Under the pieces are notes generated by a model. The model made no database searches, was not told the DNA's origin, and was given only the letters and a program-made list of their open reading frames with translations. A program made the position numbers and the translations under genes. This document shows positions 1-64,000 of a DNA stretch of 64,000 nt, piece by piece. Position 1 is the stretch's first letter. Every line of letters begins with the position of its first letter. This stretch comes from Lentilactobacillus otakiensis DSM 19908 = JCM 15040 (GTDB lineage Bacteria; Bacillota; Bacilli; Lactobacillales; Lactobacillaceae), in NCBI RefSeq assembly GCF_001434145.1, contig NZ_AZED01000003.1, forward strand, positions 124,001 through 188,000. Reading direction: 5' to 3'.

Positions 1-795
1 TTTGCTTAAACCATTGATTGCACTAATTTCGTCACCGGTTAGCTTAAAATCAAAGATATCTTTGTTGGCGCGTTGGTGAACTAAATTGCTCGAGCGCGGA
101 ACTGGGATGATACCTCGTTGCGTGTGCCATCTCAATATGATCTGGCCGACGTTTTTGTTGTATTTCTTCGCCAATTCCTGAATCAGTGGTTCCTTCAATG
201 CAGCACTGCCGCGACCCAGTGGGCTCCAAGCCTCGGTCACAATCCCACGTTGCTGGTCTTCTTTGAGCATGCGCTCATTATTCCAATAAGGATGCACCTC
301 AATTTGATTGACTGCAGGTGTGACGCCGGTTTCTTTAATCAAACGGTCTAGATGTTCAGGCTCGAAATTGGAAACACCAATTGAACGAATCAGACCACGC
401 TTTTGAGCATCAATCATTGCTTGAAATGCTTCAACGTAGTGATCACGTTTTGGCAGTGGCCAATGGATAAGGTAGAGGTCAAAATAATCAAGGCCTAAAC
501 GGTACAAGGATTCTTGGATGGCCTTGGTTGCTTCATCATATCGATGGTATTTTCCGGGCAGCTTTGAGGTCACAAAAAACTCTGAACGAGGGATGCCTGA
601 TCGACGAATTGCTTCGCCGACCATTCCTTCGTTATCGTAGTTGGTGGCAGTATCCAAGCCTCGGTAACCATCTTTAATCGCTGCCATTGTTTGCTGGAGT
701 CCTTGACCGCCGCGAATTTGAAAGGTACCAAATTGAATCGCAGCCATTTTGTAACCATCATTCAAAGTTATTTCAGGAATCGTTTCATTTGCCAT
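1..795 (-). CDS. Aldo/keto reductase, 3' end cut by window edge
   Basis: An NADPH-dependent carbonyl reductase of the 2,5-diketo-gluconate reductase type, probably cytosolic. The 265 visible codons cover nearly the whole TIM barrel, and only the C-terminal tail is missing because the frame runs off base 1 with no stop. The catalytic tetrad of the family is visible: Asp48 and Tyr53 in GLDTATNYD, Lys78 in FVTSK and His111 in YLIHW. The cofactor-binding segment with VPRSS lies near the end of the visible part. The ATG at 795 is preceded by GGAGGT at good spacing. The physiological substrate cannot be told from sequence. This is one of three aldo/keto reductases in the window. Confidence 0.9.
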   Translation of the reverse strand, partial: MANETIPEITLNDGYKMAAIQFGTFQIRGGQGLQQTMAAIKDGYRGLDTATNYDNEGMVGEAIRRSGIPRSEFFVTSKLPGKYHRYDEATKAIQESLYRLGLDYFDLYLIHWPLPKRDHYVEAFQAMIDAQKRGLIRSIGVSNFEPEHLDRLIKETGVTPAVNQIEVHPYWNNERMLKEDQQRGIVTEAWSPLGRGSAALKEPLIQELAKKYNKNVGQIILRWHTQRGIIPVPRSSNLVHQRANKDIFDFKLTGDEISAINGLSK

Positions 796-857
796 TATCA
801 TACCTCCATACTGATTTGCCTGACCTTTCTGTTAATTAGTTACGCATAAAAGTCAGT

Positions 858-1205
858 TTATTTTTTTGTTGCTTGATTTTTGTTATCAGAATTATTGTTT
901 GGCTTTGGTTGAACTGGTGTCTTATCGATCTTTTTAACAGTGATGTACCAGCCGACTTGCATCGATTTATTTGGGTTGATGTATTCCACACTAAAATTAT
1001 AATTTTTTGCGCTTGGGCTTTTTTCGATCAGCATATTTTTTACTTCCAGGGCATCAGCCCGGCTTTCAAACCGGAGATTACTGTTTGTGCTGTATCCGCT
1101 ATGTTTATTGGGGTCGTTATAAGTCTGGTTAAAAAAATCCAGATATTCTTTGGAGTCGTTCAAGGTATCACGTCCTTCCTTCCTCCATTGTACCCAACCT
1201 GGCAC
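858..1205 (-). CDS. Small hypothetical protein, lysine/asparagine-rich tail
   Basis: Not recognised. The open frame encodes a hydrophilic protein with no membrane segment or signal peptide. A mixed alpha/beta core (residues about 15-92, with FESRADALEVKNMLIE and VGWYITVKK) is followed by a disordered Pro/Asn/Lys tail. The first possible start is GTG at 1205. A better placed one is TTG at 1163, which has AAGGA nine bases upstream and would give about 101 residues starting LNDSKEYLDFF. An overlapping forward frame (873-1232) looks like a shadow because it is cysteine/tryptophan-rich and lacks a ribosome site. Reality of the gene is likely; the start is uncertain. Confidence 0.6.
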   Translation of the reverse strand: MPGWVQWRKEGRDTLNDSKEYLDFFNQTYNDPNKHSGYSTNSNLRFESRADALEVKNMLIEKSPSAKNYNFSVEYINPNKSMQVGWYITVKKIDKTPVQPKPNNNSDNKNQATKK

Positions 1206-1342
1206 CCAATTTCATTGTCCATGGCTAATTAAGTTCAAAACGACGAACATTTCCATAGTATGTCCGAATTTATGTATCATTGAATTGTGTTTCACATGGT
1301 AAACCTCTAAAATATATATTATATGACGAGGAGGGGATCGTC

Positions 1343-2317
1343 TTGGCGAAAAATGGCTTGTTACTTGTGAATTTGGGATCACCGGTATCACCCAGTAATA
1401 AAGATGTTAAAGCGTATTTGAAAGAATTCTTGAGTGATCAAAATGTTGTCACGCTGCCGAAATGGTTCTGGCAGCCTATTTTGCGTGGGATGATTTTACC
1501 AACGCGGACGTGGCGATCAGCAACTTTTTATCAGCACATGTGGACCAAAGCAGGCTCTCCTTTGACTGCGTACACGGAAATCATGAAGCAAAAAGTCCAA
1601 CAGGATTTAGCCGATTGGGATGTTCAGTATGCGATGAATTATGGGTCACCTAAAATTGTGGATGTTTTGCACGAGATGAAGGATCGTGGTGACGTTGAGA
1701 TTGTCGTCCTGCCGCTATTTCCCAATTATACGCAGAGTACCCACGATACGATTATCGAAAAAGTTGAATCATCTGGAGTACCGACACATATCATCAAGAA
1801 CTTTTATGATGAACCTGTCTACCAGCAAATTTTAGCCAAACAGGTGGATGAAGCTTATCCCAAGAAGAACTATGATGCAGTCATCTTCAGTTATCATGGG
1901 ATTCCGATGTCGATGATTAAGAAGGGGGATCCGTATGAAGGTGAGTGTCTAGCAACGACCCGAGGCGTGATGAAGTACCTCACCAAGGTACCGAAGGATA
2001 AAGTTAAGACGGTATTTCAGTCTAAATTTGGCCCGATGCCCTGGCTGAAACCATACTTGAAGAACTATCTGATGGAACTCGCGGCTATGGGCAAACGAAA
2101 TGTGTTACTGGTGACTCCGTCATTTGTTGAAGACTGTTTGGAGACAATTGAGGAGAATAATGTTCAGAATTATCAGACCTTCAAGGCAAGCGGAGGCAAC
2201 GTCTTTGACGCAGTTAAGCCGATGAATGGCAGTGATGAATTTTGCCATTTCCTAGCTGACTTAAGTGTCAAGCAGCTTCAGGGAGGCGACGCCAATGAGC
2301 CAGGAAAAAACGCATAA
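1343..2317 (+). CDS. hemH: Coproporphyrin III ferrochelatase (HemH/CpfC)
   Basis: Inserts iron into a porphyrin; in Gram-positive bacteria the substrate is normally coproporphyrin III. The 324-residue protein opens with GLLLVNLGSP, carries the metal-site His185 in FSYHGIP, the signature FQSKFGPMPWLKP, and Glu267 in CLETIEE. These positions are close to the active-site His and Glu of the Bacillus enzyme. The start is taken as TTG 1343 because GAGGAGGGG sits just upstream; an in-frame ATG at 1280 has no ribosome site. The 3' end overlaps mntH by 23 bases, so the two are translationally coupled. No other haem gene is visible, so it may act on scavenged porphyrin (inference). Confidence 0.93.
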   Translation: MAKNGLLLVNLGSPVSPSNKDVKAYLKEFLSDQNVVTLPKWFWQPILRGMILPTRTWRSATFYQHMWTKAGSPLTAYTEIMKQKVQQDLADWDVQYAMNYGSPKIVDVLHEMKDRGDVEIVVLPLFPNYTQSTHDTIIEKVESSGVPTHIIKNFYDEPVYQQILAKQVDEAYPKKNYDAVIFSYHGIPMSMIKKGDPYEGECLATTRGVMKYLTKVPKDKVKTVFQSKFGPMPWLKPYLKNYLMELAAMGKRNVLLVTPSFVEDCLETIEENNVQNYQTFKASGGNVFDAVKPMNGSDEFCHFLADLSVKQLQGGDANEPGKNA

Positions 2318-3623
2318 GAGCCTTGATGAAATTAACCAGAGTGTTGAAGCCCCGAGCGTTTATGAAACTTCGTTTGTCCAGAAATTCCTGGCATACAGTG
2401 GTCCTGGCGCATTAGTTGCAGTTGGCTATATGGATCCCGGAAATTGGCTGACTTCACTTTCTGGCGGTAGTCAGTACCGTTACACATTGCTTTCAGTGCT
2501 GCTGATGTCGATTTTGGTGGCTATGTTCATGCAGACACTGTCAATTAAATTAGGCGTGGTAGCGCGCTTAGATCTTGCCCAGGCTATTGCACAGAAAGTT
2601 TCCAAGTCTGGGCGCTACACCCTCTGGTTTATCAACGAACTGGCCATGATGGCAACTGATATGACCGGTGTTGTTGGAACTGCGATAGCGTTGAAACTGC
2701 TGTTTGGATTGCCATTAGTCTATGGAATTCTCCTGACGATATTCGATGTTTTGTTAGTGCTATTATTTTTAAGATTTGGAATTAGAAGAATCGAATTTAT
2801 CGTTTTGACGGCAATCCTGATTGTCGGCGTTATTTTTGGAGTTGAGGTATCCCGGGCAACCCCAAACCTGGTTCAGATTGCTGGTGGATTGATTCCGACA
2901 CCCAAGATTTTAACCAATCATGAAATGCTGATTATGAGTTTGGGGATTGTTGGGGCAACCATCATGCCGCACAATGTTTATCTCCACTCTTCGTTAGCGC
3001 AGAGTCGCCGGTATGATTATCATAATCCGGCTCAGGTTAACGAAGCGCTTCGGTTTGCCAAATGGGATTCCAATGTCCATTTGGTGGCGGCATTTCTGAT
3101 CAATGCTTTGCTGCTGGTGTTGGGTGGAACTTTGTTCTTCCATGCTGGCGGTCATTTGTCGGCGTTCCAGGATGTTTATGATGGTTTGAAGAACTCGGCG
3201 ATTGTCGGCAACCTTGCCAGTCCGTTAATGAGTACCTTGTTTGCGTTCGCGTTGCTGATTACAGGGATGATTTCCTCAATTACCAGTACGGTGTCCGGCC
3301 AAATTGTCATGGAAGGCTATCTGCACATCCGATTACCACTGTGGGAACGGCGATTGCTCACCCGGTTTGTGACTTTGATTCCAATTTTGGCAATTGGGTT
3401 TCTGGTTGGGTTCAATGATCACGACTTTGAACAAATTATTGTGTATGCTCAGATTGCGTTATCGATTGCACTGCCGTTTACGTTATTCCCAATGGTGGCC
3501 CTGACCAGCAACCATGATTTGATGGGGGTTCACACCAACCAGCGGTATGTGACAATTGTTGGTTATCTGCTGACATCAATTATTACCATTTTGAATTTGC
3601 AGTTTGTGATCGCAGCGTTCTAA
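2295..3623 (+). CDS. mntH: Nramp-family divalent metal:H+ symporter MntH
   Basis: Imports Mn2+ (and possibly Fe2+) across the cytoplasmic membrane with protons. The 442-residue protein has about 11 transmembrane helices and the two metal-coordinating motifs of the family: Asp47-Pro-Gly-Asn50 in MDPGNW (helix 1) and Met224-Pro-His226 in TIMPHNVYLH (helix 6). ATG 2295 is chosen because GGGAGG lies at ideal distance, inside the hemH coding sequence. Lactobacilli accumulate Mn2+ for oxidative defence, so pairing with ferrochelatase suggests joint metal and haem handling. No separate promoter or Mn operator is visible, because the gene starts inside hemH. Confidence 0.95.
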   Translation: MSQEKTHKSLDEINQSVEAPSVYETSFVQKFLAYSGPGALVAVGYMDPGNWLTSLSGGSQYRYTLLSVLLMSILVAMFMQTLSIKLGVVARLDLAQAIAQKVSKSGRYTLWFINELAMMATDMTGVVGTAIALKLLFGLPLVYGILLTIFDVLLVLLFLRFGIRRIEFIVLTAILIVGVIFGVEVSRATPNLVQIAGGLIPTPKILTNHEMLIMSLGIVGATIMPHNVYLHSSLAQSRRYDYHNPAQVNEALRFAKWDSNVHLVAAFLINALLLVLGGTLFFHAGGHLSAFQDVYDGLKNSAIVGNLASPLMSTLFAFALLITGMISSITSTVSGQIVMEGYLHIRLPLWERRLLTRFVTLIPILAIGFLVGFNDHDFEQIIVYAQIALSIALPFTLFPMVALTSNHDLMGVHTNQRYVTIVGYLLTSIITILNLQFVIAAF

Positions 3624-3676
3624 ATACAGAATTCTAGATACAGCATTTTAAAATTAATAAAGTGGGGGGATTGGAC

Positions 3677-4438
3677 TTGAAGATACTTGGAATTTTAGGC
3701 TCACACAGAAGTGACGGTGCAACCGACATGATGTTGGAAACGGTTCTGTCCGCTGTCAAGGCACCGAATACCACCGATATGGTGTACTTGGAGGATTATC
3801 CATTTAAGCCGGATCAAGGCAATCATAAAGATCCAGTCTTGGATGAACTTGAACAGAAAATGCTCGATAGCGATGTTTGGGTGATTGCTGCACCGACTTA
3901 TTGGGGTGGCTTAGCTGGTAAGATGAAAGACTTTTTTGACTGTATGCGCCAACGATTGGTGCGGTTTGACCATGATGGTGGCACTCATCCAGACCGGTTT
4001 AAAAATAAGCACTACTTAAGCATTACGGATTGCTTCACTGGGACATTTGAAAACTGGGTGACCGGGGTTACCGATCAAAGTTTCCGAACCATCGACAAAG
4101 TGATGTCTGCCGCCGGTGTGATCAAGATTCATGAACTGGTATTGACTAATACATGGGGAATGAAAGAATTACCTGAGAATAAAAAACAGGCCTGCCTCAA
4201 ATGGGGTGCCCGCCTGAATACTGAACAAAAGAGAGATGATAGTACATTGAAACGATATATTGAATTGTTCTTCATGGTTGCAGTGATGGCCCTGCTGACA
4301 ATGGGAATTCAAGTCGGTTTGCGATTAGTTTCCACCGCTGATTTTTGGTGGCGATATGCTTCGTTTGTTCTGATCTTCTATGTGTTGTTGGGATGCATTC
4401 TTCATTTCTTTACGGTTGTGAAGCATCGACGGCGTTAA
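3677..4438 (+). CDS. NADPH-dependent FMN reductase-like flavoprotein with C-terminal membrane anchor
   Basis: A flavodoxin-fold protein: KILGILGSHRSDGAT at the N-terminus is the FMN phosphate-binding loop, and APTYWGGLAGKMKDFFDC is the second flavin loop typical of the iron-sulfur flavoprotein/FMN reductase group. Residues about 195-250 form two hydrophobic helices, which is unusual for this soluble family and suggests anchoring to the membrane. GTG at 3662 is in frame, but TTG 3677 follows the GGGGGGA ribosome site at better spacing. It follows mntH by 53 bases and may belong to the same operon. The substrate (quinone, flavin or metal) is unknown. Confidence 0.8.
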   Translation: MKILGILGSHRSDGATDMMLETVLSAVKAPNTTDMVYLEDYPFKPDQGNHKDPVLDELEQKMLDSDVWVIAAPTYWGGLAGKMKDFFDCMRQRLVRFDHDGGTHPDRFKNKHYLSITDCFTGTFENWVTGVTDQSFRTIDKVMSAAGVIKIHELVLTNTWGMKELPENKKQACLKWGARLNTEQKRDDSTLKRYIELFFMVAVMALLTMGIQVGLRLVSTADFWWRYASFVLIFYVLLGCILHFFTVVKHRRR

Positions 4439-4457
4439 TTCAAACAATATGGAGTGT

Positions 4458-4586
4458 GACGAAAGGCGGTTTTGCTTCCGCCGAGTAGGTTAGGCATTTC
4501 ATGGCCGTCGTAGCATAACCTAGGATAATTTTTTGAGCTGAAAGCTCGGAAAGTTATTCGTAGCTATGCATAGGAAGCAGCCTTTC
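4458..4586. other. Structured intergenic element, candidate ncRNA or dispersed repeat
   Basis: The non-coding stretch has nested complementarity. GAAAGGCGG...TTGCTTCC (4461-4479) pairs imperfectly with GGAAGCAGCCTTTC (4573-4586). TAGGTTA near 4486 pairs with TAACCTA near 4516. GAGCT...AGCTC forms a small internal hairpin near 4535-4548. This is more than a terminator and contains no frame. It could be a Lactobacillales structured RNA of the kind described from comparative genomics, or a dispersed repeat; family membership was not established. Confidence 0.45.
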
Positions 4587-4614
4587 AAAACACGTTCTAG
4601 TTATATAAAAGCAC

Positions 4615-4657
4615 AAAAGGGTTGTTAACAAAACGCTAGTTTTGTACAGCCCTTTTT
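4615..4657. terminator. Bidirectional rho-independent terminator
   Basis: AAAAGGGTTGT and ACAGCCCTTTTTT form a stem around a second hairpin AAAAC/GTTTT. It lies between the convergent flavoprotein gene and the gene ending at 4661, with A and T tracts on both sides. Confidence 0.8.
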
Positions 4658-4660
4658 TGA

Positions 4661-6037
4661 TCAGAGTTTCTGCCTAACTTTATTAAGTTCTTCGGCTAAT
4701 GCAGGCCGAGATGGGTATTCCGCAATTAAACGGTCAATCCATTTCGCTGCAGTTTCACGACTGCCAAAAGAGGCATAGTTCTTAATTCGTCGCCCCATTC
4801 GCCGGTAAGCTTGGCGACCGGGATGTTTTTCGTTGACGACCACATTTTGGTAATACAGTTTATTGACAATGTCTGGATAACTCGCGTAGAGATCCTTACT
4901 GTAGGTTTCTGTGAGTTCAGGATGCTGCATGACGACTTTAATGAGTTTGGCAAATTCGCGTTCTTTTGCCAATATAAAGGCATAATTTTCAGGAGTCAGC
5001 TTTTTAGCTGCTTGCTCAAGGAACTTGGAATACTGACCCTCCCAAGATCCATCTTGTTCCCGAAGCTTTTTCAGTGGTTCATATGCATCGGGATAGTTAG
5101 CAAATAATCGCGTTTCGAGGACGCCTTCTTGCTTCTGCTGCTGGTCGGTGGCATCATAAATCTTGATCAGGTATTGCTCCCAAATTCGTCGCCAACCTTG
5201 GTCTTGCTTTGAAGCTTCCAGACACAGTTCCTCAGCTCTGGAATAGTTTTTGTTAATAAGGGAATTTTGAATCTCAACTTCGCGAATTTGTGGAATGTTC
5301 TTATTTTCCTCCATAAATTTTTCAGCTTCTGATTTTTGCCCAAGTTGAATCAGTATGCGAGCATGCAGGATCTTATCATAAATTTCGGACTGAACGGTAT
5401 CATAGCCTTCGTTAGCGGCTTTAATGACAGCTCTGGAAGCAGTTTGCATGGACTTGGCAGACTTGACGGTGACGAGGGGCAACACGTTGTACAGGACCTT
5501 ATAGCGTTCTTCAGGCCATCCCGAAAAGAGTTTTCGTTTGAAAACGCGAACCACATCTTTAATCACAATTTCTTTTTGTGATTCCAGAATCTCGGGAGCA
5601 ATGTTGGTGCTTAAGTTTTTCATTGAACCGAAGACTCGGTCAAGCGTATCGGTAAGCGCCCCGGAGCTGCTATCGGCATCACTGAGCATCTTGCCTGCGG
5701 CTTCGACGACTAACAGTAGACCGTTCATGGCGTGGTGATAGTGCCCCTGTCTGAATCGCAGCATGTATTTGTTGATGACATCGTCCAACACGTTGCAGAC
5801 CACAATACAGCCTTGGTAATCAATAAATCCATAAGACTTATTCTTTCGAACGGTGCTTTGGATTAACTTTTTAGTTTGCACTAATTCTGCATCAGTATCC
5901 AAGTCACCAAATTGAGCTGTTACGTCTCTGAAAAATGTTGGATCGAATTGTGCCTGATTAATTATGAATTGTCTAAGTCCTTCTGGAGAGGCCTCGTTGA
6001 CCGCTTTAATGAGTGATTGTTTTTCTTCGGAATTCAT
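4661..6037 (-). CDS. Large helical-repeat hypothetical protein
   Basis: Not assigned to a characterised family. The 458-residue protein is almost entirely alpha-helical and hydrophilic, with TPR-like segments in the second half (for example LIQLGQKSEAEKFMEE and SRAEELCLEASKQ). The N-terminal FIINQAQFDPTFFRDVTAQF resembles helical regions found in SWIM-zinc-finger-associated proteins, but no CxC...CxH zinc motif is present. It has no signal peptide or membrane helix. ATG 6037 has AAGGGGGAG about 12 bases upstream. It is transcribed alone, convergent to the mntH group and divergent from the SRAP gene. A scaffold or interaction role is only a guess. Confidence 0.7.
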   Translation of the reverse strand: MNSEEKQSLIKAVNEASPEGLRQFIINQAQFDPTFFRDVTAQFGDLDTDAELVQTKKLIQSTVRKNKSYGFIDYQGCIVVCNVLDDVINKYMLRFRQGHYHHAMNGLLLVVEAAGKMLSDADSSSGALTDTLDRVFGSMKNLSTNIAPEILESQKEIVIKDVVRVFKRKLFSGWPEERYKVLYNVLPLVTVKSAKSMQTASRAVIKAANEGYDTVQSEIYDKILHARILIQLGQKSEAEKFMEENKNIPQIREVEIQNSLINKNYSRAEELCLEASKQDQGWRRIWEQYLIKIYDATDQQQKQEGVLETRLFANYPDAYEPLKKLREQDGSWEGQYSKFLEQAAKKLTPENYAFILAKEREFAKLIKVVMQHPELTETYSKDLYASYPDIVNKLYYQNVVVNEKHPGRQAYRRMGRRIKNYASFGSRETAAKWIDRLIAEYPSRPALAEELNKVRQKL

Positions 6038-6169
6038 AATCGTCTCGCACTCCCCCTTAACAGTATCGGAATAATTTAAATCGATATTACCATAGATTAT
6101 GCATGGTTGCTACCGCTTTCAGTTACTATGCCTTAAATGGCATGTTACAATTTCTTCGAGGTGATTTTG

Positions 6170-6733
6170 ATGTGTGGACGTTTTATGTTTGAACCAAAAA
6201 AGAATCCAGAAATTAATCGAATCTATGAGCTGGCAACGAGTAATGGCTACCAACCAAAAATTGGTGAGGTGTTCCCATCAGACCAGACTGCATTGGTCAT
6301 ACCTGGACAAGATCAGGTTCAGGTTGTTGCAATGAAGTGGGGATTTCCTGGCTTCAAGCAAGGTCAATTGATCATTAATGCCCGATCGGAAACCGTCAAT
6401 GACAAAAAGATGTTTGCCAAGTCTTTTCTAACGCGCAGGTGCGTGTATCCGACCTCCGGATTCTTTGAGTGGTCGAAGGATAAAGATAAATATTGGTTTA
6501 ATTATGGTGACGATCCGGAACCACTTTATATTGGTGGCTTCTACAATATTTTTGATGGGACTCCACAGAGTATTTTGTTGACAACCGCGCCAAATCAATC
6601 GGTTGCAAGTATTCACGACCGGATGCCACTGATTTTGAAGAAAGACCAAATTAAGCCCTGGTTAAATAATTATGAGTTTGCGAACCGCTTCTTAACAGCT
6701 TCAATGCCATTACTTAGCTCACGGGGTGTTTAA
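6170..6733 (+). CDS. SRAP-domain protein (HMCES/YedK type) for abasic-site DNA-protein crosslinking
   Basis: Shields abasic sites in single-stranded DNA by forming a thiazolidine link through its N-terminal cysteine. The 187-residue protein has all family residues: Cys2 exposed after Met1 removal (MCGRF), Asn70 in INARSE, Glu100 in GFFEW and His149 in HDRMPLIL. The ATG at 6170 is fixed by the need for Cys2 and by the upstream GAGGTGA. It is monocistronic, with a terminator at 6813-6840. The family is often associated with SOS genes, but no LexA box was recognised. Confidence 0.93.
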   Translation: MCGRFMFEPKKNPEINRIYELATSNGYQPKIGEVFPSDQTALVIPGQDQVQVVAMKWGFPGFKQGQLIINARSETVNDKKMFAKSFLTRRCVYPTSGFFEWSKDKDKYWFNYGDDPEPLYIGGFYNIFDGTPQSILLTTAPNQSVASIHDRMPLILKKDQIKPWLNNYEFANRFLTASMPLLSSRGV

Positions 6734-6812
6734 AACATACCATTGTGTGGTATTATCTATATGGGAGCTAAATCCCAAATTAATGAAAAACATTTTGCAA
6801 TCACTAGGATCT

Positions 6813-6840
6813 GGTCGGGGAGAAATCTCTGGCCTTTTTT
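6813..6840 (+). terminator. Rho-independent terminator after SRAP gene
   Basis: GGTC..GAGA-AA-TCTC..GGCC hairpin followed by six T. It lies 80 bases after the SRAP stop and upstream of the OppA-like gene. Confidence 0.7.
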
Positions 6841-6949
6841 GTTTGGTTTCCGGTTTGCGTGTTGCAATATCTTACACATGAGATATATAATTAAAATAAT
6901 ATTAGAAAAGTCTCATTTGAATATCATATATTACGAGGGAGATATTGCC

Positions 6950-8749
6950 ATGAAAACTATGAAGAAGTGGTTGGCGTTAGGGGCGATCAGTCTTTCGACA
7001 CTGGCATTCGCAGCCTGTTCGAATAACAAAAATTCTGAGACGCAATCCAAACCAATTTCGATGCCGACAACGTATAGTGCAGCCGGGAAGGCGACCCAAG
7101 CAGGTAACGACAGTACATTGAATGCTGCTGAAGTTGTTGATGCACCCTTTACCGGGATTACCCTGGCTGTTTTGCAAGATAATGTTGAGGATTCTGATGT
7201 CTATTCGCCAGGCGGTGGTGATCAACTTTTCAAGAGTAACAAGGATTTCAAAATTGTAAAGGGTGGTTTGGCCAATCTGAAACTGGATCGATCTGACAAT
7301 ACTGCCACGATTACGATTCGAAAAGATGCTAAATGGTCGAACGGCAGCCCAGTGATTGCCAAGGATGTTGAGTATGCCTACGAGATTATTGGTAACAAGA
7401 ACACGGCCGCTGAACAGTATTCCTCAGATATGGCAACCATCAAAGGAATGGCGGCCTACCATACCGGCAAAGCCAAAACCATTTCTGGGATTACTTATCC
7501 TGACGGTCAAAACGGGAAACAAGTCGTGATTCACTACACCCGGCTTTCACCAGCGATGCAGTATGCCGGGAATTCCTTTCTTTGGGGAACTGTCGTGCCA
7601 TATAACCACATCAAAAATGTCAAGATTTCCAAACTGTCATCTGCACCAGCAGTCCGAAAATACCCAGTGTTTGTAGGACCCTACAAACTTCAGAATCAGG
7701 TCCAAGGGGAATCAACCGCTTGGGTGCCTAACAAGTACTACTGGGGACCACAACCAAAGATTAAACATATCAACATCCAAGTGGTGTCATCAAGTAACGC
7801 TGCGGCAGCCTTTAAAGCCAAGAAGTTTGACTTTGCACTCGGTGGTTTACCTGCCAGTCAATACAAGTCTGTTAAGAACATCAAAGGTTATACATTGGCA
7901 GGGGCGCCAGGACTTAGTTACGGCTACTTTGGCTTTAACGTCGGTTACTTTGATACCAAGAAGAACAAGAACGTGATGTACAAACACAGCAAGATGAGCA
8001 ATAAGAACTTGCGAAAGGCCATGCTGTACGCGGTCGACCTGGACAAAGTGAACAAAAAACTCTTAAGTGGTGTTCAATGGCGTCCAAATACCTTGATTCC
8101 ACCAATTTTCAAAAAGTATCATGATGATAAAGCGGCTGGGTTCCCATATGATATGGCCAAGTCCAAGCAATTACTGAAGGACGCTGGTTACAAGAAGAAG
8201 GGTAAATGGTATGTTCAACCAAATGGCAAGAAGCTGACCATCCACTTCGGTGCCATGCAAGGTTCAGCTGCCAGCAACGAAATTTCCCGTTATGAGGTTC
8301 AACAATGGCGTAAATTGGGCTTGAACGTTCAAATGACGAATGGCCGACCACTTGAAATCAATAGCTTCTACTCAATTTTGGGCGAACCTAAGCAAAATAA
8401 GATCGATGTTTTTGTTGGTGGCTGGCAGTTAACTTACGAGCCCACTCCAACTCAATTCTATGGCGAAGATGCCACCTATAACATGGGGCATTTTGTTACC
8501 AAGAAGAATACCGAACTGCTTAACAGTCTGAACAATAGTAAAGCCTGGAATCAGAGCTATCGGACCAAGCAATTCAAGAAATGGCAGGAATACATGAACG
8601 AGCAGGCTGCTTATGCGCCTCAAAGCACTTTGCTGAGCTTCACACCGGTTAACCATCGGCTGAAGAACTTTAAGCAGGCAGCTTACAATAATTATCTGTT
8701 CCCGACTTTCTGGGATAATTTGGAATTGACGTCGAACCAGCCTAAATGA
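6950..8749 (+). CDS. Oligopeptide ABC transporter substrate-binding lipoprotein (OppA-like)
   Basis: An extracytoplasmic solute receptor of family 5 (SBP_bac_5). The 599-residue protein begins with a lipoprotein signal ending in LAFAAC, with Cys23 as the predicted lipidation site. Family features include WSNGSPVIAKDVEYAYEII and LRKAMLYAVDLDKV. The start ATG 6950 follows GAGGGAGAT; an in-frame extension to 6743 is unsupported. No permease or ATPase gene lies nearby, so it is an orphan receptor that would have to dock with an Opp system encoded elsewhere. The ligand is presumably peptides, though the family also binds other solutes. It ends at a strong terminator. Confidence 0.92.
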   Translation: MKTMKKWLALGAISLSTLAFAACSNNKNSETQSKPISMPTTYSAAGKATQAGNDSTLNAAEVVDAPFTGITLAVLQDNVEDSDVYSPGGGDQLFKSNKDFKIVKGGLANLKLDRSDNTATITIRKDAKWSNGSPVIAKDVEYAYEIIGNKNTAAEQYSSDMATIKGMAAYHTGKAKTISGITYPDGQNGKQVVIHYTRLSPAMQYAGNSFLWGTVVPYNHIKNVKISKLSSAPAVRKYPVFVGPYKLQNQVQGESTAWVPNKYYWGPQPKIKHINIQVVSSSNAAAAFKAKKFDFALGGLPASQYKSVKNIKGYTLAGAPGLSYGYFGFNVGYFDTKKNKNVMYKHSKMSNKNLRKAMLYAVDLDKVNKKLLSGVQWRPNTLIPPIFKKYHDDKAAGFPYDMAKSKQLLKDAGYKKKGKWYVQPNGKKLTIHFGAMQGSAASNEISRYEVQQWRKLGLNVQMTNGRPLEINSFYSILGEPKQNKIDVFVGGWQLTYEPTPTQFYGEDATYNMGHFVTKKNTELLNSLNNSKAWNQSYRTKQFKKWQEYMNEQAAYAPQSTLLSFTPVNHRLKNFKQAAYNNYLFPTFWDNLELTSNQPK

Positions 8750-8756
8750 AAGTAAA

Positions 8757-8805
8757 TTAAACGAGTGATATGAGAAGACTTTTTCTCTCATGTCACTCGT
8801 TTTTG
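8757..8805 (+). terminator. Strong rho-independent terminator
   Basis: ACGAGTGATATGAGA pairs with TCTCATGTCACTCGT around a short loop, followed by a T run, directly after the OppA-like gene. The 228 bases from here to 9033 show no other recognised element. Confidence 0.88.
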
Positions 8806-9033
8806 TGTTTATAGTAAATCATTTCCTATCTGAAGTGAACTTGATAAAGGTTTGATTCATTATTAGTAGAGATATCATCAAAAAAATCGGATGACATTGA
8901 CGCTTAGAAACCGCGAACCATCAACCGCAAACTTTCCGCCGAAATGGCAAAGGCAACAAATACTTGCTGGTAAAGATTCTGAAACTTTGTATATTGGATG
9001 TAGAACTAAAATAACTTCAAAGTGAGGTGCCCC

Positions 9034-9834
9034 ATGACAAGTCTATCGACACATGGTTCGGCTACAAATCGAAACAAGATTATCTGGATGTTAATTCTAT
9101 TTATGGTGATTGAAAAAGTTCTGGAAAACGGCGTGCTGGTGCCGGCTATCTTGAAGATGCCATTTGGAGACTTGACCAGTAATCTCTTGTATAAAGGGAT
9201 AGAAGTGTTGCTGGTCTTGGGCCTGAACTATTGGTTGGTCAAGCAGAAACTATATTTTTCATTCGCCCTTAATTTCAAGACAATTATCTTTATGGTTGGT
9301 GGAATTGGCTATATTAGCTTGTTTATCCACTCGGGATCGGTTAAGTTTCTTTTCCCAACTTTGGGATTAGCTTTGCTGACAGCTATTTCTGAAGAACTTC
9401 TTTATAGAGGTGTCATTTTTGTAGACTTACTAAAGATATTGACCGCTCGACATGCGAGCGGTCTAAATATCATCACTGCGGTGATTGTGTCCAGCCTCTT
9501 GTTCAGTCTCCAGCATCTTAGTAACCTAGCCAGTCAGTCTTGGTTGGCTACGGGATGTCAATTAATTCAAACTTTTGGAATGGGTGTCCTCTTTGCCGCA
9601 GTGTATCTCAGGACAAGCTCACTTTCCTTAGTGATATTTACACACTTTATCATCGACTTCCCGATGATATATTTGAGCCAGATTAGTGTCGCTGCCTCTC
9701 GATCTGCCGGCATTGAGACACAACCCTCTGTACTGGGTTCGATTATCGTGGCTTGCTTATATGTTATCTGTGGGATTATTATCTTTCATTCACATTTAAA
9801 GGACCGGTTGGTAAAAGCTCTGAACAAGTCTTGA
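9034..9834 (+). CDS. CPBP-family intramembrane metalloprotease
   Basis: A polytopic membrane protein of 266 residues with about eight hydrophobic helices and the three ABI/CPBP motifs: Glu120-Glu121 in EELLYRG, His161 in FSLQHLSN and His204 in FTHFIID. In Gram-positive bacteria this family includes proteins for bacteriocin self-immunity and for CaaX-like processing; the substrate here is unknown. ATG 9034 has GAGGTG at good spacing; the frame could extend only to GTG 9022. It stands alone between a terminator and a convergent MerR gene, with no bacteriocin gene next to it. Confidence 0.88.
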   Translation: MTSLSTHGSATNRNKIIWMLILFMVIEKVLENGVLVPAILKMPFGDLTSNLLYKGIEVLLVLGLNYWLVKQKLYFSFALNFKTIIFMVGGIGYISLFIHSGSVKFLFPTLGLALLTAISEELLYRGVIFVDLLKILTARHASGLNIITAVIVSSLLFSLQHLSNLASQSWLATGCQLIQTFGMGVLFAAVYLRTSSLSLVIFTHFIIDFPMIYLSQISVAASRSAGIETQPSVLGSIIVACLYVICGIIIFHSHLKDRLVKALNKS

Positions 9835-9856
9835 TCAAACTTCCCAACCTCACACA

Positions 9857-10285
9857 TTAAAATTCCCGATCCCGATAATCTTCCCAATTGGGCATCTTCG
9901 AGTGATTCTCCTTGGCGGTTTTGATGTCATGGTAAAATCTGACCTTACGTTTGATATGACGCTCGTTTTTTTCCAAGAGGGCCAGTTGTTCCAGCACCCG
10001 CTGATAATGATTGTCCAAGATCTCACAGGTTTTATCCAAATTAGCATCATCGTCCTGTGCTTCGAACAATTCCTGCAGTTCCTTTAACGTCATGCCGGTA
10101 TCTTTGAAGCAGCAGATTGCCCCCAGCCGGTTGAGGTGCTGCTGGGTGTAAGCCCGGCGTCCCTTTAACCGCGGAATGTCATATAACAACCCCAAATCCT
10201 CGTAATAGCGCAGTGTTGTAGTCGGCAGGTGATACATTTTTGACACTTCGGTGATTGAATAGGTTTTCACAGTCGTCGTTTTCAA
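9857..10285 (-). CDS. MerR-family transcriptional regulator
   Basis: A 142-residue MerR protein: winged helix-turn-helix at residues 8-75 (YSITEVSKMYHLPTTTLRYY, then RRAYTQQHLNRL) and a dimerising coiled coil after that. There is no cysteine cluster in the C-terminus, so metal sensing is unlikely; this looks like the aldehyde/organic-stress branch (AdhR/NmlR type). The start is TTG 10285, with GGAGG eight bases upstream. It is divergent from an aldo/keto reductase, and a perfect 20-bp palindrome lies between them, so it probably regulates both genes. Confidence 0.9.
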   Translation of the reverse strand: MKTTTVKTYSITEVSKMYHLPTTTLRYYEDLGLLYDIPRLKGRRAYTQQHLNRLGAICCFKDTGMTLKELQELFEAQDDDANLDKTCEILDNHYQRVLEQLALLEKNERHIKRKVRFYHDIKTAKENHSKMPNWEDYRDREF

Positions 10286-10300
10286 TTAGTAGCCTCCAGA

Positions 10301-10342
10301 AGTAAAATAATTTTACTTCAAGTATACTTGAAGTGTTACATT
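10301..10342. promoter_or_regulatory. MerR operator/promoter between divergent genes
   Basis: ACTTCAAGTATACTTGAAGT (10315-10334) is a perfect 20-bp palindrome. On the + strand it sits between a possible -35 TTTACT (10312-10317) and -10 TACATT (10337-10342), giving a long 19-bp spacer as expected for MerR-activated promoters. A second near-palindrome AGTAAAATAATTTTACT overlaps at 10301-10317 and may serve the regulator's own promoter. Confidence 0.8.
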
Positions 10343-10370
10343 TAAGCTAAACAAATCAGGAGATGGGGAA

Positions 10371-11375
10371 ATGTATAAAGCATCCAAAGATCGGTACGAT
10401 AAAATGGTTTATAACCGCGTGGGCAAAAGCGGCTTGAAAATTCCTGCTTTAAGCCTTGGCTTGTGGCATAACTTTGGAAGTGTCGATTCATTTGAAAACC
10501 AAAAGGCGATTATTCATCAAGCCTTTGATTTGGGAATCACCTACTTCGATTTAGCCAATAACTATGGACCGGAACCAGGAAGTGCCGAGGAAAACTTTGG
10601 CCGGATTATGGCAGGCGACATGAAGCCATATCGGGATGAAATGATCATTGCCAGCAAAGCTGGTTACTACATGTGGCCAGGCCCATACGGTGAGTGGGGT
10701 TCTCGCAAGAACATCATTGCCAGCGCCAACCAGAGTTTGAAGCGGATGGGCTTGGACTATGTTGATATCTTCTATTCTCATCGTTTGGATCCTGACACAC
10801 CACTCGAAGAAACTGCGCTTGCATTGGATGAGTTGGTTCACGAAGGCAAAGCATTGTATATTGGCATTTCGAATTATGATGGCAAGCAAACTGAAGAAAT
10901 TACCAAGATTTTCAACGATTTGAAGACGCCATTTGTGATTCACCAGCCCCGGTATAACATGTTCGACCGTCATATCGAAAACGACTTGTTCCCAGTTTTG
11001 AAGAAGGAACACAAAGCAGCTGTCAGCTTCAGTTCACTGGCACAGGGCTTGTTAACAGACAAGTATCTTAATGGGATTCCAGCCGATTCACGGGCTCATA
11101 AGTCGACCAGCCCATTCCTTCACGAAGAGCAGGTTGAAGAAACCATCAAGACGGTTAAGAAACTGAATCAAGTTGCCGCCGATCGTGGCCAAACATTAGC
11201 TGAAATGGCATTGGCTTGGAACTTACGCGAACCAGAAATTGCCAGTGTCCTGGTTGGGGCTAGTCGCCCAGAACAATTACTCGACAATGTCAAAGCTTTG
11301 GACAACCTTGAATTTTCTAGCGAAGAGCTTAAGAAGATTGACAATATTCTGGCAACTCAAAAACCAATTAAATAG
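10371..11375 (+). CDS. Aldo/keto reductase, YghZ/Kv-beta-like
   Basis: A 334-residue NADPH-dependent aldo/keto reductase of the L-glyceraldehyde-3-phosphate reductase/Kv-beta group, marked by FDLANNYGPEPGSAEENFG (catalytic Asp and Tyr), the insert KAGYYMWPGPYGEWGSRKN, YSHRLDPDTPLEET (His region) and the cofactor loop VGASRPEQL. ATG 10371 follows AGGAGAT. Divergent from a MerR regulator with an operator between them, it is probably induced by reactive aldehydes such as methylglyoxal (inference). It ends at a symmetrical terminator. Confidence 0.92.
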   Translation: MYKASKDRYDKMVYNRVGKSGLKIPALSLGLWHNFGSVDSFENQKAIIHQAFDLGITYFDLANNYGPEPGSAEENFGRIMAGDMKPYRDEMIIASKAGYYMWPGPYGEWGSRKNIIASANQSLKRMGLDYVDIFYSHRLDPDTPLEETALALDELVHEGKALYIGISNYDGKQTEEITKIFNDLKTPFVIHQPRYNMFDRHIENDLFPVLKKEHKAAVSFSSLAQGLLTDKYLNGIPADSRAHKSTSPFLHEEQVEETIKTVKKLNQVAADRGQTLAEMALAWNLREPEIASVLVGASRPEQLLDNVKALDNLEFSSEELKKIDNILATQKPIK

Positions 11376-11382
11376 CAGACAG

Positions 11383-11412
11383 AAAGGCAGTCGAAAATTT
11401 TCGACTGCCTTT
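11383..11412. terminator. Bidirectional terminator
   Basis: AAAGGCAGTCGAAAA and TTTTCGACTGCCTTT form a perfect hairpin between two convergent genes. Confidence 0.9.
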
Positions 11413-11422
11413 GTTATATATT

Positions 11423-11818
11423 TCAACTACCCATTGATGGTTGACTGGAAGTATAAACTGCTCGATACTTCAGCACAATATTGGCTTTCTTCTGCGTTCC
11501 AACTGAAGACCATTTACCTTGAGTCTTCTGGTAAACAAACTTTGGTGAAGTTCCATTCAATTGAACGAAGAACTTACCATCACCTGATTTACGAACCCGA
11601 TAGACTTTAGTCTTACTATCGGGTGAAAGGGTTGTTGCAGGATCCGTCTTGTTATAAGCGACGATACTCTGGCGGATCATATCTTTATATTGATTGGTCT
11701 GATGGCTCTTCATGATGATCCCGACAATTCCGGCGATCACAATTAACACCATCAACGAAAGCATGACCCACATGATATTGGCCCGCTTGGCGTTTTGGGC
11801 CTTTTCTTTTTCATTCAT
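11423..11818 (-). CDS. Single-pass membrane protein with small extracellular domain
   Basis: A 131-residue protein not assigned to a family. A charged N-terminus (MNEKEKAQNAKRAN) is followed by one strong transmembrane helix at about residues 15-36. The rest is a Lys/Ser/Thr-rich extracellular domain with beta-strand pattern (KVYRVRKSGDGKFFVQLNG). No lipobox or sortase signal is present. ATG 11818 has GAGGTGAT at proper spacing. It lies 95 bases downstream of the GH3 gene on the same strand and could be co-transcribed with it, which would suggest a cell-surface role. Confidence 0.75.
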   Translation of the reverse strand: MNEKEKAQNAKRANIMWVMLSLMVLIVIAGIVGIIMKSHQTNQYKDMIRQSIVAYNKTDPATTLSPDSKTKVYRVRKSGDGKFFVQLNGTSPKFVYQKTQGKWSSVGTQKKANIVLKYRAVYTSSQPSMGS

Positions 11819-11913
11819 TCTATATCACCTCATCTGGAATCCGTTAAATCGGAAACACTTACATGTTAAATGTATCACACATAGCGAGGTTTGAGAAAAT
11901 TATTAGTTTGTCG

Positions 11914-13062
11914 TTAGTGAATATCCAGGCCGACTTTGGCTTTCATTGTCAAAATTCGTTTGACGGCCGCGTTGATGTGTTTGACTGAGATTTCTTTTTT
12001 GGCAACTGCACGACGCAACTCAGGGATGCCGCGCTTATAATCGCTGGTCAAAAGAACATCGTTGCCGGCTTTGAATGCAGCAACGTCACGGTAGACATGG
12101 TGCGAGACGGCATAGTTACCAACTGCCTGCATCTGCAGGCTATCAGAGACGATGACGCCCTTGAAATGCAGATCGTTTCTCAGCAAACTGATATCTTTCT
12201 TGGATAGTGAAGCAGGCTTGTGTGGATCGATTTTTTTCAAAATAATGTGCGTGACCATGACGGAATCAACACCACTGTTGATTCCAGCCTTGAATGGTAG
12301 AAAGTCCATTGTCTTGAAGGATTTTAGTGACCGGTTCACGCCCGCTGATCCGGTGTGAGTGTCTGCGGCAGAACCGTAACCAGGGAAATGTTTGAGGGTA
12401 GCTGCGACATGCTGGCCTTGAATTGCGGGCACACTCTTAGAAATATACATCGAGGTATTCTTGTACCCTTTACCGATTGTCCGATCATAGATAAAACTGC
12501 TGCGGTGCTTGGAAACGTCGGCAACCGGTGCGAAATCCCAGTTAATCCCGAGTGAATGTAACTGTTTAGCTTGGTAGCGGTACATTGAAAGAACTTTCTT
12601 CATGCCGCCTCGATGAAGCGCCTGTTGAGGGGACAAGTAGTATCTGTGACCGGAAATCCGTTTATTGGAACTGAGTCGCGACACAGTTCCGCCTTCTTGA
12701 TCGGTTGAAATGGTCAGCGGGATTTTCGCACTATGCTGATAGCTTTTTAGTCGAGACTTAAATGATGATCGGGTGCCGACATAATTATTGCCCATCAAGA
12801 TAATCCCGCCTAAATGGTATTTCTTAATGTTGTATTTGGTGGCAGATTTATTATTAGAAACTGCGGTGACGAACAATTGACCGATTTTCTCGTTCAAGGT
12901 CATATGCTTAATCCGGTTATCGATCTTTTGAGATGTCGTCATTTTATGGTGAGTCCCCGATGCAATTGTTTGAGGATTATTACCAGGGACAGAAAGCCCT
13001 AGCCCGCATGAAATAACTGCGATTGATGCGAATGTTACCAGTGGTTTAAAATGAATGGTCAT
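11914..13062 (-). CDS. Secreted GH3 beta-N-acetylhexosaminidase-like enzyme
   Basis: A 382-residue glycoside hydrolase family 3 catalytic domain of the NagZ type. An N-terminal hydrophobic segment (residues about 7-28) acts as signal peptide or anchor. Family motifs are DFAPVADVS, KHFPGYGSAADTHTGSA (the Asp/His loop used as general acid) and FKGVIVSDSLQMQAV (nucleophile Asp). NagZ enzymes release N-acetylglucosamine from peptidoglycan fragments; an exported form in Gram-positives points to wall turnover. No C-terminal GH3 domain is present, as is usual for NagZ. ATG 13062 follows AAGGAGACGAGCG. It is divergent from the TauE gene. Confidence 0.9.
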   Translation of the reverse strand: MTIHFKPLVTFASIAVISCGLGLSVPGNNPQTIASGTHHKMTTSQKIDNRIKHMTLNEKIGQLFVTAVSNNKSATKYNIKKYHLGGIILMGNNYVGTRSSFKSRLKSYQHSAKIPLTISTDQEGGTVSRLSSNKRISGHRYYLSPQQALHRGGMKKVLSMYRYQAKQLHSLGINWDFAPVADVSKHRSSFIYDRTIGKGYKNTSMYISKSVPAIQGQHVAATLKHFPGYGSAADTHTGSAGVNRSLKSFKTMDFLPFKAGINSGVDSVMVTHIILKKIDPHKPASLSKKDISLLRNDLHFKGVIVSDSLQMQAVGNYAVSHHVYRDVAAFKAGNDVLLTSDYKRGIPELRRAVAKKEISVKHINAAVKRILTMKAKVGLDIH

Positions 13063-13227
13063 GAACGCTCGTCTCCTTATATGTACATATTATGTCAATA
13101 TAACCAGTATATGATAAAAGTGAACGCATGAATCATAATTATTATAATTTGGTATATTTTATGATGAATCAGCGGTTCAAACATAAGGTGTACAATATTC
13201 TCATCATATGTATGGGAGGACATCGTC

Positions 13228-13962
13228 ATGGATATTCTGTTGCTAATTATTGTTGGCTTTATTATTGGAACGGTCGTCATTACCCTTGGAGGTGGTGGGG
13301 CTGCGTTTTATCTGGGTATCTTGACGACGGTGTTTGGACTGGGACCGGCAAGTGCAGCAGCAACCTCACTGGTAACCTCATTTCCATCACTGTTAATTGG
13401 ATCGTATTCCTATTTCAGATTACATAAAATCAAATTAAGAATTGCTTGGCGAATGATCATCTTTGCGGTGCCATCCGTCATAGTTGGTTCACTGTTATCC
13501 CCATATATTCCGGAGAAAATTTATCAGTACATTATCGGAGGCATTTTGGCTATTTTGGGTATTCAAACCCTGTTTAGTAAGCAGAATAGCGGCAAAAAGC
13601 CAAATAAGTGGCTGGCGCCCGTCTATGGTGTGATCAGTGGATTGATGGTCGGGATTGGTGGTTTGAGCGGCGGCGGTCCAGTGGTTGCCGGTTTGTTGGT
13701 TATGGGAACCGACATGGTCACGGCTGCGGCAACCTCTTCATTGGTGCTCGTGGTGATGACCGCAACTGGCTTGGTGTTTCATTTATCAGCTGGTAATGTT
13801 GACTGGTCGGTGGGTCTTGGCTTAATGGCAGGCGCAATTTTGGGATCGTTTTTGGCCCCGGTTCTTCTGGGCAAATTGGACCCGCAAAAATTTACGAAGT
13901 ATATTAAACCCGTTTTAGGTGTCTTGTTAGTTGTCATGGGAACCTTTACCGCATTTAAATAA
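13228..13962 (+). CDS. TauE/SafE-family membrane exporter
   Basis: A 244-residue membrane protein with about eight helices and the two repeated halves of the TauE/SafE (DUF81) family. The glycine-rich LGGGGAAFYLG and GIGGLSGGGPVVAG occupy equivalent positions in each half. Members export sulfite or small organosulfur/carboxylate anions, but the substrate here is not predictable. ATG 13228 is preceded by GGGAGG. It stands alone, and no clear terminator follows before the MerR gene 150 bases downstream. Confidence 0.88.
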   Translation: MDILLLIIVGFIIGTVVITLGGGGAAFYLGILTTVFGLGPASAAATSLVTSFPSLLIGSYSYFRLHKIKLRIAWRMIIFAVPSVIVGSLLSPYIPEKIYQYIIGGILAILGIQTLFSKQNSGKKPNKWLAPVYGVISGLMVGIGGLSGGGPVVAGLLVMGTDMVTAAATSSLVLVVMTATGLVFHLSAGNVDWSVGLGLMAGAILGSFLAPVLLGKLDPQKFTKYIKPVLGVLLVVMGTFTAFK

Positions 13963-14115
13963 AATTGTTTCCAGAAATGGATTTGCTCCCACGGTCTATT
14001 AACAAATTCAAGGTTCGCGTTTGGTTTGCGAACTGATTTAATTTAAAAAAGTTGAAACTTATTCTTGCTCATTACCTGACGTCATGGGATATAAAAGAAT
14101 CAGGAGGTGATAGCG

Positions 14116-14847
14116 ATGTCGACATATACTACTGGAGAGTTCGCAAAACTGGGTGGTGTTTCGATCAGAACCATTCAATATTATGATCAGAAGGGGATCT
14201 TGAATCCTACCAAGATTTCTGATGGTGGCCGGCGTTTATATACTGACAAGGAGTTGCAGGCACTCCGGCTCATTCTGTTGTTAAAATCAATGGGATTACC
14301 GTTAGCGACGATCAAAGATGTTTTGTCCGAAGATAATTCAACACAAGTCTTGTCATTGATGCTGACCGAACAAGAGAAGAAGCTTAAACATGAAATGACA
14401 ATGACTGCCGGTCAACTGGAAACACTTCGTAAAGTGCAAGACAGTCTTTCTGATTACGAACTGATCTCCCAAAACGACCTTGACGGCATCGAAAATATCA
14501 TGCAAAGCAAACCAAAGTTAAGAAGATTTTATTGGTGGATGTTCTTTTGGGGCATCTTGATGGATGTACTGGAAGTTTTCGCGGTAGCTGTGTGGATTGT
14601 TTCAGGCAACTGGGTTCCTGCGGCAATCATTTTCCCACTGGTCATCGTGGCAGCAGTTGTCATTGTGCGCGAGTACTACATCAAGGTGGAGTACATTTGT
14701 CCGAACTGCCATCAGTATTTCAAGCCAAGTTGGCGAGACTTCATGTTTTCAAAGCATACGCCTAAGACACGGAAGTTAACTTGTCCTCACTGTGGTTATC
14801 GCGGATACTGCGTTGAGGTTTATGATGTGAAACAAAGTGTTGAATAA
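14116..14847 (+). CDS. Membrane-anchored MerR-type regulator with C-terminal zinc ribbon
   Basis: A 243-residue fusion. Residues 1-70 are a MerR winged helix (FAKLGGVSIRTIQYYDQKG, GGRRLYTDKEL). A coiled coil runs to about residue 130. Two transmembrane helices at about residues 142-190 follow (MFFWGILMDVLEVFAVAVWI and a second helix through AAVVIV). The C-terminus is a zinc-ribbon-like domain with CPNC and CPHC knuckles about 34 residues apart. Both the DNA-binding and zinc domains would be cytoplasmic if there are two helices. ATG 14116 follows AGGAGGTGATAGCG. The target is unknown; its own promoter or an envelope-stress gene is possible. Confidence 0.85.
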   Translation: MSTYTTGEFAKLGGVSIRTIQYYDQKGILNPTKISDGGRRLYTDKELQALRLILLLKSMGLPLATIKDVLSEDNSTQVLSLMLTEQEKKLKHEMTMTAGQLETLRKVQDSLSDYELISQNDLDGIENIMQSKPKLRRFYWWMFFWGILMDVLEVFAVAVWIVSGNWVPAAIIFPLVIVAAVVIVREYYIKVEYICPNCHQYFKPSWRDFMFSKHTPKTRKLTCPHCGYRGYCVEVYDVKQSVE

Positions 14848-14848
14848 C

Positions 14849-14886
14849 AAAGTGCCTGATCGTTAGTCCGCGATCAGGCACTTTTT
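14849..14886. terminator. Bidirectional terminator
   Basis: AAAGTGCCTGATCG and CGATCAGGCACTTTTT form a 14-bp stem between convergent genes. Confidence 0.9.
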
Positions 14887-14891
14887 GTGTA

Positions 14892-15749
14892 TTATTTATT
14901 TTCCAAAATCTGGTTCATCGCGCTATCAGCTGAACTCTTGTACATGGTCCCAAACTTATTAGTGTGAACCATTAAGTAATAGAGCCGGTAGAAGTTCAGT
15001 CGTTCATTTGCTCCTGGATCCAGTGGATAAACCGCATTGTAGGCTGCATAGAAATCAGCATCAAAGCCACCGAATACTGTGGTGATACCTAAATCAAATT
15101 CCCGGTCACCATAGAATGATGCTGGATCAATTAAGGCTGGTCGGCCGTCCGCCAGGAACATATAGTTGCCACCCCACAAGTCACCGTGTAACAACGATGG
15201 TTCACTGTCGTGTTTCGACAGCTTATCGAGAATCACTTCGCGAACCTGTTTGTATTTGCTGTCGTCGCTGGCATTCCAGAGATGTTTCTTCAGCAAGGCG
15301 TCACGGAGTCGATCTAAACGATGGTCCACAAATAATTCACTCCAAGTGTCAGTCCAACTGTTGTCGAAACTTTCGTCATTGCTGACATAGGGCAGGTCGA
15401 AGCCAAACTTTCCGTTCTTACTATAATGTTCATGCAAATTGGCAACCAATTCACCTAAATCACTTTGACTGCCCGAACCTGATTCCAAAAAGTTCAGCAA
15501 CAAATAGGCATTACCATCAATTTGCCCGTTGCCAAGCACACGCGGTGCCAAGACATTGGCCTCCTCGAATGCTTTTAGCCCAGCAATTTCACCTGCATAA
15601 AAATCTGCTGTGGTGTGTGGTTGAACCAACAGGAAGTATGTGTCATCCTTAGTTTCTAATCGATATGCTTGATTAACATCACCACCGCCAACGGGGACTG
15701 CTTTGGTAATCTCCTTGATTGGCAGCTGTGATAGCCATTGATCATCCAT
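14892..15749 (-). CDS. Fructosamine kinase family protein
   Basis: A 285-residue aminoglycoside-phosphotransferase-fold kinase of the fructosamine kinase/ketosamine-3-kinase family, which phosphorylates sugar adducts on amines so that they fall off (deglycation). The catalytic loop LLHGDLWGGN and the metal-binding ALIDPASFYGDREFDL are intact. The chosen start is ATG 15749, which has AGAGGTGAT directly upstream; the frame extends to 15890 without support. It is divergent from the old-yellow-enzyme gene, with about 140 bases between them. The natural substrate (free amino acid adducts or protein) is not known. Confidence 0.88.
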   Translation of the reverse strand: MDDQWLSQLPIKEITKAVPVGGGDVNQAYRLETKDDTYFLLVQPHTTADFYAGEIAGLKAFEEANVLAPRVLGNGQIDGNAYLLLNFLESGSGSQSDLGELVANLHEHYSKNGKFGFDLPYVSNDESFDNSWTDTWSELFVDHRLDRLRDALLKKHLWNASDDSKYKQVREVILDKLSKHDSEPSLLHGDLWGGNYMFLADGRPALIDPASFYGDREFDLGITTVFGGFDADFYAAYNAVYPLDPGANERLNFYRLYYLMVHTNKFGTMYKSSADSAMNQILENK

Positions 15750-15890
15750 TGAATAATCACCTCTGGGTTCATTGTAACTGAAAATCGAGAAATATGTGTA
15801 CTTTGATAATTGCCTATGGAAATAAATCGGGTTACCATTAAATTTAGATGGATTCTGCTGACTATCATTTAAGGAAAAGGAGCGGTTCAC

Positions 15891-17081
15891 ATGAATTATT
15901 TACAAGTTGCGAAGCCTTTAACACTAACCAATGGACAACGAATTAAGAATCGCTTTTTCAAGTCTGCAATGAGTGAAACGATGGCGGAAAATCATCAACC
16001 GGATCATCGATTTGCAAAGTTGTACGGTACTTGGGCAGCTGGCGGATCTGGGGTCATCGTCACTGGTAATGTAATGGTTGACCACCGTGCCCTAGCTGAA
16101 CCGGGCAATGTGGTTGTAGAAGATGAAGGCAGCTTGCCAATGCTTCAAAAATGGGCTGAAGCGGGAACTAGAAACCACACCCAATTGTGGATGCAGCTGA
16201 ACCATCCCGGCAAGCAGTCACCAAAGTATTTGTCAGCACAACCAGCTGGACCGAGCGCAATTCGGATTGATGGACCCAATGCTAAATATTTTAACGTGCC
16301 ACGTGCGCTCACAAACTCAGAAATTTATGCGATTATTGACCGCTTTGTCCATAGTGCGGAAATTGCCCAAAAAGCTGGGTTTACCGGTGTTCAGATTCAT
16401 GGGGCATTTGGATATCTGGTGAATCAGTTTCTATCACAAAAAGATAATCAGCGGACAGATGAATTTGGTGGCTCAATTGAAAATCGAATGCGGTTTCTGA
16501 TTAAGATTTATCAAGGAATCCGGGAAGCTTGTGGTGCTCAGTTTGCGATTAGTTTAAAGTTAAGTGTTCTCGACTTGAGACCGGATGGGTTCACGGAGCA
16601 CGACTCAATTGAAGTTGTTGAAAAAATGGCTGAGCTTGGGATTGACTTGATTGAAATTGCCGGGGATGATTATGAAGATTCAACGGTTGGCTTTTCCGGG
16701 TATGCGCACATGTTGAGGCAGTTAGTGAATGTTCCAATTGTGCTCAGCGGTGGATTTCGGACTATTTCGACCATGGAAGAGGCGATTGGCCGAGATGATG
16801 CGGATATGATTGGAATCTGCACGCCGATGGTAGTCATGCCTGATTTGCCGAACCGGATTTTGAATGGTGCTTATCAAGCTGTTCGGCTACCCCTGACGAT
16901 GGGAAGTCGACGGTTGGATGAAAAATACACTGCTGCATTCGTGATTGCGTACTGTGAACAGCAGGCTCGTCGGATCGCATCAGGTAAGCAACCACAGCTC
17001 TATTCAAGTGGTTGGCGAGCACTGGCAGCCAGTGTTGCAATGCACGGTCCGGAAGGCTTAATCCCACGCCGGGCACAATAA
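15891..17081 (+). CDS. NADH:flavin oxidoreductase, old yellow enzyme family
   Basis: A 396-residue FMN-binding TIM barrel that reduces activated C=C bonds. The family segment HGAFGYLVNQFLSQKDNQR followed by DEFGGSIENRMRF is clear, as are LWMQLNHPGKQ and the phosphate-binding VLSGGFRT. It lacks the C-terminal NADH/FeS domains of 2,4-dienoyl-CoA reductase, so it is the short form. ATG 15891 follows AAAGGAGCGG. The next gene, a fumarate-reductase-like flavoprotein, begins 29 bases after its stop, so the two probably form an operon for disposing of reducing equivalents on unsaturated acids (inference). Confidence 0.92.
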   Translation: MNYLQVAKPLTLTNGQRIKNRFFKSAMSETMAENHQPDHRFAKLYGTWAAGGSGVIVTGNVMVDHRALAEPGNVVVEDEGSLPMLQKWAEAGTRNHTQLWMQLNHPGKQSPKYLSAQPAGPSAIRIDGPNAKYFNVPRALTNSEIYAIIDRFVHSAEIAQKAGFTGVQIHGAFGYLVNQFLSQKDNQRTDEFGGSIENRMRFLIKIYQGIREACGAQFAISLKLSVLDLRPDGFTEHDSIEVVEKMAELGIDLIEIAGDDYEDSTVGFSGYAHMLRQLVNVPIVLSGGFRTISTMEEAIGRDDADMIGICTPMVVMPDLPNRILNGAYQAVRLPLTMGSRRLDEKYTAAFVIAYCEQQARRIASGKQPQLYSSGWRALAASVAMHGPEGLIPRRAQ

Positions 17082-17110
17082 AGAAAATAATAAAGGATTG
17101 GAAGAAAGGC

Positions 17111-18493
17111 ATGTCACAAAGATTTGAACCAAATGATTTAGCTGAATTAAAGGATATGTATGACGTGATCGTGATTGGATCAGGAGGTGCCGGCTTAACG
17201 AGTGCCATCCAGGCTTCAGAGCTGGGACTCAAACCGGTGATTCTGGAAAAAATGTCAACCGTTGGTGGAGATACCAAACGGGCTTCTTCTGGCATGAATG
17301 CAGCGGAAACCTTTGTGCAAACCGAACACGGAATTGAGGATAGTGTTGGCAAATTCTACTACGAAACTTTGCGTGGCGGACACGGCCAAAACGACCCGGA
17401 ATTGCTTAAATACTTCACTGAGCATAGTTCGCGGGCAATTGAGTGGTTATATAAAGAAGGCGTTCAGTTAGACGACCTCACAATTACCGGTGGCATGAGC
17501 GTTCCCCGAACTCATCGCCCTCACACAACTGAACCAATTGGTGCGTATTTGGTGAATGGATTGTTAGAACAGGTTCGGGCCAAGCAAATCCCACTATTCT
17601 GTGGGGCTAAAGTAACCGCAATTAATGGTCAGGATAAAGTGTCTGGCGTTCAAGTGCAAACCGCAAACGGTAACCAAGCCATTCAGTCAAAAGCTGTCAT
17701 TATCGCGACTGGTGGTTTTGGTGCCAACAAAGCGCTACTGGCGCAATATCGACCAGACTTATCCAAATACAAAACCACTAATCAGCCCGGAAATACCGGG
17801 GATGGTATTTTAATGGCAGAAGATATTGGCGCTCAAGTTGTCGACATGGATCAGATTCAAGTCCATCCAACTGTCCAACAAGATACTGACCACGTATACT
17901 TAATTGGAGAAACCGTTCGAGGTGAAGGTGCCATTTTAGTCGATCAAGATGGCAAGCGGTTTGTGAACGAAATGGAAACCCGTGACAAAGTTACCAATGC
18001 GATTAATAAGCTTGGTGGCACGGGTGCCTACTTAATATTTGACCAATCAGTCCGTGATCGTGCCAAGGCAATTGATTTTTACAATAGTGTTGGTTTGGTG
18101 AAGAGCGGTTCTGATTTGGGAGAACTTGCAGAAAAATCCGGAATTGATGGGGAAATGCTTAATCAGGCAGTGGACAAGTGGAACCGGTCAGTTTCCGATC
18201 GGTTGGATATGGCATTTGGCCGTAAAACCGGCTTGCATGTCCTCGACAAGCCACCATATTATTCGATTCACATCTCACCGGCAGTTCATTACACGATGGG
18301 TGGCGTAAAGACCAATGACCAGACTCAAGTGCTTAAATCAGGTGGTGAGCCAATCCAAGGGCTATACGCAGCCGGCGAAGTTGTCGGTGGTCTCCATGGG
18401 TCTAACCGAATTGGTGGAAACTCGATTGCAGAAACCGTCATTTTTGGTTTGCGTGCCGCCCAGCAGGTTCGGGATTATTTTTTTGATATGTGA
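17111..18493 (+). CDS. FAD-dependent fumarate reductase-like flavoprotein
   Basis: A 460-residue soluble flavoprotein of the fumarate/urocanate reductase group. The FAD-binding motif DVIVIGSGGAGLTSAIQASE is at residue 16 onward, the catalytic substrate domain contains HRPHTTEPIGAYLVNGL and RGEGAILVDQDGKRF, and the closing FAD motif is GLYAAGEVVGGLHGSNRIGG. No signal peptide, haem motif or FMN-attachment domain is present, so the electron donor must be another protein or free reduced flavin. ATG 17111 has GGAAGAAAGG upstream. Such enzymes regenerate NAD in heterofermenters by reducing fumarate or cinnamate-like acids; the substrate is not determined. Confidence 0.9.
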   Translation: MSQRFEPNDLAELKDMYDVIVIGSGGAGLTSAIQASELGLKPVILEKMSTVGGDTKRASSGMNAAETFVQTEHGIEDSVGKFYYETLRGGHGQNDPELLKYFTEHSSRAIEWLYKEGVQLDDLTITGGMSVPRTHRPHTTEPIGAYLVNGLLEQVRAKQIPLFCGAKVTAINGQDKVSGVQVQTANGNQAIQSKAVIIATGGFGANKALLAQYRPDLSKYKTTNQPGNTGDGILMAEDIGAQVVDMDQIQVHPTVQQDTDHVYLIGETVRGEGAILVDQDGKRFVNEMETRDKVTNAINKLGGTGAYLIFDQSVRDRAKAIDFYNSVGLVKSGSDLGELAEKSGIDGEMLNQAVDKWNRSVSDRLDMAFGRKTGLHVLDKPPYYSIHISPAVHYTMGGVKTNDQTQVLKSGGEPIQGLYAAGEVVGGLHGSNRIGGNSIAETVIFGLRAAQQVRDYFFDM

Positions 18494-18672
18494 TCATTGT
18501 TCACACCAATTGTTACCGTGGTCGAAGGAAATTATTTTGTTGAAGAACCTATTATTAGGCTGTCTCAGTTTATTATCAACATGTTGATTACTGGCTTCCA
18601 GAAAAAGTTTCCTGTTAAATGTGTGGTTCATTTATATCTTTCAGGAATGCGCTAATGGATAATTAGTTGTAA

Positions 18673-19179
18673 TTATCTGTTGAGACTTGTGATGTTTAGT
18701 AAATAATTACTAATGCTTGTATACAACCTATAACCATTAAAAAGCACCACAAGAACTGAAACAAAAAGCGTTAATCTATAAAATCTATTGCGCTTACTAC
18801 TTTTTCGGATGATATAGATTGGCATGAATGCGGCAATTGATGGAATTAGGGAGGATGCTAGTGACAATAGTAGCAAAAAAGCCTCTTCTCTGCTCTCGTT
18901 TTTCCTTCTTTTATCAAAACTTACTTTTGGATTATGTGGTGAGTTATTATATGGTCTCGGAGATGAGGGGTCACAGCATTTTAAAAGATTATCTATGGAT
19001 TTGCCATATAAATTACTTAAAATGATCAGATTATCCAAATCAGGATACCCTCGCCCATTTTCCCATTTGGATACTGATTGTCTTGAAACTTGTAGAACGG
19101 TAGCTACATCATTCTGAGATAGACCAGCTTGTTTACGTGCTTCTTTTAAGCTATTTAAAACCCTTAGAATAATAATCAC
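18673..19179 (-). CDS. XRE-family regulator with C-terminal membrane helices
   Basis: A 168-residue protein. The N-terminal helix-turn-helix (residues 10-66: LKEARKQAGLSQNDVATVLQ, SRQSVSKWENGRGYPDLDNL) binds DNA. A basic linker is followed by two hydrophobic helices at about residues 100-118 and 130-152, so it is probably membrane-tethered. The GTG start at 19179 has AAGGA about 11 bases upstream; no ATG is available before the DNA-binding domain. It is divergent from the interrupted secreted-protein gene across a repeat-rich AT region, which suggests that it controls that locus. Confidence 0.8.
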   Translation of the reverse strand: MIIILRVLNSLKEARKQAGLSQNDVATVLQVSRQSVSKWENGRGYPDLDNLIILSNLYGKSIDNLLKCCDPSSPRPYNNSPHNPKVSFDKRRKNESREEAFLLLLSLASSLIPSIAAFMPIYIIRKSSKRNRFYRLTLFVSVLVVLFNGYRLYTSISNYLLNITSLNR

Positions 19180-19273
19180 CCCTATAAACGTCCTTAAATA
19201 TACATTATAAACATTTCTTTAAAAAAATCTATACTCTAAATTATAAATACTGACACTAAGCTTTATCTCGCAT

Positions 19274-19328
19274 GTTTACCTCCACAAACTGTTTTGTAAA
19301 CTGGTGGTTTACGTTTGATGAGGTAAAC
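19274..19328. promoter_or_regulatory. Four-copy GTTTAC/GTAAAC operator-like array
   Basis: GTTTAC (19274-19279), GTAAAC (19296-19301), GTTTAC (19307-19312) and GTAAAC (19323-19328) alternate in orientation. The outer arms extend to GTTTACCTC...GAGGTAAAC, and the inner pair is a hairpin with a 5-base loop. This is a plausible binding array for the divergent XRE regulator. Confidence 0.55.
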
Positions 19329-19386
19329 AAATAGCTTCTTTATTTTATTCCTCATTCAAGAAATAATTACCTCTGTTAACAATTTT

Positions 19387-19400
19387 TCAATACGTATTGA
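19387..19400. promoter_or_regulatory. Perfect palindrome TCAATACGTATTGA
   Basis: A 14-bp perfect dyad lies about 20 bases before the ATG at 19421 and next to its GGAGGG ribosome site. It is a candidate repressor site or 5' leader hairpin for the secreted-protein gene. Confidence 0.4.
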
Positions 19401-19450
19401 TTTTTAAATGGAGGGAATTTATGAAGCTTAAATAGTATAGTGTTTTACTG

Positions 19451-20020
19451 ATGGCTGGAATGTCATTTGCAGGAATTATTGTTCCGAGTCTCACTGTATC
19501 AGCAAATAAGGGTTCATTCCGCACAAACCACGTTCAAGGGCAATCAAACGTTCCGGTTGATAATAGTCCGGTTATTACCGATCCATCGAATGATTTTTTA
19601 CCAACTAACCTCGCTCAATATGCAACAATTGATTATAATGAGAGTACCGACGAGACGACGGTGGCCATTACTGATTATCATATGCGTCAATTGTTAATTA
19701 AGGAAGGCGTTAGTCCTGCTGAACTCGGACATTATGGCTTTACGAGATCTAATGGTGTTACAAAAATAATTTGGCATGGTAAAGCTCGACATGGCAATGT
19801 GGACTTATATCTCTCAAGAAACACAATGGTTATGTACCATGCATTATCTGGCGCAGCCGGGTTGGTTGCGATAATTGTGGAAGCCTATTTTGGACAATAT
19901 GCTTCCGCTGCTAAACAATTTGGAAAAGTTATAGCAGAGACAATTGCAGCAGGTAATACACATAACGGAAAGGTTTTCTCTGCCAGACACTGGACTGATA
20001 TTTCAGTTCATAATCAATAA
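19451..20020 (+). CDS. Putative secreted bacteriocin-like protein, signal peptide interrupted by amber codon
   Basis: Not recognised with certainty. The natural start appears to be ATG 19421 (GGAGGG upstream, MKLK), but codon 5 is TAG at 19433-19435. The frame then continues with a signal-peptide core ending in SLTVSANK. Only ATG 19451 without its positive N-terminus, or readthrough, could give the product. The mature part (about 165 residues) has an acidic spacer, then GVTKIIWHGKARHGNVDLYLS and a Gly/Ala-rich hydrophobic helix LSGAAGLVAIIVEAYFG. The layout recalls secreted bacteriocin-like or pore-forming proteins. A small membrane protein follows after 21 bases. It may be a recently inactivated gene. 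Confidence 0.6.
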   Translation: MAGMSFAGIIVPSLTVSANKGSFRTNHVQGQSNVPVDNSPVITDPSNDFLPTNLAQYATIDYNESTDETTVAITDYHMRQLLIKEGVSPAELGHYGFTRSNGVTKIIWHGKARHGNVDLYLSRNTMVMYHALSGAAGLVAIIVEAYFGQYASAAKQFGKVIAETIAAGNTHNGKVFSARHWTDISVHNQ

Positions 20021-20041
20021 TTATGAGGTGTGAGTGATTAG

Positions 20042-20263
20042 ATGATTCAAAAAAAGAAGCTACAGAATTATTCAAAATGGTTCCAGATTTTAGATCGTTT
20101 ATCAAATCTAATGATAAGTGCTGGAATTATCTCAACAATTGTGATTATCATCTCTGGAAATGGGTATGCGTACATTGCTGATGTAATTGTAACTTTCTTT
20201 ATCATTATTTGGTTGATAACCTTTTTTGCTGAGTCATTTTTACACTTATCTAAACATAACTGA
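20042..20263 (+). CDS. Small two-helix membrane protein, possible immunity partner
   Basis: A 73-residue protein with a basic N-terminus (MIQKKKLQNYSKW) and two transmembrane helices at about residues 24-40 and 45-65. No family was recognised. GAGGTG lies upstream of ATG 20042, and the gap to the preceding secreted-protein gene is 21 bases, so they are co-transcribed. Small membrane proteins directly after secreted toxic peptides are often self-immunity proteins; that role here is inference. Confidence 0.65.
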   Translation: MIQKKKLQNYSKWFQILDRLSNLMISAGIISTIVIIISGNGYAYIADVIVTFFIIIWLITFFAESFLHLSKHN

Positions 20264-20306
20264 CTTGATGTGGTCTTTTAATGATCAACATTTAACGATT
20301 AATATG

Positions 20307-20354
20307 AAGCAAGTAGCTCCCAGCTGAATAGCTATCGGGCTGCTTGCTTTTTTG
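20307..20354 (+). terminator. Rho-independent terminator of the small accessory operon
   Basis: AAGCAAGTAGC pairs with GCTGCTTGCTT (one G-U) around a loop, followed by a T run. It lies 44 bases after the small membrane gene. Confidence 0.8.
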
Positions 20355-20439
20355 TGTAATAAAAATCGTTGTATATCTGGTTATACTATGGCAATTGCGA
20401 AATAGTGTTGATGCGTTACCGGATCCGGCATTGTGACAA

Positions 20440-20470
20440 AAATAAAGAGGACTCAGTTATCACCAAGTCC
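20440..20470 (-). terminator. Probable terminator of aldo/keto reductase gene
   Basis: Read on the minus strand, GGACT...AGTCC forms a short stem followed by TCTTTATTTTTG. It sits just past the stop at 20478. Confidence 0.55.
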
Positions 20471-20477
20471 CAATCGT

Positions 20478-21386
20478 TTAAAATAGCTGATCAATTTCAT
20501 CAAATTCTGCTTCACTTAACTTTACATCAAGCGCCTTAGCATTGCTGTCTACCTGTTCGGGAATCCTTGCGCCGGGGATAACGACACTGATGTCTGGATT
20601 GGCAATGTACCAAGCCAAGATGATTTGAGCAACGGTCGCTTGATGTTTGTCGGCGATTGTTTTCACTCTACCTAAGCTATCGATAATGCCACTGAATTCT
20701 TCTGCCGAGAACTTACTGAACTTGCTAGCATCATTCTTGCCATATTTACCTGTCAGTAAACCCATTGCCAATGGTAAATAAGGGATGAACGAAATGTTGT
20801 TGTCCTTGAGATAAGAAAAGACTTCTTTCTCAGCTTGCCGGTGAACCAAGCTATAATGGTTTTCAACCACGTCGACTTGGCCGTCTGCATTGGCTTCCTT
20901 GATCTGGTCCAGGGAGAAATTAGAAACCCCAATTGCCCGGATCTTACCGGCCTTTTTCTCCTCAGCCAAAGCATTCACGGCTTCGGCTTTTGGCGTGCGA
21001 TCGTCTGGAAAATGAATATAGAAGATATCGATGTAATCGGTGTTCAGACGCTCCAATGCCTCATCAACGGACTTCTTTAGGAACTTGGGGTCGTTATTTG
21101 GCTTCAAGTCGTTATTGGGATCTTGAGCCGCTTTAGACGCAATGACGATCTTGGAGCGGTCATAATCTTGAATCACATCACCAATGAGTTCCTCGGATTT
21201 ACCCAAACCATACATAAAGGCCGTATCTAATAAAGAAATGCCATCATTAAGTGCTGCTTTGACCACAGCAACCCCATTTTCATCTTTGAGGCCATCAAAT
21301 AAATTGTGGCCGCCAACTTTATTTGTGCCTAATCCCAGTGGGCCGGTAGTGACGTCACTTTTGCCGATTTTAACTAAATGATCCAA
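20478..21386 (-). CDS. Aldo/keto reductase (third in window)
   Basis: A 302-residue aldo/keto reductase of the YghZ/Tas-like branch. Motifs are LLDTAFMYGLGKSEELIG (catalytic Asp and Tyr), IASKAAQ (Lys), IFYIHFPDDRTP (His) and VVIPGARIPEQV (NADPH phosphate loop). The start is TTG 21386, with AAGGAGGAATTTCAA before it; the in-frame extension to 21440 has no ribosome site. It is followed at low coordinates by a weak terminator. The substrate is unknown. Dps lies 70 bases upstream on the same strand, so the pair could be stress-co-expressed. Confidence 0.9.
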   Translation of the reverse strand: MDHLVKIGKSDVTTGPLGLGTNKVGGHNLFDGLKDENGVAVVKAALNDGISLLDTAFMYGLGKSEELIGDVIQDYDRSKIVIASKAAQDPNNDLKPNNDPKFLKKSVDEALERLNTDYIDIFYIHFPDDRTPKAEAVNALAEEKKAGKIRAIGVSNFSLDQIKEANADGQVDVVENHYSLVHRQAEKEVFSYLKDNNISFIPYLPLAMGLLTGKYGKNDASKFSKFSAEEFSGIIDSLGRVKTIADKHQATVAQIILAWYIANPDISVVIPGARIPEQVDSNAKALDVKLSEAEFDEIDQLF

Positions 21387-21456
21387 TTGAAATTCCTCCT
21401 TCAAATCAAAATGGGTTGAAATAAATAATTTCCAACCCATTTTGCGTATTTATAGA

Positions 21457-21936
21457 TTAGTCGTCATAAGGTCCCTTACCCAAGTATGCATTAATCATCC
21501 AAATATTCTTGTCAATTGCTTCTTTAAAACCGTTCAGCATATCTTGAGTTGGGAAATCTTTTTCTTCATCAGTAACTTCGATGCCCTTTTGGTACTGGTC
21601 ACGTAAGTATCTGAATTGATCAACCAGACGCTGCATGAAATCGCGCATGGTTAACTGATCCCAGGTTACTTTTTCATCGGGAAGGCCAGTATTTTCGATA
21701 AATTCATGTGTGGTTGCGAATGGTGATCCGTTTATAGCGATCAGTCGTTCTGCCACATTGTCCAATTGATCTGCCAACTCGTCATTATAGTCATCCATTA
21801 GTGGGTGGAGTCTAAAGAAGTTCTCTCCACGCATATACCAATGGGTTTGCTGGATGTTGGTTTGCAACTGACTTAAATCAGCCACCAATTGGTTCAACTG
21901 TTCACGGGTCTTTGGAAAATCATATTTGTCTGCCAT
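21457..21936 (-). CDS. dps: Dps-family ferritin-like DNA-protection protein
   Basis: A 159-residue four-helix protein that oxidises and stores iron in a dodecamer and limits Fenton damage. The inter-subunit ferroxidase residues are present in HWYMRGENFFRLHPLMDDYN and ELADQLDNVAERL (His, Asp and Glu). Start: ATG 21936, the second of two adjacent ATGs, has GGGAGG at the better distance (the first is 21939). A DNA-binding lysine-rich tail is absent. It probably is transcribed with, or just ahead of, the downstream aldo/keto reductase. No PerR box was recognised. Confidence 0.93.
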   Translation of the reverse strand: MADKYDFPKTREQLNQLVADLSQLQTNIQQTHWYMRGENFFRLHPLMDDYNDELADQLDNVAERLIAINGSPFATTHEFIENTGLPDEKVTWDQLTMRDFMQRLVDQFRYLRDQYQKGIEVTDEEKDFPTQDMLNGFKEAIDKNIWMINAYLGKGPYDD

Positions 21937-22027
21937 CATATTACCTCCCAATAAGATTGTAGTCGCTTACATCCATAGTGTAACTGATTGGGAGAGTGGG
22001 TATCAAGAAAGTTGCTCTTTAAAATGT

Positions 22028-23368
22028 TTAGTGGTCGCGGGGGCCGGTAACCGTAGGATCTTGTTGAGCTTGTGGATTTGGGATCGGCGATGCTTCTTCC
22101 AGCTTTGAATCCTTCGAGGTTTCTAACATATGAACATAGACCAGGAAGCTGACGAACGCAGCTGCTGATACATAATAGAAGAACCAATCTTCGTGGCCGA
22201 TATGTTTGAGCCAGAGTGCGATGTATTCAACACTGCCCCCGAAGATCGCAACTGTCAGACCATATGGGAAGCCGACACCAAGTGCCCGAATCTCGGTGGG
22301 AAATAGTTCAGCCTTGACGATTGCGTTAATTGAAGTGTACCCGCTGACAACTAACAGGCCACCCAGCATCAGCAGGAATGAGGCAACTGGACTATCGAAG
22401 GATTTAAGTCCCATAAAAATGGGGACTGTCAATAGCGTGCCGCCAATTCCAAACCAGTAAAGCAGCGGCTTACGACCGATTTTGTCCGAGATGTGGCCAA
22501 AGAGTGGCTGTAAGCCCATGAAGATTAATAATGCAACGAAATTAATCATCGTGACCAGTTTAGGTGCCAATCCCAATGAGTTAATCATGTATTTTTGCAT
22601 GTAAGTGGTGTAAGTGTAAAAGGCGATTGTCCCACCAAAGGTTAATCCCATAACGGTGAGCACCTGGTTGGGATATTTGGCAAGTTCATGCAAGGTTCCT
22701 TTGGCAGCTTTTGACTTTTCTGATTTTTTAAATTGATTGGTTTCATCCATTGAAAGTCGGAGATACAGCACAATCACAGCCCCGACCGCACCGATGGCGA
22801 AGGGAATCCGCCAGCCAAATGCTCTTAATTGTGCATCGGAGAAGACTGCTTGGAGAACGATTTGAACGACCAGCGCAATTAGTTGGCCACTAATAAGGGT
22901 GACGTATTGAAATGATGCGTAGTAGCCCCGGCGTCCGGCTGTGGCCATTTCTGATAAATACGTTGCAGAAATCCCATATTCGCCACCAAGTGACAGGCCT
23001 TGAACCAGTCGGATACAAACCAACAGAAGTGGTGCAAACACACCAATTGTGCTGTAAGTGGGGATAATAGCGATTAGCAAGGATCCGGTTGCCATGATAC
23101 TGACAGACAGCGTCAATGCAGATCGCCGACCCTTTCGATCTGCGTATTTACCCATAATAAAGCTACCAAATGGCCGCATCAGGAAACCGACCGCAAAGAT
23201 AGCGGCGGTACTCAGCAGTTCAACAGTTTGATCCCCGTCCGGGAAAAAGTCGCCGGCAAAATAAATTGCAAAAGATGCATAAATGTACCAGTCAAACCAT
23301 TCAATCATATTGCCCAATGAGCCTTTGATAATGTTGCTGGTAATCCGCTTTTGACTATATACTTGCAT
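22028..23368 (-). CDS. MFS permease of the metabolite:H+ symporter (MHS) family
   Basis: A 446-residue, 12-helix transporter of the ShiA/ProP/KgtP type. Typical signatures are GNMIEWFDWYIYASFAIYF in helix 1, GFLMRPFGSFIMGKYADRKG in the helix 2-3 loop and RLVQGLSLGGEYG in helix 4. Family substrates are carboxylates, shikimate and betaine; the one used here cannot be told. ATG 23368 follows AGGAGGTTATCAGC. It is monocistronic, convergent to nothing, and lies between Dps and a nucleotidase gene on the same strand. Confidence 0.92.
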   Translation of the reverse strand: MQVYSQKRITSNIIKGSLGNMIEWFDWYIYASFAIYFAGDFFPDGDQTVELLSTAAIFAVGFLMRPFGSFIMGKYADRKGRRSALTLSVSIMATGSLLIAIIPTYSTIGVFAPLLLVCIRLVQGLSLGGEYGISATYLSEMATAGRRGYYASFQYVTLISGQLIALVVQIVLQAVFSDAQLRAFGWRIPFAIGAVGAVIVLYLRLSMDETNQFKKSEKSKAAKGTLHELAKYPNQVLTVMGLTFGGTIAFYTYTTYMQKYMINSLGLAPKLVTMINFVALLIFMGLQPLFGHISDKIGRKPLLYWFGIGGTLLTVPIFMGLKSFDSPVASFLLMLGGLLVVSGYTSINAIVKAELFPTEIRALGVGFPYGLTVAIFGGSVEYIALWLKHIGHEDWFFYYVSAAAFVSFLVYVHMLETSKDSKLEEASPIPNPQAQQDPTVTGPRDH

Positions 23369-23497
23369 GCTGATAACCTCCTTGAATAAAGTTGGTGGCA
23401 GAAACCGATTAGATATTCTCTAATTAGTTCCATAGTATAGGTTAATTATTCATGGCACGCAAGAGAATATGTTAGGAAACATAACATAAGGCAAAAT

Positions 23498-23530
23498 AAA
23501 AATCAGCCAGATTCTCGTCTAGCTGATTTG
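23498..23530 (-). terminator. Terminator of HAD nucleotidase gene
   Basis: On the minus strand AAATCAGC...GCTGATTT with an inner AGA/TCT stem is followed by TTTTATTTTG, ten bases after the nucleotidase stop. Confidence 0.8.
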
Positions 23531-23539
23531 GGGGATTTA

Positions 23540-24223
23540 CTATGCAACAATTGATTCCAATCTTAGCAAATGGTCAATTTCATATGTTGGGCTGGTCTTG
23601 GTTGTGTTTTGTTGATGATGCGGGTTGAACCACACGGAGTCTAGGCCATAGGCGGATGCTCCCTTAATATCTGATGTCAGTGAATCGCCAATGACAAGGG
23701 ATGCCGATTTAGAGAAACCGTTAATTTTCCTCGCCACATAGTCAAAGAATGCCGGATCCGGTTTTTGATAGCCAATCACTTCAGATGCAAAGACACTCGT
23801 AAAATAGGGTGCCAGTCCAGATTCACTTAACCGTCGACGCTGAGTCTTGGCAATGCCGTTGGTAACCACATAAATGTCATGATTGGCACTCAAGTCTGCC
23901 AGTAATTCCTCCGCGTGGGGCATCTGAGTATGCCCTTCTGCCAAGTAACTGCGATATTTGGCTTCATAAGCTTGGCCATCAACCTGCTTACCATATTTTC
24001 CGAAGAAGAGATTAAATCTGGTGTCCAGCAATTGTTCGCGGGTGATTTCTTTACGCTCATATTGCTGCCAAAGATGCTCGTTCAGTTCATGGTAGTCTTC
24101 ATAGATTGTCGGTGTCAGTTCTTCGCCGATGTTTTCAAAAAGTTTCTGCATTGCGTGCTGTTCTGAAGCTTGAAAATTAAGCAGGGTGTCATCGACATCG
24201 AATAATAGAGTGGAATACTTCAT
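23540..24223 (-). CDS. HAD-superfamily YjjG-like pyrimidine nucleotidase
   Basis: A 227-residue haloacid-dehalogenase hydrolase. Motif I is LLFDVDDTLLNF (nucleophile Asp), motif II VVTNGI, motif III the Lys in GYQKPDPAFF and motif IV IGDSLTSDIKGA. The helical cap and the EELTPTIYEDYHELNEHLW segment match the YjjG noncanonical pyrimidine nucleotidase group, which removes phosphate from damaged dNMPs. ATG 24223 is preceded by GAGGTAATGCCC. Monocistronic. The specific substrate is inferred from family only. Confidence 0.88.
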   Translation of the reverse strand: MKYSTLLFDVDDTLLNFQASEQHAMQKLFENIGEELTPTIYEDYHELNEHLWQQYERKEITREQLLDTRFNLFFGKYGKQVDGQAYEAKYRSYLAEGHTQMPHAEELLADLSANHDIYVVTNGIAKTQRRRLSESGLAPYFTSVFASEVIGYQKPDPAFFDYVARKINGFSKSASLVIGDSLTSDIKGASAYGLDSVWFNPHHQQNTTKTSPTYEIDHLLRLESIVA

Positions 24224-24358
24224 TGGGCATTACCTCGCGTTTATTTTGTTTAATTCTATCACAAAAATTTCTGACTAAATCATTTAAAATTGTGCACCTC
24301 CCCGTCGTTAGAGTGATACGATTAAATTAATACATAGATATGGAAGGGGAATCTGAAC

Positions 24359-25069
24359 ATGTCAAATCAAATCACATTGTATCAACACGGCACGCTCGCA
24401 TTATTGGTGCCTGGGTTGCTAACAGGCACGATTACAATGGCTGAACTGTTAAAGCATGGTGATACGGGCATCGGAACCGGTGAAGGCCTTGATGGTGAGC
24501 TGATCATTCTTGACGGCAAACCATATCATGTTCACGGAACGGGTGACATCACGATTGCCCCGGATTCATTTACAATGCCATTTGCCAACGCCCATTTTGC
24601 CCGCTATTCACCACTGGCAGAGCTGGAGAACGTTGACGAGGCTGATTTGAATCAACAAATGATTTCATTGAGTCGGGCCAGAAATACCTTTTTCTCGGTT
24701 GAAGTTCACGGGGTATTCTCAAATGTTCAGACAAGGGCTGCCGTCAAATCAAATCCACCATATAACACATTGGCCGAAACAGCTGAAAATCAAAGTGTCT
24801 TCAATCGGGATCAGGTCAAAGGAACTTTAGTGGGCTATTATTCACCTGAATTATTTGAAGGGGCAACGGTTGGCGGCTTCCATCATCATTTCATCTCTGA
24901 CGATCATCAATTTGGCGGCCATGTGCTTAGCTTTCATCTTGATAAGGGGGATGTTAGTTATCAGTTGTTTGACACATTTGAACAACATCTACCTGTTGGA
25001 AATAAGCAATATATGGAACATGATTTTTCGAATGACGACATTGCAGGTGGCATTCATCAGTCGGAATAG
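24359..25069 (+). CDS. budA: Alpha-acetolactate decarboxylase
   Basis: Converts alpha-acetolactate to acetoin, part of pyruvate overflow and diacetyl/acetoin formation. The 236-residue protein has the zinc-binding signature GGFHHHFISDDHQFGGHVL with three histidines, and the conserved substrate glutamate region TGEGLDGELIILDG. ATG 24359 follows GGAAGGGGAATC. Acetolactate synthase is not adjacent, so the gene stands alone between a divergent nucleotidase and a terminator. Confidence 0.95.
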   Translation: MSNQITLYQHGTLALLVPGLLTGTITMAELLKHGDTGIGTGEGLDGELIILDGKPYHVHGTGDITIAPDSFTMPFANAHFARYSPLAELENVDEADLNQQMISLSRARNTFFSVEVHGVFSNVQTRAAVKSNPPYNTLAETAENQSVFNRDQVKGTLVGYYSPELFEGATVGGFHHHFISDDHQFGGHVLSFHLDKGDVSYQLFDTFEQHLPVGNKQYMEHDFSNDDIAGGIHQSE

Positions 25070-25155
25070 TCGCACTTGTTAATGAATTATATCAATCATA
25101 GTAATCATAAAGAATAACAGGTATAACCTTTTAGTAAATGTAATAATAACATTAG

Positions 25156-25203
25156 TAAAAAATGTGCGCTTGCCGTGATCCTTGCGGCGAGTGCATTTTA
25201 TTA
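25156..25203 (+). terminator. Terminator of acetolactate decarboxylase gene
   Basis: AAAATGTGCGCTTGCCG and TGCGGCGAGTGCATTTTA form a mostly paired hairpin followed by TTAT. The 416-base gap from 25070 to 25485 holds this hairpin, a cre-like site and the promoter of the sugar porter. Confidence 0.7.
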
Positions 25204-25331
25204 TGCGATTTTTGTGAATTTGTATGCCAATTAGATTTTAGGGTTGATTTATACGGATGAATCCGTTAACATAACACATTATGGACGCAGGTTATTTTTC
25301 GCTGGCAAGTATAAATCGCTGCGAAAATGAA

Positions 25332-25345
25332 TGTAAGCGTTACTA
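25332..25345 (+). promoter_or_regulatory. cre-like catabolite site upstream of sugar porter
   Basis: TGTAAGCGTTACTA matches the CcpA consensus TGWAANCGNTNWCA at 12 of 14 positions. It lies about 140 bases before the transporter start. Confidence 0.45.
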
Positions 25346-25485
25346 TAGCAATGTTTGCTTATAGTTGTATTTAATATTTTTTGGTTAAGATTTGTGCGAT
25401 TTGTTATGTAACCCCTTTCAACCCTTTCGAAATGGGATACGACATTAATGAACGCTACAGATAAGAATTACAAAGGAGAATTGTC

Positions 25486-26871
25486 ATGGAAAAGGTTGCT
25501 GTAACAGAAAAGAAAATCTCCAGTGGATTTATTTATTTTTTCGGTTCATTCGGTGGGATTTTATTTGGATATGATATTGGTGTAATGACGGGGGCATTGC
25601 CATTTTTACAAACAGATTGGGGACTGCAGAATAACGCCACAATAGTTGGGTGGATCACCTCTGCAGTAATGCTTGGGGCGATCTTTGGCGGCGCAATTGC
25701 TGGCCAGCTCTCTGATAAATTAGGCCGTCGTAAAATGATCCTACTTTCTGCTCTGATTTTCATGGCTGGTTCACTACTTTCTGCCATTTCACCTCATGAT
25801 GGCCAATTCTATTTGATTGGTGTCCGGGTTTTCCTTGGATTAGCTGTTGGGGCTTCATCTGCCTTAGTTCCTGCCTATATGTCAGAAATGGCACCTGCAA
25901 AGATGCGGGGTCGCTTAACGGGAATTAACCAGACGATGATCGTTTCGGGGATGCTTCTATCTTATGTCATGGATTTTGTCTTGAAAGACTTACCAGAGAA
26001 CTTCGCATGGCGATCAATGCTTGGGTTGGCCGCACTACCGGCTTTAATTCTGTTCTTTGGGGTTATGAAGTTACCTGAATCACCAAGATTTTTAGTAAAA
26101 AATGGTCGTCCTGACGAAGCTCGCCGAGTTTTGAGCTACATTCGAAATAATGATGAAGAAATTAATAAAGAACTTGATCAAATTCAAGATACCGCGTCAC
26201 AAGAAAAGAAAATCTCTAAAGCAACTACATGGGGAACTGTCTTTAGTTCAAAATATCGTTATCTGGCCATTGCTGGTATCGGAGTCGCGGCTTTTCAACA
26301 GTTTCAGGGTGCCAATGCGATCTTCTACTATATTCCATTAATCGTTGAAAAAGCCACTGGAGAGGCAGCCAACTCGGCTCTCATGTGGCCAATTATTCAG
26401 GGAATTATCTTGGTAATTGGGTCATTGGTATTCTTGGGCATTGCCGATAAATTTAAGCGTCGCACACTGTTGATTCTTGGCGGGACTGTGATGGGATTGT
26501 CATTTCTTTTGCCAACAGTCATCAAATTCTTGGTGCCAAACGCCAGCCCGCTGATGATTGTTGTCTTCTTAAGCATCTACGTGGCTGCCTACTCATTTAC
26601 ATGGGCACCATTAACTTGGGTACTCATCGGTGAAGTCTTCCCACTTGCCATTCGTGGCCGGGCCTCAGGTGCCGCTTCATCAGCTAACTGGGTCGGTTCG
26701 TTCGCAGTTGGGCTCCTCTTCCCAATCATGACTGCCAGCATGCCACAAGATGCCGTATTTGCCATTTTTGGTGTTATCTGCTTGTTAGGTGTCTGGTTCA
26801 TCCATTCACGTGTACCAGAAACTAAAGGCCACAGTTTGGAAGATATTGAAGAAGAAAACATTAATAAATAA
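25486..26871 (+). CDS. Sugar-porter MFS transporter (xylose/arabinose:H+ symporter type)
   Basis: A 461-residue, 12-helix sugar porter. All hallmark motifs are visible: GYDIGVMTGALPFL in helix 1, GQLSDKLGRRK in the 2-3 loop, PAYMSEMAPAKMRGRL after helix 4, PESPRFLVKNGR before the central loop, QQFQGANAIFYY in helix 7 and VPETKGHSLEDIE at the C-terminus. Pentose import (AraE/XylE type) is the most likely role, but galactose or glucose cannot be excluded. ATG 25486 follows AAAGGAGAATTGTC. A possible cre lies upstream. It ends at a perfect 18-bp hairpin. Confidence 0.92.
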   Translation: MEKVAVTEKKISSGFIYFFGSFGGILFGYDIGVMTGALPFLQTDWGLQNNATIVGWITSAVMLGAIFGGAIAGQLSDKLGRRKMILLSALIFMAGSLLSAISPHDGQFYLIGVRVFLGLAVGASSALVPAYMSEMAPAKMRGRLTGINQTMIVSGMLLSYVMDFVLKDLPENFAWRSMLGLAALPALILFFGVMKLPESPRFLVKNGRPDEARRVLSYIRNNDEEINKELDQIQDTASQEKKISKATTWGTVFSSKYRYLAIAGIGVAAFQQFQGANAIFYYIPLIVEKATGEAANSALMWPIIQGIILVIGSLVFLGIADKFKRRTLLILGGTVMGLSFLLPTVIKFLVPNASPLMIVVFLSIYVAAYSFTWAPLTWVLIGEVFPLAIRGRASGAASSANWVGSFAVGLLFPIMTASMPQDAVFAIFGVICLLGVWFIHSRVPETKGHSLEDIEEENINK

Positions 26872-26892
26872 CTATTTCAAGATCACTATTTA

Positions 26893-26936
26893 CACAAAAG
26901 GAGAAATGCCATTCGATAGGCATTTCTCCTTTTGTG
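26893..26936 (+). terminator. Perfect 18-bp hairpin terminator
   Basis: CACAAAAGGAGAAATGCC and its exact complement flank an 8-base loop, directly after the sugar porter. The stem contains AGGAG and CTCCTTTT, so the hairpin also hides a ribosome-site-like sequence. Confidence 0.8.
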
Positions 26937-27039
26937 CTATTATTGCTGTTTTGTTCAATCAACGAGCTATTTTTTATTGAACTTATGGTCAATCTTGCTT
27001 GCGATTAGGCCAGAACATAAACTAAGGAGGATAATTAAC

Positions 27040-27198
27040 ATGGCATCAGGGAGTATCACGTTGTTTCCGAAATATGACTTTAGGAGCGGTTGGATGAAAG
27101 ATGCAGCTAACATGCATCCTAATGATAAACAAAAGATGATTCAGAAAGATGCCTTTTTCATAATGAAATTCTCCTTTCAGTTACTATGCTACAATTAA
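27040..27198 (+). CDS. Short orphan ORF with strong ribosome site, possible gene remnant
   Basis: Fifty-two codons start at ATG 27040, eight bases after an excellent AAGGAGG. The product (MASGSITLFPKYDFRSGWMK and onward) is hydrophilic at first and ends in a hydrophobic FIMKFSFQLLCYN. No family was recognised. The following 183 bases, to 27381, hold only a weak hairpin near 27230-27255. It may be the surviving 5' end of a deleted gene or a small peptide gene. Confidence 0.35.
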   Translation: MASGSITLFPKYDFRSGWMKDAANMHPNDKQKMIQKDAFFIMKFSFQLLCYN

Positions 27199-27381
27199 TT
27201 TGAAATGTAAAGAATTGCCTGACTGCCCACGACTGCTAGCGTGAGCAGCTCTTTTGCACTTGAATGCACACTTTTAAATAACATACGGATTGACTGCAAA
27301 GCTCAGAAAGCCAAAAATGGCCAAAATAAAAACTGTTCAAGCAGATATTAACAAAATACCCCTCAAACAGATCGTTTGGAA

Positions 27382-28068
27382 CTATTGCAGTAATTCTTTA
27401 ATAATTGCTTCGCCAACTCCGGTTGCAGAATTAGGATTCTGTCCGGTAATCAATCGATCGTCGACCACGATATTGGGCTCAAAGGCGGTTCCCTTTACAA
27501 AGCTGGCACCGGCCTTACTCAACTCATCTTCCAGAAGAAATTCGACGTCATTGGTCAGTCCATTCAAAGCTTCTTCATCGTTTGTAAAGCCAGTCAACTT
27601 GCGACCGTGGACAAACCTGTTTCCGTCAGCCGTCCGCATTGGCAGTAAGCCGCAGACGCCGACGCAATTAGCGGCAACGACCCCGTCATTGGCATAGATT
27701 TTTTCAGCAATCGCAGCCAGTTCGGTATTTTCAGTAAAATCGGTCATCGAACCGTGTCCACCAACAAAATAAATCACTTGATAGTCTTGAGGGTCGACAT
27801 CTGCCGGTTTTAACGATTTGGCTAAATGCTCGTTTCGAAAGGTATCATCCAGATAGTATTCCCAGTCGGTTGCATCCATATCATCAGTGCCCAAGCTCAG
27901 AGGATCGATTGGCACGTAACCTCCTTGTGGGCTCACGTAATCAACATCAATCCCGTTATCGGCCATGACCTTATTGAAATGGCTGGCTTCTTTCAGCCAG
28001 ATCCCAGTGGCCCGCTGAATTTTCTTAAACTTGGGGTTATTTGTAACCACCATTAATGCTTTTGTCAT
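27382..28068 (-). CDS. DJ-1/PfpI-family protein, variant nucleophile elbow
   Basis: A 228-residue class I glutamine-amidotransferase-like fold, of the Hsp31/glyoxalase III-like branch by length and layout. The conserved glutamate is Glu27 in WLKEASHF, and the elbow cysteine is Cys135 in VAANCVGVCG. The usual C-H-G after the nucleophile is C-V-G here, so the catalytic histidine beside the cysteine is missing. FVGGHGSMTDF is the oxyanion/glycine strand. ATG 28068 follows GAGGTAATTC. Possible roles are chaperone or detoxification; glyoxalase activity is doubtful. Confidence 0.85.
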   Translation of the reverse strand: MTKALMVVTNNPKFKKIQRATGIWLKEASHFNKVMADNGIDVDYVSPQGGYVPIDPLSLGTDDMDATDWEYYLDDTFRNEHLAKSLKPADVDPQDYQVIYFVGGHGSMTDFTENTELAAIAEKIYANDGVVAANCVGVCGLLPMRTADGNRFVHGRKLTGFTNDEEALNGLTNDVEFLLEDELSKAGASFVKGTAFEPNIVVDDRLITGQNPNSATGVGEAIIKELLQ

Positions 28069-28264
28069 GAAATGAATTACCTCGATTTTTGATTCTTAAT
28101 AAACTTTTCGTTATTATACCCAACCCCCATCATAGCAGATTATGATTAAGATTGATGTGAAATGGGGTGTTGTATAAGTTTTAACACATATGTTATCCTT
28201 ATAGCCAGCCACGCAGTAAAATGTGGTTACTTGTAGAGCTACACAAAAATACTAGGAGGAACAA

Positions 28265-29176
28265 ATGGCAGACACAATATTAAATGTCGAACATCTCAAT
28301 AAGAACTTTGGTAAGAAACAAGTTCTGAAAGATGTTTCGTTTTCAGTCCAAACTGGCCATATTGTTGGTTTGGTCGGGCCTAACGGTGCCGGTAAATCAA
28401 CAATCATGAAAGCCGTCCTGGGTCTATTTAACTACGCAAGCGGCAAAATTACAATTGATGGCGATCCCGTGTCACCAACCAGCCATAAAGCAATGGACAA
28501 AGTCGGGGCTTTGATTGAATATCCCGGCATCTACCCATTTTTAACAGGGTACCAGCACCTGCAGCTTTTCTCCAAAGATTCGACTTCAAAGGATCAAATT
28601 ATGGACATCGTCGACAAAATGAAGATGGATTCATACATCAACCGAAAGGCAAAAACCTATTCGTTAGGGATGAAACAAAAGTTGGGGATTGCGTTGGCCT
28701 TAGTTGACCGACCAAAATTTGTCATCTTGGATGAGCCAATGAATGGTCTGGATCCACAAGCCAATAAAGACTTGCGGACCATTATTCTTGATCTCGCCAA
28801 GCAGGGCACGACCTTCTTGATTTCCAGCCATATTTTAAGTGAGTTGGAAAAATTGATTGACGATCTGGTTGTCATCGATAAAGGCCAAATTGTTTACACC
28901 GAAAGTATGGCCAATCTTGAAAGCGGCGGCAAGAAGTTGCTTGTCCTCAAGACTTCTGACGATGCCAAGGCAAAAGATCTCCTGGCTCAAAATAATTATC
29001 AACTTGATGATGGCGATAAGCTTGCCGTCATCGAAAATGATCAAACCAAGATGGCCGACGTCATCAAACTGCTGTCTGACAACGACATTGAAATTGAAGA
29101 TGTTCAACACGTCCACAGTGATTTGGAAACTTCATTATTGAACCTGCTCAAAAACGACAAAGTAAAGGAGTCATAG
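28265..29176 (+). CDS. ABC transporter ATP-binding protein (ABC-2/BcrA type)
   Basis: A 303-residue ATPase with Walker A GPNGAGKST, Q-loop region ALIEYPGIYPFL, signature YSLGMKQKLGIA (the LSGGQ variant typical of bacitracin/lantibiotic exporters), Walker B FVILDEPMNGLDP and switch His in ISSHIL. A C-terminal acidic domain (after residue 215) is typical of BcrA-like subunits. ATG 28265 follows AGGAGGAACAA. The permease starts one base after its stop, so the two form a complete exporter. The substrate is unknown: peptide antibiotic resistance or lipid export are options. Confidence 0.92.
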   Translation: MADTILNVEHLNKNFGKKQVLKDVSFSVQTGHIVGLVGPNGAGKSTIMKAVLGLFNYASGKITIDGDPVSPTSHKAMDKVGALIEYPGIYPFLTGYQHLQLFSKDSTSKDQIMDIVDKMKMDSYINRKAKTYSLGMKQKLGIALALVDRPKFVILDEPMNGLDPQANKDLRTIILDLAKQGTTFLISSHILSELEKLIDDLVVIDKGQIVYTESMANLESGGKKLLVLKTSDDAKAKDLLAQNNYQLDDGDKLAVIENDQTKMADVIKLLSDNDIEIEDVQHVHSDLETSLLNLLKNDKVKES

Positions 29177-29177
29177 A

Positions 29178-29954
29178 ATGATAACCTTAGTTAAACAAGA
29201 AACTTTCAAACTGCTTCATAAGAAAAGTACCTACGCTGTTTCTGCGACTCTATTGATTATCATGACGATCTATGCCGTACTCACCAAGAACTATCCCAAA
29301 TATTGGGGCGCCCCTCAAGGCCAATTTGTGGGGATGTTTACAGGCGCTACCTGGATTGTCTTCTTTATGATTGCCGCCTGCAGTTCAATCATCGCGATGG
29401 AGTTCCAGTATGGCACGATTAAAGAATTGTTATACCGGAAATATTATCGGGGGCAAATCCTCGTGAGCAAGTGGATCACAATGTTGCTCTATTCGATTTA
29501 CTTCTACGTGCTTGCGTTTGTTTGGTCACTGCTACTGAAAGTGGTTCTTTTCAACGATAAGTTCCAGCTGTCTGATACTTACCAATCGGGTCATTCAGTG
29601 ATTGAAGCACAATGGCTCGGCATCATCGGGACATTTCTAACTGTCTGGCTGGTATTGAGTCTGGTTCTCTTGTTAGCAAATATTTTCAAGAGTACCGCAG
29701 CGGCGATTTCAATCGGAATCATCGGGTACTTTGCTTTGTCGATCATTTCCAATGTGATGTTTCTCTTAATGCAGAAATGGGAATGGCTCAAGTGGAATCC
29801 GTTAAACATGATGAATTTACCGCAACAACTCTTAAGCGATTCGGTTCATAAGATGACCCTGCTTTCGACACCTGAGATGGTCTGCGGTAGTTTAGTTTAC
29901 ACCGCAATTTTCATGGCAATTAGCTACGTCGTGTTTAAACGCAGAAGCGTCTAA
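29178..29954 (+). CDS. ABC-2 type permease
   Basis: A 258-residue membrane protein with six predicted helices; the first follows KLLHKKSTYAV and the long cytosolic loop contains MEFQYGTIKELLYRKYYRG, a common feature of ABC-2 permeases of the BcrB/LanE type. It is the partner of the preceding ATPase, with a GGAGTCATAG ribosome site inside the previous gene's end. No two-component system is adjacent, so regulation by BceRS-like sensing is not supported here. Confidence 0.88.
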   Translation: MITLVKQETFKLLHKKSTYAVSATLLIIMTIYAVLTKNYPKYWGAPQGQFVGMFTGATWIVFFMIAACSSIIAMEFQYGTIKELLYRKYYRGQILVSKWITMLLYSIYFYVLAFVWSLLLKVVLFNDKFQLSDTYQSGHSVIEAQWLGIIGTFLTVWLVLSLVLLLANIFKSTAAAISIGIIGYFALSIISNVMFLLMQKWEWLKWNPLNMMNLPQQLLSDSVHKMTLLSTPEMVCGSLVYTAIFMAISYVVFKRRSV

Positions 29955-29977
29955 GCAAAATAAATAAACATAGATTA

Positions 29978-30008
29978 AAGCTGCTTCCAGCAATGGGGGC
30001 AGCTTTTT
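29978..30008 (+). terminator. Terminator of ABC exporter operon
   Basis: AAGCTGC...GCAGCTT with a run of T, 24 bases after the permease stop. Confidence 0.85.
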
Positions 30009-30168
30009 CGTGCCCGTAAATCTTAATAAACCGCATTGATTGTTAAGAGTATCTAACGTTTCAAAAATGATGAGCTGTTTGCTGGGATTTTTTGTGATCT
30101 TTGTTACTATTGACGTGATTTAAGAATGTTACAGACATATTTCAAATTTGATCTTGGGGGAATGCAAC

Positions 30169-31317
30169 ATGCTACATAATAAATGGTTAATATTGCTGCC
30201 GCTGACCTTATTGTTGATGGGTTGCAGCGCACAAAAATCAACAACCAAGCCGATCGCCAAGACCAGCTCAAGTCAGAATGGGCAATTCAACGGGCTGACC
30301 CTGGACGTGGCCAGGCGGCATTATAAGGTAGCCACGTTGACTAAATACATTCAATTGGTTGGCACCCATCATGGCAGCTTTATTCAGCTGCATTTGACGG
30401 ATGATAAAAATTTTGCGATTGAAAATAACTTTGTTGGCCAGACAAGGCAAAATGCTGTCAAAAAAGACGGTGTTTGGCATAACAAGCACACGAACCAATT
30501 CTTCTATAGTAAGGCTGAAATCAAGTATCTAATTCAGGATGCAAAGAAGTACAACGTGACATTGATTCCTGAAATCGATACGCCCGCGCACGTGACCGGC
30601 CTGGTGAACACATTGAAAGCCAACGGTCATAAGCAATTAGCAGATCAAATCAGTTGGCATTCCAATAGTTATGGTGACGAGCTTCATCTTAATAACACCA
30701 GTATTCATTTCGTGGAAAAGCTGGATGACGAAGTTGCAGCCGACTTTGCTGGCCAGCAAAATCTGAGATTTCATTTAGGTGGGGATGAGTTCACTGATAA
30801 AACCACTAAAAATACTGCTTATATCAAGTATCTCAATGCCATCAGTCAGAATATTCAACAACAAGGGTTCATCCCAGAAGCTTGGAATGACGGCTTTTTA
30901 AGCAACAGTTTGAATGATCTCAACCGCCATATTCAAGTGACTTACTGGAATTGGACAGCTGATCAACATGGTGAACTTGGCAAACAGCGTGAAAAAAGCT
31001 GGGCGTCAATGCCAAATTTGATTGAGCATGGATTCAAAGTTTTCAATTACAACGACTATTATCTTTATTTCAATATCTCAAAAGCCAACATGACTAAGCA
31101 GAGCGTTGCGTACATGACCAAAGATATGAAGCAATACTGGACACCAGCATTATGGCATGAAGATCATGCGACCAAGGTTAAATCTTTAAAGGGGATTGTT
31201 GGCAGTAGCGCTTCGATTTGGGCAGATGATGCCGGTTCGATTAGTGACAGCCGCATTTATCATGCCGGTGAAAAATTCATTACATCATTTTTAGCTCTGG
31301 CCCAAAAGCCACTTTAA
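30169..31317 (+). CDS. GH20 dispersin-like beta-N-acetylhexosaminidase lipoprotein
   Basis: A 382-residue family 20 glycosidase close in length to dispersin B, which cuts poly-beta-1,6-N-acetylglucosamine. The lipobox LLMGC puts Cys19 as the anchored residue, so the enzyme faces outward. Motifs are GLTLDVARRHY, LHLTDDKNFAIE, IPEIDTPAHV, the catalytic pair Asp206-Glu207 in FHLGGDEF and VTYWNW near the C-terminus. ATG 30169 follows TTGGGGGAATGC. It leads an operon with a PNAG synthase (13-base gap), which strongly suggests that the polymer is its substrate and that it trims or releases it. Confidence 0.9.
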   Translation: MLHNKWLILLPLTLLLMGCSAQKSTTKPIAKTSSSQNGQFNGLTLDVARRHYKVATLTKYIQLVGTHHGSFIQLHLTDDKNFAIENNFVGQTRQNAVKKDGVWHNKHTNQFFYSKAEIKYLIQDAKKYNVTLIPEIDTPAHVTGLVNTLKANGHKQLADQISWHSNSYGDELHLNNTSIHFVEKLDDEVAADFAGQQNLRFHLGGDEFTDKTTKNTAYIKYLNAISQNIQQQGFIPEAWNDGFLSNSLNDLNRHIQVTYWNWTADQHGELGKQREKSWASMPNLIEHGFKVFNYNDYYLYFNISKANMTKQSVAYMTKDMKQYWTPALWHEDHATKVKSLKGIVGSSASIWADDAGSISDSRIYHAGEKFITSFLALAQKPL

Positions 31318-31330
31318 GGGGGGGAACATC

Positions 31331-32545
31331 ATGGATACGATCAGTTCATTCGTCATTTTATATCCAGTCATTGTCTCGACCGTTTGGATTGTCGGCTCAA
31401 TTTTCTTTGCGATTCAACAACATCGAGTTCCACTGAATAATGCCCACGCCGGCAAACCTGATGCGTTGGTCTCAGTTCTGATTCCTGCTCATAATGAGGA
31501 GGAAACTTTGGACAAAGTGGTCGAGTCGGTTGCCAGACTGACTTACGCCAAGCTTGAGCTGATCTTGATTAACGATGGCTCCACCGACCAAACGGTACGG
31601 GTGATGCGCCAATTGGCAGAGAAATATGGGGCCAAGGTACCGATTAGGATCGTTGATATTAAGAAAAATCAAGGAAAAGCGAATGCGCTGAATGAAGGGG
31701 CTAAAGAAGCTCGGGGTGAATTTTTACTTTGCCTGGATGCAGACTGTTATGTTGATAAGAATGCGTTGGAGCCAATGATGGCCAGATTTTATGATAATCC
31801 CAAAGTGGGTGCAGTCGGTGGTAAACCCATTGTCCGTAACCGGACCAGCTTGCTAGGGCGGCTTCAACTGCTGGAATATGTTGGCGTCATTGATATCATT
31901 AAGCGAGGTCAGGCCTTTGTCACCGGTCATATCACGACCGTATCCGGCGTGGTGGTCGCCTATAGAAAATCTGCCTTAGCTGATGCCGGTTGGTGGAATA
32001 CTGACGCCATCACAGAAGATATTGATATTACTTGGCGGTTGTATCACCACGGCTGGCAAGTGGCGTATTGTCCGTTATCGGTTGCCTGGATTTTGGTTCC
32101 CGAACGAATTGTCGATTTGGTTCATCAACGCCGCCGCTGGGCTCGTGGTGGATTTGAAGTTTTATATCGAAACCGGGGAATGCTGGTGACCGGACGCCTC
32201 AGTGAGCAGTGGCTCCTGATGGACATGATTTTGAGCGATTTGTGGGCGCTGAGCTGTGCTTTTGTGACGTTATTTTATTTGATAACAGTCGCGTTCACTG
32301 GTGATTTGATTATGGATGGTGTGATTTTGTTTCTCCTGCTATTAATCAGCTTGATTCAATTCCTAATTGGCTATGCCGATTCCAAGAAGTCTGACTTTAT
32401 CACTTGGCATGATCTATTACTATTGCCGCTATATGTAATCTTTTACTGGTTTATCAACTTGGTCAGTTGCCTGACGGCTTTAGGATCGTTCTTCCTTGAT
32501 CCAAGGCACGTTGGCAGCTGGAGCAGTCCGGATCGGGGGCTTTGA
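31331..32545 (+). CDS. pgaC: Poly-beta-1,6-N-acetylglucosamine synthase (PgaC/IcaA), GT2
   Basis: A 404-residue processive family 2 glycosyltransferase that polymerises UDP-GlcNAc and extrudes the chain. One N-terminal helix (residues 5-27), then the GT-A domain with Asp82 in NDGST, Asp136/Asp138 in DADC, Asp230 in TEDID and Q266-RRRW270 (the processivity motif). Three or more C-terminal helices follow from about residue 295. ATG 31331 follows AAGGGGGGGAAC. Position between a dispersin-like enzyme and a PgaD-like protein and deacetylase supports PNAG rather than hyaluronan or cellulose. Confidence 0.92.
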   Translation: MDTISSFVILYPVIVSTVWIVGSIFFAIQQHRVPLNNAHAGKPDALVSVLIPAHNEEETLDKVVESVARLTYAKLELILINDGSTDQTVRVMRQLAEKYGAKVPIRIVDIKKNQGKANALNEGAKEARGEFLLCLDADCYVDKNALEPMMARFYDNPKVGAVGGKPIVRNRTSLLGRLQLLEYVGVIDIIKRGQAFVTGHITTVSGVVVAYRKSALADAGWWNTDAITEDIDITWRLYHHGWQVAYCPLSVAWILVPERIVDLVHQRRRWARGGFEVLYRNRGMLVTGRLSEQWLLMDMILSDLWALSCAFVTLFYLITVAFTGDLIMDGVILFLLLLISLIQFLIGYADSKKSDFITWHDLLLLPLYVIFYWFINLVSCLTALGSFFLDPRHVGSWSSPDRGL

Positions 32546-32862
32546 TGATGAAAAAGAAAACCGAATCAGATCTGATTATTCGTAAAAAATCATCAATTTT
32601 AACGATGCTGCGGCGTGGCTTTTTCCTAGTCATCTTATGGGGAATCACTGGCTACATCATTTACATCAACGTCTGCTTTTTGTTAAATGCATACTCGGAT
32701 ACATTGGTTTCGGACTATCTCTTGTTGAATTTGTCATACTATTCTTATGCGCGGTTTGCACTATTAGTAATGGTGGTCACAATTCTGATGACGATTTTTG
32801 GTTGGCTGCGGATTAGATCTTTGGAGCGGAGGGCGAAAAATCATGAGCAAGACAAGTCGTAA
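32545..32862 (+). CDS. PgaD/IcaD-like membrane accessory subunit
   Basis: A 105-residue protein with two transmembrane helices (about residues 25-48 and 66-90) and charged ends, matching the size and topology of IcaD/PgaD, which is needed for synthase activity. The ATG overlaps the synthase stop (TGATG) and no independent ribosome site is needed beyond the coupled GGGGGC. Sequence similarity to IcaD is too weak to see by eye, so the name rests on position and topology. Confidence 0.75.
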   Translation: MMKKKTESDLIIRKKSSILTMLRRGFFLVILWGITGYIIYINVCFLLNAYSDTLVSDYLLLNLSYYSYARFALLVMVVTILMTIFGWLRIRSLERRAKNHEQDKS

Positions 32863-33736
32863 ATGGATTCTCAGCGGATTGATCGTCGTGTTTTTAATCT
32901 TATTGGGATTCAGTGTTCATCACAACATTGCCTATGAACTGGGGAACAAGCCGGATTTTCAAATTACTAAACATGATGAACGGGTGAAAAATGGCGTGAT
33001 GGTCTTTTGCTACCACCGGGTTTTGAGTACCGATGGCTTGGTGAAGTTTGATGAAAATGTTTCACCAAACACCCAGTTTCATGATTTTAACGTCAACCTC
33101 CCGTCATTTAAACGTCAAATGAATTATCTTCAACAGCACCATGTGAAGGTCATTTCGCTGCCAACGATGATGAAAATGGTTGAAAAGCGGACACCTTTTC
33201 ACGGCAAGTACGTGGTCATTACCTTTGATGATATTGACCGGACGATGATCGATAACGCGATGCCTGTTCTATTAAAGCACCACTATCCATTCACTGATTC
33301 AATCATTACCGGCAACACCGGTTGGTACAAACAAGGCACAAAATTGGCAACTTGGCCGGCAATTATGAAGATGAAAAAGCGTGCTGGCAGGTTAGTTACC
33401 TTTGGCGTTCACACCAACAACATGCATTATCTGGTTCATGATGGCACACCAGTGTTTAATCTGCCGAAGAATTTCACCCGATTCAAACGAGACTATGCGG
33501 TTAGCCAGGATGTTTTGAAGCAAAAAGTTGGTTACAAATCACCAATTTTTACCTATCCATACGGGAGTGGAACACCGCAAATCCAGAAATTTCTGGATCA
33601 ACAACACCGTCTTCAAGTTATTTTAACTTTGAACGATGGGATTGTGACTGATCACAGTGATCTCAAGCAGACACCAAGAGTTATCATCAACTCGAATAGT
33701 TGGGACAGTGTTAAGCGTTGGATTAATTACAATTAA
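32843..33736 (+). CDS. Membrane-anchored polysaccharide deacetylase (PgaB/IcaB-like)
   Basis: A 297-residue extracellular NodB-fold deacetylase. One N-terminal helix (residues 8-26) anchors it. The metal/catalytic residues are Asp129-Asp130 in VITFDD and His190/His195 in GVHTNNMH, followed by FTYPYGSGT. IcaB-type enzymes partly deacetylate PNAG so that it sticks to the cell. ATG 32843 has GGAGGG nearby and overlaps the preceding gene by 20 bases. The C-terminal hydrolase domain of Gram-negative PgaB is absent; that role may be taken by the separate GH20 gene of this operon. Confidence 0.88.
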   Translation: MSKTSRKWILSGLIVVFLILLGFSVHHNIAYELGNKPDFQITKHDERVKNGVMVFCYHRVLSTDGLVKFDENVSPNTQFHDFNVNLPSFKRQMNYLQQHHVKVISLPTMMKMVEKRTPFHGKYVVITFDDIDRTMIDNAMPVLLKHHYPFTDSIITGNTGWYKQGTKLATWPAIMKMKKRAGRLVTFGVHTNNMHYLVHDGTPVFNLPKNFTRFKRDYAVSQDVLKQKVGYKSPIFTYPYGSGTPQIQKFLDQQHRLQVILTLNDGIVTDHSDLKQTPRVIINSNSWDSVKRWINYN

Positions 33737-33806
33737 TTTTTTGTCATGGCCACTTTTGGTTTAGAATGAGAAGCTGTATTGAGCGAAACATTCTAGGGGG
33801 ATGCAC

Positions 33807-34259
33807 ATGACATTTTATACGTATGACTACCTGAAAAATTCTCAAAGCAACTGGCAGTACGGCCGAATTATCATTATCAGCTTGCTGGCAGTCGTTTTTA
33901 TTTTGTTTTTAATCCATTACCTACGGAACCGAATGGACATCAAATACAAGGATTTAAGCATCATTGTGGCCACGCTGCTATTGCTGGTGCTGGCCATGCA
34001 GTATAACGACTTTAGCGCGATTCAATCTTCCTCCAAGCAGACCGGACAAATTACTTCCACTGTCAAACAGGTGGCAGAGCGACTCCATGTGCGTCCGAAG
34101 ACCATTAGCGTCAATTCCACCAACGTTAATGCTAATCTGATGGTCAAGACTCCAGATGGCTTTTACCGGGTGGATTACAATCCTGCGGGCACGGGATTTG
34201 TCTTGGAACGGGTGGAATTAGATAGTCAAAGCAACATTAAAGTCGAGGAGGCAGAATAA
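33807..34259 (+). CDS. DUF3290 membrane protein
   Basis: A 150-residue protein with two transmembrane helices (about residues 20-42 and 50-68) and an extracellular domain of roughly 80 residues (GFYRVDYNPAGTGFVLERV near the end). It matches the Lactobacillales DUF3290 family by layout and by its neighbour. ATG 33807 is preferred over 33801 because the GGGGG ribosome site is then at six bases. Its stop overlaps the start of the DUF421 gene (TAATG), so the two are coupled and probably form one membrane complex. Function unknown. Confidence 0.8.
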   Translation: MTFYTYDYLKNSQSNWQYGRIIIISLLAVVFILFLIHYLRNRMDIKYKDLSIIVATLLLLVLAMQYNDFSAIQSSSKQTGQITSTVKQVAERLHVRPKTISVNSTNVNANLMVKTPDGFYRVDYNPAGTGFVLERVELDSQSNIKVEEAE

Positions 34260-34897
34260 TGTTTACATATTCAGACGTGGCACTCAAATTAATCGTGGGT
34301 TTCTTGTTCATCACGGTCCTCATCAACTTGACCGGGAAGGGTAACTTGGCTCCAACTTCGGCAATGGATCAGCTGCAAAACTATGTCCTTGGTGGCATTA
34401 TCGGTGGGGTGATTTATAATCCCGCGATCACAATGGCGCAGTTTTTGGTCATTCTGTTGCTGTGGGCACTGTTGATCATGGTCACCCGATATTTGAAAAC
34501 GCATATTCACTGGTTCGGCAAATTCATTGAGGGTGAACCGATTACTTTGGTGAGAAATGGCCAATTATTGGTGGAGAGCTGCATCAAGGCTAATTTGTCA
34601 GCCTCAGATGTTGATTTCAAGCTGCGAACCGCCGGTGTGTACGATATGAAAGACGTCAAACGGGCGATTTTGGAGCAAAATGGTCAGCTAACAGTCTTGA
34701 ATCAAGGCGAAGGCAGTATTCGCTACCCAGTGATCGTTGACGGCCAAATTGACCCAGATGTCCTGGACGTGATGGGCAAAGACGAAGCTTGGCTGGATAC
34801 TGAATTAAAGAAACAGGGGATCGACAGTGTGAAGTCGGTCTTTTGGGCAACCTATCGAGAAAACACTTTGAAAGTGGCTCAGTTTCCTGAAAAATAA
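34259..34897 (+). CDS. DUF421 (YetF-like) membrane protein
   Basis: A 212-residue protein with three N-terminal helices (residues about 8-28, 42-62, 60-80) and a soluble cytosolic C-terminal domain carrying the family motif GEPITLVRNGQL and SASDVDFKLRTAGVYDMKDVKRAILEQ in two parts. DUF421 proteins are linked in spore formers with germination and in other bacteria with envelope stress; the role in lactobacilli is unknown. It is translationally coupled to DUF3290. No clear terminator is visible downstream. Confidence 0.85.
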   Translation: MFTYSDVALKLIVGFLFITVLINLTGKGNLAPTSAMDQLQNYVLGGIIGGVIYNPAITMAQFLVILLLWALLIMVTRYLKTHIHWFGKFIEGEPITLVRNGQLLVESCIKANLSASDVDFKLRTAGVYDMKDVKRAILEQNGQLTVLNQGEGSIRYPVIVDGQIDPDVLDVMGKDEAWLDTELKKQGIDSVKSVFWATYRENTLKVAQFPEK

Positions 34898-34982
34898 TTA
34901 TAATTCACCTGACTTCACCATGTATCATTACACATTTAAGGTGATCATGTAGAATAATTATTCATTTTCTGCGCTGATTTTA

Positions 34983-35010
34983 TTGACATCTCCGGTAATT
35001 GTTATATTAT
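34983..35010 (+). promoter_or_regulatory. Sigma-A promoter of aminotransferase gene
   Basis: TTGACA (34983-34988), a 16-base spacer and TATTAT (35005-35010) lie 57 bases before the start codon. Confidence 0.6.
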
Positions 35011-35067
35011 TAACAATAACTTTTAACGAATCAGTTTTTAAATACAGATTTCCCGGAGGTCTCAAAA

Positions 35068-36243
35068 ATGGAATTAAACGAAATTAACCCATACGTGTTA
35101 AAGGTCATGCCATCCGCAATGCGTAAGTTTGATCATGATATCAGTGTTGACCCCAAGATTATCAAACTAACCTTAGGGGAGCCTAACTTTAACGTTCCCG
35201 ACCATATTAAGCAGGCCGCAATTGATGCCATCAATGATAACAAGTCCCACTATCCATATTATTGGGGTTATCAAGAACTCCGGGACGCGGCCTCAAAGTA
35301 TTATCGTGATAAATTTGGCTATGATTATCCAGCTGATCAAATTGTTGTGACTGTTGGAGCAACCGAAGCAGTGGCAGTTACCGTTAAAACGTTATTTAAG
35401 CCTGGTGATGCCGTGATTATTCCAACTCCGGCTTATCCGTTATATGATGCCTCAACTACTTTAAATGAGCTGAATACGCTTTTGGTGGATACCAGTGATG
35501 ATGACTTTATTCTCACTCCAGCCAAAGTCCAAAAGGCGATTGATGATCATCCTGATTTGAATGTTAAAGGGTTGATTTTGACCGATCCCAACAATCCAAC
35601 CGGGGTGGCTTATTCTAAGGAACAAATTGCTGCATTGGCCCCCGTCTTGAAGAAAAATGGTATTTGGGTTATCAGTGATGAAATCTATGGTGAATTAACT
35701 TATGGTCAGAAGCATTATTCAATTTCAGAATATCTGCCGGACCAAACAATTATCATTAATGGATTATCGAAGTCTCATGCCATGACTGGTTACCGTCTGG
35801 GCTTTATATTTGGCCCTTCAGGGTTTGTGGATGAGATTGCCAAAGTTCACCAATTTACAGTAACTGCGGCTGCCTCAATCGTTCAGTATGCCGCAATTGA
35901 AGCCTTGGAGCATGGTCAGGATGATTCCAAACCAATGCTTCAGGAATATGAAAAACGCCGTGACTTTGTCGCAAAAGAAATGACTGAAGCTGGTTTCGAT
36001 GTTGTCCATCCGGGCGGGGCATTTTACGTCTTTGCCAAAATTCCGGTAGGGTTACACATGGACAGTTGGGCATTTGTCAAAACGTTGGCCAAGGAATACC
36101 ACATCGGCTTGATGCCTGGTGATCCATTTGGCGATAATGAATATGTCCGAATTAGTTATGCGGCCAGTGACGAAGCATTGGCTGCTGCTATGAAGGCTGT
36201 GAAGCAGTTAGTTGCAGATCATTCCGTCGAACCAACTAAATAA
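35068..36243 (+). CDS. Class I aminotransferase (aromatic/PatA-like)
   Basis: A 391-residue PLP-dependent aminotransferase of fold type I, subgroup I-gamma. Visible motifs are TLGEPNFNVPDHI, VGATEAVAV, the cofactor-contacting LTDPNNPTGVAYS, ISDEIYGELTY and the PLP lysine in NGLSKSHAMTGYRLG; the C-terminal substrate arginine is in EYVRISYA. In lactic acid bacteria this group includes AraT, which starts breakdown of aromatic amino acids, and diaminopimelate aminotransferase-like proteins. ATG 35068 follows CCGGAGGTC. Monocistronic, with its own promoter and terminator. Confidence 0.9.
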   Translation: MELNEINPYVLKVMPSAMRKFDHDISVDPKIIKLTLGEPNFNVPDHIKQAAIDAINDNKSHYPYYWGYQELRDAASKYYRDKFGYDYPADQIVVTVGATEAVAVTVKTLFKPGDAVIIPTPAYPLYDASTTLNELNTLLVDTSDDDFILTPAKVQKAIDDHPDLNVKGLILTDPNNPTGVAYSKEQIAALAPVLKKNGIWVISDEIYGELTYGQKHYSISEYLPDQTIIINGLSKSHAMTGYRLGFIFGPSGFVDEIAKVHQFTVTAAASIVQYAAIEALEHGQDDSKPMLQEYEKRRDFVAKEMTEAGFDVVHPGGAFYVFAKIPVGLHMDSWAFVKTLAKEYHIGLMPGDPFGDNEYVRISYAASDEALAAAMKAVKQLVADHSVEPTK

Positions 36244-36256
36244 ATTTATGTATATA

Positions 36257-36287
36257 AAAAGCCGTCAGCGTTGTGCTGGCGGCTTTT
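36257..36287. terminator. Bidirectional terminator
   Basis: AAAAGCCGTCAGC and GCTGGCGGCTTTT form a stem between convergent genes. Confidence 0.88.
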
Positions 36288-36305
36288 GTAACTTTACATG
36301 TTAAA

Positions 36306-37745
36306 TTAAGCACGTTTCTGGTCTTTAACGGTAAATGATAATAAGAATGCGACAGCTGCGACAATCAAAGCAAACCATAAGCCAACATGAACACCGTTGG
36401 TAAAGGCAACTTGATGGCTGACGTTTCCGGCTGCATTATTTCCAAATGCCAACAAGCTGGTTGCGATGGCAGTTGCCATAGCACCGATAATTTGTTGGAA
36501 AGTGTTCATAATGGTGCTTCCATCTCCAGAAGTTTTTTCATCCAAAGCACTCAAACCAAAAGTTTGGGCAGGTGACATTGCTAATGGAAGTCCCATCATA
36601 ATAACGATGTGGCCTAAGATAACGTACCACATTGGTGAGGTAGAACTTGCCAAAAGCAACATGATTAATCCGATGATAGTAACTCCGAATCCAAGAACGG
36701 TAAGAAGCTTTGTGCTGACAATATCAGAGAAACGACCAGAAATTGCAGAAACAAGCGCATTTACAAATCCACCAGGCAGCATGACAATACCGGTCAGGGC
36801 AACTGGAATGGCCAACCCATTTTGCCAGAACATTGGCAGTAAGTACATTGATGACAAGATAATGGCGAAATCCAACATAACCAAGACGGAACCAATGGTA
36901 AATTGGCTCTTTTTAAATACTCTGAAGTTTAAAATAGGGGATTCCGAACGCAACTGACGTCGAATATACAAGGCTAATACGATAATGGCAACAACTAAAG
37001 TTCCCAATACTTGTGGAGAACCCCAGCCGGCGTCACTGGCCATACTAACACTGGCAACCAAGCCACCAAAACCGACAGCTGAAAGGATAAGTGAGAACCA
37101 ATCAATCTTGGGCTTTGTAATATCGCCAACGTTTGGCAGAAATTTAAGTGCCAAGAAGAACGCAATTAACAAGAACGGAATGAACAACCAGAAAATCCAG
37201 TGCCACGAAAGGATACCGAGAATCATACCGGCCAAAGTTGGGCCGACAGCTGGCGCAAACATGATGACTAATCCGATCATACCCATTGCTGAACCTAACT
37301 TATATGGTGGGAAGATAAGTGTGGCTACAGTAAACATCAGTGGCAGAATTAATCCAGTAGCAATACCCTGGATCATTCGACCAACTAATAAAATAGCAAA
37401 GTTTGGTGCCACAGCGGAAATCACAGCACCAACCATGAAATCGCACAGTGCGAATAAGACCAATGAACGAGTAGTGAAAATTCGCTGCAATAATGAAGAC
37501 ATTGGTAAGACAATTCCGATGACCAACATGTAGCCGGTTACTAACCACTGCATGGTCCCAATACTCGTATGAAGTTCAGCAATTAAACTTGGTAAGGCGA
37601 TATTCAGTGAAGTTTCACTGAGCATTCCTACAAATCCACCGATCAACATTCCCAACATAGCTAAGAATGGACGGGCAACCGGTTTGGCTGCTTGCTTTTG
37701 TTTTGTTTCTACAGAAGTTGTTTCTGTATTTAATGATTTTTCCAT
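36306..37745 (-). CDS. DHA2-family MFS multidrug exporter (14 helices)
   Basis: A 479-residue proton-driven exporter of the DHA2/EmrB-LmrB group with about 14 helices. Signatures: GMLSETSLNIALPSL in helix 1, MQWLVTGYMLVIGIVLPMS, GRMIQGIATGLILPLMF in helix 4 and the antiporter motif C in APAVGPTLAGMI. ATG 37745 has AGGAGAG upstream; the extension to 37784 is unsupported. It is divergent from the oleate hydratase locus, with about 270 bases between them, so fatty-acid or drug stress could link the two (inference). Confidence 0.9.
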   Translation of the reverse strand: MEKSLNTETTSVETKQKQAAKPVARPFLAMLGMLIGGFVGMLSETSLNIALPSLIAELHTSIGTMQWLVTGYMLVIGIVLPMSSLLQRIFTTRSLVLFALCDFMVGAVISAVAPNFAILLVGRMIQGIATGLILPLMFTVATLIFPPYKLGSAMGMIGLVIMFAPAVGPTLAGMILGILSWHWIFWLFIPFLLIAFFLALKFLPNVGDITKPKIDWFSLILSAVGFGGLVASVSMASDAGWGSPQVLGTLVVAIIVLALYIRRQLRSESPILNFRVFKKSQFTIGSVLVMLDFAIILSSMYLLPMFWQNGLAIPVALTGIVMLPGGFVNALVSAISGRFSDIVSTKLLTVLGFGVTIIGLIMLLLASSTSPMWYVILGHIVIMMGLPLAMSPAQTFGLSALDEKTSGDGSTIMNTFQQIIGAMATAIATSLLAFGNNAAGNVSHQVAFTNGVHVGLWFALIVAAVAFLLSFTVKDQKRA

Positions 37746-37879
37746 AAAGATGACTCTCCTAATTCTAAAAAACTTTTCTATCACGACAATTGATTACATT
37801 ACCATAAATAAAAAATTCTCGTAAGCATTATTTTCAAAAAGTTTCATTATCTATGAAAACGCGGTATATCAATGATTAA

Positions 37880-37893
37880 TGACAGCGCTATCA
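37880..37893 (+). promoter_or_regulatory. cre-like site in divergent region
   Basis: TGACAGCGCTATCA matches the CcpA consensus at 13 of 14 positions. It lies between the DHA2 exporter and the oleate hydratase locus. Confidence 0.4.
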
Positions 37894-38017
37894 AAATATG
37901 GACAGATGCGTGCACATTGTCCACACATTTATGTCAATAATCTACTACAATAAAGGCAGATGCGAAGAATATAATTATCGCATTTCTCTCAAAAAACAAT
38001 GTGGGGAGCGATTAAAT

Positions 38018-38140
38018 ATGAAACACAAGTTTTTATTAGTAGCGGGGATTGGCGTCGTTGTTGCAGGCGCTTGTTTCTTAAAGTCAATCGGTTGGTTTGA
38101 AGACGATTCACATTTATACGATGAATACGAAGCAAAGTAA
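38018..38140 (+). CDS. Forty-residue membrane peptide upstream of oleate hydratase
   Basis: A 40-residue product with one transmembrane helix (about residues 5-22, FLLVAGIGVVVAGACFL) and an acidic C-terminal tail (EDDSHLYDEYEAK). ATG 38018 is preceded by GGGGAGCG. It ends 27 bases before the oleate hydratase start and shares its transcript, since no terminator lies between. No family was recognised. It might help place the hydratase at the membrane where its fatty-acid substrate is found; that is speculation. Confidence 0.65.
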   Translation: MKHKFLLVAGIGVVVAGACFLKSIGWFEDDSHLYDEYEAK

Positions 38141-38167
38141 TCTTTAACAGATCTGGAGGAGCTATCA

Positions 38168-39862
38168 ATGACAAAAAATAAAGCAATTATGATTGGTGCC
38201 GGCTTGGCTAACATGGCTGCGGCTGTTTATTTGATTCAAGAAGGTAAATGGAAGGGCAGCCAGATTACGTTTTATTCATTAGATGATCACGGTTCAAACG
38301 ATGGATCGACCGCAAGCGAAGCGGCCGATGAATATTGGAATAAGACCCATCCATTGGAAAACAGTGAAGGGTTCATCGCTCGTGGTGGCAGGATGTTAAA
38401 CTACCGGACTTACGTTGACCTGATGGATCTGCTGAGCCGAATCCCTTCCGCAACTGAGCAAGGGATGACGGCAGCTGAAGATACCCGTGACTTTGATGCC
38501 AAACACCGGACCTTTGATAAAGCTCGGTTAATGGAGGGCGGCAAAGGCATCATTAATGGTGGCAAGTTAGGCCTTAATAATAAGGACAGAATGAAACTCA
38601 CTGAGTTGATTTTGATGCCCGACTCTAAAGAAGAAAAGCTCGACAATGTGACAATTGCCGATTACTTCAAGGACGATCCTCACATGTTTACCACCAATTT
38701 CTGGTACATGTGGGAAACCACCTTTGCCTTTAGAGTTCAAAGCTCGGCTCAGGAACTCCGCCGTTACATGCACCAAATGATTTATGAATTTACACAAATT
38801 GAGCATCTGGTTGGTGTTAACCGAACCCGATACAACCAGTTTGAAAGCATCATGCTGCCTTTGATTAACTATTTGAAGGATCAGGGCGTTAAGATCGTTT
38901 TGAACCGTCGGGTAACAAACTTTGAATTTAAAAATACCCCAATGCAGGATGAAATTACTGTTACAGCATTGCGGATGACAAATACCGAAACCGGTGAGGA
39001 AGAGGATGTGCCGGTTGATGACGACACCGCTGTAATCTTCACCAATGGTTCAATTACTGATTCGGCTACCTTGGGTGATTTCAATACCCCGGCTCCGGAA
39101 AATATGGACTATGGTGCAGCAGCCAGTCTATGGAAGAAAGCTACTAACCGGTTCTACAATTTGGGGAATCCAGATAAATTCTTTAATGATAGAAATGCCA
39201 GTGAATGGGTCAGCTTTACGTTGACCACTAAGGATCATACCTTGTTGAATGAAATTACCCGGATTACCACTCAGGTTCCAGGCAATGCGCTGAATTCGTT
39301 TATTTCGACTTCACCAATTACACCAATGGGTAACAAAGATGTCAACATGTCGATCGTGGTTCACCATCAACCTCATTTCACAACTCAAAAACCAAATGAA
39401 TCGGTTATTTGGGGCTACTTCCTGTATCCACGTCGAACAGGCGAATTTGTTGATAAACAGTACATCAAGATGACCGGTAAAGAAATGGTTGAGGAACTCA
39501 TCGGCCAACTTTCTAAAGTCGACCCAGGTCCAGGCAATATTATGGATAAGAAGCAGGCAATCATGGATAGCGTGATTAACAATATTCCAGCATACATGCC
39601 ATACGCTTCGGCCTTGTTCAACAACCGTGCCAAGACGGATCGGCCAAAAGTGATTCCAGAGCACTCAACCAACCTGGCATTTACAGGTGAATTTGTTGAA
39701 CAGCCATATCAGATGGTCTTCACTGAGCAAAGTGCTGTTCGTTCAGGTGAAATTGCTGCCTACCACTTTGCTGGCGTGCCAATGGCTAAATTGGTTAAAA
39801 ATCCACGTTATGATAAGGATGTTAAGACCTTGGCAAAGGCTACTCGAAAGATGTTTGAATAA
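38168..39862 (+). CDS. ohyA: Oleate hydratase (myosin-cross-reactive antigen family)
   Basis: Adds water to the cis-9 double bond of oleic and linoleic acid, giving 10-hydroxy fatty acids; this detoxifies unsaturated acids. The 564-residue FAD protein starts with MIGAGLANMAAAVYLIQEG (dinucleotide-binding loop) and carries ARGGRMLNYRTY, the NFWYMWETTFAFR segment and a C-terminal FAD contact at LAFTGEFVEQPYQMVFTEQS. Length matches characterised lactobacillus enzymes. ATG 38168 follows TGGAGGAGC. Co-transcribed after a 40-residue membrane peptide and ended by a terminator. Confidence 0.95.
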   Translation: MTKNKAIMIGAGLANMAAAVYLIQEGKWKGSQITFYSLDDHGSNDGSTASEAADEYWNKTHPLENSEGFIARGGRMLNYRTYVDLMDLLSRIPSATEQGMTAAEDTRDFDAKHRTFDKARLMEGGKGIINGGKLGLNNKDRMKLTELILMPDSKEEKLDNVTIADYFKDDPHMFTTNFWYMWETTFAFRVQSSAQELRRYMHQMIYEFTQIEHLVGVNRTRYNQFESIMLPLINYLKDQGVKIVLNRRVTNFEFKNTPMQDEITVTALRMTNTETGEEEDVPVDDDTAVIFTNGSITDSATLGDFNTPAPENMDYGAAASLWKKATNRFYNLGNPDKFFNDRNASEWVSFTLTTKDHTLLNEITRITTQVPGNALNSFISTSPITPMGNKDVNMSIVVHHQPHFTTQKPNESVIWGYFLYPRRTGEFVDKQYIKMTGKEMVEELIGQLSKVDPGPGNIMDKKQAIMDSVINNIPAYMPYASALFNNRAKTDRPKVIPEHSTNLAFTGEFVEQPYQMVFTEQSAVRSGEIAAYHFAGVPMAKLVKNPRYDKDVKTLAKATRKMFE

Positions 39863-39909
39863 GATAGAGAACGAAGTAAACTAATTAGCTTTCAAAAATT
39901 AACAAAATA

Positions 39910-39954
39910 ACAGTCGGTAATGCGTTTATTTTACGTAACGCCGGCTGTTTTTTT
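39910..39954 (+). terminator. Terminator of oleate hydratase gene
   Basis: ACAGTCGG...CCGGCTGT stem with an inner CGT/ACG pairing, followed by seven T. Confidence 0.8.
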
Positions 39955-40045
39955 GATTAAATGCAAAAAGCTAAATAGTGAGTTATTATAAATTCCTGAT
40001 TAGATTATTGATTACTTAATTTGATGACGCACTGTAAAATGATTT

Positions 40046-40059
40046 TGTAAGCGATATCA
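40046..40059 (+). promoter_or_regulatory. Perfect-match cre site
   Basis: TGTAAGCGATATCA fits the CcpA consensus TGWAANCGNTNWCA at all 14 positions. It lies 41 bases before the start of the small membrane protein at 40101. Confidence 0.65.
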
Positions 40060-40100
40060 ATATTACGTAAATCTAACTCATGTTAGATAAGGAGAATGAA

Positions 40101-40439
40101 ATGAATAAACCAGTATATGTTCTAAGAATTGCTCTTCAAGCAATCATTATTGCAGGAATTTATTTTCTATATTGTTCAAACCCTGATGGAAGTTTTACAC
40201 TTCGAATCGGGTTAGTTTTGGCATGGCTTATTTTATCTTTTGCAAGTCAATTTTATTTGATGAAATTTCGAGGCCTTTATCCAATATCTCAAGCAGTTGC
40301 TGACGCAAAGGGAAAAACAGTGGGTGAGATGAACTTTTTCCTAGCGGTGGGGTTATTGCTTGCCTATGATTTATTAGGACCAGTTATTGCAATTGTGTTT
40401 TATTATTGGGACAAGCGACTTGTCCAAAGGTCAAATTAA
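40101..40439 (+). CDS. Small membrane protein, about three helices
   Basis: A 112-residue hydrophobic protein with helices at about residues 8-24, 34-54 and 79-100. Family not recognised. The ATG at 40101 follows AAGGAGAATGAA. A perfect cre 41 bases before the start predicts carbon catabolite control, and the gene sits at the left border of the glycan island. A terminator follows that also serves the convergent permease gene. It is not clearly a transporter subunit. Confidence 0.7.
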   Translation: MNKPVYVLRIALQAIIIAGIYFLYCSNPDGSFTLRIGLVLAWLILSFASQFYLMKFRGLYPISQAVADAKGKTVGEMNFFLAVGLLLAYDLLGPVIAIVFYYWDKRLVQRSN

Positions 40440-40463
40440 ATACGTCAGTTTTTGATAATAAAT

Positions 40464-40510
40464 CGCCTCAAAGCATTGGTGTTGAGCCAAATGTTTTGAG
40501 GCGCTTGTTT
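40464..40510. terminator. Bidirectional terminator
   Basis: CGCCTCAAAGCATTGG pairs with CCAAATGTTTTGAGGCG between convergent genes. Confidence 0.85.
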
Positions 40511-40540
40511 GCTTATCAGTAGGTAGTGAGTGAAATGATA

Positions 40541-42115
40541 TTATTTTTTCCAGACGGCGATGGAATCATAATCTTCACCAGTTAATTCTTTAGTAACAGA
40601 TTTTACTTTATTTGAAGCCTCGGACATTTTTCCACCGGCCTTCAAACGAGATACTTCATTGTTGATGAGATCCAGTTTGGGCTTATCAGCTTTAAATGAA
40701 AGACCATTATACAAGGCAACCAGGAAGAAGAAACCAACCCCGACACTGATGAGCAGCGTAAGTGTGAGTTGCACAGTTGCTGATTGATTGACGGCACCGG
40801 TTGTACTGCTCTTAAATCCTGATAATTGAAGAACACCTTCGCCAAGAATGTTGGTAATTACGAACCCACCTTGCTCGAATAATCCTGCAAGTGATGAGAA
40901 AGTTCCAGCGCGATTTTGACCGGTCAACAAAGTGTCCAATACTGGAAGCGATGGGAAGACCGTTCCAGGGATAAAGCCATACAGCTGTCCTCCGAAGATT
41001 GAGAACATCTGAACGATTAATAACCACATTACAAGATGATCCGGCTTAATGAATCCGAGCAGACCAAAGCCAATACATGAGATAAGGGCCATTCCGTAAG
41101 CAATTCCGTACATATATCTTGGTGCATATTTGTTAATCACATATCCGGCAACGATCATGACAAATATTCCGATAAATGTGCTTAGGGATGATAAGTATGC
41201 TGTAACTGAGGCATTTAACCCGAGCACATTCACAATGAAGTAGGTTAGAATTAATCCGTTCAGATTACCTGCCATTTGGTCGGCACCATCGATAAACAGA
41301 TGTTTTCTGAAACTTTTAATTTTGAAGATTGAAAGGTAATCACGAGCTGTTTCTTTAAATCGAATCCAGCGGGTAGCGGAAATGTTTTCGCCTTGCTTAT
41401 GTTCGGCTTCCATGAGAGCTGCTTCATTTTTAGTCACGAAATGTTCCCAGGTTGTGTAATAAGTAATCAGCGCGAAGACAATTCCAACGGCAGAAAGCCC
41501 AATTTGCAGATACAAGTAAATCTTAGGGTCGTTTTTTGGCCAATTGTTCAAGACTTGGGCAACCACGAAAGCAGCAATTGTGTTTAACAATGCCCCGACA
41601 ACGGCACGAACTGTGCCCATGATGGTTCTGACTTTGAAGGAATCAGTCATTTCGGCTGGCAATGTTGTCCAAGGTAAATGGATAGTGTTGAAGAATGCCA
41701 ACAGAACTGAGTAAGTAATAAAATAATACCAGAAATTCAGCCCGGTAATCGGGATTAAGGTTGCATAGACTAAGAATGGAATTGTCATCAAGATGAAGAA
41801 ATGTCGTCTACCATATTTCCGACCAAATTTGAATTTGTAAAGTGAGTCTGAGAAATGCCCAATCCAGAGCGCAACACCAGATGCCAATACTCGGCCAAAA
41901 ATGAGCATGAATGCTACCTGGAGTGGGTTTAAACCACAGAAGTAGGTGTAAAAATATGAGATATAGTTATAACAGATTAAACCAACAGCTGACCCAATAA
42001 ATCCATACATTCCAAATCCAGTGGACCGGAGGATGCCAATTTTTCCACGAGGGGTATATATTTTTTTGTGCGCATACTCGTTCCAACCATCATGTTCTTC
42101 ATTTGTTTTTTGCAT
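40541..42115 (-). CDS. GPH-family glycoside permease (module 1)
   Basis: A 524-residue, 12-helix permease of the glycoside-pentoside-hexuronide:cation symporter family. The helix 1 to 2 segment GFGMYGFIGSAVGLICYNYI, the loop LWIGHFSDSLYKFKFGRKYG and PWTTLPAEMTD fit the family. There is no C-terminal IIA-like domain, only a hydrophilic tail of about 50 residues (RLKAGGKMSEASNKV). ATG 42115 follows a GGAAGTG ribosome site. It lies downstream of the 823-residue protein gene with a 59-base gap and a cre-like site, so they form one module for uptake and breakdown of the same glycoside. Confidence 0.88.
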   Translation of the reverse strand: MQKTNEEHDGWNEYAHKKIYTPRGKIGILRSTGFGMYGFIGSAVGLICYNYISYFYTYFCGLNPLQVAFMLIFGRVLASGVALWIGHFSDSLYKFKFGRKYGRRHFFILMTIPFLVYATLIPITGLNFWYYFITYSVLLAFFNTIHLPWTTLPAEMTDSFKVRTIMGTVRAVVGALLNTIAAFVVAQVLNNWPKNDPKIYLYLQIGLSAVGIVFALITYYTTWEHFVTKNEAALMEAEHKQGENISATRWIRFKETARDYLSIFKIKSFRKHLFIDGADQMAGNLNGLILTYFIVNVLGLNASVTAYLSSLSTFIGIFVMIVAGYVINKYAPRYMYGIAYGMALISCIGFGLLGFIKPDHLVMWLLIVQMFSIFGGQLYGFIPGTVFPSLPVLDTLLTGQNRAGTFSSLAGLFEQGGFVITNILGEGVLQLSGFKSSTTGAVNQSATVQLTLTLLISVGVGFFFLVALYNGLSFKADKPKLDLINNEVSRLKAGGKMSEASNKVKSVTKELTGEDYDSIAVWKK

Positions 42116-42142
42116 GGTTCCACTTCCTATATTTTAATTTGT

Positions 42143-42156
42143 AGAAATCGCTTTCA
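42143..42156 (-). promoter_or_regulatory. cre-like site before GPH permease
   Basis: On the minus strand TGAAAGCGATTTCT matches the CcpA consensus at 13 of 14 positions, in the gap between the 823-residue protein gene and the permease. Confidence 0.6.
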
Positions 42157-42174
42157 TTAATATCCAAATGATCG

Positions 42175-44646
42175 TTAACTTCTAATTTTGAATGTCACTA
42201 CAGATGTTTTTGGATCAAGCGTATATGCACCACGAACAATTTTTGAGTTGGTGTCGGGAATTAGGTTGTCCGATACTCGAATTCGAATTGTTTCTGGTGT
42301 TACTGAGAAGGTTCCAAAGTGAATTTCGATTTCATTGAGATCTGCATTAAAGTCTGCTGATGCAATTTGTGCTACTTCGGAATTAATTTCAAAGTCTGTT
42401 TCGTTGGTGTGAATGAACAGACGATGTTTAAATGCGTCAGTTGGTTGAAGTCGTAGAAATTCGTTATGACTTGCAAGCTGGCCACCAAATGAGAGCCATT
42501 CGCCATTAGAATTTTGATAAATGTATTGACCGGCATCATGCGCATATCCATAGAAGGCTTGTCCAAAATCTGAAGTGTAAGGTTCAAATTCCATGAATTC
42601 TGGGTCAGTTAGGAAGGCCATTGAGCCAAAACCTTTCTGGTCAATGGAACTGAGAATACTGGTTGAAGCAGCATAACCAACTTCCAGTTTGAATAGGTCA
42701 CACGAGTCGTGGTATTTATAGTTATCGAGGATTGGAATTGCGTTCAGACTTGAACCATAATGTCCGAATTCTCGGGTAATCTTTTCACGTTTGCCATAGA
42801 CGAAAGAATCGAAGTATCTTCTTGAATCACCGTTGTATCCCCAATGAGGGATGAGTGGCGTATATGCAAGAATGGCATTGACGGTTTTGTTTGCCTTGTT
42901 TTGGTCATTGAAGTAGTTACACCAGGTGTACACTTCTTCTTGACCGGTTGAATCCCAAGGCATTTCACTGCCATATGGATATTGTAATTTTGCCCAAGTT
43001 TCGTAACGGTACTTCATATAACTTTCAAATTTATTCACTTCTTCTGTCCAATTTTCGTTTTGAAGGTCTTCTAGAATAGATTTATGAACACTTCCAACCA
43101 TTAACCCGTATTGTTCCAGCTCGAGAAATGCGTCTTTACCACAGAATTTATGCATTGCCATAACTGTGCGGTAAGCTTGGTTTAAGTACCATTTCCAGGT
43201 ATGATTGGTTACCAGACCATCAAAGTTTCGAGCGAGTCGATACATTGCCCAGTAAATGGCAGCTTGATGGGGGTAATTATATGCTCGCCAAGTTTCTTCA
43301 GAACGAGATTTACTCCAGCTATACATAATATCGTTATTCATGTAATACAGGCTGGCCCTGATGCTGTAATCCTTATTCTGTAAATGTCCCCAGAGAACAT
43401 CATCGATGTACTGCTCGAGCATGTGAACTTGTTTTTCATCCGGCAGATATAAATTCTTGATTGCCATGAGGAGGTTTGGGCCAGCTCCGGCTTCATCTGA
43501 GTCACCAGAAATGTATGAGCGGAATTCATCCAGTACTTGGCGATTAGCTTCATTGTCGTAGGTAACAAAGGAATGTTGACGCCCGTATTTATCTTGTTTA
43601 TCGAGCCATTGATTCTTTTCATGAAAGTCAGCTAGCTGCTTTACCAGATGTTCGGCCGATTCAGTCACGTAATAATTGATTGTTTGTTTGGAATTATCCG
43701 AGTAGACAACCTCAATCCTTGCTTGGCCAAAGTAATGGTGAAGTCTCGTCAGTAGATAGCTATTTTGCTTGCGGCTGTTAGAAATTTTAATTGCATTTTC
43801 TGGATCTGAATAGATTCTAGAAATTGTTTTATCAGTATTAATAGTTAGTTCAGCTTGCTCTTCACCGTGAAGAACATAGCCGGGGAAACTGGAAGCACTT
43901 GGAATTTTATTTTGTGCCAATACTTCTGAGATTTTATCTGGCGTGGTAGTGGCAATAAACTTTAATGCAAAGGTTTTTGAATCTCCAGCTTTGAGGACGA
44001 AAGAACTAGGCGTATTCCATTGGCGTTTACCATTCCAGTTAGTGTCAAAGTAAGCCTTTGAAAATGCTGTCCATTCATAGAAGCCTTCAAAATGAACGTC
44101 CTTTTGGGTCTTATCATCGGATAGTGGCCGATACGCCTCAAATGGCGTATTGCCGGCATTTACGACCAGTAAAGTTGGCTTTTGGCCATTGAGACGGGCA
44201 ACCTGAAGGTAACCGGCATCTTGACCAATATATGGATCAATGAACGAGCTGTTGTTGTGACTTTCATCAAGTGAGTTATTAGTAAATATCTGATTGAAAA
44301 TCATGGCAAAGCCTAAACCGCCGACTTCGATATCCTTGGTACTTGAATTAGTGAGTGTTGCGGAAAATAAAACGTCGTCATCTTGAAGGTCCCATATACG
44401 GTCGACTTTGATCGCTGATGCTGACAGTGTTTGGTCATCCTTGGTATTAAAGAATGACCATTGCTGCTCGTTGGTATTTCTAAATGCCAGTTCGACGTCA
44501 CCCAACTGATAAAAATCAGAACCTGCACGATCAACCTTCACTTTGCTGGTGGCAAAATCGAACAGTTCAGAATTTTCATCCTCTGCTGATAAGCTTTTAA
44601 GCAAAGCGACGTTGGAATTAAGATTTTGGATGTGTAATTTAGTCAT
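42175..44646 (-). CDS. Uncharacterised 823-residue glycosidase-like protein (DUF5695-like)
   Basis: No characterised family could be assigned. Residues 1-330 look like a beta-sandwich (alternating strands, LTNSSTKDIEVGGLGFAMIF, FVLKAGDSKTFALKFIATTT). Residues about 350-720 are helical with aromatic-rich turns of an alpha/alpha toroid (NYPHQAAIYWAMYRLARNFD, YPYGSEMPWDSTGQEEVYTW, FGHYGSSLNAIPILDNY). A final beta domain closes it. This layout is typical of clan GH-like enzymes and of DUF5695 proteins. It has no signal peptide, so the substrate must be imported. The 788-residue protein at 53963 shares the layout. Acidic residues in WDSTGQEE are catalytic candidates (guess). Confidence 0.75.
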   Translation of the reverse strand: MTKLHIQNLNSNVALLKSLSAEDENSELFDFATSKVKVDRAGSDFYQLGDVELAFRNTNEQQWSFFNTKDDQTLSASAIKVDRIWDLQDDDVLFSATLTNSSTKDIEVGGLGFAMIFNQIFTNNSLDESHNNSSFIDPYIGQDAGYLQVARLNGQKPTLLVVNAGNTPFEAYRPLSDDKTQKDVHFEGFYEWTAFSKAYFDTNWNGKRQWNTPSSFVLKAGDSKTFALKFIATTTPDKISEVLAQNKIPSASSFPGYVLHGEEQAELTINTDKTISRIYSDPENAIKISNSRKQNSYLLTRLHHYFGQARIEVVYSDNSKQTINYYVTESAEHLVKQLADFHEKNQWLDKQDKYGRQHSFVTYDNEANRQVLDEFRSYISGDSDEAGAGPNLLMAIKNLYLPDEKQVHMLEQYIDDVLWGHLQNKDYSIRASLYYMNNDIMYSWSKSRSEETWRAYNYPHQAAIYWAMYRLARNFDGLVTNHTWKWYLNQAYRTVMAMHKFCGKDAFLELEQYGLMVGSVHKSILEDLQNENWTEEVNKFESYMKYRYETWAKLQYPYGSEMPWDSTGQEEVYTWCNYFNDQNKANKTVNAILAYTPLIPHWGYNGDSRRYFDSFVYGKREKITREFGHYGSSLNAIPILDNYKYHDSCDLFKLEVGYAASTSILSSIDQKGFGSMAFLTDPEFMEFEPYTSDFGQAFYGYAHDAGQYIYQNSNGEWLSFGGQLASHNEFLRLQPTDAFKHRLFIHTNETDFEINSEVAQIASADFNADLNEIEIHFGTFSVTPETIRIRVSDNLIPDTNSKIVRGAYTLDPKTSVVTFKIRS

Positions 44647-44715
44647 ATTAATCTTCCTTACGAGTTTATTTTCCCAGGAATTTATTCAAAAGAATTGTGC
44701 TCGTCAACACAATCT

Positions 44716-44755
44716 TGTAAGCTATATCTTACAGACTAAATTGTAAGCGCTTAGT
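44716..44755. promoter_or_regulatory. Dyad TGTAAG-N6-CTTACA plus cre-like site
   Basis: TGTAAG (44716-44721) and CTTACA (44728-44733) form a dyad. TGTAAGCGCTTAGT (44742-44755) matches the cre consensus at 12 of 14 positions. Both lie in the divergent promoter of the 823-residue protein and an AraC regulator. Confidence 0.5.
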
Positions 44756-44844
44756 TAATTCGCAAAAACTCACATTTTCATATAAAAAGTATCTTTTTTC
44801 ACTTTTTAAATCATCCTGACTCATTTAAAAGAAGGTAATACTGT

Positions 44845-45768
44845 ATGAAACTTGGTTATTTTGATTTAGGGAAACCTTTGAAACTAGTGGAGTGTGGTCA
44901 TTTCATTGCCGAAGAAAGTTGGACGCACACGGCCTCTACTCGAAAGTCTGATACAGAAATCATGATTGGGCTGACGGGTAGTGTGCCACTGTTTATTGGC
45001 AGTGAAAAGTTTAATTTAACACCGGGGAACGTTCTAGTTAATTTCCCTGGAGAAACAATTACAGGTGCCAATCCAGCACAGATTCCTTCTGAATTTATAT
45101 GGATCCATATCATAAATCGTGCACCGCTTGAGGTCATGAATGAACTAAACAGGGATATTGACCTCAAAGAAACTGCTATTTTGCCGAGATGTTTCAGGAT
45201 GGCTGAACCCACTCGTACCTTGGTTCTGGCAATCCAGTTATTAGATATTGCACATCACCAAGGCCACATCTCATCCGCAGATTATGCCGTAACATTGCTG
45301 CTCACTGAACTTTCAAATGATTACATTAATCAACTTTCATCAAGTGACAATGATGAAAGCAAAGTTACGCAAATAAAAGAGTGGGTTAGGCTGAACATTA
45401 ACAAGGAATTGACGGTGCATGATATTGCTGAACATTTTGAAATCAATCAGAATTATTTGGCGGTCATGTTTAAGAATATTACTGGATCTACGGTGAAAGA
45501 ATATTTGAACAGTCTAAAAATTGATCAAGCAAAATATTTATTGTTAACCACCAATGATTCGGTCCAAGAAATTTCCGAGAAAAGTTATTTTAATGATTAT
45601 AAGTATTTCTTTCGAATATTTAAGAAGAATACCAATCTCACCCCTGCTAAATATCGGAACACATTTACCCGAACTTTCTTGAATAGTCCAGCAATTGACC
45701 CAGGGTACGATATTGGGAAGATCGTTGCGGTTCTCGAAAAAGGGATTGATGAGAAAGAACTATTTTAA
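44845..45768 (+). CDS. AraC-family regulator (module 1)
   Basis: A 307-residue regulator with an N-terminal cupin ligand domain (residues 1-150) and a C-terminal double helix-turn-helix (residues about 178-275: ELTVHDIAEHFEINQNYLAV, then SVQEISEKSYFNDYKYFFRI and NLTPAKYRN). It is divergent from the 823-residue protein gene across about 200 bases holding a dyad and a cre-like site, so it most likely controls module 1 (glycosidase-like protein plus GPH permease). The start ATG 44845 has GAAGG upstream. The inducer is probably the imported sugar. A terminator follows at 45805. Confidence 0.88.
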   Translation: MKLGYFDLGKPLKLVECGHFIAEESWTHTASTRKSDTEIMIGLTGSVPLFIGSEKFNLTPGNVLVNFPGETITGANPAQIPSEFIWIHIINRAPLEVMNELNRDIDLKETAILPRCFRMAEPTRTLVLAIQLLDIAHHQGHISSADYAVTLLLTELSNDYINQLSSSDNDESKVTQIKEWVRLNINKELTVHDIAEHFEINQNYLAVMFKNITGSTVKEYLNSLKIDQAKYLLLTTNDSVQEISEKSYFNDYKYFFRIFKKNTNLTPAKYRNTFTRTFLNSPAIDPGYDIGKIVAVLEKGIDEKELF

Positions 45769-45804
45769 ATTTTCAAGGATTGAGATAGTTTGTTGTAAAA
45801 AGAT

Positions 45805-45844
45805 AAGGCACTGTTTCCAAATTAATGAAAACAATGCCTTTTTT
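45805..45844. terminator. Terminator after AraC gene
   Basis: AAGGCACTGTTT...AAACAATGCCTT hairpin followed by TTTT. A second AraC gene converges on it from the right about 100 bases later. Confidence 0.78.
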
Positions 45845-45941
45845 GCATATTTTTTATTGGGATGAAATAAAAAGAAGTCCGCGAGTGAGGTGTTTAACAG
45901 GTTGATTCAGAAATCTTCAGTTGAATATAAAAGTCGAACCA

Positions 45942-46898
45942 TCATGAATCTTGTGGTGCCTCTCCAAAATCAGGCACATCCTTCAAATGTTTAGTGATCT
46001 CTTCTGGAATCGGTAATGTTGGACTAATTACTTGGTTATTGTGATAAATCTCATCGAACTGTGCCCGATATTCACTAGGGGTCATTCCAGTCATCTGCTT
46101 GAATTGTCTCATGAATAGCTTTTCACCATCGAAATAAGCATTGGCTGAGATTTCCTTTATTGATAGGTTGGTTTTGACTAACAATGCTTGAGCTGTATGG
46201 AGTTTCAGCTGGAGAACATATTGCTTTGGTGGAATGCCCACGACTTTTTTGAAAAGCCGAGAAAGATATTGAGGATTTAATTGCATGACGTCGGCCATGT
46301 CTTGGACAGTTGGTGACTTGTAAAGATTGGTTCGAATCCATTCCTTTAATCGATTAATCCGCTCACTATCTCTGGTCTTGAAATCAAGTTGATTTAAAGT
46401 TAATTTACTGATATTGATGATGATCATCGTCATGAAATAGTTAGCCATTTTTCGATCATAGGCATTTTCTGAATTGGTGTTAAGCAACTGATGAATCAAA
46501 ATTGTTAAAAAGTCCAGATCCGGCAATTTAAATTGCTGGGGGATCAGAATATGTTTTGGACTTACGTCCTTATCAGATAGTGTCAGGGAACCGGTACTCT
46601 CAAATAATTGGGTATTGCTTGGCAGAATAAAATGCAGCCAATAGAACTCAACATTTCCAGGAGACGGCTTGGTGCCACGCATCAGAGTATAGGGGGGAAC
46701 CAACAAAAGATCATTTGGTTTCAAAGTGTAGTCTTGCTCTGCCACTTTCAAATGAAGCTCTCCTTTTGTACAAATGATGAGTTCGAAATCACCATGATGA
46801 TATCTTGGATTATGTCGCCAGCCTTCATGCGCTGTAAAAATCCCACCAACCATAAATGTCACCACATCGTCAATACTAAAACTATAATAATTCGTCAT
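45942..46898 (-). CDS. AraC-family regulator (module 2)
   Basis: A 318-residue AraC protein: cupin half with HGDFELIICTKGELHL (residues about 35-50) and a C-terminal DNA-binding half (SPTVQDMADVMQLNPQYLSR; NLSIKEISANAYFDGEKLF; MTPSEYRAQ). The start ATG 46898 follows AAAGGTGG; an in-frame extension to 46952 has no ribosome site. It is divergent from the MFS permease and GH127 genes, and the space between contains a cre-like site and a 16-bp perfect palindrome, so it likely activates that operon. Confidence 0.88.
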   Translation of the reverse strand: MTNYYSFSIDDVVTFMVGGIFTAHEGWRHNPRYHHGDFELIICTKGELHLKVAEQDYTLKPNDLLLVPPYTLMRGTKPSPGNVEFYWLHFILPSNTQLFESTGSLTLSDKDVSPKHILIPQQFKLPDLDFLTILIHQLLNTNSENAYDRKMANYFMTMIIINISKLTLNQLDFKTRDSERINRLKEWIRTNLYKSPTVQDMADVMQLNPQYLSRLFKKVVGIPPKQYVLQLKLHTAQALLVKTNLSIKEISANAYFDGEKLFMRQFKQMTGMTPSEYRAQFDEIYHNNQVISPTLPIPEEITKHLKDVPDFGEAPQDS

Positions 46899-46981
46899 TT
46901 TGTCCACCTTTTTCGTAATAAAAACGTGAAATGTCATAAAAGTATACCACAATTAGTATTTTAGCAGTTTTTTTCAATTTG

Positions 46982-47020
46982 TGAAAGCGTCATCATAAGG
47001 AATGTAGAAAACGTTTTCTA
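46982..47020 (+). promoter_or_regulatory. cre-like site and 16-bp palindrome before MFS/GH127 operon
   Basis: TGAAAGCGTCATCA (46982-46995) matches the cre consensus at 13 of 14 positions. TAGAAAACGTTTTCTA (47005-47020) is a perfect palindrome with the CG centre of cre or LacI-type sites. They lie 30-68 bases before the start codon, so binding would block transcription or early elongation. Confidence 0.6.
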
Positions 47021-47049
47021 ACTTTATATAAAATTTGTAGGTGGAAAAG

Positions 47050-48390
47050 ATGTTAAAAAAACATTTTAGATTCTTTGATTCATTCGGAACACAAGGATCA
47101 ACTGCAACCGCTGATCCCGATACAATTTCTCCAGAAACCGGGAAGCCATGGCCAAAGTCATATGTTTGGCGCTTCCTGATTGCGTTTGTTATTTATGGTA
47201 TTTTGAACAACGCGGCCTTCACTTTAAACGGGGCTGTACTGTTACCTCAACATATTAAAGATGTTGGAATTGTCAATCCAACAGCAGCATACGGTATTAT
47301 TACATCAGTTACGTCTTTGGTATCATTGTTCGTTGGTTACATTTGGGGTACACTTTCTGACAAAACTCGATCAAGATTTGGTAAACGGACACCATGGATC
47401 TTCGTTGGTTCCTTCGTTGCCGGAATTGGTTTGTATTCATTAGGAATTTTCGAATCAACTACCAGTTTGACTTTGGCTTACATCTTTAACACATTAGGTC
47501 AAAACGCTATTCAAACTCCTATGTATGCCTTCCTTGCCGATCGTGCACCTAAGAACGTTCGTGGTACATTATCAGCAGGTTTCGGTGCAACATCTATTGG
47601 TGCCCCAGTTGGTCAGTTCATTAGTTCATACTTCTTGGGTCAATCATTCCAGAACACTGGTTTCATCGTTGGTGGTGTTTTGATTGCCCTTTCAGGTTTA
47701 ATTGTTCTGTTGATTACTCCAAGAGAAAAATCATCAAAAGACGCAGTTATTCCAAAGGAAGAATCAGTATTAGGTGTCTTTGCTACATTGCTACCACCTA
47801 AGATGCACGGTGCCCATGATTTTTACAAGGCTTGTGCCGGCCGATTCTTAGTTATGACTAGTTACACTATGATCTTCCAATACTTGCTTTATATTCTTGA
47901 AAACCATATTGGATTATCAGTATTGGCTGCTGCTCGTGCCATGAACAAGTTGTCAATCTTTACTTTAGTTGTTTCATTGCTTGGACTTGCATTCTCAGGT
48001 CCTATCTCAGACCGTTTGAAAGCACGTAAGATTCCTGTTGCTTTTGGTGGTATGTTCATGATCCTTGGTACTATTAGTTTACTGTTGTTCAAGTCAGTTA
48101 ACGGTGTTATCGGATACGTTGTTTTAGCTGGACTTGGTTATGGTATTTACCTGGCTGTTGATATGGCTTTGAACATCGATGTTATCCCTGACGAAGCTAA
48201 GGATAACAAGACAACTGGTAAGTATGTTGGATTTGGTAATTTGACCAACACTGCTGGTCAAATGATCGCACCGGCTGCTACCTCAATGATTGTTACTGCA
48301 ACTGGAAGCTATGGATTAGTATTCTGGGGATCAATCATTACAACCCTTGTTGGTACAGCATTTATTCTCTGGATCAAGCACGTTAAGTAA
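47050..48390 (+). CDS. MFS oligosaccharide permease (module 2)
   Basis: A 446-residue, 12-helix permease of the GPH/SLC45-like branch. The loop YIWGTLSDKTRSRFGKRTPW after helix 2 and FLADRAPKNVRGTLSAGFGA in the middle are typical. Codon choice is biased to GGT, GTT and CCA, as in highly expressed genes. The start ATG 47050 has AGGTGG five bases before it; GTG 47041 is in frame but would place the ribosome site inside. The GH127 gene follows after 14 bases, so the permease most likely imports beta-L-arabinofuranosyl oligosaccharides or glycosides (inference). Confidence 0.88.
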   Translation: MLKKHFRFFDSFGTQGSTATADPDTISPETGKPWPKSYVWRFLIAFVIYGILNNAAFTLNGAVLLPQHIKDVGIVNPTAAYGIITSVTSLVSLFVGYIWGTLSDKTRSRFGKRTPWIFVGSFVAGIGLYSLGIFESTTSLTLAYIFNTLGQNAIQTPMYAFLADRAPKNVRGTLSAGFGATSIGAPVGQFISSYFLGQSFQNTGFIVGGVLIALSGLIVLLITPREKSSKDAVIPKEESVLGVFATLLPPKMHGAHDFYKACAGRFLVMTSYTMIFQYLLYILENHIGLSVLAAARAMNKLSIFTLVVSLLGLAFSGPISDRLKARKIPVAFGGMFMILGTISLLLFKSVNGVIGYVVLAGLGYGIYLAVDMALNIDVIPDEAKDNKTTGKYVGFGNLTNTAGQMIAPAATSMIVTATGSYGLVFWGSIITTLVGTAFILWIKHVK

Positions 48391-48404
48391 AGGAGTTTTT
48401 ACTC

Positions 48405-50372
48405 ATGGAAACAAAACAAAGTACTCAAATTAATAAGCTTAAAATTACATCACCATTTTGGAAGCGGTACCGTAAATTAATGGCTGATGACTCAATCCCA
48501 TTCCAATGGGACATGATTAACGACAACAACGATGTTGAAGTTGAAAATGACCCGTTTGCTGCCGGTGGAGCTGCCGATAAAAGTCACGCAATTGCCAATT
48601 TGAAGATTGCTGCTGGCCGAATCAAAGGCGACTTCTTTGGAATGGACTTCCAAGATACCGATGTTTATAAATGGTTGGAAAGTGCTGCGTATGTTTTAAA
48701 CTATGCACCAAGCGACAAGCTTCGAAAAGAAGCAGATTCTGTTGTTGATTTGATTGCTGATGCGCAAGAAGATGATGGTTATCTTTCAACGATGTTCCAA
48801 ATTGAGATGCCTGAACGTAAATTTAAGCGTCTTCAACAATCACACGAACTATATTCAATGGGTCATTACATTGAAGCAGGAGTTGCCTATTACACTATTA
48901 CTGGTAATCAAAAAGCTTTAAACATTGCCAAGAAGATGGCCGATTGTATCGACAGCCATTTTGGAACTGGTGAAGGTAAGATTCTTGGAATTCCAGGACA
49001 TCCTGAAATTGAAAATGCATTGTCTCGTTTATACGAAGCAACTCATGAACAGAAGTACCTTGATTTAGCTAAGTACTTCATTACCCAACGTGGTAAGGAT
49101 CCAGAGTTCTTTAACAAGCAAAATAAAGCAGACGGAGCTGACCGTAACTTCTTCCCTGGTCTTGATACCATCGGAAACGCTTACTACTTCGCTGACAAGC
49201 CTGTAACTGAGCAAACTGAACCTCATGGACATGCTGTTCGAGTATTATACTTCTGCACTGGCTTGGCTCATGTTGCTCGATTAACTCATGATAAAGACTT
49301 AATGGATTCTGCTAACCGTCTTTGGAAAGACATCGTTAAGAAGCAAATGTATGTAACTGGTAATGTTGGTCAAACAACGACTGGTGAAGCATTTACTTAC
49401 GACTATGATTTGCCTAATGATACCGATTACGGTGAGACTTGTGCTTCAGTTGCAATGGTCTTCTTCGCCAAGCAAATGATGGCAACTCGTATGAGCGGCC
49501 AATACGGTGATATCATCGAAAAGGAATTATTCAATGGTGCATTGAGTGGTATCGCTTTGGATGGTAAGCATTACTTCTACGTTAACCCGTTGGAAGCAGA
49601 TCCTAAAGCCAGCCACGGTAACCCAGGTAAGAATCATATCAATACCCGTCGTTCATCATGGTTTGCATGTGCCTGCTGCCCATCAAACATCACCCGTTTA
49701 CTTGCCTCAATCGACAAGTACATCTACGAGGTTAATGATGACGTTATCTTGTCACATCAATTTATCGCAAACGATACCACCTTTAAGAATGGTGTCGAAG
49801 TTAACCAGGAAAGCAACTTCCCATGGAGTGGTGATGTTAAATACACCATTACTAACCAAAATAAAGAAGAATTCACATTTGGCATCCGAATTCCAAGCTG
49901 GAGTCGTAACAAGTATGATGTCAAGGTCAACGGTTCATCAGTTGATCCTGAATTAAAAGATGGCATCATTTACATCCCAGTTTCAGATTCTGAAGTCACA
50001 ATTACCTTAAGCCTTGATATGGACACTAAGTTGGTTCGTACCAACACCAAGGTAAAAGATGATATGAACAAAGTTGCCATTCAACGCGGCCCAGTTGTTT
50101 ACTGTGCAGAAGAAGCTGACAACAAAGCACCTCTTTGGGACTATCGTTTGGATGACAAACCACGTCTGACTTACAAGTACGAAAAATCATTATTGGATGG
50201 CGTTGGTGTCATCGAAACTTCAGATGCCAAGATGGCACAAGAAGACGGTGACGAGCTCTATTACACCGACGACATTTCATGGAAGCCAGCAAAGATGACC
50301 TTCATTCCTTACTATGCTTGGGCTAACCGTTCTGAAGGCCAAATGCGTGTATGGCAGGATATTAATCGTTAA
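48405..50372 (+). CDS. GH127 beta-L-arabinofuranosidase
   Basis: Removes terminal beta-L-arabinofuranose, for example from the short arabinans on hydroxyproline-rich plant glycoproteins. The 655-residue enzyme has an N-terminal alpha/alpha barrel and C-terminal beta-sandwiches. The zinc-cysteine active site of HypBA1 is intact: Glu344 and Cys346 in YGETCAS, Cys424 and Cys425 in ACACCPSN. In that enzyme class a cysteine acts as nucleophile. There is no signal peptide, so hydrolysis is intracellular. ATG 48405 follows AAAGGAG; the permease ends 14 bases upstream. A shared terminator follows. Confidence 0.93.
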   Translation: METKQSTQINKLKITSPFWKRYRKLMADDSIPFQWDMINDNNDVEVENDPFAAGGAADKSHAIANLKIAAGRIKGDFFGMDFQDTDVYKWLESAAYVLNYAPSDKLRKEADSVVDLIADAQEDDGYLSTMFQIEMPERKFKRLQQSHELYSMGHYIEAGVAYYTITGNQKALNIAKKMADCIDSHFGTGEGKILGIPGHPEIENALSRLYEATHEQKYLDLAKYFITQRGKDPEFFNKQNKADGADRNFFPGLDTIGNAYYFADKPVTEQTEPHGHAVRVLYFCTGLAHVARLTHDKDLMDSANRLWKDIVKKQMYVTGNVGQTTTGEAFTYDYDLPNDTDYGETCASVAMVFFAKQMMATRMSGQYGDIIEKELFNGALSGIALDGKHYFYVNPLEADPKASHGNPGKNHINTRRSSWFACACCPSNITRLLASIDKYIYEVNDDVILSHQFIANDTTFKNGVEVNQESNFPWSGDVKYTITNQNKEEFTFGIRIPSWSRNKYDVKVNGSSVDPELKDGIIYIPVSDSEVTITLSLDMDTKLVRTNTKVKDDMNKVAIQRGPVVYCAEEADNKAPLWDYRLDDKPRLTYKYEKSLLDGVGVIETSDAKMAQEDGDELYYTDDISWKPAKMTFIPYYAWANRSEGQMRVWQDINR

Positions 50373-50426
50373 TAACAGGTTTCTGACACCGATCATATTC
50401 GATTAATTTCAGTTCAACTCATAAAA

Positions 50427-50479
50427 ATAAAGTCTCTTCCTGTAAGCTAACCCCATTGCTTATAGGAAGAGACTTTATT
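50427..50479. terminator. Bidirectional terminator
   Basis: AATAAAGTCTCTTCCT pairs with AGGAAGAGACTTTATT between the GH127 gene and the convergent AraC gene. Confidence 0.9.
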
Positions 50480-50480
50480 A

Positions 50481-51416
50481 TTACATAAATTGATTACCAG
50501 AGCCGTCATCCGGCATGTTTGGTTTCAGACTAATATATTTCTTACGATATTCGGATGGTGACATTCCATAGCCCTTCTTAAAAGCCATGGAGAAGTAATA
50601 AACATTTTGATAACCCACTTTAGTGGCGATCGTACTGATCTGATCAGAGGTTAACAATAAATACTTGGTGGCTTCCTCTAATCGATACTTTGTCAGTAAA
50701 TTGTTTGGTGTGATTCCGAAAGTTTTCTTCATATATAGAGAAACGGAATTGGGATGGATATGGAATTCCTTGCCAAGCTGTTCGTAAGTAATTTTTTCAT
50801 CGAAATGATCTTCGATATATCGCTGAATTTTATTGGCGACCATTACCATTGGGGACTCCTGCGGCGTTTGGACTTGAACCTGCTGCAGGAGATCAAGAAA
50901 TAGCTGTTGCGCTTTCCAGAATTCGATGGAGTTTTGAGTTGTATCTGAGTGATTCTCACTTGATTTTCGGCTATTCGCAAAAATTTTCTTCATCATGGAG
51001 ATAATCGTTTTTTCGTTTGGAATTGCTTGCTGTTTTCGCAAGAAAAGGGTAATTGTCGAAGTGTAGTAATGGATTGCCGGAACAGGGATCACGGGTCGCA
51101 CCTGTTTAGGTTCTTGCGCTTGGATGTAATTACCGGTGGTTGTGAAGTGGATCCAGTAATATTCTGTTGTTTCATCCATTGGTTTCCAAGAATAATGATG
51201 ATGCTGAGGTTGTAGTATGAACATTTCTCCAGCACTCACAGTGTATTTTGTGTCGTCTTCAGCAATATATAATTTTCCACGTTGTAGAAACATCATAACG
51301 AAGAATTGAAAATTCTTACGATTAGGATGTCGCTCGCCTGGTCGAAAAACTACATGACCACTCTGAATATACATTGGCGTTGGCAGACAGGAAATGGATA
51401 AATACTCCTTGACCAT
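50481..51416 (-). CDS. AraC-family regulator (module 3)
   Basis: A 311-residue AraC protein with cupin domain (residues 1-130, FVMMFLQRGKLYIAEDD and FILQPQHHHYSW) and C-terminal DNA-binding half (ITYEQLGKEFHIHPNSVSLY, then QISTIATKVGYQNVYYFSMA and MSPSEYRKK). ATG 51416 follows TGGAGGTTTAATC. Divergent from the GH146/DUF5695-like/GPH genes across 336 bases that contain AAGTCAAA direct repeats (near 51497 and 51515) and a cre-like site. It is the probable activator of that operon. Confidence 0.88.
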   Translation of the reverse strand: MVKEYLSISCLPTPMYIQSGHVVFRPGERHPNRKNFQFFVMMFLQRGKLYIAEDDTKYTVSAGEMFILQPQHHHYSWKPMDETTEYYWIHFTTTGNYIQAQEPKQVRPVIPVPAIHYYTSTITLFLRKQQAIPNEKTIISMMKKIFANSRKSSENHSDTTQNSIEFWKAQQLFLDLLQQVQVQTPQESPMVMVANKIQRYIEDHFDEKITYEQLGKEFHIHPNSVSLYMKKTFGITPNNLLTKYRLEEATKYLLLTSDQISTIATKVGYQNVYYFSMAFKKGYGMSPSEYRKKYISLKPNMPDDGSGNQFM

Positions 51417-51690
51417 GATTAAACCTCCAATTTGAAACCGTGACATTATAGAAATAATATTAGATTTTATAAACTGATTAGCTGATATTATAAAAATAAG
51501 TCAAAAACCATAAAAAGTCAAATTTCACATTTCTCAATGAAATTAATTGAGTTTCATTTATCGCTGATATATTGGGGATCACTGCATGTTCAACTATTAA
51601 CTAAAGCGCTTTTATTTTTTTGTATTATTTTATAAACATTCAATAGAATAATAGATGTTAATTACCTCTTTTCGAATGTATTCTATTAAT

Positions 51691-51704
51691 CGTAAGCGGT
51701 TACA
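51691..51704 (+). promoter_or_regulatory. cre-like site before GH146 operon
   Basis: CGTAAGCGGTTACA matches the CcpA consensus at 13 of 14 positions, 49 bases before the start codon. The rest of the 336-base divergent gap is AT-rich with AAGTCAAA repeats. Confidence 0.6.
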
Positions 51705-51752
51705 GAATTATGCATTTCAAAATTCACTTTTGATTAGAAAGGACAATTTAAA

Positions 51753-53933
51753 ATGAAACCGGTATCATACTACGACATTAAATATTTGCCAAATTCGACT
51801 TTGAAAGAAAAGTTTGAACGTAACATCAACTGGATGCTCTCGTTGACTCCAGATCAGTTACTTTACAACTACCGCAAAAACGCGGGCATGGACACTAAGG
51901 GGGCTACCCCATTAACTATCTGGGAATCACCTGATTGGTTCTTCAGAGGTCACTTCACTGGTCATTATCTTTCAGGCGCTTCACGAAGCTTTGTGGAACT
52001 TAACAACATGGAAGACACTGATGAAGCAAATCAATTGAAGCAACGCATTGATAAAATTGTTGAAGGCTTAAAAGAAGTTCAAGAAAAGTTCGATACATTT
52101 GAAGAATTCCCTGGATATTTATGTGCTGAACCTTCAAAGCGTTTCGATGACGTTGAGAAGCTCAGATTCAACGGTAACCATTATGTACCATATTATGCTG
52201 TTCAGAAGTTAATGGATGGTTTGATGGACGCCTACGAATTCACTGGTAACAAGACCGCGATGGAATTGACTGAGAACATGACTCATTACTTCGAGAAGCG
52301 GATGGCACGTCTAACCCAAGACCAAATCGATGCAATGATCGATACTCGCTGGTACCAAGGTAAAGGCCACTATGTATACCATCAAGAATTTGGTGCAATG
52401 CACAGAACCTTACTCCGACTTTACGAATTAAACGGTAAGAAAGAACAAGATGTGTTAGACCTAGCCGAAAAATTTGATCGTAAATGGTTCCGCGACATGC
52501 TCATTAAAGATGACGATGAATTAGGATACTACTCATGTCACTCAAACACTGAGTTAGTTTGTGCCGAAGGAATGCTTGAATATTATCACGTAACTGGTGA
52601 TGAAAAGTACAAGCAAGGTGTTGTGAACTTCATGAACTGGATGCATAACGGTCACGAATTACCAACTAAAGGTATTTCCGGACGTTCAGCATATCCAGCA
52701 CCTGCTGATTATGGTTCAGAACTTTACGATTACCCAGAAATGTTCTTCAAGCACTTATCCAAGTTAAACGGTGAAAGCTGTTGTTCACATGATTTGAACT
52801 TCTTGAGTTCAGAATTGTTCGCTGACACTAAGGATGCTACTTTGATGGACGACTACGAGATGCGGTTCATTAACGCCATCATGGCTCAGCAAAACAATGA
52901 CAGCGCTATCGCAGAATATCTCTACAACTTGAGTGTTGCACCTAACTCAACTAAAGAGTTTGACCGCGGCGGCTTCTGGTGCTGTGTAGGTAGTGGTACT
53001 GAACGTCACTCAACCTTAGTCGACGGAATCTACTATGAAGATGGCAACGACGTCTATGTTGCACAATACTTCGATTCAATTCTGAACCTTAAGGACAAGG
53101 GCTTAACCATTACCCAGGATTCACATTATCCAGATCAACATTTTGCTCACGTTACCGTTGAATCTGATAAAGACCAAGAATTCACTGTTTACGTTCGAGT
53201 TCCTAAGTGGAGCGCAGAAACAACCATTACTGTTGACGGCAAAGAAATCAATGCAGAACCAAAGAATGGTTTCGTTGCAATTACCCGGACTTGGGGCAAG
53301 AAATCAGAAATTAGAGTTAACCTTGATTTCCAACTTCGTTACCAAACCCTTGCCGACCGTTTCAACCGTGTGGCAATCTACTACGGCCCAATCTTATTAG
53401 CTGCTCAAACTAAAGATTTGCCTGCATCAACTAAGCCTGCTGCTGAATACCTTGAAGACCTTGTCAAAGTTGAAGGTAAGAATAACTTCCGTCTTGCCGG
53501 AACAGACATCATCTTTAAAACATTGCCAGAAATCCCAGCCGACACACCTTACAACGTTTATGTAAAAGTTCCGGATGAAGATGTTGCGACAACTATTGAT
53601 ACTCAAAATGATAGCGACAAGCCTGCAAATGAACAACATTCATGGACATTGGCAGTTGATCCAGACAAGAAGAACTACTTGAAGATTACCTATGATTATC
53701 TTGATGGTGATATTTACAGTTTCCAAATTCAAGATGATAACAAAGTTCTCTTCACTCAAACAATGAAGAATGATGAGTGGCCAGAAGATTCTTACTACAT
53801 TTACCCATTACCAATTGATGCAACTAAAGGTAAGAACAAGATCAACATTAAGATTACGCCACTTGATTACGAGAGCCTGAACTTCGATATTGCTAACATC
53901 AACAAGATCGAAACCATGGTTTCAAACAAGTAA
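51753..53933 (+). CDS. GH146-type beta-L-arabinofuranosidase (DUF1680 superfamily)
   Basis: A 726-residue member of the GH127/GH146 superfamily. The helical barrel (residues about 20-430) contains FRGHFTGHYLSGASRSF and the metal/cysteine site: Glu341 and Cys343 in GESCCSHD, Cys410 and Cys411 in FWCCVGSG. Two beta domains follow. Assignment to GH146 rather than GH127 rests on the RGHFTGHYLS start, the WCCxGSG form and the length. It is cytosolic (no signal peptide). ATG 51753 follows AAAGGACAATTTAA. Its closest partners are the next genes: a DUF5695-like protein after 29 bases and a GPH permease. Confidence 0.88.
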   Translation: MKPVSYYDIKYLPNSTLKEKFERNINWMLSLTPDQLLYNYRKNAGMDTKGATPLTIWESPDWFFRGHFTGHYLSGASRSFVELNNMEDTDEANQLKQRIDKIVEGLKEVQEKFDTFEEFPGYLCAEPSKRFDDVEKLRFNGNHYVPYYAVQKLMDGLMDAYEFTGNKTAMELTENMTHYFEKRMARLTQDQIDAMIDTRWYQGKGHYVYHQEFGAMHRTLLRLYELNGKKEQDVLDLAEKFDRKWFRDMLIKDDDELGYYSCHSNTELVCAEGMLEYYHVTGDEKYKQGVVNFMNWMHNGHELPTKGISGRSAYPAPADYGSELYDYPEMFFKHLSKLNGESCCSHDLNFLSSELFADTKDATLMDDYEMRFINAIMAQQNNDSAIAEYLYNLSVAPNSTKEFDRGGFWCCVGSGTERHSTLVDGIYYEDGNDVYVAQYFDSILNLKDKGLTITQDSHYPDQHFAHVTVESDKDQEFTVYVRVPKWSAETTITVDGKEINAEPKNGFVAITRTWGKKSEIRVNLDFQLRYQTLADRFNRVAIYYGPILLAAQTKDLPASTKPAAEYLEDLVKVEGKNNFRLAGTDIIFKTLPEIPADTPYNVYVKVPDEDVATTIDTQNDSDKPANEQHSWTLAVDPDKKNYLKITYDYLDGDIYSFQIQDDNKVLFTQTMKNDEWPEDSYYIYPLPIDATKGKNKINIKITPLDYESLNFDIANINKIETMVSNK

Positions 53934-53962
53934 CAATTATTAACGCCAGGAGGGTTTTACAC

Positions 53963-56329
53963 ATGAAGTCAGAGTTTCTGACAGTTACACAAAATAAACG
54001 AGGTGCAATTACCAAACTCCAGTTAAATTCGGACAAATCCAATATGAACTGGGTGATTGATCCGGAATATCTCGAGTCACTTGGATACGATGATTTGGAT
54101 AAACTCTTTGGTGAATTCAATATTACTGTTAACGGCCAAAAACACCGCAGTATTGATCAAATCCCCCGAGTGAGTGGAGACGATACTCATAGCACGATTG
54201 AATTTAAAGTGGGAGACCTTTCACTGGTTCAAGAATTTAAGTTGATTGGTAATTCATTTAAATGGGACTTCACCGTTAAGAATAACGGCCAAGAAGATGT
54301 GACAGTTAATAATCTTGGCGTGTGGGTCAGCTTGGCATATGTCATGTTTAGAGACAAGAACGTTAAGCGGAACGCCAACCAATCCGTTGCGGTCTTCCCA
54401 CAGATTTCAAAGAATTATACCAAACTTGCTGCAGTTCGGCGGGATAATACCAGTCCCAACATGGGATTGTATCAAACAAAGGGTGAAGTTCTTTCGGTAG
54501 GGACTTTCAATGACTACACCAACCGATTCTTTGAGAATGTTTCACCATCATTGGATGGGATGCTTTTCCACGAGATTGTGTTGGCAGGCGGCTACGACGA
54601 TGATCGCAGACCACATAATGATTGGATTTACCCTCAAAACTCACTGGTGATCAAACCAGGTGAGAGTCGAGACTGGGAATTCTATTTGAAGCCATATACG
54701 ACTCAAAAGGATTTTTACGATATTGCAACCAACTATTACAATCATCCGCGATTTGCTTTTGAACCGATGATTTCTCAAGGAGCCTATCAAGTCTTCAACA
54801 TTAAGCTTGCGAAGGGTCAAAATTTAAAACGAATCTCAGTTCGTCATAAGTCTGGGACCCACATTATTGATCAGGATATGACCGACCAGCTTGAAAATGG
54901 CCGTTTAGTATATGAGCCTCAAGGCCTGGGTGAACATCAAGTGGTCTTAGAATTTGATGACGGTACCGTTGATATGGGCGTGTTCAATGTTATGAACTCG
55001 ATCAACGAACTGCTTCAAAATCGCGCTGATTATGTTTCTGAACATTCGTATGCCGGTGCTGATGGTAAGGTGCCATACAGCTTCGGGCCCGTTTCAAATC
55101 AAGGTGAGTCTATCGGCAAGATGACCTTCATCCTTCAAGAGTGTTTGCTGGACGATAAGGTTGAGAATGCTGACAAGCAAATTGCCCAGGTTGAAGAAAG
55201 TGCCGTGAAGTACGTTCGACCAAAGTGGTTTGAAAATGGTGATTTCAAGAAACCGGCGAAGTTATACGGTGACTTCTATCGTTTAATGGATCTCGAATAC
55301 ATCGCCCATATGTTCTACTTGTTATCAAAATGTCCGGCATCCGCGTTGAAATTGAACCAGCCAAATGACTATCTTTCCTGGGCTGCACAAGTCTTTGACG
55401 TTCGGGTGAACCCGGATTTGAATGATAACGAGCGTGGTAAGACAGAGGCGCAGATGTTAGGAACATACGGCCTGTACATTGAAGACTTGCTGGCAGACTT
55501 GAAGAAGAGTGGTCTGGACAAAGAATATTCCGAAATCTCCAAGTCATGGAAAAATGTGACTGATCGACTGGCTGCCAATAGTGATTCACTGGAAGCAGCG
55601 ATGACTGAACATTTCTTTGACAATGCAGGATTTGGTCCAGCAGCCGGAGCGTTGGCACTGACTGGCAATACCCATGCGGCGATGACGTATGGTGAGCTCT
55701 TAAAAGCCAATATCGGCTTCAGTAACGATTTCAGGTCTCAAAGCCCTGATCGTTGGTGGGAAGCTCTCTCGTACATGATTCATGCCTTGTGGGGTGGCTT
55801 AACTGCCGCATCTGCTCAAATTGCCGGTGAGAAGCTTCAAGATCCTGAATTAGTTGAAGCAGCTTATCGTGCTACCGGGGCAGTTCTGTATATGTACGAT
55901 TCAAATGCCACCGCAACTGATCGGATGCTCGAACCGGGTGACGCTGCATCAACCTACAGTATCGCCGGGCCTAATTTGAACCGTCCCGACTTATCTCGGA
56001 ACCGGTTTGGCCAATCGATTTTTGCTTCCGATGGCGGAATTTTTGCCCGCCTGTTCCCTGATGGATATACGGGTGAGGATGACTGGGATATGGGCGAAGA
56101 ACTCGTAGCTTTCCTGAATGGTTTTGGTCAAAAGACCTATATCTATAAGGATCCGGACAAGGGACTCACAGCGGTTAATGGACGGGTAAAGAAACTTGTT
56201 GATAATCATTACGAGATTCAGAGTTTCGCGCCATATATCAGTGAGTACATTTATTTAGATGACAATCAAGTTTTTGAAAGTCATAAAGATAAAGCATTGT
56301 TCAATCTTGCAACCAGGAAGTTTGAATAA
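53963..56329 (+). CDS. Uncharacterised 788-residue glycosidase-like protein (DUF5695-like)
   Basis: A second protein of the same layout as the one at 42175. Residues 1-270 form an N-terminal beta-sandwich (FTVKNNGQEDVTVNNLGVWV, NSLVIKPGESRDWEFYLKPY). Residues about 350-700 are a helical toroid with SYAGADGKVPYSFGP, AGFGPAAGALALTGNTHAAM and PDRWWEALSYMIHALWGG. A short beta tail ends it. Cytosolic, with no signal peptide. AGGAGGG precedes ATG 53963, and the gene follows GH146 by 29 bases. It probably removes the sugar next to the arabinose in the same glycan, but no activity can be assigned from sequence. Similarity to the 823-residue protein is of layout; direct identity is low by eye. Confidence 0.78.
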   Translation: MKSEFLTVTQNKRGAITKLQLNSDKSNMNWVIDPEYLESLGYDDLDKLFGEFNITVNGQKHRSIDQIPRVSGDDTHSTIEFKVGDLSLVQEFKLIGNSFKWDFTVKNNGQEDVTVNNLGVWVSLAYVMFRDKNVKRNANQSVAVFPQISKNYTKLAAVRRDNTSPNMGLYQTKGEVLSVGTFNDYTNRFFENVSPSLDGMLFHEIVLAGGYDDDRRPHNDWIYPQNSLVIKPGESRDWEFYLKPYTTQKDFYDIATNYYNHPRFAFEPMISQGAYQVFNIKLAKGQNLKRISVRHKSGTHIIDQDMTDQLENGRLVYEPQGLGEHQVVLEFDDGTVDMGVFNVMNSINELLQNRADYVSEHSYAGADGKVPYSFGPVSNQGESIGKMTFILQECLLDDKVENADKQIAQVEESAVKYVRPKWFENGDFKKPAKLYGDFYRLMDLEYIAHMFYLLSKCPASALKLNQPNDYLSWAAQVFDVRVNPDLNDNERGKTEAQMLGTYGLYIEDLLADLKKSGLDKEYSEISKSWKNVTDRLAANSDSLEAAMTEHFFDNAGFGPAAGALALTGNTHAAMTYGELLKANIGFSNDFRSQSPDRWWEALSYMIHALWGGLTAASAQIAGEKLQDPELVEAAYRATGAVLYMYDSNATATDRMLEPGDAASTYSIAGPNLNRPDLSRNRFGQSIFASDGGIFARLFPDGYTGEDDWDMGEELVAFLNGFGQKTYIYKDPDKGLTAVNGRVKKLVDNHYEIQSFAPYISEYIYLDDNQVFESHKDKALFNLATRKFE

Positions 56330-56357
56330 CGACTGTTTACATTTAAGGAGGTGACGG

Positions 56358-56396
56358 ATGCGGCTTCGCAACGTGTTCTGCAATTATTTTAAATAA
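56358..56396 (+). CDS. Twelve-codon micro-ORF with ideal Shine-Dalgarno
   Basis: AAGGAGGTGA, fully complementary to the 16S tail, is followed by ATG 56358 and 12 codons (MRLRNVFCNYFK, stop). It lies between the 788-residue gene and the GPH permease, which starts 22 bases after its stop. It might be a leader peptide that couples or modulates permease translation, or just a relic. Confidence 0.3.
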   Translation: MRLRNVFCNYFK

Positions 56397-56417
56397 ATTT
56401 GATAGGAGATTATGATC

Positions 56418-57812
56418 ATGGATAAAAATGCTGCAAGTACAGCAGGGACCAGCAAAGACAGTGCAAACGTTAAACTGTCAGTTTGGGAGAAAACAGCTTA
56501 CTCCTTTACTGATATGGCTGGTAACTTGCTTTATGTTACAATTTCAAGTTATATTCTTTATTTCTATACTGATGTTTTCGGTATTTCAGTTGGTGGTGCA
56601 GGTTTAATTCTGTTAGTTGCTCGTTTCTTTGATGCTGTTAGTGCACCTGTTTGGGGATCAATTGTTGATCATACCCACACTAAATGGGGTCAAAGTCGAC
56701 CATACTTCTTATGGTTGGCCATTCCATTTGCCGTTGCCACATTCTTAGCATTTACCGCACCAAACCTGCATGGTACTGCTAAGCTATGGTATGCCGGATT
56801 TACTTACATCTTAGCCGCTGGGGTTGTTTATACTGGTATTCAAACTCCGATTACTGCTATTCTTCCCAGCTTAACCACTAACGGTCAGGAACGTATCAAT
56901 GCCAACACATTCCGTATGTGTGGTGGTTCCATTGGTTCATTTATCACTAGTACCTTCGCCTTACCATTAGTTGCATTCTTTGGTAAAGGTGACGATAAGG
57001 TTGGTTTTATGTGGACAATGTTCTTCTTCGGTTTGCTTGCCGTTGTCTTACTTTTCCTGTCATTCAAAGGCATGAAAGAACGGACTATTGCTGTTCAAAA
57101 GCCAATTCCATTCAAGGATTCATTGAAAGCTACTGTTGGTAACAACCCATGGTACATCCTGGTTGTTTCATTCGTAATTTACTGGGTTGCACAGTCTACT
57201 CGTAACGGAATTTCAGTTTACTATGCTAAATACAACTTGGGTAACGAACAGTTAACTTCAGTATTTAACGGGCTTCAAGTTCTTGGCATTATCGCTACAA
57301 TTTGTATCCCATTTGTCGTTAAAGTTACCAACAAGACAATGACAATGATCATTGGTTTGGCAATTGGTGCTGCTGGTCAAATCATGATGGGTATGGTTGG
57401 TAACAACTTTACTCTGGTTATCATTGCTTGGATTATCGGTATCTTCGGTGCTTCAACTGCCGTTGCTATGCCATTTGGTATGTTAGCTGATACTGTTGAC
57501 TATGGTGAATGGAAGACCGGTATCCGTGCTCCTGGTTTCTTAACTGCCGTTGGTTCTGCCTTCTGTATCCAATTAGGTTCAGGATTCGGTTCATTCATTC
57601 CCTCAAAGATCATGGCTGCCGCCGGATTCGTTGCTAACAAGACACAAACTGCACACGCACTTAGCGCAATTCACTTTACATTTATTTACTTCCCAGTTAT
57701 CGTGTACGCTATCGTTGCTGCAATCATGTGCTTATACTTCAAGTACGAAAAGATGGAACCACAAATTAAAGCTGATTTAGCTGCTCGTCACGATGCTGAT
57801 GCAAACAACTAA
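56418..57812 (+). CDS. GPH-family permease (module 3)
   Basis: A 464-residue, 12-helix glycoside-pentoside-hexuronide symporter. Family segments: SFTDMAGNLLYVTISSYIL in helix 1, RFFDAVSAPVWGSIVDHTHT in the helix 2 loop and ADTVDYGEWKTGIRAPGFL in the second half, including the conserved DYGEW. No IIA regulatory domain. Codon use is strongly biased to GGT/GTT/ACT, as in the other permeases here. ATG 56418 is preferred to 56412 because AGGAG is then nine bases upstream. It ends the operon that began with GH146. It is clearly paralogous to the permease at 59579 (same RPYFLWLAIP segment). Confidence 0.9.
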   Translation: MDKNAASTAGTSKDSANVKLSVWEKTAYSFTDMAGNLLYVTISSYILYFYTDVFGISVGGAGLILLVARFFDAVSAPVWGSIVDHTHTKWGQSRPYFLWLAIPFAVATFLAFTAPNLHGTAKLWYAGFTYILAAGVVYTGIQTPITAILPSLTTNGQERINANTFRMCGGSIGSFITSTFALPLVAFFGKGDDKVGFMWTMFFFGLLAVVLLFLSFKGMKERTIAVQKPIPFKDSLKATVGNNPWYILVVSFVIYWVAQSTRNGISVYYAKYNLGNEQLTSVFNGLQVLGIIATICIPFVVKVTNKTMTMIIGLAIGAAGQIMMGMVGNNFTLVIIAWIIGIFGASTAVAMPFGMLADTVDYGEWKTGIRAPGFLTAVGSAFCIQLGSGFGSFIPSKIMAAAGFVANKTQTAHALSAIHFTFIYFPVIVYAIVAAIMCLYFKYEKMEPQIKADLAARHDADANN

Positions 57813-57966
57813 TTCGAATTGATGATGACACCGTAACTTTTGGACACAGATAAGGTGGTGATGCATTCATTCAGAAAATTTTGATACTTGATAAAGCGAA
57901 CATTATTTCTGACATAATGTTTTCACGAACCCCATTCGTGATATGAGTTACCCATCAATAAAAATA

Positions 57967-58006
57967 GAAGCTCAAACTGTTGAATAAACGGTTTGGGCTT
58001 CTTTTG
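57967..58006 (+). terminator. Terminator of module 3 operon
   Basis: GAAGCTCAAACTG and CGGTTTGGGCTTC form a stem followed by TTTT. The 467-base gap 57813-58279 holds this hairpin, a short frame MHSFRKF with AAGGTGG at 57861-57884, an ACTAAT-N9-ATTAGT dyad (58108-58128) and a cre-like site; a 65-residue frame at 58067 is not convincing. Confidence 0.85.
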
Positions 58007-58107
58007 TATATATATAGATTTTACAGAATGAATAATGCATTTTGAAAATATATAGGGGCCAAATTTGTGCGTATTTTCATAAAACATGTATTTTGTTACT
58101 TTTTGAC

Positions 58108-58175
58108 ACTAATTATACAATCATTAGTTACTTTTGAACACCAAATGTACTTTTGTGACGTTGAAATCGCTTTCT
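58108..58175 (+). promoter_or_regulatory. Operator-like dyad and cre-like site before GH27
   Basis: ACTAAT-N9-ATTAGT (58108-58128) and three ACTTTT(G/T)-type repeats lie before TGAAATCGCTTTCT (58162-58175), which matches the cre consensus at 13 of 14 positions. Confidence 0.5.
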
Positions 58176-58279
58176 TTGTCCCTTATCATAAAGATTGTGC
58201 ACAGTATCATTTGATTAACCGGTTTTTGAATGTTACTAGAAGTTACTCAAGATTGTTTATTTAGAAAGGATGAAAGATC

Positions 58280-59551
58280 ACGCAAAAATTTAGAGAGTTT
58301 GCTAAAGTCCCACCCAAAGGCTGGAATAGCTGGGATGGTTATGGTGCTTCAGTACGTGAAGACGAAATTAAGCGCAATGCCGATTACATGAGTAAGAACT
58401 TAAAACAGTACGGTTGGCAATACATTACCGTTGATATTCAATGGTATGAACCAAGTGCCAACTCATCCAAATACCATGATTTTGCCCCATTGGTAATGGA
58501 CGAATATTCACGGCTCCTGCCAGATCCAAAACGTTTTCCTTCGGCCGCAAATGGTAACGGTTTCAAACCGTTAGCTGATTACATTCATGGATTGGGATTA
58601 AAGTTTGGAATTCACATTATGCGTGGAATTCCGCGTCAAGCTGTTCATACTAGTGCACCACTTAAAGGCGCTGACAAGACTGCCAAAGACATTGCTCTAA
58701 ACAATATCTGTCCTTGGAACTCAGATATGTACGGTGTTAACGTTGACATGCCAGAAGGCCAAGGCTACTATGATTCAATCATGGCGCTTTACGCATCCTG
58801 GGGTGTTGATTTCATTAAATGTGATGATATCGCCAATTCTGTTATTTATAACGGCACTCACAAGAAGGAAGTTGAAGCCTTACGTAAGGCCATTGATAAG
58901 ACTGGCCGTGACATGGTTCTTTCACTTTCACCAGGTCCTGCACCAGTGGATAACGGTGCTTTCTTCCAACGAACTGCCAACATGTGGCGGATTACCGATG
59001 ATTTCTGGGATGAATGGTCACTGTTACTGAACATGTTTGACCGTGCTGAAAAATGGTCATCAATGTCCCGCCCAGGTAACTGGCCAGATTGTGATATGTT
59101 GCCTCTTGGTCACATTGGAATCCGTTCGGTTGATGGCCCTGGTGGTAACCGCCAGACTCGCTTTACCAAGCCAGAACAAAAGACCATGATGACACTTTGG
59201 AGCTTGATGCAGTCACCATTAATCATGGGTGGTGAACTTCCTGACAATGATGAGTGGACGAACAGTTTGATGACCAACCAAGAATTATTGAACATGGATG
59301 ATCATATTATTGAAAAGTACCAGACTCATCGTGATGACCAATTGATTACTTGGTACGCAGCAAGTTCTGATAATAAATATTATGCAATTTTCAATATTTC
59401 AGACGGAGACCTCAAGCTATCAGGAGCTAAAATTGCCAACTTGGGAATTCCATTAAGCGGTCATGATGTTTGGGAAGATAAGGATGCTTCGTTATCCGAT
59501 AATGATTCGATTGCGATTGCACCGCATGATGTTTACTTATTAAAAGTTTAA
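58280..59551 (+). CDS. GH27 alpha-galactosidase/beta-L-arabinopyranosidase, no canonical start codon
   Basis: A family 27 retaining glycosidase of about 423 residues. The N-terminal hallmark PPKGWNSWDGYG, nucleophile in FIKCDDI (Asp182 with ACG 58280 as codon 1), acid/base region NWPDCDMLPLG and SPLIMGG are intact. The frame opens at 58274, but its codons up to ATG 58388 include no ATG, GTG or TTG. ACG 58280 is nine bases, and ATC 58277 six bases, after AAAGGA. Starting at 58388 would remove the GWNSWD motif. A recent ATG-to-ACG change is the simplest reading. GH27 includes beta-L-arabinopyranosidases, so substrate is open. No signal peptide. Confidence 0.8.
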   Translation, partial: TQKFREFAKVPPKGWNSWDGYGASVREDEIKRNADYMSKNLKQYGWQYITVDIQWYEPSANSSKYHDFAPLVMDEYSRLLPDPKRFPSAANGNGFKPLADYIHGLGLKFGIHIMRGIPRQAVHTSAPLKGADKTAKDIALNNICPWNSDMYGVNVDMPEGQGYYDSIMALYASWGVDFIKCDDIANSVIYNGTHKKEVEALRKAIDKTGRDMVLSLSPGPAPVDNGAFFQRTANMWRITDDFWDEWSLLLNMFDRAEKWSSMSRPGNWPDCDMLPLGHIGIRSVDGPGGNRQTRFTKPEQKTMMTLWSLMQSPLIMGGELPDNDEWTNSLMTNQELLNMDDHIIEKYQTHRDDQLITWYAASSDNKYYAIFNISDGDLKLSGAKIANLGIPLSGHDVWEDKDASLSDNDSIAIAPHDVYLLKV

Positions 59552-59578
59552 TCAAATATTTGAAGAGGGATAGATATT

Positions 59579-60967
59579 ATGGATGAAAAAACAGCGATGG
59601 AAGTGAAATCAGAAAAGTTTCCAGCTGGATCTACGAAGGAAAAGGTTGGCTTCCTAGAAAGACTGAGTTATGCCAATCTGGACTTTGCCGGTCAGCTTGT
59701 TGCGACTGTTGTTAACAGTTATTTAATGTATTTCTTCACCGATGTTGCATTGATTTCGGCAGCTTCAACAGGAACAATTCTGTTGGTTGCACGTGTTGTT
59801 GATGCTGTTGGGGCACCAGTTTGGGGAACCTTTATTGATATGACTCACTCAAAATATGGAAAAGCTCGACCATACTTCTTATGGTTGGCAATTCCTTATG
59901 CAGCGAGTGGTATCCTATTGTTCTGGGCACCAAGCTTAAGCCCATCGGCTAAAGCATTGTATTGCGCCATTGTTTACATGATTTATGGTGTTATTTACCT
60001 TGGTATTAACGCACCGATCACCACGATCTTACCTTTGATTAGTTCAAAACCAGATCAACGGGTTGTTTTAAACTCATGGCGAATGGTTGGTTCTAACCTT
60101 GGTGTGTTCGTTGTTAACTCATTAACCTTGCCATTGGTTGCATTCTTTGGTGGTGGTAATGATGTCAAAGGTTTCAGAATCTTTATTATCATTTTTGCCT
60201 GCTTGAACTTAGCAGGAACATTGTTCTCATTCGGACATGTTAGAGAACGGGTTGTTGTTCCAAATAGTCAACGAGTTACTTTGAGAAGAAGTATTCATGC
60301 CATGAACAAGAACTGGCCTTGGTTCATCATCGTTGCTGGTAACTTCTTATTCTGGGTTGCTCAACAAGGTCGTCAACAATCAATGGTTTATTACTTCACT
60401 TATTATTTCCACAGTAAGGATTTAGTAACGTTCTTTAATTCAATCGCGATTATTCAGGTTCTTGGTGTCCTTGCAATTCCATTCTTGAATAAAGTGATGT
60501 CAAAGAGTCACATTTGGGCAATGGGTCTGGCAATCGCTGTAATTGGTCAGTTTATTATCATGTTCTCTGGCTTAAACGCAGTTGGTGCTACTACTGGATG
60601 GTTAATTGCTAACGTTGGTTCCGGTATTGCCGTATCAATGCCATTTGCAATGCTTGGTTCTGCAGTTGATTATGGTGAGTGGAAGAACGGTGTTAACGCT
60701 GCCGGGATTTTAACCACTATCGGATCAGCATTCTGTATGTCAATGGGTATGGGATTTGCCGGTGCTTTGAACGGTAAAATCATGGCTGCCTTTGGTTACG
60801 TTGCCAACCATGCACAAACATTGCATGCTTTAACTGGAATTAAACTTTCATTTAACTGGATTACCATTGTTATGTATGGTGTTGCAATCATTCCAGCACT
60901 TCTCTACTTCCGTTACGAAAAGATGGAAAAGAAGATTACTGCTGACTTGTCTAAGACTCGTGCATAA
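59579..60967 (+). CDS. GPH-family permease (module 4)
   Basis: A 462-residue, 12-helix GPH symporter, 27 bases after the GH27 stop. Segments NLDFAGQLVATVVNSYLMYF, RVVDAVGAPVWGTFIDMTHS and GSAVDYGEWKNGVNAAGIL mark the family. It is clearly a paralogue of the permease at 56418 (shared RPYFLWLAIP, MPFXML and DYGEWK segments). ATG 59579 follows AGAGGGATAG. No IIA domain. Transport of an alpha-galactoside or arabinopyranoside for the GH27 enzyme is inferred from position. Confidence 0.9.
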   Translation: MDEKTAMEVKSEKFPAGSTKEKVGFLERLSYANLDFAGQLVATVVNSYLMYFFTDVALISAASTGTILLVARVVDAVGAPVWGTFIDMTHSKYGKARPYFLWLAIPYAASGILLFWAPSLSPSAKALYCAIVYMIYGVIYLGINAPITTILPLISSKPDQRVVLNSWRMVGSNLGVFVVNSLTLPLVAFFGGGNDVKGFRIFIIIFACLNLAGTLFSFGHVRERVVVPNSQRVTLRRSIHAMNKNWPWFIIVAGNFLFWVAQQGRQQSMVYYFTYYFHSKDLVTFFNSIAIIQVLGVLAIPFLNKVMSKSHIWAMGLAIAVIGQFIIMFSGLNAVGATTGWLIANVGSGIAVSMPFAMLGSAVDYGEWKNGVNAAGILTTIGSAFCMSMGMGFAGALNGKIMAAFGYVANHAQTLHALTGIKLSFNWITIVMYGVAIIPALLYFRYEKMEKKITADLSKTRA

Positions 60968-61012
60968 TCGCTTGGTTTACAAAATAGATTAAAATAAATC
61001 ATCAAAGCTAAA

Positions 61013-61056
61013 CGAGGCTGGGACAAAAGTGCAAACTTTTGCCTCAGCCTTTTTTA
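61013..61056 (+). terminator. Terminator carrying the common GAGGCTGGGACAAAA string
   Basis: GGCTGGGACAAAAGT...ACTTTTGCCTCAGCC hairpin with six T follows the module 4 permease. GGCTGGGACAAAA-type strings recur at Firmicutes terminators. The 215 bases after it hold nothing recognised apart from the next terminator. Confidence 0.8.
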
Positions 61057-61190
61057 GTGGCTTAATTATTACTTATTCAAAACGTGCTCAAATCGGCTGA
61101 TCCCAAAATTTAAGGGAACAAAACGCCTTTTCCCACTCTCGTTTGTTGTTGCCATTGATTTCAAGATATTTAAACAGGATTTGTATTCGA

Positions 61191-61230
61191 TTAAAAAACA
61201 CCCTATCTAATTTGCATAGAAGAGGGTGTT
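61191..61230 (-). terminator. Terminator of AraC/small membrane gene transcript
   Basis: On the minus strand AACACCCT...AGGGTGTT is followed by TTTT, 42 bases past the stop at 61272. Confidence 0.75.
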
Positions 61231-61271
61231 GATCACTTAAACATATTAGCTAAAATCGCAAATTGAGGGGG

Positions 61272-61445
61272 TTATGCACGTAGTGGTGAGTGCTGAGAGA
61301 CAACACTCACTCTAACTGGAGAAGTGGCACTGCTACTCTTTTTGCTGTCTTTATTGATATGTTGATATCCTAGAAAGATGAGATCAATGACGACAATAAT
61401 AATAATCATAATTAATAAATTCATCCGGCCTTTTCTTTTGTTCAT
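61272..61445 (-). CDS. Small single-helix membrane protein
   Basis: A 57-residue product: a basic N-terminus (MNKRKGRMN), one strong helix (about residues 9-30, LLIMIIIIVVIDLIFLGY) and a Ser/Lys-rich tail. No family recognised. AAAGGA is nine bases before ATG 61445. The start overlaps nothing but lies six bases after the AraC stop, so it is co-transcribed with that regulator. It could be spurious, but the ribosome site and terminator support it. Confidence 0.5.
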   Translation of the reverse strand: MNKRKGRMNLLIMIIIIVVIDLIFLGYQHINKDSKKSSSATSPVRVSVVSQHSPLRA

Positions 61446-61450
61446 GTGAT

Positions 61451-62428
61451 TCAATCCTTTCGAGTTTTGTAGGGATTTGCAGTTAATTTTTTAAATCTAT
61501 TCTGGTAGTCCTCGGTATCTCGGGTAATTGGGACCTCGGGATCAAATTTGCTGCTATCAAGAAATTTCTTTGTATAACCTCGTCTGTATTCAGAAGGTGT
61601 TAGAAAGCCGTTTTCTTTGAAGACTTTCATGAAACGCTTCTCATCCGGGAAAAATGCCATGCTGGCAATTTGCTTGATCGGCAGGTTCGTTCGTAGTAAC
61701 AGTTCTCGAGCCTTTTGAAGCTTTAGACCGTTAATAAATTGGATAACTGTTTGGCCAGTTTGCTGCTTGAAAATTCTGACTAGATAATGAGGATTCAGTT
61801 CAAAATGATCAGCTACATCACCAACCCTAAGTTTGTCTGTCAAATTGGATCGGATCCATTCTTTAATACCGTCAATTCTCGCTTCCTCTTCAGAAAGTGG
61901 TGTACTGATAATGGATGTAAAGTACTCCTGCGACAATTCGATTATAAGTGATGTCAAAAAGTAGTCAGTTCCAATTGATGTGAAGTAGTCACTTTTAGCC
62001 ATATCTAAAATTTGATTTGCCAAAATGAAAACCTTGTCAAAGTCAGATACTTCAAATTGAAGAGGCAAAATTGCTTGTGTTTTTGTGAACATAGATTCAA
62101 TGACATGCGTTTTTGACAAGTCCACTTCTTGTGTTCTTAGGCCATTAGGTTTGGTGAAAAAATGGAACCAGAAATATTGGGTTCCTTCTGGCGATTCTCG
62201 GTACCCATGAAGATGATGGTATGGGGGTAAAGCAAACACCTCACCCTCTGTAATACTGTAATGAATTGAGTCAACATCCAAATGAATGACACCTTTGAGG
62301 ACGATAATGATTTCAAAGTTTCCGTCATGATACATGTGTTTGTGCATCCAGTGTTTTCCAGCAGTAAATTTTCCGGAAGAGATATACAGAACGGGTTCGC
62401 TGATGTTTAAGCACGTTATGTTATCCAT
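61451..62428 (-). CDS. AraC-family regulator (module 4/GH36)
   Basis: A 325-residue AraC protein with cupin domain (HDGNFEIIIVLKGVIHLDVD, GEVFALPPYHHLHGY) and C-terminal double helix-turn-helix (KLRVGDVADHFELNPHYLVR; NLPIKQIASMAFFPDEKRF; LTPSEYRRGY). Start ATG 62428 has GGGAG eight bases upstream; 62452 is the frame limit. It is divergent from the GH36-like gene across about 350 bases that include two AAAAANACACCT repeats, a GTATGAAGG dyad and a cre-like site. It probably regulates GH36 and perhaps GH27. Confidence 0.88.
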   Translation of the reverse strand: MDNITCLNISEPVLYISSGKFTAGKHWMHKHMYHDGNFEIIIVLKGVIHLDVDSIHYSITEGEVFALPPYHHLHGYRESPEGTQYFWFHFFTKPNGLRTQEVDLSKTHVIESMFTKTQAILPLQFEVSDFDKVFILANQILDMAKSDYFTSIGTDYFLTSLIIELSQEYFTSIISTPLSEEEARIDGIKEWIRSNLTDKLRVGDVADHFELNPHYLVRIFKQQTGQTVIQFINGLKLQKARELLLRTNLPIKQIASMAFFPDEKRFMKVFKENGFLTPSEYRRGYTKKFLDSSKFDPEVPITRDTEDYQNRFKKLTANPYKTRKD

Positions 62429-62478
62429 AGAGTCATCTCCCATTATTTGCAACTAACAGACGTGTATGCTAGGTGATA

Positions 62479-62528
62479 AAAAAACACCTAATGTATGAAG
62501 GATAGTCACAAAAAGACACCTTTCATAC
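62479..62528. promoter_or_regulatory. AraC-type direct repeats and inverted repeat
   Basis: AAAAAAACACCT and AAAAAGACACCT are repeated about 30 bases apart. GTATGAAGG (62493-62501) is complementary to CCTTTCATAC (62519-62528). Tandem half-sites of this kind are typical for AraC dimers. Confidence 0.5.
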
Positions 62529-62552
62529 ACAATATACCATTTTTTTACATGA

Positions 62553-62566
62553 AGAAACCGGTTACA
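62553..62566 (+). promoter_or_regulatory. cre-like site before GH36-like gene
   Basis: AGAAACCGGTTACA matches the CcpA consensus at 13 of 14 positions. The rest of the gap to 62780 is AT-rich. Confidence 0.5.
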
Positions 62567-62780
62567 ATACATATATAGAGTTTTCTTTTAAGATGAACCG
62601 CTGATTTGATATTTACTCGATTGTTGTGCGATTGTTAGTTTAATAATAACATTTATATTATTATTAGACCAGGTTTCGAGCACTAAACACCGGAAACCAA
62701 CACCAATTCATTGAAAAGGAAAGCTAATGAATAATTATTTATATGTGAATGAACTTTTGCATAAAGAAAGGGTAGTCTTG

Positions 62781-64000
62781 ATGAAAACAATTACTGTTAA
62801 TACTGATACAGCACAATTAGGTTTTGAAGTTAATGATGATCAAGTGTATATGACCATTCTTGATTCCAATGATTTAAGTTCTGCTGATGCCGAAATAAAG
62901 AAGCATTTTCAAATTGCTGAAGTCCAAGTGACTGGTCGCAATTTCCACCACAAAGGAGTCAGTTTTGTCGACACAAATCCTGGCCGGGATTTAAAATACG
63001 TTAGTCATCAAATTGAAGATGAGTCTAACGGAAAATTACTGACAATTGTTCAAGAAGATACCGAAAAGTCGCTTCGAGTAACCAGCTACTATCGATTGTT
63101 TGATGGCTCGGCAGTTATCCGCAGCTGGACAAAATTAGACAATATCGGTTCTGTAGATCTTGGAATTGAATACGTCTCATCATTTGCCCTTAGTGGCATC
63201 AACCAAGCTAAGGACCTTGATGGCAACTATTCTGAAGACAATGAGATTTATGTTCCAAACAATGACTGGACTGCCGAAGCTCAATGGAAACATCGAACAT
63301 TGAAGGATGCTGGCTTAGACTATTGGGTTGACGGTGAGAAGAATCAAGCCTCAACTAAGCGAATTTCAATTACCAATAATTCATCTTGGTCTTGTTCTGA
63401 GTATTCACCAAATGGAATTTTATATAACACCAAGACAAAACAGTCAGCCGTTTGGCAAATTGAAAATAATGGTGCCTGGCATTACGAATTAACCGATATT
63501 GGCCGAGGAAATGTCTTGGCAATTCGACTTTCCGGACCAGAAGAACTCGATAATCACTGGTGGAAGAATCTGAAGCCTGGTGACAGCTTTACGACCGCTC
63601 AAGTTGCCTTCGGTCAGTTAAATGGTGACTATGAGGATGCTTTGCAGGAAATGACGAAGTATCGTCGCTTGATCCGCCGTGAAAATGATGATAATAAGAG
63701 CTTGGCGGTTATCTTCAACGATTATATGAACGGCCTCGCTGGTGATCCAACTACTGCCAAGGAAATTCCGTTGGTGGATGCCGCTGAAAAAGTTGGCTGT
63801 GAATATTTTGTCATTGATTGTGGCTGGTATGCGCCTGGTTACTGGTGGGATAGCGTTGGTGAATGGCAACCATCTGAAGAACGATTCCCTGGTGGAATTG
63901 AAAAGCTCATCAAATATATTCGTGATAAGCGGCTCACACCTGGTTTATGGCTGGAACTCGAAGTTGTTGGAATTAAGAGCCCATTGGCTGACAAATTACC
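62781..64000 (+). CDS. GH36-like alpha-galactosidase, cut by right edge
   Basis: About 406 codons are visible and open to the window end. The N-terminal beta-sandwich (residues 1-300) is followed by the start of the GH36 barrel: SLAVIFNDYMNGLAG, VGCEYFVIDCGWYAPG and DKRLTPGLWLELE. In ordinary GH36 enzymes the second motif reads DDGW; here it is DCGW, and the nucleophile motif lies beyond the edge. ATG 62781 has AAAGGG nine bases before; ATG 62727, in frame with its own AAAAGGA, would add 18 residues. It is cytosolic. Regulated probably by the divergent AraC gene. Confidence 0.82.
   Translation, partial: MKTITVNTDTAQLGFEVNDDQVYMTILDSNDLSSADAEIKKHFQIAEVQVTGRNFHHKGVSFVDTNPGRDLKYVSHQIEDESNGKLLTIVQEDTEKSLRVTSYYRLFDGSAVIRSWTKLDNIGSVDLGIEYVSSFALSGINQAKDLDGNYSEDNEIYVPNNDWTAEAQWKHRTLKDAGLDYWVDGEKNQASTKRISITNNSSWSCSEYSPNGILYNTKTKQSAVWQIENNGAWHYELTDIGRGNVLAIRLSGPEELDNHWWKNLKPGDSFTTAQVAFGQLNGDYEDALQEMTKYRRLIRRENDDNKSLAVIFNDYMNGLAGDPTTAKEIPLVDAAEKVGCEYFVIDCGWYAPGYWWDSVGEWQPSEERFPGGIEKLIKYIRDKRLTPGLWLELEVVGIKSPLADKL

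What the first reader, a model, noticed from the sequence alone, without database searches (positions are those of the whole stretch)
42175..56329. Two large uncharacterised glycosidase-like proteins inside an arabinoglycan island
The 823-residue (42175-44646) and 788-residue (53963-56329) proteins share a beta-sandwich plus helical-toroid layout and sit in operons with GPH permeases and, in one case, GH146. Neither shows motifs of a known glycosidase family by eye. Each appears to belong to a different module, so they may be new enzyme families acting on plant glycans.
Basis: partly seen in the sequence, partly recalled or inferred. Interest (0 to 1): 0.85.

Follow-up and report, generated by a model that had tools for sequence, protein, structure and literature searches.

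The report
Arabinose-island cousins of a rhamnose lyase
Two large, untested plant-sugar enzymes in a lactic acid bacterium turn out to be distant relatives of each other and of a known rhamnose-removing lyase, and the genes around one of them suggest it frees arabinose inside the cell.

Summary
The two ORFs are real at the stated coordinates, in a Lentilactobacillus arabinoglycan island. P1 (42175-44646, minus) is a full-length DUF5695/PF18951 protein. P2 (53963-56329, plus) has no Pfam hit of its own but is a remote sister of DUF5695: profile-profile E 8e-16 against 0.05-0.3 in controls, and 12 of 59 family members hit PF18951. For both, the closest solved structure is the PL27 L-rhamnose-alpha-1,4-D-glucuronate lyase BACCELL_00875 (Foldseek E 2e-25 and 2e-28). 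P2's neighbourhood is about L-arabinose: araB/araD/araA, GH51, GH43, GH127, GH146 and, in one Paenibacillus clade, GH121 beta-L-arabinobiosidase with its ABC importer, where P2 stands in for the intracellular beta-L-arabinofuranosidase HypBA1 of Bifidobacterium longum. The host has no RhaA or GH88/GH105 match, though some P2 carriers do. Best reading: P2 is an intracellular arabinosidase, likely for beta-L-arabino-oligosaccharides, built on a PL27 scaffold; P1 does a related job for its own permease. Activity is inferred, not shown. New variant of a known kind.

The parts
42175..44646 (-). P1: 823-aa intracellular-type DUF5695 (PF18951) protein, PL27-like fold
   Evidence: Pfam 807.5 bits over profile 4-823 of 857; AF2 pLDDT 77.2; Foldseek top 5NO8 PL27 E 2.2e-25, TM 0.60/0.73
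40541..42115 (-). GPH/MFS_2 permease downstream of P1, 59 bp gap, same strand
   Evidence: PF13347; gap; relatives also beside DUF5695 in L024, L027, L030
44845..45768 (+). AraC-family regulator divergent from P1
   Evidence: clusters with a representative that has HTH_18/HTH_AraC
45942..46952 (-). AraC-like regulator
   Evidence: ORF sequence, by eye only
47041..48390 (+). MFS permease of the GH127 module
   Evidence: PF07690, PF13347
48405..50372 (+). GH127 beta-L-arabinofuranosidase-like enzyme
   Evidence: PF07944 348.7 bits plus GH127 M and C domains
50481..51446 (-). AraC-family regulator divergent from the GH146-P2-GPH operon
   Evidence: clusters with a representative that has HTH_18/HTH_AraC
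51753..53933 (+). GH146-type beta-L-arabinofuranosidase-like enzyme, first gene of the P2 operon
   Evidence: PF07944 185.9 bits plus GH127M; conserved Glu and Cys
53963..56329 (+). P2: 788-aa member of an unnamed family, sister of DUF5695, PL27-like fold
   Evidence: hhalign to DUF5695 E 8.4e-16; AF2 pLDDT 93.3; Foldseek 5NOK E 1.7e-28, TM 0.68/0.80
56412..57812 (+). GPH:cation symporter, last gene of the P2 operon
   Evidence: TIGR00792 367 bits over cut-off 231
57966..58002 (+). terminator-like hairpin (16 pairs, T-rich tail) after the P2 operon
   Evidence: consensus scan only; 9 such sites found in the stretch against a mean of 6.0 in shuffles
58388..59551 (+). GH27-type (Melibiase_2) enzyme of the next module
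   Evidence: PF16499 83.6 bits; N-terminus continues upstream of the listed start
59579..60967 (+). second TIGR00792-type GPH symporter of the island
   Evidence: TIGR00792 326 bits
61451..62452 (-). AraC-family regulator
   Evidence: clusters with a representative that has HTH_18/HTH_AraC

Best explanation
P1 and P2 are two diverged branches of one enzyme superfamily that also holds PL27 (shown by sequence profiles and predicted fold). P2 works in the cytoplasm: the GPH permease (in many Paenibacillus an ABC importer) brings in a small arabinose-containing oligosaccharide, GH146 or GH127, where present, removes one kind of beta-L-Araf, and P2 cleaves another L-arabinosyl bond, most likely a beta-L-arabinofuranosidic one as in beta-Ara2, feeding AraA-AraB-AraD (inferred from gene neighbourhoods). 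Cleavage is more likely hydrolytic than eliminative, in the (alpha/alpha) barrel, with arginine R440 and invariant carboxylates (E549, D553 and, among those special to P2, D443, D589, D596 or E600) as candidate residues (inferred from conservation alone). P1 serves its own GPH permease in the same way on a related oligosaccharide; its chemistry is open, since it keeps nine tyrosines that DUF5695 shares with PL27.
For: Superfamily: hhalign of the two families prob 98.6, E 8.4e-16 over 706 columns against prob 0.2-1.1 in three GH127/GH146 controls; PF18951 hits at E up to 0.01 in 12 of 59 P2-family members; PDB profile hits to 5NO8, E 4.8e-10 for P2 and 1e-17 for DUF5695; Foldseek top hit PL27 for both. 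Arabinose: of 80 named loci, AraA in 15, FGGY kinase (taken as AraB) in 17, AraD-type in 16, GH51 in 18, GH43 in 10, GH127 in 14, GH146 in 13, GH121 in 6; at least one of these in 51 of 80. Seven Levilactobacillus loci (L044, L047-L052) have GPH-AraC-P2-araB-araD-araA in a row. AraA in 31 of 32 P2 genomes against 47 of 198 sampled Lactobacillales, four of the 47 being known P2 carriers. A strong GH121 match in 7 of 32 P2 genomes, each time one and in the P2 operon, in the order LacI-P2-SBP-ABC-ABC-GH121; in B. longum the same set has HypBA1 instead. No GH127/146-type match in 5 of 32 P2 genomes, so P2 does not need those partners. Host: no RhaA, no GH88/105.
Against: No activity data exist. 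The GH121 association is one clade of Paenibacillus, that is one evolutionary event, and all 7 of those genomes also have GH127-type genes elsewhere. 29 of 80 loci show none of the arabinose genes looked for, many of them Paenibacillus LacI-SBP-ABC-ABC-P2 operons and Weissella. Other P2 carriers do have GH88/105-type genes (12 matches in G316, 9 in G513, 5 in G272, 1 in G165) and 14 of 32 have RhaA, so lyase chemistry is not excluded there. P2 keeps a tyrosine at some other PL27 tyrosine positions (Y576 in all, Y505 in 90%). The best solved relatives of the GH121-operon SBP are of UspC type, and third an arabino-oligosaccharide binder at E 1.8e-12; no beta-Ara2 binder was listed. GH127 sits in the same stretch as P2 in 14 of 80 loci, so the two are not simple substitutes everywhere. 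No coordinates were available, so the pocket was not inspected; residue assignments rest on a low-identity alignment.
Confidence: 0.47

Rival explanations
1. P1 and P2 are true lyases like PL27: they cleave a sugar (rhamnose or arabinose) linked to C4 of glucuronic acid in arabinogalactan-protein side chains by beta-elimination, leaving an unsaturated uronide.
For: Same fold as PL27; a BACCELL_00875 fragment scores 36.4 bits on PF18951 against cut-off 25.2; R-x-Y-N-Y and nine tyrosine columns are shared by PL27 and DUF5695, and P2 keeps other PL27 tyrosines (Y576, mostly Y505). PL27 substrate is gum arabic/AGP (PMC8377490, passages). Several P2 carriers have GH88/105-type genes (5 of 12 genomes over the cut-off; one of these five, G692, only by 28.0 bits inside a 733-aa ORF).
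Against: Own genome has no match for GH88/GH105 or RhaA. The window P2 has no tyrosine at the nine columns where PL27 and DUF5695 share one, and PL27's proposed base is a tyrosine (recalled from the abstract of the 2017 J Biol Chem PL27 paper, not held here; which tyrosine I do not know). The released sugar suggested by the neighbourhood is arabinose. For P1 the objections are weaker.
Confidence: 0.23
2. P2 is an arabinosidase but of another linkage: beta-L-arabinopyranosidase, alpha-L-arabinofuranosidase, or an arabinobiose phosphorylase-like enzyme.
For: The neighbourhood tells the released sugar better than the linkage; GH94 phosphorylases are the next structural hits after PL27, though only at TM about 0.28. 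The window also holds a GH27-type enzyme, a family with beta-L-arabinopyranosidases (recalled).
Against: alpha-L-Araf is already covered by GH51 or GH43 in many P2 loci (18 and 10 of 80); the GH121 operon points to beta-Ara2.
Confidence: 0.22
3. One reading: two unrelated new glycosidase families resembling clan GH-L/M/O toroids.
For: Overall layout; GH94 among later Foldseek hits.
Against: Mutual homology and PL27 as the only near-whole-chain match with a high TM-score in the rows shown.
Confidence: 0.03

Closest known systems
PL27 L-rhamnose-alpha-1,4-D-glucuronate lyase BACCELL_00875 (PDB 5NO8, 5NOK)
   Same: Overall fold (TM to target 0.80 for P2, 0.73 for P1), N-terminal beta-sandwich plus (alpha/alpha)6 barrel, shared Arg, Glu and acidic positions
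   Different: About 14% identity; window P2 lacks the nine tyrosines PL27 shares with DUF5695; arabinose rather than rhamnose/uronate gene context; no GH88/105 or RhaA match in the host; P1 and P2 lack a signal peptide by eye
PF18951 / DUF5695
   Same: P1 is a full-length member; P2 is a remote homologue
   Different: P2 itself gave no hit; 12 of 59 members of its family hit at E 0.01 or better. The Pfam family has no stated function
GH127 HypBA1 of B. longum
   Same: P2 occupies its slot beside GH121 and the ABC importer in one Paenibacillus clade
   Different: No similarity to the GH127 relatives tested (hhalign prob 0.3); P2 has no invariant cysteine for a Cys3-Glu zinc site
GH146 beta-L-arabinofuranosidase (Bll3HypBA1)
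   Same: A GH146-type gene is P2's operon partner in Lentilactobacillus; beta-L-Araf theme (PMC10850190, abstract)
   Different: No similarity to the GH146-type relatives tested (prob 0.2)
GH121 beta-L-arabinobiosidase HypBA2 (6M5A)
   Same: Operon partner in 6 of 80 named loci
   Different: Secreted type; not among the 50 Foldseek rows shown for P2

Membership tests
PF18951 (DUF5695), P1 | score above curated cut-off 25.2 bits | tested here: met
   807.5 bits, profile 4-823/857
PF18951 (DUF5695), P2 | score above curated cut-off 25.2 bits | tested here: not met
   window protein: no hit at E up to 1; of 8 close relatives listed in a genome search, 5 score 25.3-29.9 bits and 3 score 23.8-24.6; 12 of 59 family members hit at E up to 0.01
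PL27 | N-terminal beta-sandwich plus (alpha/alpha)6 barrel | tested here: met
   AF2 plus Foldseek; definition from passages of PMC8377490; P1's barrel is modelled with low confidence in places
PL27 | sequence-level family membership in CAZy | not testable with these tools
   no CAZy models; only remote profile hits E 4.8e-10 and 1e-17
PL27 | catalytic tyrosine | tested here: inconclusive
   which tyrosine is not known here; P1 has a tyrosine at all nine columns shared by PL27 and DUF5695, the window P2 at none of them, but P2 keeps tyrosines at other PL27 positions such as Y505 and Y576
PL27 | beta-elimination on Rha-GlcA | not testable with these tools
   needs an assay; no RhaA or GH88/105 match in the host argues against
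GH127/GH146 | sequence homology and Cys3-Glu zinc site | tested here: not met
   hhalign prob 0.3 and 0.2; no invariant Cys in P2
beta-L-arabinofuranosidase (activity) | release of L-Ara from beta-L-Araf substrates | not testable with these tools
   genomic context only

The most novel reading that the evidence does not exclude
P2 founds a new glycoside hydrolase family on a polysaccharide-lyase scaffold: an ancestor shared with PL27 lost the eliminating tyrosine and acquired carboxylates, turning a lyase barrel into an intracellular, non-zinc, non-cysteine beta-L-arabinofuranosidase that replaces HypBA1 beside GH121; secreted DUF5695 proteins beside it would be a parallel extracellular branch.
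Probability: 0.33. Interest if true: 0.75.

Novelty: new variant of a known kind. Interest (0 to 1): 0.55.

Why it matters
It ties a Pfam family of unknown function and an unnamed family (135 stretches found in one species collection) to a characterised lyase fold, and names a concrete substrate class to test. If P2 hydrolyses beta-L-arabinobiose, it adds another, unrelated solution to beta-L-arabinofuranoside breakdown in food- and plant-associated bacteria and a possible case of lyase-to-hydrolase conversion.

Tried and rejected
Clan GH-L/M/O-like toroid as closest relative: rejected, GH94 and the like appear only far below PL27. P2 as a divergent GH127/GH146: rejected. P2 on plasmids: no match. 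DUF5695 in viral contigs: none confirmed. PHROGs: none. Literature, all ten searches: 'DUF5695' is in 1 paper, a table in a study of fungal regulators (passage); 'BACCELL_00875' in 1; PL27, GH146/Lactobacillus (41), rhamnose capping (66), HypBA1/GH121 (86), L. brevis arabinose operon (89) and a novel arabinofuranosidase family in Lactobacillus (102, no paper) showed no paper on P2 or on DUF5695 function in the rows listed; one search listed 15 of 62 and 15 of 17. The library lacks most subscription journals, so this is not proof of absence. I first thought the SBP cluster shared by GH121 and DUF5695 operons meant one substrate; at 31-32% identity that is too weak and I dropped it. The unknown 780-aa proteins beside P2 in L071, L075 and L077 were tested through the L071 copy only, which gave weak GH76 similarity.
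Full report
Observation. Both ORFs are present at the stated coordinates. They lie in an island of four permease-plus-enzyme modules with AraC-type regulators: GPH plus P1, MFS plus GH127, GH146 plus P2 plus GPH, and GH27 plus GPH. P2 is 29 bp behind GH146 and 82 bp before its GPH permease, and a terminator-like hairpin follows at 57966-58002 (consensus scan only). The host is a Lentilactobacillus close to L. sunkii and L. kefiri (P2 92% and 90% identical in the best segment; tree).

What the proteins are. P1 matches PF18951 (DUF5695) along its length at 807.5 bits. P2 matches nothing in Pfam, NCBIfam or PHROGs and, as a single sequence, nothing convincing in the PDB (one row, E 0.28; P1 none). 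P2 relatives were found in 6 of 295 sampled genomes of its order and 3 of 398 of its phylum, the own genome counted in each. A pattern scan of the GTDB species collection gave 135 stretches that encode a relative, of which the best 80 were fetched: Lactobacillaceae including Weissella, Sporolactobacillus, Enterococcus, Bacillaceae, Paenibacillaceae, Alicyclobacillus, Lachnospiraceae and other Clostridia-type records, and single Kineococcus and Coriobacteriia records.

P1 and P2 are related. A PF18951 search of 24 Lentilactobacillus genomes found matches in 11; eight of the listed matches, 23.8 to 29.9 bits, five over the 25.2 cut-off, are P2-family proteins with 66-92% identity to P2. When 59 family members were scanned one by one, 12 hit PF18951 at E 0.01 or better, best 4.9e-8; 47 did not, the window P2 among them. 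Profile-profile comparison of 59 P2-family rows with 9 DUF5695 rows gave probability 98.6, E 8.4e-16, 706 aligned columns; the same test gave 0.3 and 0.2 for P2 against GH127 and GH146 and 1.1 for DUF5695 against GH127. Plain BLAST of P1 against P2 shows nothing significant (E about 0.2).

Both belong with PL27. The profile of each family finds one solved protein, BACCELL_00875 (5NO8/5NOK), at E 4.8e-10 and 1e-17 (DUF5695 gave two chance-level rows besides). Of two BACCELL_00875 fragments, the one from about residue 220 to 566 scores 36.4 bits on PF18951 and the N-terminal one nothing. hhalign of P2 against the longer fragment gave probability 75.7, E 2.4e-5; the GH127 control 5.6, E 0.007. 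AF2 models (P2 pLDDT 93.3; P1 77.2 with seven stretches under 50) have the same PDB protein as top Foldseek hit: E 1.7e-28, TM 0.68/0.80 for P2 and E 2.2e-25, TM 0.60/0.73 for P1. The next P2 hits, GH94 phosphorylases, have TM about 0.28. PL27 enzymes release rhamnose from gum arabic by beta-elimination and have a beta-sandwich plus (alpha/alpha)6 barrel (passages of PMC8377490).

What P2 acts on. In the stretches of up to about 22 kb held for the 80 named loci, neighbours include AraA 15, FGGY kinase taken as AraB 17, AraD-type aldolase 16, GH51 18, GH43 10, GH127 14, GH146 13, GH121 6, DUF5695 9 (L045 added by hand after its Pfam hit), GPH 49, AraC 52, LacI 44; 51 of 80 hold at least one gene of the first eight kinds and 29 hold none. 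Names rest on one Pfam- or PDB-checked representative per cluster. For a single-copy gene, 22 kb of a 2-8 Mb genome would be hit by chance in about 1% of loci or less (arithmetic). The most telling arrangement is GPH-AraC-P2-araB-araD-araA in seven Levilactobacillus loci (L044, L047-L052). AraA occurs in 31 of 32 P2 genomes, including all 20 Lactobacillales among them (one of these, G709, taken as a P2 carrier because its DUF5695 protein equals that of L030), against 47 of 198 sampled Lactobacillales, four of the 47 being known P2 carriers. Related species count many times in these numbers. RhaA occurs in 14 of 32 and not in the own genome. GH88/105 (PF07470) was sought in 12 genomes: none in the own genome, matches at E 0.001 or better in 7, over the cut-off in 5, with 12, 9 and 5 matches in G316, G513 and G272.

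The beta-arabinoside link. In one Paenibacillus clade the operon reads LacI-P2-SBP-ABC-ABC-GH121. The last gene, tested in L089, matches HypBA2 6M5A at E 1.9e-111 and the NCBIfam HypBA2 model at 648 bits, below its equivalog cut-off of 3200. Of 32 P2 genomes, 7 have a strong GH121 match (E 1e-170 or better), one each, in the P2 operon; ten others have only weak matches (best 1.3e-14) and 15 none. The own genome has none. In B. longum the GH121, the ABC importer and the intracellular GH127 HypBA1, which splits beta-Ara2, form one cluster (PMC7263609, passages). P2 thus stands in HypBA1's place. This is one clade (support 100 in a quick tree of 79 rows; L064 and L078 were left out as broken up), and those genomes keep GH127-type genes elsewhere, so it is suggestive, not proof. 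In 5 of 32 P2 genomes no GH127/GH146-type match was found at all, so P2 can serve without them.

Mechanism. Aligned with PL27 and DUF5695, P2 keeps an arginine (R440; R454 in P1) and two acidic positions (E549, D553; E561, D565 in P1) common to all three, and has invariant or nearly invariant D443, H449, H550, D589, D596, E600, H607 and others of its own. There are nine columns where PL27 and at least 80% of the ten DUF5695 rows share a tyrosine; the window P2 has a tyrosine at none, though 61% and 22% of its relatives have one at two of them. Against this, P2 keeps tyrosines at other PL27 positions (Y576 in all, Y505 in 90%, Y522 in 71%, Y502 in 61%). PL27's proposed base is a tyrosine (recalled; which one I do not know), so this test is inconclusive. 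P2 has no invariant cysteine. Together with the arabinose context and the lack of a GH88/105 match in the own genome this leans to a hydrolase for P2; for P1 lyase and hydrolase both remain open. Intracellular location is read by eye from the absence of a signal-like N-terminus, in contrast with the DUF5695 proteins of L025, L026, L028 and L099.

Verdict. Superfamily placement is well supported. Arabinose release by P2 is likely, beta-linkage and hydrolysis are reasoned guesses, P1's reaction is open. I file P1 as a DUF5695 member, P2 as a new sister family in a PL27/DUF5695 superfamily, and neither as PL27.

Noticed in passing
window 58240-58400: The GH27-type gene's conserved N-terminus (GWNSWDGYG...) lies in frame upstream of its first ATG; the nearest upstream ATG is in another frame. 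Alternative start, sequencing error or damaged start, not decided.
   Followed up: partly
G000:C4:305702-308044 (L021 7613-10141): A second DUF5695 paralogue in the same genome (54% identical to P1) with no arabinose gene seen among the ORFs listed beside it.
   Followed up: partly
L028 (Sporolactobacillus shoreicorticis): Carries AraC-GH146-P2-GPH-DUF5695; its P2 falls in a clade with ten GH146-linked rows, the other nine named ones all Lentilactobacillus, which suggests transfer of the operon.
   Followed up: partly
L071 7544-9904, L075 7586-9925, L077 7285-9642: Unknown 780-aa proteins directly upstream of P2 in three Paenibacillus; the L071 copy has only weak GH76/GH88 similarity, and P2 is followed there by a DUF4432 protein.
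   Followed up: partly
L025 14524-18315, L026 2175-6011, L099 2787-8411, L020 1-5685: Large multidomain DUF5695 proteins near P2 (L025, L026 and L099 with a signal-like N-terminus by eye); in L020 one takes the place that GH121 has in related operons.
   Followed up: partly
window 48405-50372: The GH127 enzyme hits the NCBIfam aceric acid hydrolase model at 382 bits, well below its cut-off of 950.
   Followed up: no
L109: A DUF5695 gene interrupted by one internal TAA in an unnamed Lentilactobacillus relative.
   Followed up: no
window 62727-64000: GH36-type (Melibiase) gene running off the window end, so the sugar island continues.
   Followed up: no
L058, L059, L066, L095 (Weissella): P2-AraC-GPH unit with none of the arabinose genes looked for in the stretch held; AraA is present in the three of these genomes that were searched.
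   Followed up: partly
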